Source: Ectocarpus siliculosus (lineage: Eukaryota; Sar; Phaeophyceae; Ectocarpales; Ectocarpaceae). From it: a stretch of 64,000 bases of DNA. Made by a program: the position numbers and the translations under genes. Below the pieces are notes generated by a model. The model did no database searches. It saw only the letters and a program-made list of their open reading frames with translations, and had not been told where the DNA came from. The stretch is taken from assembly GCA_000310025.1 (NCBI GenBank), contig FN649735.1:3902108-3966107 (forward strand). Direction: 5' to 3'. How positions within the stretch are numbered: position 1 is the stretch's first letter; the number at the start of each line of letters is the position of its first letter. Shown here piece after piece: positions 1 through 64,000 of this stretch.

Positions 1-2621
1 TCGAGGGAGTTGCCGTGGAGCTCAAGAAGCAAGAAATGCGCAACCTCTGCATGACTTGGATCGAGGACTTGCGCGAGTACTCATGGGAGCGGTTCGGTGG
101 CATGATACAACTCCTTGTAGCGGTATCCCACCGCGGCAGTCGGCACTCTACACTCTACACTCTGCAGGTCTACAGCGACTACAGCGTGTGTGCTGGCTCC
201 TGGCTCCTGGCCCTGTGCCCTGTGCTGCTGCTCGTGCGCGCGTGTTTTCAAATTGGGAGGGGGTCCGTGCTTGATTTGTTCCCCCTCTGTGTGTCTCACG
301 GGCCCCCCTCGGCCCCCTACATACCTACTTATGAGAGTTGGCGTTTATTTTATGATGCCTGACACGTGTTTTGGCGGTTTGCTGCGTTGCCTGGCGAAAG
401 TCAGGCATCTCAGGCACCAAACACCCTTTCAGGCAACCCCGATCTGAAAAGAGGCTGTCAGGCATGAAATCAGGGTTGCATGATAAATTTAAGGCTGAGC
501 TTACTTGCGTGTACACCGCATTCGCTGTCCTGCTGTAGATATGCAACCGCACACCTCCGGTGCTGCTGTGCTCTACACTGCTAGGAAGCTGTTGCGTCTC
601 TTGCACATTCTCCCCCTACTCTTTCTGTACTCTGCTTCGGTCATTCGTGCGCGATGTCACGATAATGCTCCTGCCGTGTGTTAGACGGTACGACAGGTAC
701 CACTGCTGCCGACTGGGTGTTACAGCTAAATACTGATGCTGTCGACCATGCATCAACAATGCAATGAACGTTGCCCCCCCCCCCTCCTGACGTTAAAAGA
801 GGGCACCGTGCTAGACCATCTGATTGGAAACAGAGAAGAGCAGATGAAAAACACGACACAACACCTTAAGGGCGCACTGGGGATCGCACTACCTCCTCTG
901 AAAAATCCAGGAAACGCCTGCATATCTCGGTTTTCCAAAGTCTAACTTCAGTACGAAACTTCCATCGCATATTAACCGTCCGCCGACCCCCCCTCGTGTA
1001 CAATGTTAGTAGCTGAGGTTGTAGCCCTTGCGATACACTACAGACTAGCGGTCCGCGATTTTCCAAACGATCCTTCTATCATCGAGTTCGGTGAGCTACA
1101 AGCTAGATTTTTGAAGCTGCTGTGCGGTCCGATTTTGAAACGCTTCAAGCACCTTTACTTAAAGGCTAGACATGCATATACATGACCCCAGGCATTCAAA
1201 TCGACAATGGCGACCAGCTGGATATGTGAGAGACGAGCTGTGCTGAAGTTCGCGGCCCCATACACTCACATAGGCGGTGATTCGTGTTCACCGTGTGCTT
1301 GAAGCGTTTCATATTTGGACCGCACAGCAGCTTCAAGAATCTAGCTTGAAGCTCCCCGAACTCGATGATAGAAGGATCGTTTGGAAAATCGCGGACTGCT
1401 AGTCTGTAGTGTATCGCAAGGGCTACAACCTCAGCTACTAACGTTGAACACGAGGGGGGGTCGGCGGACGGTTAATTTGCGATGGAAGTTTCGTACTGAA
1501 GTTAGACTTTGGAAAACCGAGATATGCAGGCGTTTCCAGGCGTTTCCTGTTTTTTTTAAGAGGAAGTACTGCGATCCCCAGTGTGGCCTTAATAGCTGCA
1601 GTCTAAAGAGCTCGCGCAGCGAGCAACGTTCTACAAAGAGCTACCATGCAGTCAGTAGTATTTAGCGCGTGCCGAACACTAAAGATAGCCCACAGCAGAA
1701 GCCGCCCAAAGCACCCATCCATCCATCCCCTGTTTTGCGGAGATTCTCCGAGGTTTACCTTTTTATTGTAAACTGTATTCTGAGAGATCTCGTTGTAGTG
1801 GACTGCCCTCTTTCAGTGTACTGTAGAGCGTGGCGTCATCTCCGTGGGGTCGACACGAGGCACTACTACTGTAACAACATCGGAAGACTTGCAAACAAGA
1901 TATCGGCCGTGGGGCAGGGCTCAATCGTATCCTCCTCCTACATATGTTGAAGAGCGATGGCATGAAGGAAACGTGCTTCAAAGCCGCTAAAAACAGACCG
2001 AAAGAAGGGTTGAAAATGGGCTCCAAGTTGTAGCGGTACAGTACATGGCGGGAGAGGTTCTCACACGCGAGGAGAGGTTTGCGAGACGGCCCGGGTGCAT
2101 CGAGCAGTCCTTAGAGCAACTACAATATGTAGTGGTAACCCCGTTGTGGCAGCGCTGTTTTCATACCATATAAGCTGACTATAGCAGCAGGTCTACTGCT
2201 CTCCAAACAGTTCTTGCTGGTGTGAGGTGCATCCTGTGCCTTGTGGGGGCATCATAGAAGCGAAGGCTTGCTCGAGATACCTGAACTGAGGCAGTGTCTG
2301 GCTGTGTGTCGAGTCCATGAACGTGACCGCGATTCTATGCTAAATATTTGATTGTGCGGAGCCATACACGAAATATCTCTCAAGGAGCGCCACAACCAGG
2401 GTTGCGCCGCATGAACCAGCTGTCTTCAGTCGAGCTCTTTCTCGCGAAACTGCTCAATTTTTCACGTGAAATACCCTACACCCCGCATAATCGCCCCCCC
2501 CCCCTCCCCGCCCCTTGAGGGATTGATCCGTTGGGACATCTATTTCAACCGATAGGACGCCATGCGACGACGGGCCGTTAACTTTTCTCGCCATCGTGCC
2601 TCTGACGCCCTGCTGCCGCAG
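1..2621. other. Intergenic or intronic DNA upstream of the first gene
   Basis: Apart from the foldback element at 866-1592 I see no convincing coding exon here. Reading frames are short and overlapping, and none joins in phase to the exon that opens at 2622. The 5' exon or exons of that gene probably lie in this stretch or further left. A short ATG frame at 2411-2464 was tested, but its only nearby donor leaves the wrong phase. A run of C at 2493-2501 and a C/T-rich tract precede the acceptor. Confidence 0.5.
866..1592. repeat. Foldback (inverted-repeat) element flanked by TTAA
   Basis: Two arms of roughly 290 bases (about 866-1155 and 1299-1592) are imperfect reverse complements separated by about 145 bases. 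The outer ends read TTAA then GGGCGCACTGGGGATCGCA on the left. On the right they read TGCGATCCCCAGTGTGGCC then TTAA, so both ends have a TTAA tetranucleotide next to matching termini. That is the signature of elements that insert at TTAA (piggyBac-type transposases use this target), although the terminal bases do not match the usual CCC start. No transposase is encoded, so it would be a non-autonomous MITE or foldback element. The short reading frames in it are mirror images of the two arms, not genes. Confidence 0.7.
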
Positions 2622-4053
2622 ATCCGTCCACTTCGGGGTCGTCGCGGTCCCGAACCTGTGCGTGGAGCTCCGCGGGTACGACGCCGCCGACGCTGCCGCT
2701 CTCCGGACAAGCACGGGCGGCGCGGCTGCGACCGCCGCTACCGTTGCCGTCGAGAGCGGCACCTGGCGGGATTGGCACGGGGCCGAGGCGAGGTTCTCGC
2801 AGCTGCAGCGGACCGAAGGACCCGAGGGGTCGTTCGCCTTCGTCACGCCAGAGAGTGGGCTCGTGCTCGTCCTGGCGGCCTACTCCGAAGGGGGTGACTA
2901 CCCCGCCGCGGTGCGAGTCTTCCCGGACGGCCTCGGCAGTAATGGCGGCGGCAGGGGCGTCGAGTCGGGCAGGGTGCAGGTGCACATCGACCTTCTAGAG
3001 GGGGGAAGAAGCCACGCGCCGGAAGCTCTGTGGAGCCAGGCCTCTGCTCGAGAGAACGACCGATCGCCGTGCGCGCGTGCCGAGGCCAAGAGCAAGGGGA
3101 ACAGCGATCCTCCCGCCTCCGATAGCAGCGGCTCGATCGAAGAAGACGATGATGATGGTGCTGTAGCGCAAGCAGCGCTCTCGGCTCTAGACGTCCCGTA
3201 TGTGGCAGGTTTAGCAGGAGAGACGTTGGCACATGCAAGGGTGGCTCTGACAGCTCTGCTCCTGTCCTCGTGTAGCAAGCTCGGTTGGCTAGGCGCGGAC
3301 TTGTGGGAGACGGGCGTTGCTGCGGGCGACGTGCTCCGCTTGGCAATGAACAAGGCAGGTCGATACGTGCAAGAGAGCGCGTTGTTGGTGAACTCGCCGG
3401 CGTGGTTTTCGCAAGGCTTGTCGGAGTTGTCGAGCTGGTTTGAGCAGAACTCAACCCGGTTTTGGTGGGAGGAGGCATCGACCCGAATTTCTCGTTGGTC
3501 GGGCCAGCGGACCCCGGAAGAGCTTTGGGTCACCTGGTGGGTGCGGGTCGGGGGCATCGCTCTGTCGCTAGGATTGGTGCAGCAGGTTTTGGTCTTCATC
3601 TGCAGGTGTTTCGTTAGGGCGGGGGCCCCACGAGAAGACCCTGTTGGTGACGGCGATGACGACGAAGGGTTCGGAGCTCGTGGCAACGAGCCAATCAGCG
3701 AGGCGGACGCGATGGTGGGGACGTTCTACGACCAAGACGGGAAGGTTTCCCGACTGGAGATCGCGAGATTCGACCGCGTCGAACAGCCGGTGACGGTCGA
3801 GAGGATGGGGGGCGTTTTGAGTGCGGTGTTTGGCAGAAGCAGCAGCAATAAGTCAAGGAAAGCATCAGTAGATGAGGTCTCCAACGGAAAGGAGACAGAA
3901 GCTGACGAGTTTTCTTCCATGTTTCGAGCTCTCAGCCAGCCTGCTTGTAGCACGATGGGGCCTGTCGAGGGAGGTGCGGAGGGTGCGAGTCAAGTTATCG
4001 TAGTGACGCAGCGGAGCTGGGCGAACGAACCAAGGGAAGCGATTAGCTACTAG
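2622..4053 (+). CDS. Single-pass membrane protein, terminal exon (possible GOLD-like region)
   Basis: About 477 codons are open, ending in TAG at 4051-4053. There is no in-frame ATG near the 5' end, and the frame is entered at a CTGCCGCAG acceptor just before 2622 (first codon split after two bases), so this is a last exon whose upstream exon is missing. The first ~130 residues hold a Cys-x-Glu and an EGSFAFVTPESG segment followed by alternating hydrophobic strands. This loosely recalls the GOLD fold of p24 cargo receptors; that is a guess. An acidic Ser/Asp stretch lies near residue 170. A strongly hydrophobic segment (about residues 305-330, core GIALSLGLVQQVLVFICRCF) is followed by a basic/acidic tail of ~145 residues, far longer than a p24 tail. 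Family assignment is weak; a membrane anchor is likely. Confidence 0.6.
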
Positions 4054-5838
4054 GGAGATGGTGGTTGACTCACAGACCCCCCTTTGTGATGCGCTGGTAT
4101 CACTCACATTGATTGTAGGTCGCGGCAATGGTACACGATACGCACACATGGGTCCGATAGTTTGGTAGCGTCCTTCATCGGTTAGGCTGCCTGAGAATGT
4201 AAACGTTGGTGTGAAAGCATTTGTTCTTGTGGTTGTTGCAGTTTGGTATGTGCCCAAGGATGCGGCTGGGTGCGAATTTGGTTCCGAAACACTGCTGTTC
4301 GCCTACCCTGGGGTTAGTTCTCGTTTTTTCGTAGATCTTGTTCGCAGATCCTTTTCCAATCCGCTTTCTAGGAGTTCCATGTGCATCAGTAACAAGAACA
4401 ACGGTCGAAAGTCTTTTCATGAACCCGCCACAGCCGCAAATCCATCAGTTTAAGGCGTAACAGAACAAGGAATCGATGAAGGGCGTATTTACGATGACTG
4501 GCTGTACATCTGAGATGTCCCGTGAGGTATTTTTACTACAGATATCGTATGTACGAAGAAAAACCAATGGTACGCAACATCAAGTTGCAGCAAATCTCTT
4601 TTAGGAGTGCGTCTCATCGAGATCTGTATAGGGGTCCTGGCAGCGATGATTGGTTGACGCCAGCCTCAGGTGGGACTCAAGAGTGAGTGTGTCCTTGCCT
4701 GCCTCCCGTCGGAGCAAATACACCTACGGAGAGAGGCGACACTCTTGAGACTACACACCACATTCATTCATTCATGGATCCCCCCGCCGACGAAAGATGT
4801 CTAACCAAGGAAATGCGAATACGGGTTGCGCATGGCGGTAGTAGGAGATGCACCGCTAACGAATTCCTCACAAGAAGAGGGGTTTCCTTGGTCTTTCTCT
4901 AGGTGCAACGTAAGCATGCAGATAGATGCTGTCCTGCCGTACTACCAGCAATATAGTCTAAAGATCCGCGAGCTCGGCGTTGTCGGTTGCTTCAGTAACT
5001 TGCAGATCCCGAACGCCGACATTGTTGTCAAGGAAAGGGGGGGGGGGGGGGGGTGTAAACTCGGACAAGCACACCTCACGGAGGAATCCTTCACCCCGCC
5101 GTAGCGTATCGTCTGCACAGAACACTGAACGAGGTCGATATCCCCACCCCCCGTGCACACGAAAGAGCAAGAAAAAATCGAGAAAACTTGCGTCCCCTAT
5201 CCCCCCCCCAAACGGCACGCCTCCGAAATTGGTATGAGGTCCTTGTTCCGAGCGCCGGATCGGCTCAACGCTCGCTCATGTTTCGATAGCTTCACACAAG
5301 GTTCCCTCGCACGACACCTTTCCCTCCCTCCCGTAGCCTTCGTTCTACCCATCGCATCAGGTGTGTTCGTCCGACCTGTTAACGGTTGTCGCAGCCTGTT
5401 GTGTGTCGCGATTTTGAGCGCATTCATGTTATGTAGAGATAATCTCATGTGGGATGTGGGATCGAAGAAGCAAGTGCGTGCGTGGTGTTTTTGGCCAAGG
5501 TCTTGGGGCCAACCCACTCAGAAGGCAGGCTCGGGATGCTGCCGGTGTACGCCGCTGGCGGCGTACGCGTAGGTACAATGGTGGCGGTATCCGATCCTAG
5601 CTAGCTGCTGTTTCATTCCTCTGGTCTTTTGTACATCGGCTTTGGCTGGTCCTCTGTCTCTCTCTCCGCGCTTTTGCTTGACCCTCTTTTTCGTACGACA
5701 CTCCGTGCTTGCTGCCTCTGTCATCCTCTATCGATCGTTTCTTCCTCTCGCTGCTGCTGCCGCGTCCCGATGAACGAATGCCGGCGTGTCTATGGCGGCG
5801 GCAACGGCGGTGGCGGTGTCCTGCTGCTGCGCTGCAGA
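4054..5838. other. Intergenic stretch between two plus-strand genes
   Basis: No exon could be supported. The stretch has a G homopolymer of about 15 bases near 5039-5053 and pyrimidine-rich sequence at 5600-5760. The sequence just before 5839 is the likely promoter and 5' leader of the plastid-protein gene, but no TATA-like element stands out. Reading frames such as 5153-5572 have no detectable domain character. Confidence 0.4.
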
Positions 5839-8101
5839 ATGAAGACTGGTCTGGCTTTTATTGCGATGGCGGTAGCCGCGGAGGCCTTCGTGACTCCGTC
5901 CGGGTGAGGGCAATGGTGATGTCATTCATGACACCGATCTCCTCAAAAAAGTTGTGTTTTGAGATTCGGCAGATTGACCGCCGTCCTTCGGGTAGGGTCA
6001 CATCCAGGCACAGCAGCATCGGTCGATGGTTGTGTAACAGCTGCTTTCCAAGACTTTTATTGTTGATTCATCCTCGCCAGGGTGCTGGCTTGCGGGTAGC
6101 ATGCTTGAGTATGGCCTCAGCGGTTCACGCCCAGCCGGCTGCTGTGGTATTTGACTTCAGCACAGCAGTAGGGTGACCGAAGTACCGCAGCTGCTGTTGT
6201 CCACTTTTATCTGATGTACCAGCGTTGTCTGCGGTCTTTCTGCGCATGCTCCCGTGTTCCCCTGATGTCTACACGCTACGCGTTAGTAGCTTGGGGTTGG
6301 GGGCTGTGGTGCTGAGTTTGATTCCAGAAGTTTAGCGCCGCATCGGTCGTCGATCGCAGCCAGCAGCCAACCCAAATTGAGTTGAACCCGATGCAAGAGA
6401 AAAAAAGCTCGGCCCTATACGATTGTACCTCAAACCCTGCTGCTGCTGATACGCCAAACATGTTTTTTTTTTTTTTTTCTTGATATGACACAACGAAACC
6501 ATCTCTATCATAGAAAAGAGTCTGAGACAGATTAGCAATGGATTCATAGCGTCAGAAAGTACCTGTATGTCCACGATTTCCCAGACAGCATATAGGGACA
6601 TCTCCCCTGCGGGTAACAGGCTCAACAAGACAGTTTGGTAGCTGTCTTGTGTGTCTCATATATGTTATGTTGGGAAGGTGCAGATGATATATGTGTTAGG
6701 TACTGGTCTGGCGTTTTGTGTGTGACACCCTTTTGATCGTAGGGCATGCAATATTTTGTATGCATAGGAGTACCGCAACGCGTGTACAGCAGTAGACCGG
6801 CGCCATGATAGATGAGACGAACACCTAGCCACACCCACACTGTGCTGCGCATTTTTTTTGTCGCGTCCATGTGCGGTAAGTGAGGGAGATGGCCCATCGG
6901 CGTCGTGTGGAGAGAGAAAGTGCCGGCCTGGTTTTATCTTGCCTGCAGTATTCCCGCCGTTTCGCGTTAATTCGTTTTTTGAAGTGCGTTACATACCTCC
7001 GGACTACCTTGCTGACAGCAGTATCTTTGTGCTTCCAAGTATGCATAGAGGTCCCTTGTTGTACTTTGTTGGCGACGACCGCGTTGCCGTGATAACTCCG
7101 CGCGTCAAGACCGTGTTGCCAAAATGCTTCGGTCGGTGCCCCTCCATGAAAATGGGCGGGTTCTGCGCCAGGCGGAGCCCCCCACCCTACTCAGCCGGCG
7201 TCCGCCGTGTTCAAAGTTCAAAGCAACGTACAAGACGTTGATGGTTTTTCCCATCTATGTCAAGCGACAAGATATACATTCACCCGCCCCAAAACGGCGT
7301 ATCCACCCTATCTAGGTACCCCACCTTCGCTGAGCCCCCTCTACTGCGAGGGAGGATAGTACGACGTTGGCGGGGTATGCATGTATATCCGCGTACTACT
7401 GTACCCGCCCACGGAAGACATCCGCGTCAGTTGGACCGGCGTACGGATGCCAGAAGAGCAGAGACCGGAACGTTTTCTTACTGTGAAGAAAACATTTAAC
7501 ACCGACAACTTTTTTCAGTGTGAAGAAGAAAACATTAACAACGACAACAACCCGCGATGGTGGGGCTGCTATGTTTCTTCCTATTTATAGCTGAGGTGTA
7601 CATGGGTCGCGGCGTTTTTACCTCTGGTCCCTTTGTTGGGGCCAATTCGGCGCTGTTCATGTTTTTTTTTGTCCAACCCCATCGCCGCCGCTACTGCTGT
7701 AATGTTCCAGACTTCCCTCCAGACTCCCACCGAACCTGCCACTACAACATAGCTCAACATGCTGTCCCTGTGCGCGTCCCCCCCCCCCCCCCCCTCCCGC
7801 AGCTTTGCTGGAAGTGCGTTGTCCCGCGTGTCGTCATCGTCGTCGTCGTCGTCTACCATCCGAATGGCGGAAAGCAACGCGGCCTTGGAAGCCTTCGACG
7901 AGTTGGAGCAGTCGGTCGCGCCGGCACCCCCGGGCGGAGGGTTCTGGTTCGGTTCGTCAGGGTTCTGGGGAGAGGAGGACTACCGCGGGTTTGTGGACGG
8001 CTACAAGGCGGACAACCTTATCAACGTGGGTTCTTGCTATTACTGCCGTCGTCGTCGTCGTCGTCGTCGTCTTTGTTGATGTTGTTGTTGTTGTTGTTGT
8101 T

Positions 8102-8137
<36 letters not shown>

Positions 8138-11100
8138 CGCTGTGGTTGTTGCGGCCGTAAGACTGAGCGCCGATACCGCGGTGGTTTGGGTGCAAGCACT
8201 CATGTCAAGGTTATTACCTATCGTACAGCAGGTCGCCCCCTTACTATCACGTCAGCCAATATTGTCCTCTTCCCAATACGGTTTCGTGTGCATAGTCGGG
8301 TCGGCGGCATGCCACCAACAGCCTGATTGCGGTAGTCCACTATCTTCGTAGAAGGATATCTCTGCGAGAGAAATCCAATAAAGTGGGCGCTCTGCTGTTT
8401 GAATGTTTGCGATCGATGATGGCGTTGCGAACGCCTTTCGTAGAACGCCGAGGGAAGGGTCGCTTTGGGAGAAGGGCTTGGACGTTGTCTATTAGGCTGT
8501 GTAGACATGTGGGAAGGCCGGGGTCGTGCTGGCCTCAACCCCTTCTCTCGTGTTTTTTTTCTTGTGGTAGATGCTCGTCTTTGTTTTCTGGCCGTTTGCA
8601 CTCGCCTTGTACCCGGGCAGCGCATGGACCCATCCAGTTGCGTTTGTTCAGCCACTTGTTCTCAACCAAACCTGCTGCTAGAATTCACCAGAGACACCAG
8701 ACCCCTTGGTTTGTACGTAAACGACCGCGTTCACCCGCATGCTGTACTTACCGGGACCACCTGCACTCCTTGCCCACGATGTTTTTTTATTTTTTACATG
8801 TTTACCGACCGCGTCTCCCAGATGGGCAGTCATCGGTAAAACTGTCTACTTGCTGCTCACGGTGTTGATCTCGTTTTGTTGGCTGCCTCCTTCTCGGTGA
8901 TTTTATTCTTCCTGGCTGATGCTTGGCATGCCTCACGTAACTCCGGGCTTTTTGCCCCCGCTGTGTTCTCCTGTACTTTTTTTTACCGCTCTTGTTTCAG
9001 GGCGTGTACCCGATCATCGACCGCGTTCGCGCCACCAAGATCCTCACCACCACCTCAGAGGTACGGCATTTTTTTTTCTTTTTTTATTGTGTGATCATTG
9101 CGGAGGGGGTCCCTGTTTGGTGCCGGTTGAATCATGATCTTAAGACTCTTTTCTTATAGAGATGGATTCGTTGGGTCAAGTTGAAAAAAAACTAATAACG
9201 CCGATGCCCGGCATAGTCCCGGTGTTTTCGGCGGGCACACACTGAAGTTCCACGCCAGTGACTCTCAGCACTTTGAAATGGTGCCGGTCCGGTATAGTGC
9301 CGGTGAATTTTCGGGGAACATACCGGCGCTAATTACAGGGATCCCCAAGGTATTCACACATTTTTTTTTTGTATTGATTGTAGTGTGCGGTTTGCGCAAC
9401 CTCTTTTTGGTTGTAGTGTCATGCAGACTCCTTTGATTTGCCGCGTGCGGCTTGTGCAGACTCTTTTTTTTTTCCCTTCCGACACTGGTCATTCAGCCTT
9501 CCCAAGATTGGGCACGATTCGGGCTTTCGAAAGTCGATGCTTCTGTTTTTTGTTTTTTGGGGTTTGAAGAAGAATCGGTATCGCTCTCCGCGTTGTTAGC
9601 CTCAGCTTAGGGATGGGGTTATGCGCTGTTTTTTTTTTAGCCTTTTGTGGGGGGTTCCGTGAGTTGCAGATCTTTGGCCTTCGTACACAGGAATATCTAC
9701 CGGTGGTTGTTCCCACCCGCCAGTGTCAGACCTTTTTGTGGGGGGTTCTGTGAGTTGCAGATCTTTGGCCTTCGTACACAGGAATATCTACCGGTGGTTG
9801 TTCCCACCCGCCAGTGTCAGACCTTCCTTCGTTCCGTAATATTATTGCGTCCCCAAAACTGCATATTAAGAAATACCCTCAAAACCCCAACCAATACAAA
9901 ACAAAACACACACACACACACACACACACATTGGTATGTCTTCACGTTGATATGTAAGGTCGGGACGGATGGGGGCGGGAATACGTTCGGCAGTCAGATG
10001 GAGATACAAGGGCGAGTCCTATCCTATATCCTAGCCTTGCGTATCCTGACTGCTGTCTGGCTGTGGACTTACCCGTCCCAATGGATTGTTTCGTCTGTTT
10101 TTGTCGATCTGGTCTGACTCGTCCGCTGGTGGATGAAGCCGTCCCAATGAATTGTTTCGTCTGTTTTTGTCGATCTAGTCTGACTCGTCCGCTGGTGGAT
10201 GAAGCCGTCTGTCTCAGTGACTCGTCTCGCGTACAATAGTCTGGCTGTCTGTCTGTCTGCTGGTGCATCAAACTTGTTGTCTTCACCGCTTGTCTTTCGA
10301 TCCGATGTATGATATTTAGATCTGCCCATATGCCTCACTGCTATGTCGTCTAATTGCTTGCTACACCGCTGATTGGTCTATGTTGTAATTTCGTTGATTT
10401 CTTTCTTCTTTCCGTGTTAATGTATTAATATTAATAGTCGGGACTCCTCTCCGAGCTTGAGGACGCCGGGCTCACCCTCAGCGAGGCAGAGAAGCTGCTC
10501 CCTCAATGTAAGTGTTTTTTTTTTTTGCATGTTGATGATGCCGCTTGCGAGTCACTTGAATGGTAGCTAGCGACGGGGCGACGGTCCATCTCGGCAACAG
10601 TATTTTCTCTCTTTTTCATTTTTTTTTTGGCTTCGAAAGCCGTGTTTGCGCTCTGGAGCACATCATTATCCCAAGTGCAGCTTGACCACAGCAGAACGGG
10701 CCCGCAAATCAAGACATTGATTTTTCCGCTGAGACTAGGAAATGGTGCGAACCTGTACCTATGGATGAGGGTACGTTGCTAAACATTTCTTTCTCCAGGC
10801 TTATTTCCACCTTGTTTCAAGCGACACTCTGTCTCTCATTTTTGTTCAGTCGTCGAAGCATGCAATCCGTGTTTGAAGCTGATAGCGCTTCTCTTGTTTT
10901 CCCTCCCTGACCGATGGCGACGACGAGACTTAACCCGATTTTTTCTCTTTTGATTCATCGTCCGGCGTCAGCATGCAATCATAATCATTGATGCAAGCTG
11001 ATATATATCTACACCTCCTTTTTTTTTCTCGCCAACCGACAATCATTGTCTGATAACTCCCCGCCCCCCCACCCCCCGCCGTTTTTTTTTCTCTCGTTGA

Positions 11101-14100
11101 CTGATGGCAACAACGAAACGCTCGATCGATCGACAACGACGACAAAAGTGGAGGAGGCCGGACTCCTCTCCTTCGCCGCGGACAACTTGGATGTGCTCAT
11201 CAACCTCTTCGGGTTCATCGCTATCGAGCCAGCGAAGCTCGCCATCCCAGCCGTGAGTAGCGTTTACTGCGGTAGCAAGTGCATGAATCGGTAAAGTTTT
11301 GGCGAGTGCCATCTATGAATATGTACAAGTCCCAGGTTGAACCATCACAGGCGAATGCCGTCGATTTATACTGACTAGGGTATGCATATATCGAAAATCG
11401 CGAATATATATTACTTGTATTTCCCGATCATAGGCGTTCCGCGACATTTGCTCACATTTTTCGAAGGCGAAACGATTGAGTTTTTTTTTTTTCCTCGCGA
11501 GTGGCGCGCTACATTCGATTAAATAGTCCAATGCAGCCTCAAGCTCCCTGCTCACATGAGAGACGTGCCGACTGGGACTGCCTACTCGAAGAAATTAAGT
11601 CCATCAATGAATCAAAGAGGCAGGAGTCTCGTAGACCCTACACCCTACCCTATCCCCCGAAATTCCACCAATTCGCAGGAGTCTCGTAGACCCTAAACCC
11701 TACCCTATCCCCCGAAATTCCACCAATTTCATACTTCATCCTATATGCTTGCTTGTAACCTGCCTCTGTGTTGGTTCCGGCGCACACTGCCGTATGCAAG
11801 TCCCCTGCTGACCTACCTGTCTCGACTCGCTCCTGTGGTACTGTCCCACCATTGTGTGTCGAAACGTCAGGTCGTGAGCGTGGTGAAGGCGCTGAAGGGT
11901 GCGGGTCTGCTCAAGCTGGGCGGAGGCGACGCCGCCCCGGTCGCTGCCTCTCCCGTCAAGGCCACCAAGGTGCGGGAACGAGAACATCGATCGAATCCTT
12001 GCCTTCGCCCCAGTCCGCTGCTTCTTGGGTCGTATGCGTAGTTTTGGCGTTCATGTATTGTGTGGGTTTCGGGTGGTATTTTTTGTTCCTGACGAGCGGT
12101 ATGATGTTTTTTTGGTCAGTTTCGTTTGTGAAAGTTTTTACGCCGGAGCGATGGGTGAGATGTCGCCAAACGTTTTTGAATCATGCATGTCATGTCGCCA
12201 TGCGTGTCTCAGAGTTGACCCTCGCCCCACAAAACTGAGGCTCTCCTGACTAACAAGAGGCCACCTGAGATGACGCGTTCGATCCCTCTACACACCCCTG
12301 TTGCTAATCTCCCCTCCTGTCTATCCCCGAACCCTTCCCACCATGGAATCCTCCCTGGTGAATATCACTAAAACCGTAACTTGGTCCTCTTGTGCAGACC
12401 CTGCCTAACCCATGTCATCGTCCGGACCGTCTTCTGACACGCCTTGTCTCGTCGCGCGACCGACATGCGGGATGGCATGACACAGGCACCCAAGGCGATG
12501 AAGGCGGCTCCCAAGGCGATGAAGGCTGCTCCTAAGCCGAAGGCTGCTCCTAAGCCGAAGGCTGCTCCTAAGGCGAAGGCCGCTCCTAAGGCGAAGGCCG
12601 CTCCTAAGGCGAAGGCCGCTCCTAAGGTCAAGGCTGCCCCTCAGGTCAAGGCTGCGCCTAAGGTCAAGGCGGCTCCCAAGGCGAAGGCTGCCCCCAAGGT
12701 AATGGAAGCGGGAGGGGTTGAAATGGTTCTTGGCACTGCAGCTTGACGTTGCTTGCGTCCTCAAGCGTCTCTCGTATACCCTGCACTACATAGTGCTGTA
12801 CGCTTCCCAATTTTGTTTTTTCGTGAGCGTGAATCTTTCCGAACCTGGTCGAGGCAGGCGTATGGGTGAGGGATGGGACTCCTTACCGGAGGATTTTGTA
12901 GATTCTTTGTTGGTATTCTGTACCGCGCTCGTGTGCACGAACGATACTCCATGGAGTTGTTGAAGTTTTTCAGAAGCGTTTGGGCAGGGTAATAGTAGGC
13001 ATTCGCTCGATTTTCATATTTTGTCAGTATGACGCAACGAATCCATCTCTATCTCTAGAAAACAGTCTTTAAGATATTTTTTTGACGGGGCGTGTGTTGA
13101 ATGAAGCATTCTTCACAACATATGTGTTGGAAGCCGTTTCAGACAAGATATTGCTACGAAGAGGCCGACGTCTTGTCTTCAGTCCACGGTTGCGTCTAGA
13201 ACGCTCTCGCGGTGTGGTGTGCTTGAAAGCTCCCGCATTGTCTGTGGTCTTTCGCACGCCACGCCCAACAAACCTCCCTTCGCATGTCCCCTTTCTTTTG
13301 CACCGATCCGCTGATCATCCATGGCTTTCTGTTTGGCAATGGACTACGGTCGGTGATGGTCATGGTGGTCCGCACAACTCACCACGGCCGCATCGTGATC
13401 TTCACGTCACCTACGCTACTCTGGGCGCCGTGTCCGCGACGGGGCTTGGGTTTACCGCCACGCATCGCTCCCCGACTCGGATGGATGGATTTTCCACATA
13501 TCCTGAATCTTTGATGATTGATGGGTATTTGATGGATCCTCGTTGGACCCTTGGCGGGTTTGGTTTTCCTGACCAACCCCGATCGATCCATTTTTTGATG
13601 GATGTTCCGGTGACTGGCGTCTGGTGTAACCGCTCTTCACGGGAAACTTTCGCGGGTCGCCATACACCGAATTCATCCAATACAGCCCGCACCCAAGAAG
13701 GCAGCTCCCGTCAAGAGGGCAGCACCGAGGTGCGTTGACGCCATCGAATTAAGTAGTTATTGGCCGTCGGGCAGTCCGGTACTTGAACCGACTGTGCTCT
13801 GTGCATACCCGTACCATTTCGTTTTATTTTTCCCAAGAACAGGACTTGAGCGGTTTGTGCCTGTAGCTCTTGTGTTGGGTTTTCCTATCAGTCGCATGTG
13901 CGCTTCTGCACTTCGTCTCTACGTTCTCAGCCTTTGGGATCTTTCATCATCTTTCGCATTGCTCATTCTGTTTTTTGCTTGTCCCTCACGTCCCTCCCCT
14001 CCTCCCACCCCCTCTCGTTTCTGCCCTTGCACGTTTCGCTTTTCCCTTGCGAATTGCGTGCCACACGTCACGGGATACTGGTCTGCGGAATCTCATGACC

Positions 14101-14389
14101 AAACAGTCCACAGGGAAACATCGCAAACCTCCCCAAGGCCCTCTAATTGGGCCGCACGTTGATTCTGCCGCATTTTTCGATTGTCCCGCCCATCGGTTGC
14201 ACCGCACGTCCAGCGTTGAAGATTTTCTAGCCGGTGCCGTATGTTTTCTGTCCGTCTTTGGTATGTGTGTTTAGAGGTGGAGAGTGCAGTGGCATCAGAA
14301 AGGCGGCGTTGGCAACTCGCAGGAGTCAGCGAAATAGTGTTTTCTTACGGGTAACAGCAGCATATGCTCTCCTCTTCGCTGGGGCATGA
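5839..14389 (+). CDS. Plastid-targeted RIQ/DUF1118-like protein with Lys/Ala/Pro-rich tail
   Basis: Exons: 5839-5903, 7803-8025, 9001-9060, 10438-10507, 11149-11252, 11871-11969, 12486-12698, 13686-13729 and, less surely, 14275-14389 with the stop. Every junction has GT...AG and keeps phase (2,0,0,1,0,0,0,2), giving ~330 residues. Exon 1 encodes a signal peptide, MKTGLAFIAMAVAAEAF, ending in an AEAF|VTPSG site. This is the AF-type bipartite presequence used to enter secondary red plastids; exon 2 adds a Ser-rich transit region. Residues ~97-205 carry repeated GLLS-x-LE-x-AG-like motifs (SGLLSELEDAGLTLSEAEKL, then LEEAGLLSFA) and a hydrophobic stretch. These resemble the thylakoid RIQ1/RIQ2 (DUF1118) family, which affects antenna organisation and NPQ in plants. 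Residues ~208-290 are KAAPK-type repeats like a histone H1 tail. The family call is by motif only; the last exon is tentative. Confidence 0.7.
7840..8137 (+). repeat. Trinucleotide and poly-T microsatellites in and after exon 2
   Basis: A GTC/TCG run near 7829-7853 lies inside the coding exon and gives the poly-Ser stretch of the transit region. Just inside the following intron come (CGT)n at about 8047-8071, (TGT)n at about 8077-8102, and an uninterrupted run of about 35 T ending at 8137. Long frames here that read as poly-Lys, poly-Thr, poly-Asp or poly-Phe are artefacts of the repeats. Confidence 0.9.
9641..9821 (+). repeat. Tandem duplication, ~90-bp unit, two copies
   Basis: Units 9641-9730 and 9731-9821 are nearly identical, both running from CCTTTTTGTGGGGGGTTC-like sequence to CCCACCCGCCAGTGTCAGA. 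They differ by one or two substitutions and one T. The pair sits in the intron between 9061 and 10437 of the plastid-protein gene and creates a repeated shadow reading frame. Confidence 0.9.
9908..9930 (+). repeat. (CA)n microsatellite
   Basis: An uninterrupted CA dinucleotide run of about eleven units in the same intron. Confidence 0.9.
10075..10206 (+). repeat. Tandem duplication, 66-bp unit, two copies
   Basis: Units 10075-10140 and 10141-10206 start GTCCCAATGRATTGTTTCG and end TGGTGGATGAAGCC. They differ at two positions. The pair lies in the intron before the exon at 10438, so it lengthens the intron without touching coding sequence. Confidence 0.9.
11621..11730 (+). repeat. Tandem duplication, 55-bp unit, two copies
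   Basis: Units start CAGGAGTCTCGTAGACCC at 11621 and 11676. The second contains CCCTAAACCCTACCC, which looks like a plant-type telomere repeat but is only part of this duplicated unit. Intronic, between exons ending 11252 and starting 11871. Confidence 0.85.
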
Positions 14390-17198
14390 TGCAATACAGT
14401 AGAGTACCACGTTCTACGAGCTTGTTGGTAAGCGTATGGTAAACCTTACACACGGTGCTACACCAGCCCGTCCTTTGTGTTGTTGTTCATAGTTTGGGTA
14501 GAAGGAATGTCATGTCCACTTGGGTTGTGGCCGCAACCCCACCAGGTGCCAATGTGTCTCGGTTGGCGAGCATAGAGATTTTCAAACTAGTCCTGCTGCA
14601 GACGAAAGGGTGGTGGCTTTGTTGTTGCCGTATGAAAATTGACTCTGGTCGAAGTGGCATGATGCATGAACAGAGGGATGGCTCAGTATTTCGTTCTACC
14701 ACTTACATGATGGACGTCATATTTTCGTTCCACCACTTTGACGGTCGAATGAACGCGTTGTCCACGAAGACAAAACATGACTGAATTTTGGGCGTGCCGC
14801 CAACCGTGATGCCGGGGATGTTGAGAGTCGTGCAGCACAGCGAAGACTTTTCGACATGGTAGTGTAGGTCTCTCTGACGTCACACAATGAATGATTGCTT
14901 GGTAGGTTATTTCGCGCTTTTTAGCAAGGCACGCTTGGCGAGCAAGCGTAGAGTGTTGGCTCGGGCGGCAGGCGGCGTGGCTTTAAACCCGTCTTTTGAG
15001 ACGTTTTTAGGAAGGTTTGAGGCACTTAGCTCTTCGCAGTCCGGACTCGATTTGCATGCACGCGTGATATCCCGCCCACGCATGGATATCGGCGCGCAGA
15101 GAGCATCATCACAGAGTTAATCATCACATGAATTAAGAACCTGAACATACATGGTCGACAACTACAACCTGCGTGTTAGCACACAACACACCGCAGTGTG
15201 TAGTGCGTGAGCTTAAATGAAAAACTCTGGGTTTGGGACCAAGACGTGATCCATGCTTTCGGCAAACAAATCGTGAGTTCCCGCTATGTGGATCAGGAGG
15301 GCGGTCGGATAAGTTTTTGCGAGCTCGATTTTTTGTTTTTGTTTTGTCTTCACTTCAAATCAGCGCTCACAGCACTAGTGCCGTTTACTCCAACCCGTGG
15401 TCACACAGAAGAGCCCCTCTCTACCCTCCCCTCCTGCGGTACTTTGCCGATTTTAATTCGAGAAGAGTTCAGCACTCTCTTCCCTCTGTGTACACACGAA
15501 CTAGCGCTATCCACTATAATAGGCCAGAAGCGGAAGCGAGAGAAAAACTCACTTTGCAAGAAAAGCTCGCTTACGCCGGGATTCGAACCCCTGACCTGAC
15601 CTCTAGACTATAGAAGGTTTCGAGGATACCAACTAGAGCTCGATGCATGGCAATGAATGGGCGGTGTTCATGTTGCCACGCCACCGAAACTGCTCTTCAG
15701 AGTCCGTTTTTTTCTGCCAGCTGTTTCGCCCTCTAGCTGGGGTCAGTGTAATCGGGCGACAGAAAGCGTCCCCGCTCGATATATTGGCCTTTTACGTGGG
15801 GGTGAACCTGACAAATGAATTTGGGGCGCTTGACTCGGCTCTCCGATATACTTCATGAAGAGCGCAACATCGCATTGTATTGCTGAGGCGAAAGTTCTCC
15901 CGAATGAGTGACCGTCGTTTCGCTGTGACCTTCCCCAGGTGCATGCATGCAGAATGCGCTTAATTAACTACAAACCAGAGATGATTCGATCACGGCTCAG
16001 CCTCATCTGAAGCCGATACATAGAATGAAATATTTGCGTTTCCAGCATATAAGTGCCCGATGTGCGGGTTGATCTCTGCCCTCTCCGTTTTACCTGCAGG
16101 TTTTTTCGTTGTGTTGGGTGGTATCGCTTGTCGGGTACACAGTTTTGTCTAGCTGGCGTGAGACCACGAAAGGCGTCGCCGTCAGTGGGACCGGTATGGA
16201 TGTTAAAAGGTACGTCTTGAGCACATTCTCTGGGGGGAATTTTAACACAACTCAAAAGACGTTCACAAAACTCAAACGACGCATCATAGACGCTTTTACA
16301 TAGCTGTGAAGACAACATCAACAACCGGATGCTTGGCTCCCCCCCCCCTATTGTTTTTTATCCTCTGGCAACATCGAGATAGAAAACGTATCAACAAGAT
16401 TCAATGGCCGACTTCGAGCTATCGGACTCCAAATATTTTGCGTGAGAAGCACGCAATCAAAACCTAGCAACCGGAACAACACGGACGACGCAAGGGATTC
16501 TGACTCCACAACAAACAAAAAAAGCATACCGATGTTCGCTGCTTAGATCCAGCCTACCATCATTTCATGTATCGTCCTCTATTCCCCTATAGTATTGTGT
16601 CAGCAGGAAAGAAAACACAGCCCTTAGATTATTACGAAAAGCTTTCCAACGCAATCCGCCATAAAGGTCGGCCAAACGTCTTCACACCGCGTCATTGGAG
16701 GAGAGACAACATTTGACAAGTTGTGAACCCTATTTTCAAGCGCGCCAAATTCGCCATGAACAAGGTCAGTCGCATCCACCCCAGTTACCGGACTCGTCCG
16801 GTAAAACCCGTTCAGATATAAAAGCTCCAATTTCACGAAACATGAGAAGCAAGGACGGCAGCGAATCTACACTAAAATCTACCATGATGACCTGCTGCCC
16901 TTGACGGTGAATGAAATGATGAAATCTAAAGCTGAGCCTTCACCGAGTTTGGCGTTGATAAATCAACGGCCTGTTCTGTACAGAAGAAGTGGACGCCCCC
17001 AGAGTAGATATGGTACACGGTAGATACGACACGTCTTTCAGTTGGCCTCTGTCTCGCCCAAGCTTGCTTCCAGTCAACAACTCTACAGACACGCTTGACT
17101 CGGGCGACTAAATAATATCAAAATAACAACATGCGAACCCGGCAGAAAAATGTGTGAGCGCTGATTGATACCCAGCAGTCGTGTAAAAAAAAAAAATG
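14390..17198. other. Intergenic region between convergent genes
   Basis: This lies between the 3' end of the plus-strand plastid-protein gene and the stop codon of the minus-strand GARP gene. No exon with supporting splice sites was found. It holds one tRNA-like relic (15570-15650), a C run near 16338, and a poly-A/T tract at 17185-17196 just downstream of the GARP stop codon. If the tentative last exon at 14275-14389 is wrong, a true last exon of the plastid gene could lie here. Confidence 0.5.
15570..15650 (-). repeat. tRNA-like relic or SINE head (pol III box A/B-like)
   Basis: On the minus strand the sequence has a D-loop-like AGTTGGTA. About 45 bases later comes GGGTTCGAATCCCGG, an exact match to the conserved T-loop/box B core. 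A five-pair anticodon-like stem can be drawn between them. The T stem has only three good pairs, the acceptor stem does not close, and the base after the would-be anticodon is a pyrimidine. A functional tRNA is therefore unlikely; a decayed tRNA or a tRNA-derived SINE fits better. Confidence 0.35.
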
Positions 17199-20100
17199 CT
17201 ACCCGGACTGCGGGGTGTCCAGCAGGAAACTGAACAGCTGCGCGTCCAACTTATCCTCGTCCCAGTTCCAGTCGGCGTTCATCAAGGTCGGGGTATCTCC
17301 GTCACTCCGAGGCAAAGACACCCCGTACTGCTGTGACGTCATCATGCCGTTGCCGCTACCGAGTGCTTCCGCTCCATGCGTTGCGGCGGTGCCGTTGTCT
17401 GGTGGGGGGGCTGGCAGCGGGCCATCCCCTGTTCTTGCCTTTGCGGTGTTAGTTGCACCGCCACCAGAAGTAGAGTTGACGCCGAACGCAGGGCCGCCGT
17501 CCGCTTCCACGTTTGTTGCGGGTGCCTGGGCGCATGGCATACGACAGGGGTTCACGGACGGAAAAGCGATCGATGACACGGGGTTAGGGGTGCATAGGAG
17601 CAGGTCGCCGTAGACTGACTGGGCCTCGAGACGACAGAAGACAAGAGCGACATCGCTGGGGGAGAAGCGAATTGAGCGTGTCTACGCTGGCCCACACGCA
17701 AAAGACCTACAATACACTCGTTCTTCTCGTCGGAAATGACTGAGGGTTTGTTCGGGATAATGCACGAGTTCGGCGAACAAACAAGTTGTCTTTTATCAGT
17801 CTCGGTCGACGTGGGGGCACCGCTGTGTACGATACGTGCCACGCCAAACAGTACAAAACCTGGTATCAAACAGCAGCAACAAGAGAAATGCACAACATAA
17901 AAACAGCAACAGACGAAAAATCTTGCAGCAAGAGACCCAACTACATAAACTCACCGTGCCTGTAGGCCCCGACCCTGTAGTAGAACCGCTGCTGTTGTCT
18001 TCGCCTGGAGGTATCCTTGGAGCGGGAAGCGCGAACCCGTCGGCGCTACTATTACCAGCAACGTTGGCGGTAGCGCCGTGGGCATCTCCCACGTCGCCGT
18101 CGGCGTTGGTCCCTCCCCCTTCTTGGAGCCCCTGCCGTTGCTCTTGCTGTGCGTGCAGCTGCAACTGGTTCTGCAGACAGCAAGGAAGGCACACGCAAAA
18201 GGCTGAAAAAATAAATAAAATGTTGAATCTCGAAGGCAAGCACTGCAGGAGGGGTGGATAGGGGGCCTTGGGGGGAGGAGAGCCTTCTGTGTGATGTGAC
18301 CACGGGTTGGAGCGCTCCTACACGGCAGAAAGACTGCGTGTTAAAATAAAAAGTCATGAAAAAAAAGAGTCGTCGCCGTGGGGCAGCATCCACGAGGACG
18401 GTGGGAAACAGTCAGCCAACCGGAACTCACCGCACCGGACAGACCACTACCGCTGAAACGTTTTAGAGTCAAGCGAACCACGGAAGACAAGACGTTGACC
18501 CTCCCTGCTCCCTTCGCAAACCCCGTAGCGACGAAGATTTCGGCCAAACCCAACCATGGCAAGACGACAAAAGCTTGGTGTACCCTTTAAGCCACAAGTA
18601 GGGGGCCCGGTTATAGCAACCCCTGTTAACCACCACAAAACCACGTCGCACCTCCACACCTCGGTAGCAAAACTGAAACTGACATATAATTGGTAGTTCG
18701 GTTCAGCGACCTGCCCTGAAGAGCGCCCACATTTCGTCGTGACACTGCAGTAGGGGTCGCTACACGCCCCCCCCCCGCTGTATGCAAATCCTTCGTGCAA
18801 GGAAAAAAACTGCTGTCCCACACGAAAAAAACGTTGTGCGTGGTTAGCCCTGGAGCGCTACTACTACACACTATACTGCTGTCGTACAACGACGATCTTA
18901 GTTTTTCACGATTAAGTTGTACTTCACATTTTTCTCCATTGCATTCTTTCGATTTCGCACTTGGTGGTCGCCATCTTTGCAGGCAAATGCCCATTGGTGA
19001 TACCCTTTACGCGTGATACTTGTCGAGTCGAGTAATGCCTACCTTTGGTGCACACAACAGATCTGCCTAGCCTGCGAATCCTGAGCCATGCACGGAGTCT
19101 TCGACAACGGGCCAAACCCGACAACACCAACGAACGGCAACATGATCACGCACGAACCTTTTGCCTGGCCCGCATCACTCTGTGGATGTCCATGCTCGAC
19201 TGCATCTCCATTCTCAGGCTGGTCTCGTCCAGCGCCTCCGCCGCGACGTTGCCCACGTCCAACATGTCCGTCTCCCAGTAGTCCCCGGTTTCCAACCCTA
19301 GCCCGAAGTACCCCCCTCCTTCTCGGGGGGCACCGCCGCTTGGACCCCCCCCCCCGTCGGAAGCACCCATCGCCACCGGCGTTACCGCCGCCCCCGCGGC
19401 TTCCTCTGACGGTGCCGCAGCTTCTGTCGCGGGGTCGTTGCTCGAAGAAGGCGCGGCCGTTTTGTCCACCGGGTTTTTGTCGGCGGGGGGGGTGGGCACG
19501 AAGGAAAAAAGGTTCGCGGAGCCCCCCGGGATGGCGGCTCTCGTCGATGTCGGCGCGTTTGCTGGAGGCTGGGTCGGGACCGGGTTCGCCACGTTCATGC
19601 TCTGGGCCGAAGCTTGCAGCATGCTGGCCACTCCGGCGTATGTCCCTATCCCCTGTTGGAAAACGAAAACCGTATGGCAAGCGCGCGATATCTTTGGCTT
19701 GATACGGAATACGTACCGATCCCCGTACTAGAAAAAAACGGCCGTACGGCAAACGTACGATCACTTTTGGGTAGATAGAAGAGGAGCCGGGACTGTCGAT
19801 GCGAGCCCGCACATAAAAGGCTGATTGCTGTATGTCTTGCAATATCATTGGTTGAGAAAAACACGGACGCATAGTAGTACATCTTATTGGTTTCGCTTGC
19901 TTCGGAGATCTCTGGCTGATGACCACGGTCCCAGCTTTGGATACAGATAAGGACCTCCGACACGCCGCGAGTGAGGGGCATAGAGGCAGGAATAGGGTTG
20001 CTGGTGTCATTTGATAACGGAGGAAGAACGCGTGAACGACAAGCACCTACTAAAAGCGAGAACATAGGGTAAAAACAAGAGACAAGAACAAGACCATCAC

Positions 20101-23100
20101 ATGTCAGCATCACCGGGCAGTAGGAAACCCAAGCATACCAACGAGAGCTAAATCGTACTTGTAAACCCCCTAAAAAAAAAAATCGACGAAACACCACCAC
20201 CAGGGAACCAGGCAAACCAACAGCTGAATCGTAGCAAGATACATCATACGAGACTTGAGACCGCTCACCACAGGCCGTGCCGGTATCGGAACCCTATCGC
20301 CGCTGCCGCCGGCGACACGAACCGTCGCGCTAACCTTTCGGTTGCCGGGGAAAGCGGCAAGACCACCGTTGCCCTCAGGCGGACACGGCAAAGACGAGGA
20401 TGGCCATGGCGACGCCAAGGGAGACGATTTCCGCTGCTGGTTCTGCGGCCAGAGGCCGCTGGTGCCGCCACCGCCGGACACGTTCAAGGGTGCGGTCGAA
20501 TGACAGCCACCTGAAGAGAGTTGGGGTTGGGTTCGAAGGTCAAGGAAAATGTCTTGAGAGTGCACGAAACAATTTTTTGAATGGAGGACCTCCTCTACCC
20601 TTGGTAAGGAGCATAGGTCTGATGAGCTTTCAAAAGTAATGAACCATTGGTCACATCGTACAACATAATGGGTGAGGGTGCCAAAAAACAGCTGCCTACG
20701 AGGACGAGCGGTGCGCTAGAGTAGATGTTTCAAATCAAACTTGTTCTTGAACGCTTGGGTAACTTTGATCAGCTTGGAAGCAGCCAAAAGCAGAGCAAAG
20801 ACTGACTGCAGCAGTCCTTCATGATTGTCTGGGAAAAAACGGCAAGCTAGAACGCGCGATACGATAGGCGAAAAAGAAGTTGCGACTAAAACGAAACAAG
20901 CAACATTTTTGCAACGCGTGTATATTTGTTACAATTATTTGGCGTTATTCGAGGTGTATCACAGTAAAAAAATATTGACTACCGTGGGCACAGGAGTGGC
21001 TGACATCCACGAGGGGGCTACGAGTGCTGTCATGGCACCGCCGTCGTCATGCACACCTTGACAACGCACCAAGAGACGCCCATCAGGTCCGCCACGCAGC
21101 AAAACCGAAACTCGCGAAAGCCACAAACCTCCAAACGGAAGCATACGTACCGCCTTCTGGAGTCTCGCCCAACGACGGAGCAGCCGCAGCAGCAGCCCCA
21201 CGGGCGTCCGGCCTGCTGGCCACCGGGAAACCCACCAATCGCATCTGCGTCCGTGACGACAGCAGCAACAGCAAAAACAACAACACCCGAGAGTCAGCCG
21301 AGGGTAGCACCTTCCGTTGTGTATTCGATAAACTTGAGCGAAAAATTTACAACGTGAGATCTTCCCGCTTCACTCGCCTTACGGGGTGTAACCACGGCCC
21401 ATCACCGTCACAAAAACGCCATCACGTCATAGGAGTACTGTAGGCAACACTAGTAGAATTGGGGCTCGCCCCACCCCTTGACTTCACACGGTTCAGAAGC
21501 TGGTTGGATTGATCTACTCGCGAAACGTTCCAAGTCGTCGTCGACGTCGACCATAAACACGCCTCCGTTCCAACCATGTGCTGCTGTACCCCGATTACAA
21601 AGGAAGGGCATCGTACGAGCGACACGTAAGTTGAACACAAAACTTCAAGAGTCAAGGAAGACATGTCGGAATACTCATCACCCAGGTGAAACCACTCTGT
21701 GCCCCTGTGCAGCACGGAAAAGTGCAGCACTACCTCATTTTTTCATCATTGGGCAATGTGCCACGCATGGGTGTCGGCGGTGCGAATACTCCATACTCCT
21801 ATGCTATGCTATCGACGGAGCAATGCCCTCGACGTCAAAAGTGTACGCGCTAAGCGGTACCGGGAATCGACCGGAGAAAGTGTTGGTACGTAGAGAGGAT
21901 CAAGAGCAACAGTGGCACCCACAACCGACACGCACAACGAAGGCACATACCTTCTCCATGAGGGCGGTCTTGAGGGCTTGCTGTGTCTCCATCGCGTTCA
22001 TTATAATCCCGTGAGCACTCCGCTGCACCTGTCAAGCATCGCGACGACAAGAACCCAAGCTTGAACATGCCACGTCACAGGTGTTATGTTCTCGCCCATA
22101 TACTTTGGGCGCCAGTCTACACCTTTCCGCATCCAGAGGTGGTCCCTCAGAAGTGCCGGTATGTGCCCGCCAGATTCACCGGCACAATAACGGGCACCCG
22201 GCACATCTACGCAGAGAGTGCGACAGCTTGAATGCTCCATCCATGACACGCGATTTTTAACCGGCACTTTTCAGCCGGTACTACGTATTGAGAGACCCCC
22301 GCTGAATATTCGACGCATGCGTCAGCCGGGGTCAAGCAGGAGTGAGAGGGGAACACACAGGGGCTATCATGCATATGGAACACAAAACATATGCGCTGAT
22401 GAACAAGTGATTCTGCAAGGCGGCATACAAAAAAATGGTACTTCGAAGCATGAGAAACCGCCGAGAGTTAGAGTTGAAGTGAAGTGCGCCACACTGCCTG
22501 CCGTTCGTTTGCGATGAGATCGCGGTGCAATGCCAGTAAAAGAACATGCCGTGGTCGAATACCACCATGAGCTATGCCATGCCATGCCATGCTGGCAGTC
22601 AAATAATTGACCCATTCACTCTGATTGTAAACGTATGAAAAATTATAACCTAACCCTATGCCACGCCACGCCACCCCATCCTGGCAGCCAAAGATAATAT
22701 CCTGTTCACCATGCACGAGGACGAGAGGGAATACCAAAGAGCCAATCACGCATGTCGAGAGAGACCGTTCGCGCAACAACCCGGCGGCACTAAGGACAAC
22801 TTCTCGAGCTAGACACTGCAGTGCTTTTTTAACTCAGCACGCCTCCAGTTACAGCTGAATAATCGCTTCGAACCACCCAAGTGTAACCTTCGAAACGAAT
22901 CACCGCAGAACCTAGTCGCGCTGGCGCGCACGGTGGCCCATGCCAGCTCAATGGTATTCAAGAAATCTTCGAGAAGCCCGAGAAAACCAAAAAGCAAACC
23001 ACAACATTCCCGAAGGCCTGAAAGTATCCGCAAAGGCGAGGCCAAGCTTGAGCTAAACATCTGAACTGCACCTCATCTACGTATATCGACGCGTCCTTGT

Positions 23101-25389
23101 GGACCTTTGCAACCCCCCCCATGTCTGTGCTCCATCCCGGCTTGGTAGGGATACGAGGAAAATGGTCCAACGACTACGGCAAGCGCGGCTACAAGGACAC
23201 TCCCCCACGAGACGACGTGCAGTCAAGGTTTCGAGTTAGGTTTCTCGAACCTTGGATGACATCCAGCTCCTCGCCGGACGACACCTTCGTTCCCAGTCCT
23301 ACACCACCCGCCGCTAGACGCAACCCTGCCACTCAACATAAGCCCTACAGAGGGGGGGGGGAAACGTCACCCCCCAGACACAAACCTACCCATTCATAAG
23401 GAACCCGCCTCTCATGGGGCCAATTTTGGGGGGAGAAATTTCCCGTCACATCACTCGTTTTGACCCAACTGGAATGTCACGCCTCTCGAGACAAGAGAGC
23501 GGCGCATAGTGCGGCCTTTTTCACGCAGGCTTAAGCTCGGTAGGTAATTTCTTGCGATTAAGATATGTACAATCTAACTTTTCTTGTAAATAACCCAAAT
23601 CGACAACAAAATTACAAGGCACAAACGCCTATTCTCAGGCACAACATATCATACCTGCACGCACTGCCCCATGAGCTCCACGCTCCTCTTCATGGACTGC
23701 GGGCCATCAAGACGGTCGATGGCGCTGGCCAAGTCCCTCGGGACACCGAAGGCCTCCTTTATCTGGTCGGGTGCCGCCATGTGAACCCCGTCCCCATTCT
23801 CCGAAAGCCCTCTGTGCGACAGGGAACGACCGTGGCAACGTGCGGTGAGCGGACGGACCAGCGTCACACCGTAGGATCATGGAGGAGAACACGGCAACGT
23901 AGGCCCAGGATGAGCTCTTTGCCTTCCCTTGACACACGACATCCGAACGTTGTACATACATTATTGGGTAGTTGGCCTGTGATCACGGAACTCGTCCGCG
24001 TCATTTAGACGAAAAGGATGATGGAAGGTACTGAACAGAGACCGGAATGGTTTCTAAAACGAAGGCAACAACGCCAACAACAACAACAAAAACAAGTAGT
24101 AACAAATCACAACCATGACAACAACAACAACAACAACAACAGCCACAGCACCGCCGACAACAACAGCAACAACAACAGCAAACTGAATCTCGTACCAACA
24201 CCCCCCGCAGACCTTGTCAACGACATGGACCCGTCGCGGCGGTGCTCTAGGCTCATGCCTAGTTCCCCGTTCGAGAGTATCCCCTTCTGCGCTAGCTCCT
24301 CCGCGGTGTCGAGGTTGTCTCCGGCTAAGGTGTTCTTCATCTGGTACCGAAAGCTCCGCAGCTTCTGGATGTGGCTGCTCATCACATCGGCCTCTATTGA
24401 CCTGACGAAACAAGGAAACAGTAAAAACAAGGGCAGAAGTCAGCCGCAGAAAAGCAAGAGCAAGAGCAGAAAAATGAGGTACAGGTTCAGCAGCAGGCGG
24501 GTACTGCAGCAAGGCTAACCGTGAAACCCGCAAACACAAGAAACAAGAGAAAGAGAGGAGTCATGTACAGCAGCAGCCGGAGGGTAGCAAGACCAACCGT
24601 CAAAACACAACAAGAGACAAAGAGCACAAGCACAGCAGTAGCAGCCGGCGGGTAGCAAGACCAACCGTCAATACACAACAAGACACGGGGCACAAGAGGA
24701 GCCATGTACTCCAGAGAGTGGTGTCAACACCAGTCAACACCGAAAGACCTACCTGTCCTTCTTGGGCAGCAGGTCCTTCAAGCGGGACGGCTCGGCCTTC
24801 TTGAGCCCCATGTCGAACACAGCAGCGATGAAGTCTCGGTGTAGCTCCTGCACGGGTGAGCGCAAGCGGTGGACTTTGGTATCACAGCCGGGCACAATTC
24901 TCGGTCAAGAGGCCACACAAAAAAACTACATACCGTAGGGGGGCCGGTTTAGCGACGCCCTGTTTGGCGGAATGCCGTGTTTACCGGAATGCCCTGTTTA
25001 GCGACCACAAAATCACGTCGCACCGCCGCACCCCGGTAGTACAACTGCAATATATTTGGTAGTTCGGTTGAGCGACCTGCCCTCCTCATTAGCGGCCACA
25101 TTGCGTCGTGACAATAGGGGTCGCCAAACCGCCCCCCCCACTGCTGTAGTCGCCGTGGGGGTACCCCACACACCATCACCTCGGCCACAAACAAGACGTT
25201 CACGGCAGTAAGTGGTGGGTGGCGCGATCTGTGTTCTGCACCTCGGGCCAAACGAAGCGCTTCTTGGGGCGGGAGGAGGAGGACGAACGGTCTTCGCGTT
25301 CATCGCCGGAACCCCCCCCGGAGTCGCTGTCCCCGCTATCTTTCGCCGCGCTAGTTGCGCTCCATGCTCCCCTACCGCGCTTCTTGCCC
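17199..25389 (-). CDS. GARP/MYB-like (SHLQK-type) transcription factor, 5' end unresolved
   Basis: Ten exons (high to low): ~25389-25242, 24847-24753, 24401-24213, 23811-23655, 22028-21951, 21244-21151, 20510-20269, 19652-19158, 18170-17955 and 17618-17199 (TAG). All nine junctions are GT-AG and keep phase (0,2,2,0,0,1,0,0,0), giving about 710 residues. The DNA-binding domain spans exons 1-3. It has a basic KKRFVWPE, then ELHRDFIAAVFDMGLKKAEP, LLPKKDR and SSHIQKLRSFRYQ. This matches the GARP signature (W-x-PELH...SHLQKYR). An acidic Ser/Asp segment precedes it. The rest is low-complexity Gln/Ala/Gly/Pro-rich, with a conserved-looking MKRSVELMGQ / METQQALKTALMEK helix pair in exons 4-5. The C-terminus is acidic and aromatic (NADWNWDEDKLDAQLFSFLL), typical of an activation domain. 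A nuclear regulator is inferred; its targets are unknown. The frame stays open to 25658, so exon 1 could be longer. Confidence 0.8.
18598..18780 (+). mobile_element. MITE copy 1 (intron of GARP gene)
   Basis: About 185 bases with inverted ends: AGTAGGGGGCCCGGTTATAG on the left and GTCGCTACACGCCCCC...GCTGTA on the right. The interior (ACCACAAAACCACGTCGCA, then TGGTAGTTCGGTTCAGCGAC) matches the element at 24934-25145 in the same orientation. There is no coding capacity. It resembles a small Tc1/mariner- or pogo-type MITE with a TA target, but the target duplication is not clean. Confidence 0.7.
24066..24180 (+). repeat. (CAA)n-rich interrupted microsatellite
   Basis: Interrupted ACA/CAA repeats lie in the intron after the SHIQK exon of the GARP gene. 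Minus-strand frames read through it as poly-Val, poly-Leu or poly-Cys and are not coding. Confidence 0.85.
24934..25145 (+). mobile_element. MITE copy 2 (intron of GARP gene)
   Basis: The ends are complementary: GTAGGGGGGCCGGTTTAGCG and GTCGCCAAACCGCCCCCCCC. The interior shares CACAAAATCACGTCGCACC, TTTGGTAGTTCGGTTGAGCG and ACCTGCCCT with copy 1. It has a short internal duplication (AATGCCSTGTTTASCG). It lies about 100 bases downstream, in transcription order, of the donor at 25241 in the GARP gene. Confidence 0.75.
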
Positions 25390-25450
25390 CTGGCGTCGAG
25401 AATGGTGCTGCAGCTGCCGCAGCTTGCTGTTCGCGCCGAAACACCCACAG

Positions 25451-25486
25451 CGATGGTGGTGGTGGTGGTGGTGGTGGTGGTGAAAG
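25451..25486 (+). repeat. (GGT)n microsatellite
   Basis: About eleven GGT units just upstream of the first recognised GARP exon. On the minus strand they would read poly-Thr or poly-His if exon 1 extended this far. I take the run as intronic or 5' leader because an acceptor-like CGCCAG lies just downstream in transcription order (exon start 25389). Confidence 0.8.
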
Positions 25487-25489
25487 CAC

Positions 25490-28210
25490 CGCCGCTGGTA
25501 CCCTCCTGCGCCGGCAGGACGTACGTGAGACCTATGGTGCACGACGTTTTTCTCTCGAAACACCGAAGTACGGCGGAAAACCGTAGAGCACCTGGGTGTG
25601 TTGTTCGGCGGCGAGAGCCCAAGCACAGGATACAGATAGTAATTGTATAAGAGTGCATTTTTTTAGAAAATTACGAAACGGTCAAATGAAAGATTGCTGT
25701 CCGTTCGAGATATAACCAATCAAAGGTCCATCGTTCTTCGCTGTTTCATTTTTTTTGGGGGGGCGAGGGCCTGCACGGGGGGGTCAACTGCTGTCCCCTC
25801 CTTTCGGGCTGCTCGGATGCTCTGCTTTCGCGAGAACGCAGTAGAGCATTGGCTGTCCTTCGCTGACTTGGCGGCATCAACGCCACCCGAGTTTCCGCAT
25901 CCTGCAGTTTCATTTGTGGGAGAGTTGCTCTCCCGGTCGGTGTTGCGATTTGTTGGTGGGCCTTGCGTACCGTTTTACGCATCGTCTCATGCCGCCCCCT
26001 CCGTCCCGCTGGAACTACCACTCAACAGCAAACCGTCTACACTTGTAAGATAGTGTACAACAGTGACCGCGCTTAAGAACTTGGTAGCTAAGACTTCCCT
26101 GCTCAACATCGTACCACTAAAAAACATGGCAAGAACTTGAGCACCATTTGTGAGTTCGGTTCACCCTTGCAGTAGTGGACGCAAAAATGGAGACAATTTG
26201 GGGACACAGCACTCAGATCTCTGTTTACCGCACACTTGCCCTCATCAACTCCGCTGTACCGGACGTGGTAAACCTTGGTCGGCCATGCTTGAGGTAAGCT
26301 GTTACTGAGTCTGAGTGATGCCTCTCCTCGGCGTCTGACCTGCTGTACACATATGCCCTAAATTAGAACAGGAAAATTTACTGACTTGGCTCCAGTGTCT
26401 CCCATGCATTTGGGGACACTTTTCTGTCTAAAACCAAGTCATCCTTCGTCCCTCGGGACTGTACAGCCTCCCCCAATAAGCGGATGGGATTTTGTCTGGG
26501 CCTAGTAAGCTCTTACTGCTGTAGCTGGGGTATCCGAGGGTTAAGAATCCCTACACTAAAACGTAAATATTTTGCATACGCATGTGGAAGGTCGCGCAAG
26601 ACACCATACCCCCTGTACATCGATTCTTCGAGAGCTCGCCTGCTCTGCGAAGCGAAAGCAGTGACGACGGTGCCCAAAACTGGCGGCGTTTGTGAACCGC
26701 CTCGTCTGGAGCCTTTTCGAAAACAAGTACTACTTGATTTTAGGATCCTCTTTTGTGGTGGATTAGTCGGACCTTGAAGTCCGGTCCAAGGGTGTGTGGC
26801 GTGCGACCTCTGAAGGCAGGAAGGTTGTATGACAGCAGTGATGCTTCCAGGTTCATACAACTGCTGAAGAAAAATAAATACACACACAGAAAGACTACAC
26901 CAAGTTTATGCAATTGGAAAGGGTCTGTCGCAAATATTCTGTGCGCTCAATCTAAATAGCTGGTTGCTCAATCCTCAATAATCATGTTTTGCGGCGTCAT
27001 TGAACTTTCAGTGCCACACAGATCAACGCCCACTCTCGTTGAGTCCGGCCCTTGGACTCTAGACAACACGCTGGAATGACACTGCTCAAGCAGAGCGCAT
27101 GGTTGACCATGTCATGTAGCTTCGACTGTGGGTATATCTCGAATGGGTAGTCTTTCTGTGTGTGTATTCATTTTCCCTTAATACATGCATGCGGATATAC
27201 TCAGCAGGCTGCTGGTCTGAACGGCTGCATCGTCTGCTTGGATCCCTCACTAGTCCCGAGTTTGGAACCTCTCTCTATTCTCTACTCTTGTGTGTTTTGA
27301 CGAGACCAAATGATGGGGGGGGCAGGTCATCTCACACACAGCATTACACCAACATATCCCTGTGAGGGAGCGTGTACACCAACGCCTGCAAAACGAATTT
27401 TCCAGCAAAGATGTTCCCCGTCGCGAGAGCTGGTACTCCGAAATTCGGCGGGCAGCGAGGAAGTATAGTAGCTGCTGTGCTGATCGCTGTGAATAGTTGC
27501 CCCCTAGACTACATGTAGAGACTTCAGCTGCCCGCTGTGCTCGGTGTGGGATTTTCAAATGCTGGCTGATGCTGGGTTGTGCGCGTCAGCTGTTTCTCTC
27601 TCCCAGATGCACAAGAGGGGCAGATCGAGGCACTCCAGACTGAACGGAACCATCCAAGGAGCTTCTCGGGACACCGCAGGCACAGCACCAACAACAGTCA
27701 CAGGATGGAGACCGGGAGGGGGAGGAAAGCACACCTTGGCGGCAAGGGGTTTTCTAACGCACATCGCTGCAACAGGCTTGTTCTCACGCCTACGCCAGCA
27801 AGCTGTGTAGCTATAGCCTGCACACACGTTGCTTGGTTAGGTGCATCTTGGTTTTCTCACCTGCTCTTGACCTGTTCACCGCCGGTAAAACAGGCTGATC
27901 CGAACGCGCGCGTTAAACAACAGCAGCAGCGCCGTGTAGGAAGGGAGGCAGGATATTCAGCAGGGGTCGAGACTCCTGCACAAAGGAATCTAGGGCATCA
28001 GAAGATTCGAACCTGTTCGTGGGACGTGGGGACGTGGGGAGACCAGGGGCTCCGTGACGCGACCATGTCGACAGGGTACACGTATGCCTAATACCATAGT
28101 ATCTCCTCCATGTGCCCCCTAATGTACTTGACTTGAATCTTGACTCCCCTCTCACTGCTTCCCACTTGACTTTCCCCTATTCATCACAGACACACGTAAC
28201 AGGGTCTCCA
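25490..28210. other. Region upstream of GARP gene, no supported exon
   Basis: Missing 5' exons of the GARP gene may lie here, but none could be joined in phase. The stretch contains a hairpin-ended element (26869-27176), a G run near 25757-25764, and short overlapping frames only. Frames such as 27555-27827 have no domain character. Confidence 0.4.
26869..27176. repeat. Short element with 30-bp terminal inverted repeats
   Basis: The left end 26869-26898 (GAAAAATAAATACACACACA then GAAAGACTAC) is matched in reverse complement by 27147-27176, with about two mismatches in 30 bases. The 250-base interior is not self-complementary and has no long reading frame. That structure fits a MITE. I could not find a clear target-site duplication. 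Confidence 0.6.
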
Positions 28211-29084
28211 ATGCATCGGGCTTCCCAGGTCCTTCGTTGCTTATACCCCTCAACACCCGTGGCGCGATTGTTGACAACAGCAAGTACGCGTGGCATAGCC
28301 AGTTCAAGTCCTTGTTGCAAGGGCCGAAAGGGGGGCTTCTCTGGGCTGCGTCCTAGGCCTATTACTCGAAGCACCAAGGTACCTGGCGCGGGCAAGAAGA
28401 AGAAACCCAAGGTACTCTATTGGCTCTCTCTACGGTATCCTATGCATGCATACTTCTTTCTTGTGCATCCGTTGTCTTCTTGTAGCCCGGAATTGCTGTG
28501 TAGTTGCTGCATGATGTTCACGGTTGGCCCCTATGCATAATACTTCCCGCCCCTACTGTACGTTCTACCCCTCCTCGTATTTACTTTGTCGAGACATAGA
28601 TGTAGAAAATAGACTGCCAATAGGCCACCAGTCTTTACCTGTATCCAAAGGTAATACACGTTCATTCACATCAGATACTCTCATGCAATGTACTTTTCAC
28701 TGGACCGAACCGAGGTTTGACACCACAATCATCACATTCCATAGATGATGGTGGTGGGTCCACAAACACGCGGATGGGTGGTGCGTTTGGTTTTGATGCG
28801 TCCTCGTCATTTGTCAATCGTTAGTTCACACCGCTCTTGAGCTGGATAATGTGTTGAAGTACCTGGTACTTCTATGTGGTAGTTGGGCCATCCGCACTTG
28901 CCTTATCTCCGCTCACGAGGATGCCCCACTTGTCCCATTGCTGTGTTTATTGATGCTTTCCTCGTGAAAGGTGCATGGGGAGCCGTTCTCTCGGATTGCA
29001 AAGAATAGAAAGGACGAGGAAAGGGCTAAACGACAGGCAGAACGCTTGAAGGGCAAAACATGGGACGAAGGCATTCCGCCGTGA
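28211..29084 (+). CDS. Small mitochondrial-type protein, two exons
   Basis: Exon 1 is 28211-28411 (67 codons), followed by a GTACTC donor. Exon 2 is 28971-29084 after a TCGTGAAAG acceptor and ends in TGA. The junction is phase 0, giving 104 residues. The N-terminus, starting MHRASQVLRCLYPSTPVARL, has Arg, Ser, Leu and Thr but no acidic residue in its first ~40 positions, as a mitochondrial presequence does. The mature part is very basic: a GFSGLRPRPITRSTK segment, a KKKKPK cluster, then a charged helix with RKDEERAKRQAERLKGK and the end TWDEGIPP. I do not recognise the family. A small mitochondrial ribosome-associated or matrix protein is possible. The start ATG is the first in frame that opens the presequence. 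Confidence 0.6.
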
Positions 29085-30743
29085 GTGATCAGACGAATCT
29101 ACATATTTAAGCGTTCATGCTACAAATACTGTTGCCGACACCTTCAATGGAACTTATGAGGGACACCCTGAGTCTGGCGACTTGCAGCCCCGCCTTTGAA
29201 GAGCGGAACAATCTGAACATGACCATGCAACAGGCGAATACACTCGATCGGAGAGGAGAAGAAGCTCGAATACTGCTACCGCTCCAAACGAGAATCAAAA
29301 GCCAAACGAGACTGAAAAGCCGTCCGTGGCCAGACCCTACGGGCTCAGCCTTCGAACATGCCAAGTCTAAGAGGACACTCTCCTTATGGTATCTATGCAA
29401 CGCTACATGCCCTATCAGATTTGAAGTATAGTGTCACCCACTGCGGGAAGCAACGGTCTTCGGTCGCATGACACGATAGTCCTACCTTCGTTGCGGAAGC
29501 CTTGCGTACGGGCGGCGGGCGGGCGGTGACTGCTTCGGCCGGTCAGCTCAAAGCTCGGAATGCGCTGGACTGCAGCGGCATGGAAAAGGCACTTACCATA
29601 TATGGGGAATATGAAACGTGTGATGCTGCGGCCACGTCCCAGAGGGACTTCAGTGCTCGACGGCGCAATGCCTGACGTTGGAATGGCGGCGCGCTTACTT
29701 AAAACACATGGGCGTACACACGCAGCACAGCGGCGATGACTGTGCAACGTGACGGTCGTGGTTCGTTGTGAAACAAACCTGTCGGGGCGCCCATAGCCCT
29801 GGGTCGCTCTGGTTCGTGCGGGTGCGAGGCTTAAACATCGTGGCGCCGTTAGTTTTTTTTGCCTGGTTGTGCTCTTTTGCCATTCTTGCCCGGGGGGTGT
29901 CGCACATGGCACATCGTCCAAGTGTAGTGGAACGCGGTGAAGATAGAGGCTCGGTAGATGAAAAGGTGCGGTGATTTTCTTGAGCAACTTTCCGCAATCC
30001 TTTCGCGGCTTCCTTGGTGAGAAAGATTCCACCGTGCTGATTGAGAACATTTATTGTGAGGTTGTTTGCGCACTAAAACGGTACGGGCGTGGGGGTGAAG
30101 CGCGTTGGAAGAAATGATGGTGACATGCAGAGCAGTCGCCCAATCGCGAGGTGGCACGTGGTGACGAAGAATAGCAAGCCCCAGCACGGCTACTTGTGTG
30201 TTTGGCTGTATCCACCCATAGTACGAAATGTACTCTGCATTGCCGACCGCAGTAGGGTTTTGCTCGATTCGTAGACGGGGGTCGACCGTCCCTTGTGGTT
30301 TTTCACACATTGGCTGAGGCGAGGGAGAGAACGAAAAATTGGCAGAGAGGGAGTTGCTGACCTCCCGACGTCGGTTGTCGTGATCGCCGGAATGACTCAT
30401 GGCATGCGATGCTTGTTTGGGGAAGGTGTCTTCAAGACTCTGAAATGTGCACAGCAGGTCAAGGACATGGTGTTACTGCGGCCGCCTGCATGGAAGGCTG
30501 TCAGGCAACCATGTAGATTGCGGGGTCTAGTCGGAGTGAGTTCCGAGTGTATCTGTGTTGAGGGTGCGTAGAGTCATTGTTAGTGCTCTCCGACACATTG
30601 TGTGTCACCGAAGACAAATTATCTCGTTGGATGTAGACTCAAGTCTTGTGTCGAACACGATGCACAGGACAGTTCGGCCTATTACGTTGACTTTCATGAC
30701 GAATACCGACTACACAAGGGAGGAACCCCCACTTCTAACATCC
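29085..30743. other. Intergenic, one unassigned minus-strand frame
   Basis: This is the gap between the convergent small mitochondrial gene and the EF/IQ locus. A 211-codon minus-strand frame (29415-30050) is the longest here. It has no recognisable domain, no clear splice sites and overlaps other long frames, so chance is a fair explanation. A GGC/GGGC-rich patch lies at 29510-29530. Confidence 0.4.
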
Positions 30744-33700
30744 TCAATCCGATGGTCTCAGCCTCAGCAAGCCCTGTTCCAGCTCTTCCAAACTGTGTGG
30801 CAGAGAGGCATCCATTCCTCCCCACAACACCGCTACACTTTCATCCGTCATCCGTTTGAGTCCTGTATTGGTCGAAACGGTCCCGGTCGACCTAGCCAAA
30901 GCTTGCTCGAGGTTTGACAGTCCTTGTCGTAGGGCGACTTCCAGCACGGGGTCGTCCTGGCCGAGGGCTAGCGTGTCGCTAAGATTATCGGCGATGATCG
31001 GATCCAGAACTCCGCGCCTCCGCATGCCCTTCGCGAGAGCTTCAACCGCCAGCTGGACGTTGGCGCGATCCACGGCGCGCAGCGGTTCCGGACGTGGTGA
31101 TGTCGCCAATGACGATCGTCGCTGTTCGCTGGTGGTAGTGGGCTCGTCCTGCGTCTTTGCGTCTTGACCGATTATCCTCCATCTCCAAGCTCGCTGCAGA
31201 ACTAAAGCGCCTTGTTCTCGCTCACGTTCACACCGGGAAGCAAATCTGGCTTTCCTCCGTTGCTGGAGCAAGAAGATCTGTATCTTCACAGCGCATGCGC
31301 GATGCTGGATCGTTTTCACTCTAGATTTGTGCCCCCGGTACGCGGCCTGAATCATTGTGGCTGCATGGCATTCGTCCTGTTCCAATAGAAGTGTGCTCAA
31401 GTGTATGCGACATCGCCGGCCGCGGCAAGCTGCCTGAATCCTTGTGGCAGCCGCGCGTTCTTTCCGATGCATGTCCAATATCGCCCTTGTCTTCACCAGG
31501 GAGATATACTGGCGAGCAACCGCCTGAATTCTGGTAGCGGCCGCTGACTTCCGTCTCTTCCTTATTGCCGACAACGTCACCGAGAGCCCTCCCATGAACT
31601 TCCAGAGGGTGAGGGCCGCGGCGACGTGTTGACGGTGCTTCTTGCGCCTCAACAGGTGTCTCCACATCGCATACTGTAGGGTCGCGGCTGCCCGATTCTG
31701 TCGCCGGACTTTCCGCCTCTGCCCTACCACCCGGCGCGCCACCCAGGCCCTGGCCGAGCGCTGAAGGACGTTCGCAGCGTCGAGGATCTTCTTCCTTTCC
31801 TTGCGGCAGTGCTTGACCCGTACACTGGAGCGGTATGCGCTCTGAAGGAGATTGGCAGCCCTCCTCCGACGTGTATTAAAAACGAACCGCCTCGCCGCTT
31901 CCTGTCAGAAAATTGTGCGTTTTATGAGCGGAGACAGCCAGTGGGGAGGAGAGGGGTGCAGAACGTGGCGAAGGTTTTCCTCATGCTGCTTGTCTACATT
32001 TGTGGTGGTGGGAATGCACCATCAAAAACCTCGGTGTACTGAAGTGCACTCCAACCCCCGTGCCCCCGCTCCGACCCTCTGCCCAATATGGCATGTTGTC
32101 ATTCGCGACCGACCTGGACTTCCCCCGGTGCAGATTGTCGTGGGGTAGCCATCGAGACGGAAGTAGGTAAATTGGAGATAGGTGCTCGAGAGCATGTGTG
32201 TGTGATGACAAGAGTTTATTCCGTTCATATATATATACGAGAGGGGTACTGAGAGGCAAATCACTCGCAAGACTGCATGCGATATGATATTCAACACCAC
32301 TTAACGGTAGAAATGACACCAGCACCTGTAGTATCCCAACAGCAAGCCTCCGCTGGAAACAGTTGCGTTGAGCGCGCCATCTCCGGTAGTTGGCTTCAAC
32401 CTTCACCGAAGCTGAGCGCAGCAACACGTAAGCCCGCCGCAGCGCAAGACGTCGTCGATATTTCTGAAGCGTCGTGGCCGCTTCACGCCTACACCTATTA
32501 ATTTTCATTGTACAGTAGAGGCAGGCAGAACGACGAAAGCATGAATTCAACATTCTCAGAAGGAGCCGCTAATCATTTTCAAAGTCGTGGGTAGTGCTCT
32601 TCATCTACCAGATAGTGCTCAATGCCGTCGCAATAAGTCTCCCCCCACCGGCGTGCAGGAGGGTTCCAAGTCGCTCAACCACCCATTGGTGTTGCGTGCG
32701 TAGACGGGAGTAAATTGTGAAGGATGTAGCGCTTAACTCGTGCTTGCTGCTAGGCTGGGATAAGATTTAACACGCGTAGAGGAGGGTAACCCTCAAACCC
32801 TTAGGATTGATGCCGGATCATACCGCCCCTTCATGAACGACATCCGAACACGACTTCACTCCATGTAGTGGAACATGATTTCCTCGAACCCGACAGAACA
32901 GAGGACTGGTTGGGGGAGCGAGTGCTTTTTAGGGTGCGGCAATTGAGGGGGGAGCGTGAGGAAGTAGGCAGGTGATTGCCAATTGTTGTTGTGTGAATCT
33001 ACATGGATCCAGTCACTGTAACATTCAAATGCCACAATGTTTGGTTAAGGCAAGAGGGATGCCGTCATCAGTGAATTCTCGTGGTTGTACTTTGTAGTTC
33101 CGTAGCAAACCTGAACTTTGCAAATGCCATGGCTGTCGCAGTTGCAATAGGACCAGGACTATAGGACTGTTGGCCAACGTTTCTGGTTCGGATTAGTATC
33201 GGGCTGGCGTGCGGATTTTGTGTGAAAGACAAAATGGGTGACCATACAAGAGAGAACCAACCAAGTTCGGAGGGATTCCTGCTCTTACACGAGAGCAAGG
33301 GCACGCGGACAGCTCGCCAACAGCTCGGCAAACGGGCAGCCGACAAATTTGGTTGCTCCGTACGCCGTACTTTTTGATGGCCTCCGATGAAAGCGTAAAG
33401 GTGTTCCTTAGCACCGTGTTCACCTGAGGTGAGCTACGAGCTCGTCGTATACCCTCTTCCGCTGCAAGTGTCCGCGCACGATGGCCTGCACCAATGTTGC
33501 TCGCACCCGATGGACTGCTAGTCGTTGTCGGGTTGACCTGGGATTTGGCAGGAGCATTTTGGGATTGGCAGAGCTGTGTGTACAGGCGACCCAGGGCAAG
33601 GGTAGTCAATCAGCGGGTGGTTTCCCTTGGTTTCCCCAATGAGTTTTTTTTCTAGCCAAGTGCCGCTATCTTCAGTGGGGTTGACTTTAGCTGCTCTTAC

Positions 33701-36700
33701 AATCTTGCTCGGAAATGCAGCTGAGATACTATAGAACGGAACAACAAATGCTTGTCGCCGTTCACTTTCATTCGAATGGGTTAGACGAGGTTGGCATTGA
33801 TATACAACAGACTAAGCCTGATCCGACGACTTCCGCAGGTACATATGAAGGTCAAAGGGAAACACAGACAATGCAGGGGCTCCAAACACGTGCGACATAA
33901 GAGTATCCACGCGCCTGCTGAAGATAGAGGTGCATCATTTACTCTGCCATCTGGCACGTTTTGATACGGACGGATCTGTAACAACCTACAATGCTGTATT
34001 CGACAGGCGGGAATAGGACGTGGAGTGTGCACCCGCTGGCCCAAGGGGTCAGGAGTAGGATCTACGTTGAGCTTCAGATCCGGAGCTGCATTTCTTACCT
34101 ACCCCTCCACATCTTCTGTAACATCAACGCTATCAGCAAGACGTTGGCACGGTAGTGATGTCTTCGCCTGGCTTGGAGCATACTGCGAGCGCCTTGTTGC
34201 AGTGCCCGGACATTTAGCATCTCCGCCTGGGATCGTTGGCGGTAATCGCCGTGAGTTGAAGCATCGAAAATGTCAGGATGGGGTGAATCATCAGCAGCCC
34301 CCCCTCGCGGAATCCATTTCCGCGGCGGCATACGCACATTCCGTTACACCCATCTTTATGGGGAGCAAATCTTCCTTTGGGCAAATCTTGCCTTTTTCGA
34401 CCTTTTGGGCAGCCTGCGTCGCGAACGAATGCAAATCAGCTGTTCGACCCTCGAGAAAAGTCACAGCTTTGGTTGAGATGTCTACAGATGGCCTATTTGT
34501 TTCGCCAGGGTCCACGTTTAAGTTTTTTCCAGCAGGGCAAGATTTGCAAACTCGTCCAAGATTGGGCCGAATAGCCAACTCCGAGCAAGATTTGCCAAGA
34601 TTTGGAAAAATGCTGGTTTTGGAAGGATCTTGCGTGAAAATTGCACATTTTGAAAAAATCAAACGGGGACCCTTGCGAAACAAATAGGCAATCTGTAGAC
34701 ATCTCAGCCAAAGCCATGACTCTTCTCGAAGGTGGAACAGCTGATTCGCATTCGTTCGGGAAGCAGACTGCCCAAAAGGCCGAAAAAGACATGATTTGCC
34801 CAAACAAGATTTTGTTCCCATAAATCGGGGTCCTACGTCAGATTCGCTGGATGTTCCACGACAGTGGCGCAAATGCAACATGCTGCAACCGCCACCTCCA
34901 ACATGTATTGGCACTTTTCTAGCAGAGCATTCGTCAGCAATAGTTTAACCAATTAGCCCTAGAGCTGTTTCGAAAATTATCAGGGGTTTACGATCCCACC
35001 TAATGTGCATACGCATAGTCCCTTATTCGCAAGTACACAGCACGCCATGTGGGAGCTACGAGGAGTGGAAATTGCCGAATTTCAACTCCACAGGGAAACG
35101 TGCTCTTGGGACATTGAAGTTCGTTCGGAGAAATAGTATGTGTCCGGCGCGAGGGAACAGGATGCATGTTTGGAGATCGTGGTGTAGGCAGAACAACTTG
35201 GCGAGATGCGCACGACAAGGCTATTGGATGGGAGTGGAGGTGGAAATCACATTCTCTAGCGGATTCACATGTTGCAAGCGTCACGACCAAAAACGCAGGT
35301 TGGACCGCGACCCTGGGCATACCTCAAAGTACCGGCGCTGAAGGAACCCCTTCGCTGTACATTGAAGTTTTGTTGCGGCGTTTGCTTCAATCGTTTTTTT
35401 CTTTCTTTTGGACGCTATCCTCTTGTATGTCCTCGCCTTCTCCATCTCCAGCTCAAGCAGTCGTGTCCTGGTAATCGGCGAAACTCGATGGTGTGATGCC
35501 ACGGGTGTATTTTCACGCTCACCTCCGGTGTAACCAACTTCGTAGAATCAACCATCCAAATTCAAGTTCCAGACGCGATCGTGTGAATTATTCGTCGACG
35601 TCGGTTACACCTCAATATATATTTTTTTAATATTGATTCTCACACGCACATCCGGTGTCATCAACCTCCATGCCCGTTGAAATTGCGTTCTTACCTTGCT
35701 CGTGCCGCCTGTCGGATCCTAGTTCTATCTCGTTGTAGTAGTTGCTCCTCGACTTCTAACGCTCGATTTTCGACAGTCAGTATGCGTTGCTGCTCCTTGC
35801 CCAGGGCACACTTTTGCGTCGTAGAAGATTCGTTTGTTCAGGGGCACCGGGAATTAGCGCGCGATGTCGTCCGTGGATTTGTTTCAGGTTCATTCGCACT
35901 ACGTCCGCACCATTGGTAGACAGTATCACGGTCGCAAGATCGAAAGAACACGCCCCTTGACCACTTTCGCCAAAGGAAAACAATGTTGCAAGAAACGCCA
36001 GTGGGTCTCGTGCAAAGTAAGTCTTCGTTATTAGCCCTAGGCGGAGTTGAAATGAGTGGGCCACCGGAAAATAAGATTGCAAGACCACGGCTAAACAAAT
36101 GTAACGGGTGATTTGGTTCCTTATTACACGTGGTCATTTTTTCGACATCATCAGGTCCGTGCCACGACCGCCGTAGTCTACAGAGCGACCACAAGCACAG
36201 GGTTGAGTGGAGTCTCCTATCGGTGAGCTACCGAGTCAGTGCACTCTCCGTTTGGTGCGTGTTAGGGCTTCGCTTTGTGCCAAATCAGGAGTGCGTTATG
36301 TTAAACGACGGCCTGTGTTGTTTGTCGCTTCTCACCTAACAAGATACAGTACCATGCAACAATTATGTTGTTAAAGCGATCCCATATTGCTGATGGTTCG
36401 TACCTGTGCCTCGAGCATGCACGTCTGGTACTTTGACGCCTTGCGTTTTGCTGACGCAGTCTCTGTCCGAATCCAGTTCGTTTCCCCATCATCCAGCAAG
36501 TGAGCTGCGCATGTCGCTTCAGGTCTCGCCGCCTCATGTACAATTTCCTCACTTGTTTCTCCCACCGTCATTGCCTTCGCTCCCCAACTCCCAGCATAAT
36601 GTTGTGCAGGAAACATTGTCCTGTTCCACTGATGCAACGGCGACCTTACACACTCATGGCACGCTGTATCTGTATTCGGGACTGTATGGTGCAATTCTTG

Positions 36701-38281
36701 GCGGGCAGACCCAGCACCGGTGTGAGTGGGTGCAGTCGCCAGCTTCCTTTCCTTCCCAGCTGAGTGGGCTGCTGCCATGGCAGCGGGCGCACTTACTGGT
36801 CGACGGCCTGCGAACGGCTTGACAGCCACGTTTTGACCCGGCACCTCCTGGTGACTATGGGTCTTTGCTCCGTTGATGGGTCTCGATCCGTCCGAGGTGG
36901 ACACAACCTTGCGGCGTGAGGGTGACGATGACGAACGCATGAAACTCCTGTTGTCGGTGTTCATGGGCGCAGTGCGTGGCAAGCGTTGCTGCTGCAGCTG
37001 CCATGATCGTCGCGATATCGCTAGCGTCTGATGCAGGCTCCTCCTCCTGCTGGCATTGTCCGCACGCGGCCCTGAGTCCGTGTGCGCCCAAACAGTATTC
37101 AACCTGGTCGCCGCCCGACGAGAAGGGTCTCTGCCTCCTCGCGTACTCGCGCCAACGGAAAGATCAACTTCATTCGGGGAGTTGTCTCCGATCGCCGAGT
37201 ATGAGAGATCCCCGTGTCCTTCGGCACCATACCCGTAACAATCGCCTAAGGATGTGGCCGATATTTCCCTTAAACCGCACGTGCTAGAGTAACCGGCACC
37301 ACCTCCACTCCTGGCGTAATATCCTTCTGATTGGCGGCATCGCGTCGTTGGGGTTGTCTTTCCACCGCCGTGCATGATCCCATTGTCCATGTATACATGT
37401 GTTTTTTTGCCTGGGGGGCTTCCACGGACAACTCTCCCGGAGGAAGGACCCACCGCTTCGGTATGGGTATATCGAAGCTCCTCTGCACGCTGCCAGATTA
37501 AGGCCGAGGTCACCGCTGAGGACATCGGCTGATCTCCCCGTAGAGTAGCATGGTTCATACCGGAGGCGATCATTTCAGAGAGTGCGGCCCACACTTCCCA
37601 CGATACAAACCCGTCGTCACCAGCTGAGCACTGCGCGTACATGATGAGAACGGGAAAACCGAGGGATTCCTACGCATTAGGCGTCAGGTAAGGATCACCG
37701 TTGCATGGTATCTTGTTGGCTCTTGATGTGCAATGCTGGGCGAAGCCGGCCTTATAGTAGTATTGTTGGGTCGTTCCCTGCAGAACTACATAAGATATAT
37801 GTCCACTACTGTACCAGCTTCGCCTCCCATATATCACGCAATTCCTGTGAGGGGAATGCGTTCTCGTCTGGAATAGCTGCCCTTGACTACTGGCTGTGCT
37901 CACCCGTGGAATGAGAAGTTGGCGGATGTAGTCTACGATACCGTCTCGGTCATAATCGCCTTCAACGCTAGCGCCGTCGCTGCCTAGACTCTTTCCGTCA
38001 CCATCGCTTCCACCAACCCCATTGCCAATACCGACCAGACGCTCCAGCAGCATCCGCACACCGCCCTTGAGCACGGCTTGCTCATTGTACGGGTCCACGA
38101 CGTTGCCCTTATTGCCAACAACGGGCTCGGCTGAAGGTGATCCTAATGCGGGTGCTTCACGGGGCCATCTAGCTTGAATTTCCCCTAGGATATCTTCCAG
38201 TCGTACCAATCCAGTATTTTTTGGATCCAGGCCGTAAAATATGGACTTCAGTGCCCAGACCACAGCGGATAGGTCGGGGAT
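30744..38281 (-). CDS. EF-hand / coiled-coil / multi-IQ protein (calmodulin-binding)
   Basis: Exons in transcription order: 38281-37904, 37630-36404, ~35795-35695, 35467-35323, 34226-34099, 32494-32326 and 31901-30744 (stop). Phases agree at each junction (0,0,2,0,2,0). The first two exons hold EF-hand-like segments: FYGLDPKNTGLVRLEDILGE, DYDRDGIVDYI and GDDGFVSWEVW. A long Ser/Arg/His-rich linker follows (exon of 1227 bases). Next is a charged coiled coil (EQQRILTVENRALEVEEQLL, LLELEMEKARTYKRIASK). About ten IQ motifs come after it, including AATKLQCTAKGFLQRR, IALMLQKMWRGR, AATTLQKYRRRLALRR, AAATRIQAACRGRR and ATMIQAAYRGHKSR. IQ motifs bind calmodulin or EF-hand light chains, so a calcium-responsive cytoskeletal, centriolar or flagellar scaffold is inferred. 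Upstream exons with C2 domains may belong to the same transcript. Confidence 0.7.
34346..34840. mobile_element. Foldback MITE, complete copy, in an upstream intron
   Basis: The left arm (about 34352-34540) and right arm (about 34660-34835) are imperfect reverse complements beginning CATCTTTATGGGGAGCAAAT on the left. The arms are GGGCAAATCTTGCC and AGATTTG-rich and surround a ~120-base centre. The reading frames in it are mirror shadows of the two arms. It sits in the intron between the exons ending 35323 and starting 34226 of the IQ-protein gene. A truncated relative is at 60964-61306. Confidence 0.75.
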
Positions 38282-38347
38282 CTTGGACGGGATGGTGCGA
38301 ATCGTTTGGACGGGGGGCCACAGCAAGATAGAAGAGTTAGTAAATGG

Positions 38348-41300
38348 TGAGCGCTCGTACCTTGACGTTTCAGTAATTCTTTATTATCACCCTTTTTTTG
38401 GGCGCTCCAGAAGGATAAGAACGGTGATGATTCCATCTCTAGATTCGGTTTCTGCTTCCAGGTAGTTTTAGGTTGTTTTGAAATCAGCATCATTTTTCCT
38501 CTACGCTCAGGTGCCGCAATCAGTTGGAAGAACATCCGGGAGAAAAAGAAGCATGGGATATATGGTGCATTCCGGCATGCCGCCAAATGAGCTAGGGCTC
38601 AAGTCCAACGAGCTTGTATGCGCTTCAACAGCTTCAAAGGTACGCAAGGAGCAACATATACGGCATTGCTATTCTCGGTGTATGACAGCTGAGACTAGTA
38701 TTTCTTCCACACGGTCACCCCTTCCATCGCAAACGGTGAAGGCACCACAGGCGTGTTCACCGGTCCCAGCGTTTACGCGAGACGAAAAAAGTATTGGTTG
38801 CTTCGGGAGAGAAGTACACCGTTTTGACGCCGACGATACCCCCGTTTCCCCTACTTCCCCGGTTCCTCTCACCGTGTATGACCGTTTGAAATGAGAATTC
38901 GCTTGGTACGGGGGAACATCAGCAACACTGGGTGTGTGCGACGAAAACGTCACGTCCACGGTCAGTGAGGCAATCCTTTCACCCGACACCGGTTCGAAAA
39001 GCACAATTTCTCTGAGGCCTGCTCCTCTTCGATGCTTGGCATTGATCGAGTCCATGTGTTTCCCCGCTCTGTTGCCCTGGGTGTCTCTTGTTTGACGCGC
39101 TGCTTCTTGTCCTTCGCGCGAGTTGCACGAGTCGCCTCCACCAGCTGTGATGAGCGGTGTCAGCGCCATAGTGCCGCAACCGAGCAGGCAAGAGGGAAAT
39201 GAGAAGGGAGGGGACTCCAACGAGGAGCAGGATGACACTCGGTCATTGTCACATAGACAAACCTCTAGCGTCAGCGGCTCCACTTCGGCCATCATGGAAC
39301 AGTCTCGGGAAGAAGTACGACCACCGGCGGTGGTCGGCGTTGGCGACGAAGAGGACGACATTGAATCCCTTTTCCTGGCAATTGCGTGGAACGAAGTGTC
39401 CACTTCTAGAGTTACACCAGTGTCCTCCGGAAGATGGGTTGTTCCTGTGGTTGTCGTCAGCAACGGATATATGGATAGATGAGAAGCGTTTGAGGCAATA
39501 TTTTTGGGCAGTGCGCACCTGTTGCTCAGTGCTGAGCTCGAGTCACCAGCCGAAGCAATTTATTTCATCCTCAGAAATGTCGATAATACGAAAGAGGAGC
39601 AATGATGTGGTAGATGGTAGGTTCATTGCTGACGAAGAAATCTGTCCCTCCATCGATTTGCTAGGTTCACCTGCGTGTCTGGGGTCCCGACCCCAGTCTG
39701 CTAGTTGAGGCAGTGTGAGCGGGAATGTCCGACAAAAGCCCCAGGGCCCGGAAGGAAGAACCCTTACGCGAAGAAACGCGCATGTTTTCATGGCTCTGGC
39801 GCTCGCTGTCAAAGGATGCTCAGTGGGACTATTCACCCCAACATGGGTTTCGAACTCTGTCCTTTGGTGTAGCTCGGTGACGCTCCGCCAGCGTTTCAAG
39901 GTGCTGGGGCCAGGCGGAGTGAAGTGTAACTCCGACGCGACAAACTGAAGCACTCCTCTCTGAACATGTTTCAGTAGCCCAGGGTAGAGCGGTCGAGTGA
40001 GGGGGGAATTTCCTGAACATGACATGGAACTGACAAAGGTACCTCAATCGTTGCTGTCGACATACAACCGTCCGTGCAGACGTCGCAAATCTGGCGGTTT
40101 CTGTGCGCACGCAGGAAATCACTCGAACCCCCACCTGCCTACACCGCCGTGTGCCCTGACTTCAGTAATTCTTTGGTATTTTCTTCTGCCGGACACCCCG
40201 TGTGGTCTGCCCACGCAATTGGTAACCTCGAAGCTGTAGCGTGTTCGTACCAAATTTTGGCGGTCGAGCGCTCGTTCGTGAGTAAGCCTATAGTCATTCT
40301 TGCGACGAAAATTGATTGCACCCCAGAGGGTGTGACACCAGATTGAAGCGCTGAAATCGCGGCAGCACCGTATAGGAAACAAGCGATGGTCAATAAATGA
40401 GACAATGAACAAAGTCCGACAAACACTTCTGAAAAGTGTCCGTTCTCTCGAAGTATCGCAGCCATCACCTTGTGGGGGACAAACGTCGTCGTCACATTCA
40501 CGGTACAGCACCCTTCCGGAGACCAGATTCCTTTATCGGCATCACTGCTGTCGTCACCGCTTTCCGAGGAAGCCAACGGCGCTTCGGTCGAGCTACGGCT
40601 GTCTTCATGTCTACCGACGAAAGAGGGGGGTTCGGTCATCCTCATCTTCTTCGAGTTACTCTTGCTTTGAATACTTGTTGGCGTTCCCCCATGAGCGTGT
40701 CTGTCCGTGCTCATTCTTGTAAGACCTTTCTTCTCTTGAACTGCCCTCCCAGAGTTCGAAAGGCACGGTGCGAGAGAAACGTCCCCGTGGTAGACAGTGC
40801 GTACTATCCCATGGGGCGTGTCGACGTGGACCTGTTTTAGTGAAGAACAGTCAAGAGTAAGGTGGCCAAAGCAAACCGCGCACACGCTGCAAGACAGGAG
40901 GCGAAGTCTGCTATCTTGGCAGAATCACCTTTTCAGGACGCTTAACTCAGCCAGAGTAAAATGAATCGTATCCCGATCATGTTTAAGTCTATGGGTATGA
41001 ATGCGTGAGGTACATGGCCCTGTAGAAATGTGTGCCCAGAAGTATATTAATCGGACCAACGTCGTGGAAAAGACGAAGCCTATAGAGTATCTCGTTCGTG
41101 GTAGTTTTGAGGGGAAAACCGTATCGACTCACCCGCACGTCGAGGGCTGGAAGCTCGTCATCAAACTTCAGCACATCAATTGCAAGCACGCCGCCGAAGT
41201 CGCCATCAGCCCTGACAGACAAGGATACTTGTGAAGAACCCATGCGGCCTCTGTTCGAGGGGGTGCCTGCTTTCGCCGCCGCTCCATCGCGATGTTGGCT

Positions 41301-44300
41301 TTGCCGAAGTGCGACGACCACTTGAAGGAGCGCGGGGCCGCGGCCTGCTGCGTCTTGCGGCTGTTGTGCTTCCTTTCCAAACGAGTGCATGGCAAGGTCG
41401 CCGATACTGACGTGGATAATCGAAATCAGAGGAAACGCGCGGGATGGGGGTGAGGTTGGGCAATTCCTTGTTTATGATTGACACACAGCGTTTAGCACCA
41501 CGCACCCTTCGAACCAGAGTCTCTAGGTGCAGGGCGAAGGGTTCGTCTGGGTAGGCATGGCGCCTGAAGAGAAGACTTTTTCTTAGCAAATCCTCTCGCC
41601 GGTCGGCGTAGGTACCGAAGGGATGTCCTAAACGCCGTATGATACGGCGAGTAAGAGCATTTTCACATCCAGGAGTTGTGAGGGTCAGTGTCAACTACAC
41701 CAAATGGAACAAATGAAAGGATACCACATGCACAGCGCGCCACCGTTGGATGGACACTCGCAAAAAGGAGAGTTCATTGAAGAATTTGACAACGATTCTC
41801 AGATAGGAAGGGCCCTACAAAAAACTTGAAAGGTCGCTGTAGGCTTAACACACAGACAAAACCAGAAATGAACCTCAGAGCAGGGACAAGGTCGCTGTAG
41901 GCTTAACACACAGGCCAAACCAGAAATGAACCTCTGAGCAGGGACAACAATAGGTCGTGCAAGTGGGGGCACCTTCTGTGCGAGGAGAATGGAAGAAAAT
42001 GTGAATTCACACAGATCGCACCTGACGAACAGGAGGTCTAACCCTCGGAGGCCATTCATCCCGTCGCCCCCCCCCGCCCTCGAAAGCACCTCGATCTCCT
42101 TGCCCATATCTTCGGATTGCTCGGTGAAGTCATTCATGGTACCGCCAGTGCCGGTATCAGTTTGTTGGCGTTTGGATCCTAGCCGGAGAAACTCACTCAG
42201 ATATGTGGGAGGACAGGCTCGGTAGTGATCCTCGAGGTCGGAGTTGCCACCACCACGACGTTCGCTTCGACTGCTACCGCAGGGATCGTTGTTGGGGTCG
42301 GTTTTCCTGTGCTGTGAGTAGAAGCCGCTGCAGGCCGGGAAAATAGAGATCCTGACCTGTTCGAGTGCGAGGTATTTTAATCAGTTTGGCTACTGTGTAA
42401 GACATCGGACGGCAGGTTTTGTGCAATGTGAATCGCACCCAGAGACCGACTAGAAATGTTTTGTATTTAACAGGCTTCGGTATTCCCTGTCGCATGTTCA
42501 CTCTCGTGGTGAATAGTTAGAAGCATACGAAAGACGTCGGTTGGTCTTGAAAAGCGCCGAGAATGCCACGGCATGCCTCAGATCCTGTTCCTTGTTCCTT
42601 GGTCGACATGGACACATCCTTTTCACCCCGCCGCACGACCTCCTATTTCAGTGAGCCGGGCATCTGTTCGCACCTTTCCTCTGTGTGCTCCTGTGACTTC
42701 GTCGTTGACATTGTACCAGCCACGGATCGGTGCACCACTGCTCTGTGACAGCAAGCACGACGGGAGTCTCACTCTGCCGCCATTGTAAACACGGACAAAC
42801 GCACGGAACGCGTCATCAGCCGATCATGTCGTAGACAGTATCCTTTATCCTTGCCAGTTTCCCTTTGCGATGAAAACGCCAGTTTCGGACGTACTGACGA
42901 TGGACCTCGGACGTGGTGTCGGATTTTCGTCTTCCTCTCGAAAACGAACCGACTTGGTCAATGCACAGCCATCATCACCTTACCGAGCAACACCGAGAAA
43001 ATGAAATATCGGATCCGTGCTAGCGAGTGAAATAGAGCAAACCGGCGACCAAGTCTGTGTAGCCAAGCGTTGATACCCAGCCATGCTTGCCGGTCGTAAA
43101 AGCTTGATATTTGACCTTAGCCTTGCTTGAGCAACGTTTCCGATGGGCAAGTTGGCGTGTACATTGATAAACCCCTCGTCGCTGTCTTCACAATATCTTT
43201 CGAGGTTCATCAACCACGTGCCCATACCCGTTTATTCACCTGGCCATCCCCAGGACAAGGCACCGCTCGGTGATGGTCTCGCTAGAAAGCCCGTGATTGC
43301 TTGCACATGTAAGCAAGCTTCGAGGCGCTGGCGATGAGTGGCGCGTTACCACTCGTCGCGCTGCGCTCTTTATGGTGATTGACAACTGCAACAATCATCA
43401 GAAACACATGCATATGCGCACCAACCCTTTAAGTTCTCCACGTCTAGGGATGGAGGGTTCGGGTCGAGCTACTATTGATCACCATGAGATAGGACGTTGT
43501 GGCAGCCACTGTGACATCAACAGTGAAAATATGTTAAGAGCTACCCGTCTCCTGTCTCTCTTCACGGACGATAGCAAGGTGTCATTCTACCATCTGCCCT
43601 GGAAGCTATGGATCCTCTTGCCTCTTACACATGCGACTATAACCACACAAGAGTCCGTATTAGAGAGAGCATTGGATGACGACTGGACTTCCAAACGGGT
43701 GCGGTCGAGGTTGCAGAGCGAGTTCTTGAAAGGCGTGTATCAATCAAAGAAAGACCTTCGAATAATGGGCTGATCTGGTAGCATGACGTACCAGAGCTCT
43801 TTTCGGAGAGTGGCCATCACTGTCCCTTCTCCTCCCCTCGGGGCGTAGCACAGAGCTATCAGGAGCTTCGTCCAAATGGCAGGCGCTGTCGGTCGTAGCT
43901 CGCGCCTGCGGAAGAGGGATGTGCAAGGCGTGTTGCCAGCAAGGCGATGCTCCCTTGCCTAGTCTTGCCGCCGCTGCGTACGAAGAGAGCCCCTCGCGCG
44001 AAGAAAATTCTTCTCTCAAGGGTAGGTGACTGACCATCCTGGGTGTCAGAACGGCAGAAGGTACATTGTAGAGGCCCGTCAACGTTTGTCTCGCCGCAAG
44101 TTTCCAACATGAGTGAGGAACAATCTGTACTCCGAAATCGTAAAACGGCCGTTGCTAAAGGAGGAGTCCAATACAATTAGAACGAGTTTTATGGGCGTGC
44201 ACCGACAGGTTGTAAAAATGGCTAAGGTCATTCATTGAATGAAAAAATTGTCCGCCACCTTTGTGTTCTTTGGTGGCTAAGTCTTCAGTGACAAAGTCAC

Positions 44301-47300
44301 ATCGGGTGTCGCGTGAAGTAGCGGGAAAAGAACGTCACACGAAGAGAGTCGAGGCTCAAAAAGAAGACAGCGCGGTGTTCCTCTTCGAAGGAATGGTGGT
44401 TGTCAATGACTTGACCAAAATACGCCCACTACGTCATGATAATGCTCCGAAACAGGCAACACAGCGAAATCACCCGATGGACACTCACATCTGAGACCGT
44501 ACTGCCCTGCCATTGACGTCGTTCCACGCAGGCTCCCCACCACCGCCAGAGTTTTCGACATGCAATACTATTTCAGCAAATAGCTCAAGTGGCCCCACTG
44601 GGCAATCTGGATGTGTCAGGCAGCGCCCTTCCTCGAGAACGACAGTGATAATCTTCGCTCCGGGTGCATCGTTCCTGACTGTCGTCCGTCCCGATGATGG
44701 CCCTTGTGCGGATATCCCGGCGGTTGGGTGTAGGAGTCTAGGCATGACGTGAATCCTGAGGTGTATATCACACGCCTTCGATGTGCTGCGCCAACCGTTC
44801 CCAGAAAAGCGAAGAGGGTACCACCTGGTTGCACGTGGTTCGTAATTAAGCACGATTACCGATTTAGTCGATCTCTTTGTACATGAATATCAGATGAGTT
44901 GGTCCGCTATGGCATCGTCTCACTCACGCCGTGCGGAAGGATTTCACAGTGTCGTTACTTCTACTGTATCGTTTCTCACACAAGCTCTGTTGTGGTCTTG
45001 TGATGACCAAGAAAACTGTGTAAATCGCCGCTTCTTCGCGACTACAGCAGTTGCAGCCCGCCGTTGAAAAAAGCACTTAAGAGGATAACCCTCAGTTTCA
45101 CATAAATTTAGAAAACGTGGTTAAGAAACACACCCCAAACCGGACGCAAAGACATGCAACATCCGAATAAGAAAACACACGCCCATAGAGGCACGAGAGA
45201 TAAGAAACTAGGGGATGGAGCTCATCGTGCATTATTAGAAAACACACGCGCACTCCTGCCACGCGCCCCGCCATTTGGTGCCGACTTGTATTTTGTGCCG
45301 ACTTGGGGATGCGAGGTATTGAGCGTGAACTTGCGGTTCTTTCGTTGAGTTTCTGTGTTCGCACTTATCGGTTGTGAGACGATCGTGGACGGAGGATATG
45401 GTTGTCGAAAGAATGGAGAGAATAAGACTAACGAAGATACGAATAAGTCAGACGATGGAGCCAAACAATTAGAATGGTAAATGAAGAAACTCATGAGTAT
45501 TCGACAGCCAGAAGTATAAGAAACTGTTTGAGAAAAATTAGCACTTTTGCTGGTGTTTTTGCTCCAGAAATATGACTTTGAGCATAAACCCGAAAATGAC
45601 GTTTCTTATTCGCGCGCCGCACCTGTAAGCGCAAAGCATATCTGACATCTCTCTCACCCTTCCTGGAGGTGCCCGCTCTGCATCACTCTGTCACCAATAG
45701 GCAGCCACGTGGACGCCAGGACTATCTGGTTATCAGTGAGGGAATTTCTTTCTCGACCGCCAGTGGAATTTATCCCTACCCCAGGAGTTCCTTCTCCGTC
45801 TTCGCCCATTAGACTGACCAGGATCACCACGCTTCCTTGTTTCTGAGGCTAGATGACAGAAATGGTTCAGCAACACGATATTACGGGCTGCGCTTGTATG
45901 CTTCACGTTGTTGGACATTGCTATGTAGTTTGTTCTATTTTTCCGCGGCAGGAGTCCAGTGCGAGGAACGCACGTGCTGGGATGTATTCTACCGTCCTTA
46001 CACTCGAACGAAGCGTGTTAGGGGGCGGAGGGGATGAGGGCAGGATCAGCATAGGACACGTCAAGCTGTTGTAACCATCGTCCGTATGCGGATCTGGTAC
46101 TTGCAGAGAAAAACCGGAAGAAGACGAGCTATCCCCGATGCAACTGGGTAGACAACACCACCAACACCACCAACACACGCCCATGCGAGTACTCAAGATT
46201 TCACCCACACGATCACGACTTCCTATGTTCGGCTGCAGCGCTCAAGCCTTCTTTGTCTCACCTCTACAACTAGAGCAGCCACTTCCCCCCCCCCAGCATT
46301 GGCTTGTCCCGTTCCAACGTCATCCACATGGTATTGTCCCCAACACTTGTCTGGGGCAGTGCTCGCCCGTTGATCAGCAGAATCCCGTCCAATTGCGCTA
46401 TTCCGTCTCGCCGAGGAGCTTGTTGAGTCGTGCCGTGGCAAAGAGAAGATAACAGAGCATGGCCGGGCCAGAGCTGATCGCACCCTTCTGTCGAGATGCT
46501 CAATCGCCATCACCTGTCAAAATGATGAAGGCTTTTCAGACAAGGCGTGCCGGTGCTCACATGTGCGTGACAAAGCGACGCTATGGAACTGTTTCATGGT
46601 TTTTACAAAGGGTAGAGCAGGATCGAGGTGACCTACAGTGGACTATGTAATGATTTCAACAAACGGAATAGGGCATTCGGAGACACTCCTCCCCTCAGTT
46701 CTTAGCTAGAAGAAATTGCAGTCTTAACGTCGAGTGGTGAGCCATATGTCCGTCCGTCAGATCTGCAACCGGCGTGACAATTTCACCCGCCCTGACACCT
46801 GAATAAATAGAATTCTCCCTTGGTTCTGCTTCGGCGCCGAAAGCGGTCGGGAAATCTTCGGCTCGTCGCCAATGACGTCATGCCGCCACCCCCCGTTCTG
46901 GCAGCTCGCCGTGTTGGTTGAAACAGAAAAAAAGCAGCGAAGATCCAGATGAATGGTACCTCCCGAGTCCACGTTTTCTTTCGGTGTGAAGGAGGCGTTT
47001 GTTTCCCCAGCCATTGGAAGGCGAGCCCCAAAGCAAGGGTGAGAGAATTTGAGCGGGTGTCCTTGGTGTGCGATGATGGGTGGTAGTTCAAGCACAGATC
47101 GGGCGGCCAGGGTCTGGAGGGACAAAACCAAAAATTCGGGGCCGAGCGCGCATCATCAGTGGAAGAAACGATCCGGGCAGCGCACTCGTGGGCGAGCCGC
47201 TGAACGCATAAAGACGCACCATCGAACTGAGACTTGTCGCCGCATGTTGTGATCTCGCACGACTATTCCGATCTGCCAGTACCGAACCAGTCCTGCGTAG

Positions 47301-50300
47301 AGAGCAAGGCCATTGATCCACACTCTCCGCAAGCCTACGCGCAACGCTCTTCCGGGGTATGACCAAGAAGCAATCTCGGTGACTTTTAACTTCCAGATGT
47401 TACAAAGAACACGTGAAATACGACGACCGTCTGCGACTCTGCTAAACGAACAAGAATCGGGTAACAAATGTCGAGGCGACCGGAATCATACCTGTCCTCG
47501 AAATACCTCAAAGAAGACCACCGGGAGCATCTTCTGGCCCAGTATCCAATGCACGGGACATCCCACCACCACTCCATTGCCACGAGGCCAGCGAACGACC
47601 CAGCTTCGTCCGGCTCCACAGAATTTCCGGCCACTCTGCTGCAAAGGCCGGACAGCGATAGATTCCTCTCCGGATCTCCGGCTTCTTCTTTCCTCCAGCG
47701 ACGACAAAAGCCCCGGAGGAGAATCTACCACGAAATGCCCGCCTTTTCCTCCCCTTCCCTTTCCCCTGCCTCTGTCTGAGAACGTAACCCGAACCCACCA
47801 AGTTGGGGGGGTGCCTAGTGAAGAATCATCACTGTGGCCCTCCAGCGTGCTGACGGTCGTCGGCCATCCTTCTATTCCTTGTCCGTGGATGGCGAGTACC
47901 TCCAGGAGTACCTCTCCAGGACGTTGTGAAACTGTGTTGCGGGAGATGGTATTTGTCGCGCTTCCTAGCGGTGGTACCTGCCTTCCTTCTCCCAGCGACG
48001 AAACATTTGGGCGAGCTTGTGCGCAGTGGTTGTGTGGAGATGCGATCCAGGTATCGAGAGCGCGCCATGGCTTGCCGTCGGTGGTGGATTTTGCTGACAT
48101 ACTTCCGACTTGAGCGATCTCATGTGTAGGGGAGTTGGTCAGGGTACTTGGTTTCTGCCGGGACTCTGGACCTTTAACTTCCGCCCCCTGTTCTTGTGTC
48201 ACATCGCGATTTTGCCTGTGCTCCACCACAGGTGCTGTATCTGACAACGATACTCGTAACTGCACCTCTAAACGAGACGTAGCACTGGCAGTTTGACCCC
48301 CACTAGCCTCCGCCATCCCCAATCCGATGTGGTTCCTTTTCTGGCCGTTCTGTCCTTCGCCGAAGCAGTGGTAGGACATCGCCACCCATTTTGCCCCACC
48401 TTCGAAAACGTCGTTGATATCGCTCACGGCGATGGTCACCGTGTCTCTTCCTCGGTCCTTCTCTGCGACTCCTCCATGACGAAGAAAACTGCCACCGCTG
48501 CTGCTCTTGGTCTCCCGTGCCGTGTTCAGTCTCAACGTCAACACGTCGAGTTCTGTACAGGACGATTTGAGCAGTATATCGCCACATTGAGGCAACTCTT
48601 GCCCCGGTGAAAACATCTCGCCTGCTGTTGCCCCGCTTCTCCCATCGCCTCCAATATCAAAAGCAGAGGATCTTGTTTCTCCTCCAAGCTCAAGCGCAGC
48701 ACTAATGCCGACGACTCCAGTGACGTGTTGGTTCACCTGTAGCCCCAACCTGCCTCCTTCAGCGTATCGAATGCGAATCCCCATCGTCTCTACTCGAACT
48801 GTGCCCGCTGTTTGTTGGATCGCGCAGCCTTCTCTTTCCGATGGCAAAACCTCAGCCTCCCCGGTCAGCACCACCCCGAAATCGATATTGATTTGTCCCG
48901 TGATCGCCGAATATTGGCGACAGGCCTTCTCTCCTGAAGCGATCGTTCCTTGCGTACGAGAAAAACGTCCCTGTGAATTCTTCTCAAAACCCAGGTTTGG
49001 CTCGTTGCTAACTTCGCTGCGCTTGGATTGACCTTGTGGCCCCTTGCTTTTCCAGACCGGCACACGAAGATTTTTGAATGAGCTTCCGGGGCGACGCAAT
49101 ACCTCTGGCAGGGCCAGATCGCACCGGCCTACCGACCTACCCGACACGATCTCCAACCGCATCGTGGGTGTACAAGGGCCGAATTTTCCTCCCGAAACCA
49201 TGCGTGCAACGTCTGGTCCTGACGGTAGTGCTAGCACTTGATGACCCACTTGAAGACCCCTGGCCTCTCCGCCAACAAGGTATTCCACGAAGCGTTCGGT
49301 CGAACAAGAGCCGTTCGGTGTAGTTTTGCTGCCTTGTTGCTCACTTGTAGAGCGTTCGACGGTATCATGTGAAGTTGTTGCCGGAGTACAGCGAGCGATG
49401 CTGTATGCTCCCGGTTGGAGGCTTATTCTCACGTACGGAGGTGTTGCTGGGACAACACTAGCTGTAGGCAAGAGAAGGCTGCGTACCAGCACTCGAATCT
49501 CTGCACTTCCCAGCGGGTACGAGGGAATGAGCGGAAGCATAGCAGCTGCGACGTCGAGTGATGGAGTGTCTGATTGGGAAACTCCCTGGATGGCGTGCAA
49601 GCGTGAAACCCCATTGGAATGTGTTTCGCAAGAATTAGTTGCTCTACTTTCAACGGCAGGTTGTTGACCTCTCGTTTGTGTCTTCACGGCGGAGTGATGA
49701 TCTAGTTCTGAGATGGTTGTCCCAACGACTTCCCCCGGCGTGTCCGGTTTTTCAGGATCACCGCGGACAGCTAGCTCCTCCCGTTGACTTTGAGAGGCAT
49801 GTTGTTGCTGTTGCACGTGGAATTGCCCACGACCTTCTACGCTGTGGGTGCTTGAGCCCGTGGCCAGGGGCTCGATGGCTGCAGATGTTCCGGCACTACT
49901 TTGCAATGAATCTGGCATTGAAAGAGGGGTCGAGGCGCTCTTATTGCTTGCGCTAGACATGGATAACTCGAAGAAGAGGTCCTCGTCTTCGTTGCCTTCG
50001 CTCACATCGTGAGAGCCAGTGGTGGTGATTATATCCGCTCGGGTGATGTGGGGGTCAGGCGTCGGATTGCTGTTTCCGTTGGAGACAGGGAGGCCGTCCG
50101 GTACGTCTCCGTTCAATGTTCGGGGGGTGGCCATCCAAGCACGTATGGCGATGCTGCCAATTTCGCGGCTATGTTCCTCAACAGGAAATATCCTGTAAGG
50201 AGAACGCGTGGGTGTGTTGTAGGGGTATGGAGTGCAGGGAAGGGGCCTTTTCGAGTCGAGCTACAGTATTCTGGGACCTACGAATCCTCCTGGCGAGGGA

Positions 50301-50956
50301 CACGGTATTCCCATGTGACTCATCCCAGAGGTATGGGCAAGGACTACAGCATGGTGGATGGTGCACATCGCGAGACGTCGAGGCCTACTTGTAGTCTAGA
50401 CTGCCGCCCGACGAGACCGTGGCCGAGACCCTACAGCAGTCTTCTTCGTCACGCAAGAGACCGAAGAAGTAGGGGTCGACAACCCCCTGTACGAAGTCAC
50501 ACGAGACTGTACCCCCACTTATCATGCATGCCGTATGTACCACTACTACATCTCCTGAACGCATGATATGGCTGATGTGTCTCACCTTTCGACGGCCTGC
50601 TTCTCCGAGGTCCCCAGGTCCTGCGGTGCCGGCAGAGTAACCTCACCAAAGGCATCGAGCATGACTTTCGAGACTTCTGCCGAATTGCCCATCTGTTGTT
50701 TCTGCCACAGTGACACTTCCAGCTCGATCGCTGCTGAGTCCCGTTCGCCACCCCTTACCCCCGTTGCATTCACCACCAAAAACACGGGTTTTGCATTGAT
50801 CCACTCGGAGCAGATAGCAGAGTCTGCAGATGCCTGGCCATGACCCCACGCTGTGATCCTTGCGAACGCGGTAGGTTCCACAGGAAGATGCGTGTGCTGT
50901 CGGATTTGTACAGCAAGCACTGCTGGTTTTGTTGTGTTGCCGTGCTCCATTGCCGT
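38348..50956 (-). CDS. Large multi-C2-domain protein (C2CD3-like organisation, tentative)
   Basis: Exons with consistent splice sites: 50956-50586, 50192-47492 (900 codons), 44824-44503, 42306-42022, 40831-40469, 39959-39590 and one starting 39444. Further coding-looking blocks lie near 47131-46757, 44034-43859, 41390-41110 and 38592-38348, with unresolved edges. Several segments have C2 beta-sandwich character. Examples are PAVLAVQIRQHTHLPVEPTA, VERIFPVEEHSREIGSIAIR, EIRVLVRSLLLP...PYVRI, VLLEVLAIHGQGI...WWVRVTF, RWYPLRFSGNG...DIHLRI and RGVLQFVASEL. The organisation, C2-like modules joined by Ser/Gly-rich linkers, recalls the centriolar protein C2CD3, but I cannot show homology. Start: the ATG at 50950 just after a strong acceptor is possible, though a coding exon may lie further upstream. 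An in-frame stop at 43859 means one junction there is unsolved. Confidence 0.6.
41831..41946 (+). repeat. Tandem duplication, 58-bp unit, two copies
   Basis: Units beginning AGGTCGCTGTAGGCTTAACA at 41831 and 41889 differ at about four positions. They lie in an intron of the multi-C2 locus. Confidence 0.85.
47492..50192 (-). CDS. 2.7-kb exon of the multi-C2 gene
   Basis: This exon is listed separately because it is much longer than any other in the window. It is entered at a TTCTCCTTACAG acceptor in phase with the previous exon (split Arg codon) and leaves at CAG|GTATGA, though GAG|GTATTT 15 bases earlier is also possible. Its 900 codons hold the end of one C2-like domain. A Ser/Thr/Gln-rich linker of ~200 residues follows, then at least two more C2-like regions: one centred on LRLEIVSGRSVGRCDLALPE-type sequence and a last one starting RPGEVLLEVLAIHGQGIEGW. 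Cysteines are few and no enzyme motif is visible. Confidence 0.75.
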
Positions 50957-51390
50957 CTGAAGAAGATAAATATCAAGACGGGAGATATGACAGGAGCAAA
51001 TGCCGATCGTTGCTGCACACCATAGGCGCAATCCTCGGCGCCCGATCCTCAGATAGGCATTCTGGGATCCTGGGTCCACTTCCGCATCAGTCGCATGAGA
51101 GAGAACTTAGACCTAAAAGCATCATATCAATTTCTGCCTCAAAATCATGGCGAGATCTACAGATAAGGATCGGATCGCAGGTCGCAGGTGGCAGGTCGTT
51201 TTGGTTCTCGCGCAAAGGAACCAACCGTTCGGGGTGCCGAGAACTTTATTTTTTTTACGGCGCGAGGGAGAATCAGAGGACAAAAAGAGCCGTCGCATAG
51301 ATACAAGTGCATACGTTCGTGCCCCCGCATCCTCCTCTCTCCCTCCTTGCCCTTTTCCTGTATCTTTGTCCCTCACCAGCACAGAGGGCA
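50957..51390. promoter_or_regulatory. Probable shared region between divergent genes
   Basis: About 430 bases separate the first recognised exon of the minus-strand multi-C2 gene from the ATG of the small plus-strand gene. The end next to the plus-strand ATG is CT-rich (51320-51385). If the minus-strand gene starts here, this is a bidirectional promoter that also contains a 5'-UTR intron of the minus-strand gene. This rests on gene order alone. Confidence 0.35.
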
Positions 51391-51776
51391 ATGTCTTCCG
51401 ACACGGGTGTGGTGGGAACTGACCCGCCGTCGACCCCACAGCAGTGCGAACATGGTGACCCTCTGGATGGCTTTAACTGCAAGCTGACCGGGTAAGAGAG
51501 CTACACGCCCATTCCCCCATTGCTCAACCACGTATCTGACGACCTTCCAGCTATGAAGATGGCCTTATCATGCAATTGTCCCGTTCTTGCCTTGGACCCC
51601 GTCGTGGGCTCGCGGGGAGCAAGGGTCTGGTGATGTTTTCGTGTTCAACAACCCGCCGGCCTCCGGCACCCTCGATGTTGAACCGTCCTGCCCTGTTCGG
51701 GGAAAAGAAAAAAGAAAAGAGCAATGAAGTCGCCTCTACCCTCCGCCAAAGGAAGTCTCTCTCGCTGGTATTATAG
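51391..51776 (+). CDS. Small two-exon gene, unknown function
   Basis: Exon 1 is 51391-51491 (ATG; MSSDTGVVGTDPPSTPQQCE, then HGDPLDGFNCKLTG), ending GG|GTAAGA in phase 2. Exon 2 starts at 51551 after the GACCTTCCAG acceptor, completes the Gly codon and runs to TAG at 51774-51776. The product is 108 residues. It is hydrophilic with a basic C-terminus (KKKEKSNEV...RQRKSLSLVL). I do not recognise the family. Another frame in exon 2, reading GDVFVFNNPPASGTLDVEPS and ending KEKRKEQ, looks at least as protein-like. A second intron or a frameshift near 51580-51625 is therefore possible. The start and first junction are the firmest parts. Confidence 0.5.
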
Positions 51777-54700
51777 CAAGATGAGATCCTTGACCTGTTG
51801 AGGATCAACTGACGGTTTGCTTTTCCCTCCGGACTTCCAACCGGAAACTGATATCGTAGAGCAACTTCTTTCGGCTTGTAGGCAAGTCATACGGCCAGTT
51901 CGCTACATATCTTGGTGATGACGTGTACCAACAGTCGCACCCGTAACAGATGTAAGAAGATGCAACTCTGTGGGTCACACCGCGCATGATCCTCGTGCCA
52001 GTGCAAGACTAAGCAACTGCTGGATGCTGCGGTTGTGGAGACGGTGGATCGTGAAAGGTAGTCTGGACCCGGACTCTTTGGATCGCAGCTGCAGCCCCAG
52101 ATCTGGGCGTGCGAACGCTCATGCATGTCGCCGCGCTCCGTGAAGTCCTCAACTGACTTCGTTGATAACACTTTTAAAGTGCACACAATCTGCTTCAACC
52201 AGCCACGGTGTCTCCGGGATCGTCTTGGATGTTAGAATATGTTTTTGAATATTTGAGGGAAGGCATGGTAACGTGGTAGCGACAAGTCCAAAACCACTGC
52301 TCTCTGCGGCAACTACAGTAAGGGATTGTTTCGCAACACTTGCCGACTACTTCTGAAGTACTTGAGTCGTTCGCATCTCGTGTGTGTTAGCTGGATGCTC
52401 TTGCGGTCGTTTTTCGATGCAGCAGTATCAGTCGAAACCAATCGATGTTCCTTTCCCACTCCGTCATCCATGTTTCACCTCCTTCTTGGCCGTTTTTTCA
52501 CGTTGACCTCTTCCCGTCCCCCGATTTCCTTGGCTGATGGTTGCATTCTTGAGACCCGAAACCTCTTTGGGTTGAGATTAAGCGGGCGTACACGGCGCGA
52601 CAGAAAGAAAAACCGGTGCGTTGCAACGACTACGTACGCTTTGTTTGGCGCCAAGCCTCAACGGCATATGGACACGTTGATCGGCTTGTTCTGAATAGTT
52701 GGAGCGCCTCTTCCGTCGTGGTGCTCGTAGGGGGATCACGGGGAGGCAGTCCCTCGAACGGGCGCGGTCCTGTGCTCGTGGGTGTTATGTCCAACACTTT
52801 CAACAGACTTGATCACCCTTCTCGTGCACGGTACATGTGTTCGGAAACGACTGAAGGTGGGCGTGGACTAATCAGCTAGGCTCATTTCCACGCTGATGAA
52901 AAGTATGTACCCGACTGCGTCACTTTTTGACCTTAGAAGGCGGTACCCATGTGTGTCGTTTGCCCTTTTCTTTTTTGGGTCTGTCGTAGTCTGTGTCTTC
53001 CTGCAAGGGAACCACCCCGTGAGCAATGCTTGCCACTGTTCCTACACCACATCTCACGCTCTGGTCGACCGTGCACGTTTTGAACACGCGCGGCGTCAAC
53101 TCGATGCGAGCATCGTCACGAAACGTTGTCTAGACATGCGCTGACCTGGTACCCGCTGTAAAGACTGCTATGGACGCTTTGGGATAGGTGTACTGATTGT
53201 AAAAAGTACAAACGCGTGAAATGTGTTGTGGATGATCGCATGACCCTCCCACCCCCCCCCTCTCTCTCTCTCCGCTCACTCTCTTCCCTCCACCAGGTGG
53301 TATCTGGTACTGTTTTGGGTGGGGCTTTTCTGCATCTTTTGTGCGATCGTCAGGCTGCGTTCCTGGTGCACGGTGACCCCGGTCATTCGATGTTGCCGGA
53401 GGTGGTTTCGCTGCGAGAAACATGGTACGCATCATGCTGTTGGTGTTGTATTTTTCGTCTTTGGGAGGGCCGTATTCGAACCAGCCTGACAACACCCTCT
53501 CTGTCACACGGCATTGATCACAATGTTGACAAACGCTTGGCTTCTTTCGTCCAAAAGCACGATTCCCGTTGGAATATAGTGGCTCGGACGCGCCGGGTTT
53601 CTGGCCCTGTTCTTCCTATTTGCGTGTTGGCATTGGCCTACACTGCAGAATATCAGGACGACAGATATGAACAAAGAACATCGCTTTTTGATGATCAACG
53701 TTTGTGTTCACGGGAAAATATGGCAGCTATCAAGAACACTACGACAATTCTATCAACGTTGAAAACCCCAGCGGCCATCCCGACGTCCCCGGTCCGGTTT
53801 TCAGTTCCCACCCCGACCGCCCGTCCGTTCGTCCGCAGTAGGAGGGCGGCGATTTGGACCTGGTTCCCTTTCGGGGTAATATGTATCTCCGGACCAGAAT
53901 GTTGCCCCATTTCCAGCCATTTGTGCTAAGTACTGTGTCAACCTTGAAGTAGGGCAGGCATCCCACGTGTGGCGGGTGTCCTGCCATCCTTGCCGTATAT
54001 TCGTACCAGTGGTCGTTTTTTCTGGCCTCTTGGATAGGAAAATGCTAGAAGCTCCACACTTCTTCTACCTGCTACCACACGCGAGCACATGTGACCATCT
54101 CATTCGGGTACCCCCCTCCCGCCGCAGCCGCAACTCGAGTTTGTATCTATCCGTCGAAAGCCATTTACTTTGAAATGTTCGCCCGGTTTCTGAACATCCA
54201 GGGAGGCAACCAAACGGCGTTGTCGTAAGGCAGGAACAACAGCAGCAGGAGCAGCAGGAGCAGCAGCAGCAGCAACGTCGTGATCGTGGTCGGCGGCGAG
54301 CATCAGGAGAGTGGGAAAAATGCAATGCCCGTGATGACAAGGTTGGTGCTGCAACTTCTTCGATGGGAATCTAAGGCCGCAGGAAACCCACTGTCGGCAC
54401 GTTCGGCTTAAGCTGTTGGCAGCCCCACCTATTTAGCACAAGAGCATGCCAGAGATACCAACGCCGCCATCCTCTCTGCCGGACGACGTCTCGACAGGAC
54501 AAAAATGAGTGAGTGGATGTCTCCAAATCCGTTCATTGACTGGATGTGTCCTGCGAGGTCCTGCAACAAGATGACACAGGACCGTTGGCTGTGGTAGAAC
54601 CGTTGGTCCTGTTCGGAAGGTCTCCGGGATCAAGACTTCGATACTGCTGATGCTTTGTTGCTGTCCTCAAGCACCTACCCATGCGCGTTCGCCGTCTTGA

Positions 54701-55469
54701 AGGCAGTGTTCACCGGCAGGCCTTTTCGTTTGGTGTAGACGTTTCAGTTCAACACTGGTAGCGATAGGTACCCACACTTACACTCATGGTACAGGGGCAC
54801 GGAAGTTATGGACCCCATTGACGGTAGCGGGGTTGGCCTTCGGCCGGTGGTTCCCCTCGGTGCCCAAGATGGTCGTTACAGCGATGGAACACGAAGAACA
54901 CAAATGCGGGGGAAGATAGCGTGGTGTTAGGCTTGACGAGAATAAAAGGCTTTCATGCGAAGTCTTTTGCAACACAACCTCAACACCAACGAAAAAGGAA
55001 AGATGAGGGGAAACTCCAAGTAATGAAACCATCGTGCGTGCTTTTCTTTTCTTCGACGAAAGTGCGGTCCATCGCGAAATTCATCTTGTGTTCTCTGTAA
55101 GACCCTTAGCGTCCGCAAATAGCCGAGAGGCATACCTCTTCATGGCCTTGTGGTGAACACCTGATAAGGTCTCCACGTTTGTCTTTCTCGGCGAATATCT
55201 GAATCTCATCGAGCGGGTCCTAATACTTTCGGTTGATCCTATGTTGTCTGTTAGCCGCTGTTGTGTTTCACCACATAGGCCATAAGTAAGATTCCACCGC
55301 AATCTCTGTTTCCGTCAACTGTGACTCCCCACCCCACCTCACGCCCCCCTGCCCTGCCCCTCCCGCCACCGTCCTGTGCCTCAATCACTTAGCGTGCGCA
55401 GTCGAAATCACACCATCAACGGTATTTCCGTTGGCACCAAGACAATCTCCTCAATATACCTCCCGAACA
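51777..55469. other. Intergenic region without supported genes
   Basis: Only short overlapping frames were seen. A 103-codon minus-strand frame (51887-52198) could be an upstream exon of the multi-C2 gene, but no acceptor/donor pair joins it in phase. A (GCA)n microsatellite lies at about 54238-54274. C-rich runs occur near 53250-53260. Confidence 0.4.
54238..54274 (+). repeat. (GCA/GGAGCA)n microsatellite
   Basis: Interrupted CAG/GCA units, about twelve triplets. Minus-strand reading gives poly-Cys or poly-Ala shadow peptides. Confidence 0.85.
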
Positions 55470-55885
55470 TGAGTTCGGCGTGCGCCGGTCTCCCGCATTC
55501 ACCACGACGCCAACGCCACGGGCGTCAAGAACAACGTCGGGCTTGGCGCCGCCGACATGGCGACATCACCGCCATCACTCCCAAGCCCAGCACCGTCCTC
55601 AAGAGCGACGCGCGTCGTTTTCGAGGGGAAGTAGTAGGTCGTCCATGTCAAGCACCAGCGGGTCGTGCAGCAGGTCCGTGCTCTTGGTCGCCGCTACGTC
55701 AAGGACATCAACTCGTACCAGAACGACCACCACGCTCACATCAGGCACAACGACAACAATAGGCACAACGTCGGCTCGCGGACGAGAAGGGCGGTGGCAG
55801 TCGTGGACGACCCTGGGATTGGAGCCGAGGCCACCTTGACAGGAGGCGGTTGGATGGGTGCAGCAAACGGCCGCCTTTAAGTCCA
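55470..55885 (+). pseudogene. Possible frameshifted coding relic
   Basis: Protein-like stretches appear in all three plus-strand frames one after another: HDANATGVKNNVGLGAADMA near 55500-55565, then GDITAITPKPSTVLKSDARR near 55556-55620, then VKHQRVVQQVRALGRRYVKD and INSYQNDHHAHIRHNDNN near 55645-55760. Base composition is much more GC-rich and exon-like than the flanks. This is what a gene broken by small indels looks like. Short exons with missed introns are an alternative. I do not recognise the family. Confidence 0.35.
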
Positions 55886-57540
55886 AGTATCCATCGTTTC
55901 GCGATTGTGTCAGTGTCAGTAACGTCACAGGTGGGTACTGTTTTTGCGTGGGCACTGTTTTGTGTTGGTGCTCGTTGTGAAAAAGAGAAGGACCGGCCTA
56001 TTCTTCCGTACTTTTCTGTTCGGTTTCATCCGCGAGTTGTCGGATCTATCCCGCGATGGCGATATGGTTTCTAATCAAGTTCGAGTGGAGGCCACTCATC
56101 ATTGGAATAAAACGTGCGTGTTTGTTAGTACGAGCAGTTTTCTCCAAAGTTCTGTCTGCTTTGTGCTGTTTGGTCGTGGCCCATGGGAGCCGAGGAATGC
56201 GCTTTATCACGGCGGAGTGTGTGAGTACGATGGAGTGTATGAGCAGCCGATGAGCTCGCGTGTGGAGGGCGCGGATAGAGACATAGAACCAACGCACCCG
56301 TCTACGCTGCCCGGCGAAGAACGGGGGTGCGGGAGGAGTCCACCCGATTGCGACCCGCTTCTATCCACAATATGCCTAACGTCTCGCTCACCAAATACTG
56401 ACGAATAGACGTCACGGCCGTTGTATCACGATGAATTCGTACGCTCACGTGTGACTACCACGTGTGAATACCCGTGCACTGAAACGGTAGCGTGTGAGAT
56501 CGGAATCAAAATCTAAGGAAGGAGTCGTTGGAATCGTAGGCAGTGAGCTAAATCGTGATATCTTTGGGTGTTGGAGGTTGTGCGCACCATCCGCGTAAGC
56601 TCACAAGAGCCTAGGGCGGCCACGTGAGACCTTGAGGAGTGCTAGAGTGCTTGTGGACACCCTGGATTTGCATCTTGTCGTTCATAGCCGGTTCAAGCTT
56701 CCTAAACAATTTTTCCTGTTGCCGATGCGTCCTGCGACTGAGTATTTGCCGTAGGAAGGGCCGGAATTTACACCCGGGTGCAGTATAGGATGGACGAATG
56801 AACTTGCGTACACATAAATTAATCAGCACAGGGGAAAGCCAGGACAGTGCGGGTGACCGCTATTATAGGCACATTCGCTGAACTTGGCGATAGCGTGGGA
56901 AGTGCGGGGGGGCGTTTCCTCTTCCTCGCCTTGGTAAAGCTGAATACGATTTCCAACTACTGTACCTCCTCGTCGCAGATACCACCCGCAACTCCCTAGA
57001 ACCAGTATTCGCCCACGCTGTATCGCCTCGGTTTGGATGAAGATCGGCTCTCTGCCAGTTGTCACGGCCTTCCTCGAAGGTAAAGTTCTGCTTTCGAGCC
57101 CCGATCGCGGCGGTCTTAGTTCGGTCGACATCGCTAAGCCCGCCTCCTCGTCGTCCCCGCGGAGGTCAAAGCAGAAGGAGCGGTTGCCATGTCCGCCTTC
57201 CCTCCTTTTCGTTCGGTTATTCTGTGTTGTTTCTGCGCCTACACAATGCCTGTCTACAATGAAACTCTCACCAGGCTTGCCATGTCCACAGCTTTTGATT
57301 GAGTCAAGCATGCCCTCGACAGCTTCGAAAGCCTTGCTGAAAAAAGAAATCTCAGGTCGTTGACCGGTGGGGCTTTCCGCCCTCCTGGCTCCTCATCTCA
57401 CTTCTTCTAAGTATTCAATCTCACTTTCCTCCTTACTCAGAAGCTGTAGGCTTCGGTGGCTCCGACCTATATTCATTGGCCTTCTTATTCCGATTCCCCC
57501 ACCTTTGTCCGACCGTGTCTCAAAGGCTGATCTCGACCTA
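55886..57540. other. Intergenic region without supported genes
   Basis: Several 60-160-codon frames overlap on both strands (for example 55944-56408 and 56823-57311), but none shows a domain, a signal sequence or matching splice sites. I see nothing else in it. Confidence 0.4.
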
Positions 57541-57544
57541 TGGC

Positions 57545-58240
57545 TCACGTCTCGCGACATGTTGCTCCAGACGCGTGCAACCATGCGCGTAGTTTGAACG
57601 GTCGTCTCCTGTCTTAATCGCTCGTTTTTGCTTCTCGAGCATTGACGTCGGTAAAAATCGAATCTCAAAGCCCGCTAGGCAGGATATCAAAGTTAAATGA
57701 TTGTGTCAGGTGGTGGTTTAGAGCAATGAAAGTGAGTTCGGGCCGAGTGAGTTTCCAGCGCGATATTGTGCCGAAAGCCATGACACGACGAAAGCGCATC
57801 CGGCGAGTCGACGGGTAAGCAAATTGTACGTTGTGCCAGAAGTGTGCGACCATGCGCGCTTGTTTCGGTCCTTTTGCACGGTTGGTCTTCTGTCTTCCTG
57901 TCTTTATCGCTCTTTTTAGCTTCACGAACAACGCCGGAAACAATCGAATCTCGCCGTCAGCGTGGCAGCAACCACGGCATAATTCTCATTTCAGAGGTGT
58001 TTTAGTAATGAAAATATATGTGTGCCGAGTGAGTTTCCGACGCGACCTACATAGAACCAATCGTTATCTTAGCAAGATACGGTTCGCCGATGCGCCGGCA
58101 TGCTGCATACGCCTGAAATGTGCGACCGTGAGGGATCGTGTGCGACCATTCGCCCTGTTTCTCTCCTCTTCACGGTTCGCCGTCTTCCTGTCTCTGTCGC
58201 TCGTTTTTTGTGATCTTGGTGAATGGCATGTTTTAAAATT
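57545..58240 (+). repeat. Degenerate tandem repeat, ~270-300-bp unit, about three copies
   Basis: Each unit carries a GCGTGCAACCATGCGCG-like motif, then a CTGTCTYTRTCGCTCKTTTTT-like pyrimidine block and, in two copies, AATCGAATCTC and GCCGAGTGAGTTTCC. The anchors fall near 57575, 57840 and 58135. Copies are diverged with small indels, so this is an old array. Confidence 0.6.
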
Positions 58241-58819
58241 TCTTGGTGAATCTCATCTAGGGATTCAGAGGAGTGAATTCATTCTTTGTGAAGTCTATCT
58301 CAACCATGTTGTGAAAGATCAAATGTATATCAGAAACCGAAAGGCCTCATCATCAGCACAGAAAATGTTTCTCTTTGTTGGATAGTCATTGCACCTTTTG
58401 GGGTATTTGCTTTGTTGCACAGCAAGTATAATTTATTGCGATAATACATTTCTTTGGGTACTTGGCCTGTGGCCACGGTTGGAAGGTGTGTGACTGACTG
58501 ACTGAGAAGCTACTGGGACGGCTGTTTACAATATCACCACAACAGCGAACGGTGACCGGTGAGTTTCTCTAGCACCACACTACCCTTGCTCTTCCCCAGA
58601 TGGATAGGAGTCCGCGGTTGATTAGCAATGGGAATGAACGTAGTGTTGCACCGCGACTAACATATGAATCTACGGTTGTTCCACGAGCGTCTGATGTTTC
58701 AGTTTTTGTTTCCATTCGCCGTCGGGTCGTGATCTGTCAACAACGCAGTGTACTCAGCCAGCAGCTAATCAAACCCGCTCAAAAACAAATCAGCTTCAGA
58801 CAGGCAAAGCCGACGATAC

Positions 58820-60269
58820 TCACTCGTCGCGTTGATTTATCACAATATGCGGTCCCGAGATAGCCGTACTCCCTGCTTCTTCTGCTTCCCTCGCGCACTG
58901 GCGCTTCGCGGACGCTTCCGCCTCCTGTCTGTGCCATTTCCTCATGAACCATGCCGCCCCGTCCTCGACCTTGTTGTACCACGCCTCCGGGTCCTTGGCG
59001 CTCTCTTTCCATTCCCCCCTTCCTTTTCGTCTCCCATGTTGAACGCCACGAGGTCCTCTCCTAGACGAGACACCCAGTCGCTCTCCTGCCTGCCCCGGTA
59101 TCCCACGCCCGCCATCGCTCCTACCAGCATGCGCTTGGGGAGGCGGTTGTCCTCCATGCGCATAACGAAGCCCGCGAAACACAGTCTCCGTTTGCGCACG
59201 GTGGCCTCGATGGTTTCCTCGCAGCCGGCCTGGATGAGGGCCTGGGCATAGGACAAGGGGGCGGTCTGAGCGGCTTGCTCCAGCCGATGCACCGTGTCAG
59301 GAACTGGCGGTGGGTCCCATTGAGCTTCGTGTAGTGCTCCGCTGTTAGGCTCCACGAGGCGCACCCGTACAGGAGAGTCTCCACCACTTCAGCCTGTTGT
59401 AGCTGGATCTTGAGCTGGCGGTCGGCCGGTCGCCTGTCGTACATCGAAACACTCTTCCGGCGGTAGCACTTCCACGCTCGGCAGCTGCGGCTCGTAATCT
59501 CCCGGTCGGCCTTCCCGTCCGTGCAGATGGTACGTCCGAGGTACACAAACCGATCTGTCTGCTTGCACCTCTGACCGGCGGCGCTGACCGTGAACGGGCG
59601 TTGCTCGATCGGCAACATGCACATGATCTCCGTCTTTGGCTCCGATACCATCAGTCCGAACAGGCCGGCCACGCGCACGATGACGGACATAATCTTCTCG
59701 AGACTCTCCGGCGAGCGCGAGACGATGGCCGCGTCGTCAGCATAGAGCATGGCCCACAGGGCCTCCACGTCCGTCACCACCGTCGTCTTCTTCCCAGCCG
59801 ACCTGCCCTTCTTGCCCGTGTACTCCACTTGTGTCCCGATCTTGACCATGCCCGCCGTTACCTTGGGGTCCTTGTCGAGCTCGGCCACGGCGACCATGAG
59901 CATCGCGGCAAAGAACAAGTTGAACAGCAGCGGGGCCAGGTTGCATCCCTGTCGGAGGCCTTGGCCCACGTCGAACCATTCCGAGTACTGCCCGTCGTCC
60001 GTTCGGACGCGCGTCCTCATGCCCTCGTGGAAGTGGCGAATGACCGCCAGCATCTTCGGGGGCACGCCGAAGCGTCGGAGCACGTCCCACAGTAGGTCTC
60101 GGTCCACCGAATCGTACGCCTTGGTGAGGTCGACGAAGCACGCGAAGACCGCAGTACTCTTCTTCCTCGCGAGCTCATGGAGCCGCTGGATCGCGAACAG
60201 CATGTCGAGCGTCGACCGGTGTGGGCGGATGCACTGTTGTAGAAAACACTTCGTAAGTACAGTATGCAT
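58820..60269 (-). mobile_element. Non-LTR retrotransposon remnant (reverse transcriptase), 5' truncated and frameshifted
   Basis: Minus-strand frame 60269-59121 encodes RT fingers and palm. It opens at [20 protein letters not shown], has the [20 protein letters not shown] motif and [20 protein letters not shown]. The catalytic box is [12 protein letters not shown] (YADD, both aspartates kept), followed by thumb-like [16 protein letters not shown] and [11 protein letters not shown]. Near 59280-59330 the frame shifts. The downstream part continues as [20 protein letters not shown] and RQESDWVSRLGEDLVAFNM in another frame, then a third frame to about 58820. The N-terminal endonuclease and first RT blocks are absent. 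It is a dead copy of a LINE-type element. Confidence 0.85.
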
Positions 60270-60275
60270 AGATAG

Positions 60276-60963
60276 ATAGAAAGCGTAGGTGACGCCGTCT
60301 TTCGAGCGGACAGCGACGGGGCAGCGCCGAAGACGTCAACCCACCCGCAGTGCAACGCTAAAGCATCATGCATTACCCGAAAGGATCTCGAGCTAAGATT
60401 GGAATCGGGAACGATTCAACCGGCCCGGAAGCATTTGTTTCTGCTTCATTGGTGCACTCTTTGCATGTGTTCCGTTAAGGCAGCGTTGACATTGTTTGGT
60501 CGTTGCCTGGCACGAAATAGTTCTCAGCGGTGTTCATGCATCATACACGAAGTATTTTTCAGTCGTTTGTGAAAAAGCTTCCTTCTGGTGAACTTTGATT
60601 ATCTTGACATGCTTTAAGTTCAGTAGCTAAATAGCTGTCATCCTGAGTATCACAGCTTGCTGAATCGTACTACGCACGCAAGTAAGCATAAATCGCTCTA
60701 CAGCTAGACGATGCACAGCACATAGTTGGTCAACCTCATGCTGAGAACGTTTTCAATATGCACGAGACGACGTCAATCGGATCTTCCCAAGGATCCTGTC
60801 ATCGGAATGATTGACACTACTGTAGGATACAAGCGTCTGTCGGTAGGTATGCTCGGATGGTGTAGCCCCCCCATCCTCTATTACTCCGTTTTTCCTACCG
60901 CTCTCTCCGACCAAACAACTGAACATATACTATTGCCTCTGGAATCTCTTATTTCGCACAATT
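60276..60963. other. Intergenic region without features
   Basis: Between the retrotransposon's truncated 5' end and the truncated MITE. It is AT-richer than the flanks. No exon or repeat recognised. Confidence 0.5.
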
Positions 60964-61306
60964 ACGCAAGGGTCCCCGTTTGATTTTTTCAAAATGTGCA
61001 ATTTTCACGCAAGACCCTTCCAAAACCAGCATTTTTTCAAATCTTGGCAAATCTTGACCCAAGATTTGCTCGGAGTTGGCTATTCGGCCCAATCTTGGAC
61101 GAATTTGCAAATCTTGCTCTGCTGGAAAAAAATCAAACGTGGACCCTGGCGAAACAAATAGGTGATCTGTAGACATCTCAACCAAAGCTGTGACTTTTCT
61201 CGAGGGTCGAACATGCTGATTTTCATTCGTTCGCGACGCAGGCTGCCCCAAAGGTCGAAAAAGGCAAGATTTGCCCAAAGGAAGATTTGCTCCCCAAAAA
61301 GATGGG
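60964..61306 (-). mobile_element. Truncated copy of the 34.35-kb foldback MITE
   Basis: In reverse orientation it shares the left terminus (CCATCTTTTTGGGGAGCAAA), the GGCAAGATTTGCCC arm, the TGTAGACATCTCAACCAAAG segment and the centre (TTTTCAAAATGTGCAATTTT) with the element at 34346-34840. It stops where that element's second arm would begin (ACGCAAGGGTCCCCG). It is therefore a deletion derivative with a single arm. Confidence 0.75.
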
Positions 61307-61535
61307 TCTCACTAGCATCACGTTTTTCCTCCTGTGGTACGTACGAGCTGCAGATAGAGACATAGAATACTTTCTCTCTACACACACTTCACGAGCCCGT
61401 GCTATGTAAAGGCCATCTAGGTACGCCGCTTACGTCAGCTTCAAGCCTCTTCTTGCACGCAATACCTCCTCCCGAGACTTCAACGCCCATCCATTGAACC
61501 AAATCCATACACACGCATACAACTGGATAGGACCT

Positions 61536-64000
61536 TCATGGATCTTTGCTGCACAGGTAGTCATGATACTCCTGGGCCCAGTTTATTGACGTCTTCGCTT
61601 CCATCCCAGCAGTAGTTTCCTCGATCGGCGTCTTTTCGTGATGTCCCTCTCCCTCCACCAGACCATCCGTGTCTTCCCTTGACACACCGCTTGTCGCACC
61701 TGTAGCGTTTGGGGTAGCGTTTTCAGCCTCCTCGACTTCTTTCGGCGCAGCCCGAACCGGTTGTTTCGATCTGGTCTCAGAGGCCACACTTGACGAAGGA
61801 ATCTCCCTCACGGATGTTATCGTTCCTAGGAATGAGGTGCAAGTGTCGTCGCTCCTGTCACGGCTACCGTTGCGGCAGGCTTGGTCTCCGTCACCGTCGC
61901 AAGCCGCTACCATATCGTCGACCTTAGCATGCCCGTCACCTACGGCTTTCCCCGTAGCGTCGTCTTCAACTGTGTGCCTTGTACAATCTTCATACTGAGC
62001 GAGGTGCTGTTCCAGAGATGCGATAAATTCCCCCCGCAGCGCTACATTGTTGAACGGCGGCGCCAGCAGTTTCGACAGGGCCGGCTCCGTTCCCTGGTGG
62101 TCGCCCGGTCTCGGGGGTGGCACCGCAGACGATAAAAGGTCCACCTCTGAACGACACGGAGACGATTCCGCCGACGTAAAGGCAGAACCCGTAGCAGCGC
62201 CGACCAGTTTGCTCCCGCGAGTTCGCCCGCTGCGACTCGTCTGTTGATGGTGGTGCGGGTGCCGAGATGGCGGAAAAGGCGAGCCCGACTCACAAAAATC
62301 TTGGGTTGGAATCGTCACGCTCGGTTCCATCGTAGCCGCCTAATATGTCAGACGAGCGGCATGACGAGAAAGGGTAGATGGAACATGGGGGCGCGCTTTA
62401 GTAGTGACAGGTTTCGTATCGAAGAGTCTGACTGCCGCGGGGAGGCGTCACGAACGAGGCCATCACACGGTCATACTCCGTTCTTCAAACAACATGTCGC
62501 CGAGATATCAACTACCAATGCAACTCTTGAAAGACATTTGTAGTTTTGTAGTTTAGAGCGGATACCTGCATGAATAGTCCGAATTCGCGCGCGAGCGGCA
62601 GTACACGTCCATGTTAAGCACCAAATTACAACAGCGCGTTCAATTTACCCGACAACCAGCACCCCCTCCCTCGTAAGAAACAAGGTCAGATATACAGGAT
62701 TGTTATACAGTAGGCCAGATTTGACAATCCCAAGCAACAAATCCATTGGGAGTAAAACACTTCGCAACCACCCACCACCAACCCAGCACGCGCCGCTCAC
62801 TCACCGCCTCATCCTTGATCCTGTCTCCGATCTTACGGAGATCCTCCAACTTTGCCTCAAGCTCCGCTACGCCGCGATCGGAGATCTCGGGGTAGGGACC
62901 CTCCGATTGTTTCCCCTGCGTGCGTGTATCCAAGAGACAGAATTGAGAGGAACCATGTCTTGCACTTAGGCGGCGACGGGGCGACAAGCGGATCACTGTT
63001 CGTAGTGCTCAACTTGCGCAAATGTAGAAACTACAACCACCCCTAGGAAGAACCGAGTAAGGCAAACTATGCATACCACCACCAAAGGACAAAAACAACC
63101 CGGCCAACGTACCCCGGGGCCTACGACCGTTACCTCCAACCCCGCGAGCCCCGCCGAGTCCTCCCTGCATGTACCAGCAGCCCCCAAGTCGAAGAAACCC
63201 TGCGCATCCACGAGCCGCGCTCTGCCATCCCGTTCTAGCGAAACTTTGTCCCGGCAACTGAACGACGAGCGCCTTTCGCCGTCCACCAAAGGCGTTTTCT
63301 TCCCGCCTTCCGCATCCAACAAAGATCGCTGGTTCTGCGGTCGCGCAATCTCCAACGCATCCAGCGAAACCCCTTCGGGCGAGAAGCTTCCGCCGCTCTT
63401 GTCCTTGGGTACTTCGCTGGCTTTGGTTCGTTGTACCACCGCCGCCGGAGCAGCAGCGGTGACAGCATTGACCGCACCTGTGGCAGCGCGCCAGGAAGAA
63501 GACGAAGCAGAAAGAGAAGAAGACGTGGACGATGCTGAGCCGCGCAAATGGCTGCTTAGGGCACGCACCACGTCTACCTCCCGTCGGAAGTCGTCCAGGT
63601 CCTCTTGCCGAACCTGGATGCTACCACCACCTCTGCTGCCACCACCGTCACTGTCAAACCAACGGCGCAGACCCCTCCTGGTGAAGCCTTGCCCATCTCC
63701 TTGTGCGCCTGGGCCTTCAACTCGCTCTTCCGCTTCAGCTGCTGCTCCAGCGGCGTTCAGCAGCATCCTGACCATCACGTCTCGGTCTGAAGCGCTGCCA
63801 GCTTCACCAGGCGTGCCTCTGCTACTTCCAGTAGCAGCACTGGTCATGTTCATGAGCTGTGTCGTGTATTTGTTGCGATCGTCACCATTATCGGCGGTTC
63901 TTTCCGAAGCAGCCACACGAGCCACGCTAGGATAATTGGACCTTTCGCCTTCTGTAGGCCGACCCTTCTCCGAACGAGAATCGCTCGTGGCTCCAAGCGC
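61536..64000 (-). CDS. Unidentified protein, three 3' exons, runs off the right edge
   Basis: Exons in transcription order: >64000-63134, 62915-62805 and 62339-61536 (TGA). Both junctions are phase 0 (GAG|GTAACG to CACGCACGCAG|; GCG|GTGAGT to CATATTAG|), giving at least 594 residues. The first exon is open to the window edge, so the start is outside. Its product is Ser/Ala/Gly-rich with a short acidic/basic helix (VRQEDLDDFRREVDVVRALS). The small middle exon encodes a clean amphipathic helix, ISDRGVAELEAKLEDLRKIG then DRIKDEA, likely a coiled coil. The last exon is Ser/Thr/Glu-rich with one helical segment (ALRGEFIASLEQHLAQYEDC) and ends INWAQEYHDYLCSKDP. No family recognised. The disordered, coiled-coil make-up suggests a scaffold or regulatory protein. 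Confidence 0.65.

Follow-up and report, generated by a model that had tools for sequence, protein, structure and literature searches.

The window analyzed here is a stretch of 64,000 nucleotides of the Ectocarpus siliculosus genome (contig FN649735.1), and positions 50956 to 30744 of its minus strand can be interpreted as a single gene with 21 exons and 20 introns, encoding a protein of about 3,130 amino acids (Table 1). All 20 exon joins in this chain are phase-compatible and the sole stop codon is the terminal one. The model was built with a home-made gene finder followed by hand choice according to splice site, phase and protein pattern, and since exons were picked for phase the chain does not count as blind evidence. 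Exons 6, 8, 9 and 16, as well as the frame of exon 7, were picked by hand and have weak sites or little support from the finder. For exon 6 the finder favors acceptor 44737 (p 0.12-0.20), for exon 7 the chosen frame received p 0.20 against 0.49 for another frame, and exon 15 has a rival acceptor at 37669 (p 0.34-0.36). A strong acceptor (6.8) lies immediately before exon 1, so further upstream exons are possible. Exons 2, 15 and 21 are the solid parts of the model and lie within open frames of 924, 432 and 386 codons, respectively; no open frame exceeded 330 codons when these 20.2 kb were simulated 200 times with a first-order Markov model. A fourth open frame of 296 codons (38672-39559) was equaled or exceeded in 3 of the 200 simulations. 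The long open frames and the phase-consistent chain bear out the preliminary description of this DNA, made from the letters alone, in placing all exons on one strand.

Table 1. Exons of the proposed gene and other features of the window (coordinates are positions in the window; p, gene finder probability).
Feature	Coordinates	Strand	Basis and remarks
Exon 1	50586..50956	-	splice scores, frame and gene finder; first in-frame ATG at 50950
Exon 2	47492..50192	-	2701 nt, within the 924-codon open frame; C2-like by eye only
Exon 3	46787..47113	-	phase 0 on both sides; p 0.54-0.74
Exon 4	46262..46513	-	p 1.00
Exon 5	45658..45842	-	p 0.77-0.84
Exon 6	44489..44824	-	hand-chosen by frame and phase; weak acceptor (1.6)
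Exon 7	43792..43905	-	acceptor 8.5; frame hand-chosen
Exon 8	43240..43299	-	60 nt, hand-chosen; weak acceptor (0.9); p 0.14
Exon 9	42627..42773	-	hand-chosen; finder takes acceptor 42742 instead
Exon 10	42022..42327	-	p 0.70-0.71
Exon 11	41133..41406	-	p 0.97-0.99
Exon 12	40469..40831	-	p 0.21-0.45; rival end at donor 40512, p 0.48-0.73
Exon 13	38873..39424	-	last C2-like exon; donor 38873 score 6.0, phase 0
Exon 14	37904..38281	-	EF-hand-like, degenerate; form starting at 38130 has p 0.92
Exon 15	36404..37630	-	432-codon open frame; p 0.57-0.58
Exon 16	35695..35795	-	coiled-coil-like; weak acceptor, strong donor (7.2)
Exon 17	35323..35467	-	first IQ motif
Exon 18	34099..34226	-	IQ motifs
Exon 19	33424..33537	-	IQ motif
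Exon 20	32326..32488	-	IQ motif; weak acceptor (1.2)
Exon 21	30744..31901	-	IQ array and C-terminal tail; stop TGA 30746-30744
Inverted repeat, intron 17/18	34361-34527 and 34653-34819		167-nt arms, 86% complementary, 125 nt apart
Open frame, 508 codons	2527-4050	+	membrane-like stretch
Predicted protein with Lys-Ala-Ala-Pro-rich repeats	~5838-12698	+	begins MKTGLAFIAMAVAAEAFVTPSG
18-nt repeat array	12500-12699		encodes the Lys-Ala-Ala-Pro-rich repeats
GARP/MYB gene	17199-25505	-	separate gene; start encodes a GARP/MYB-type DNA-binding domain
Reverse transcriptase	59124-60335	-	Pfam RVT_1, E 1.6e-23

The window is eukaryotic, and its composition and introns are in keeping with a brown alga. 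GC content lies between 0.49 and 0.61 per 2 kb, and the introns of the model have a median length of 479 nt and a mean of 541 nt; published averages for brown algae are 54-56% GC, an intron length of 530-740 bp and 7-10 introns in each gene (PMC6418280). A scan of the window detected no tRNA, and no Rfam family reached gathering level. The inverted repeat between exons 17 and 18 is perhaps a small mobile element. Other parts of the window carry distinct genes. The GARP/MYB segment of the next gene matched ARR10-B (E 1.3e-7) and ARR1 (E 1.5e-7) among PDB sequences, and this 155-aa segment had no Pfam match at E up to 0.01. The reverse transcriptase probably belongs to a non-LTR retroelement. 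The start of the plus-strand protein with Lys-Ala-Ala-Pro-rich repeats resembles the bipartite signal that directs proteins to the plastid in algae whose plastids are secondary; neither this protein nor the 493-aa protein predicted from the 508-codon frame had a Pfam match at E up to 0.01.

The IQ array at the C-terminal end of the proposed protein is real and far above chance. The Pfam IQ family (PF00612) was found in 6 stretches at E 9.8e-12, with 44 bits against a family cut-off of 20.3, and at E 2.9e-8 when 30747-31904 was searched. Counting by pattern gave 7 strict motifs, against a mean of 1.49 and a maximum of 6 in shuffled sequences, and 14 loose motifs, against a mean of 2.43 and a maximum of 9. 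None of 1,000 shuffles reached either count, and the ten motifs of the preliminary description are a fair middle value. IQ arrays are helices carrying calmodulin-like light chains, and the usual ligand of an IQ motif is calmodulin or centrin, not calcium. By its sequence, the array would be a putative binding site for light chains of the calmodulin or centrin type.

The segment preceding the IQ array had been described as containing EF-hands, of which a weak, degenerate EF-like segment is what stands. One family, SAPC2_N (PF25825), matched 35 residues (profile positions 7-37 of 80) at E 0.034, scoring 14.4 bits where the family cut-off is 27, and at E 0.057, likewise below cut-off, in another Pfam scan; with nine proteins scanned, a match as good as E 0.034 to something is unsurprising. 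No canonical 12-residue EF loop was found in the whole model with the PROSITE pattern PS00018, and comparison of the EF part with PDB sequences gave two chance-level matches (E 0.47 and 0.79). AlphaFold predicted four helices for the EF stretch, taken from a single exon, at a low mean pLDDT of 44.2. Exon 15 is mostly low-complexity and has a degenerate EF-like segment at its start.

The front half of the protein had been credited with many C2 domains, an assignment that neither Pfam nor a C2 profile nor AlphaFold could confirm. Seven segments searched at E up to 10 had no Pfam C2 family among the matches listed (HMMER filters remove most matches above E 0.1), and neither did a 1023-aa front part searched at E up to 1. 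When a C2 profile made from 12 PDB chain segments was applied, four segments were equaled by 58, 31, 58 and 49 of 300 shuffles and the remaining three gave no match. The front part had no match among PDB sequences, and AlphaFold, given one sequence of 427 residues taken from a single exon, produced a model too poor for fold comparison (mean pLDDT 30.4). Pfam contains a C2CD3 N-terminal family, and no N-terminal C2 domain of C2CD3 type was found by Pfam in exon 1 and the start of exon 2. By eye, here as in the preliminary description, strand patterns of the C2 type reappear at joins such as 43240/42773 and 47492/47113. These tests would also miss C2 domains that have diverged very far, and we therefore regard the C2 domains as unconfirmed rather than absent; the odds lean slightly towards the front half containing at least some of them. 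With C2 unconfirmed, EF loops degenerate and IQ motifs usually binding calmodulin or centrin, the proposed combination of three calcium-linked modules finds no support, and what stands of the original picture is the single strand, a probable single gene and the IQ array.

Whether the C2-like and EF/IQ parts belong together depends on the junction near 38.3 kb, where the preliminary description had noted a phase mismatch between an exon ending near 38348, which we take to be donor 38361 (phase 1 from ATG 38493), and an exon starting at 38281. The mismatch is avoidable, as donor 38873 and acceptor 38281 (score 2.1) are both in phase 0. The resulting junction intron measures 591 nt; the other 19 introns span 227-1096 nt. 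Donors 38983 or 38761 joined to acceptor 38130 likewise keep the phase (phase 1). The finder itself settles on acceptor 38130 (p 0.92), combined with donors 38761, 38818, 38983 or 38713, and donor 38873 stayed below p 0.06, for which reason we hold the join more firmly than its exact sites; a junction at precisely 38873-38281 is an even bet. Use of acceptor 38130 would remove the first EF-like loop. Over its first 50 codons, exon 14 has a coding score of -0.97 (introns average -4.20 and exons 3.18), and since 334 of 1,818 open intron windows score as high, this loop may be intron. The motif TACTAAC upstream of acceptor 38281 was considered as branch-point evidence and set aside, such motifs being neither uniform nor exclusive in the other introns.

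The home-made finder leans towards fusing. Its uncalibrated best parse merged reverse transcriptase, locus and next gene into one protein of 3856 aa, which we rejected as an artefact. Because of this over-fusion, a tunable gene-boundary bonus was raised stepwise and joined parses were sampled at bonus 0, 2, 4 and 6. The join between the C2 and EF parts was retained in 150/150, 149/150, 123/149 and 46/149 parses, respectively, and was the firmest of six joins at all four settings. The outer neighbors were joined to the locus in 69/146, 12/148, 1/146 and 0/146 parses (reverse transcriptase to C2 part) and in 79/150, 18/150, 3/150 and 0/150 (IQ part to the next gene, that of the transcription factor). 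Bonus 2 is thus the setting at which both mostly separate, and the C2 and EF parts were still joined there in all parses but one. Joins internal to the C2 part were kept in 145/146, 129/147, 78/145 and 2/146 parses, and those within the next gene in 148/150, 129/150, 54/150 and 3/150. The EF and IQ parts were joined in 148/150, 120/150, 36/150 and 0/149; this weaker join is partly due to the small IQ exons, whose coding scores are near zero, and the case for it is carried by the phases and by the presence of IQ motifs. The coding model of the finder was seeded partly with open frames of this locus, which favors its exons and not the join as such. Taking together the phase-compatible sites, the firmest join at C2 to EF and the cramped space for a second start, we consider one continuous gene, as first suggested, the better reading and assign a probability of about 0.75 to the C2 and EF/IQ parts being joined in a single gene.

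The same region can be divided differently. Two tandem genes would result if the front gene ended at TAG 38671-38669 and an EF/IQ gene started at an ATG between 38535 and 38436, its first exon being spliced at 38361 or 38391 to acceptor 38130 or 38142. The ATGs at 38535, 38493, 38490 and 38436 reach these donors, which are good (6.4 and 5.0), in the phase needed by either acceptor, and acceptor 38130 (4.6) is better than 38281. There is also an AATAAA at 38385, at a distance of 284 nt past stop 38669, and at bonus 6 the C2 and EF parts remained joined in the minority of parses given above. That setting, however, also breaks up the next gene (3/150 joined) and the C2 part (2/146). Only 134-233 nt would separate the first stop from the second start behind it, hardly enough to accommodate a promoter and a 3' UTR, and the AATAAA would fall in the first exon of the second gene or in its intron. 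This hexamer is moreover not rare: 24 kb of sequence that include the gene contain 7 copies, most of them far from where a gene is proposed to end; another copy, at 30055, lies 689 nt behind the final stop. The claim that no obvious gene start separates the two parts holds only partly, as short ATG-led candidates do exist. These score near or below zero for coding, except those inside the C2-side exon, and the candidate first exons behind the stop score between -3.4 and +0.1. With acceptor 38281, the candidates behind the exon carrying the stop are only 3 and 5 residues long, and the other ATGs (39055 and 39042) both fall inside the C2-side exon. We consider two genes unlikely. One gene with two transcripts, a short form ending in the intron behind exon 13 and a long form splicing into the EF/IQ part, would make use of the phase-compatible donor, of a readable tail up to stop 38669 and of the AATAAA behind it. 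The 67 codons behind donor 38873 score +2.0, neither clearly coding nor clearly noncoding. Given its frequency around the gene, one AATAAA in about 390 nt is unremarkable, and this proposal appears very unlikely.

A stricter version of the single-gene explanation, and one compatible with it, takes the front half as a true member of the C2CD3/SAS-1 family and the gene as a C2CD3 orthologue with an EF/IQ tail. In human C2CD3 there are several C2 domains, and the C-terminal region of that protein lies at the luminal ring together with SFI1 and centrin-2 (PMC12707624), and several hand-chosen splice joins in the algal gene give C2-like strand patterns by eye. Against this stand the seven segments with no Pfam C2 family listed at E up to 10, a C2 profile performing no better than on shuffles, the lack of a PDB sequence match and a predicted fold that is unusable at its mean pLDDT. 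Orthology is on these grounds doubtful.

On balance we favor one intron-rich minus-strand gene for a giant IQ scaffold of about 3,130 residues. Its front half of roughly 2,000 residues would carry beta-rich, putatively C2-like stretches. Behind it would come an EF-hand-like segment of degenerate sequence, then an extended low-complexity linker and a short coiled coil, and the C-terminal part would consist of an array of 7-14 IQ motifs and a tail. We infer that the array would form a helix coated by light chains of the calmodulin or centrin type and that the front half would anchor it to a membrane or a microtubule structure. The protein might then serve as a scaffold, for which the basal body is a plausible site, with stiffness or contacts governed by the light chains. 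Our best guess is a calmodulin- or centrin-binding cytoskeletal scaffold, which may be a basal-body protein resembling C2CD3; the basal body suggests itself as a natural place because human C2CD3 organizes the luminal ring with SFI1 and centrin-2, a lead drawn by analogy with C2CD3 and not by homology. In human cells, the distal luminal ring is organized by C2CD3 and lost upon C2CD3 depletion (PMC12707624), and C2CD3 is named among the transition-fibre proteins in another account (PMC11190437).

A bolder extension would be a divergent C2CD3-like centriole organizer fused to its own light-chain-binding arm, the IQ array replacing SFI1. We regard it as improbable; if true, the alga would unite in one polypeptide what human C2CD3 and a separate SFI1/centrin complex do. 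Were a C2CD3-like part and a calmodulin- or centrin-binding array indeed joined, this would be physical evidence that two distal-centriole parts act as a unit, and an alga with swimming gametes would then offer one gene as the target for deletion or tagging. Should the front half not be C2, the gene would be one for a large IQ scaffold.

Among known systems, the proposed protein resembles C2CD3/SAS-1 in being large, in its suspected C2-like stretches and in that no enzyme domain was found. It differs in that C2 identity is unconfirmed here and in its EF-like and IQ parts. No C2CD3 is known to have EF-hand or IQ parts, and none was described in the titles and abstracts of the papers listed, nor was any literature found that links C2CD3 to brown algae or to the phylogeny of Ectocarpus. 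In the search for homologues, two pattern scans of genome contigs yielded 176 and 76 matches, none confirmed by tblastn, and three scans of viral contigs yielded 5, 5 and 0, again with none confirmed, so that these collections contributed no relative. SAPCD2, which has an EF-hand motif at residues 7-87 plus a coiled coil (PMC9066194), is comparable through the 35-residue SAPC2_N match, which is partial and falls well short of the family cut-off. Unlike in SAPCD2, the EF-like part is not N-terminal in the single-gene model and is followed by an IQ array; no literature linking SAPCD2 to stramenopiles was found. Scaffolds of the SFI1 type, with centrin- or calmodulin-binding repeats, likewise present a long basic helical array, which here would carry many small EF-hand light chains; the repeats described here match the Pfam IQ family.
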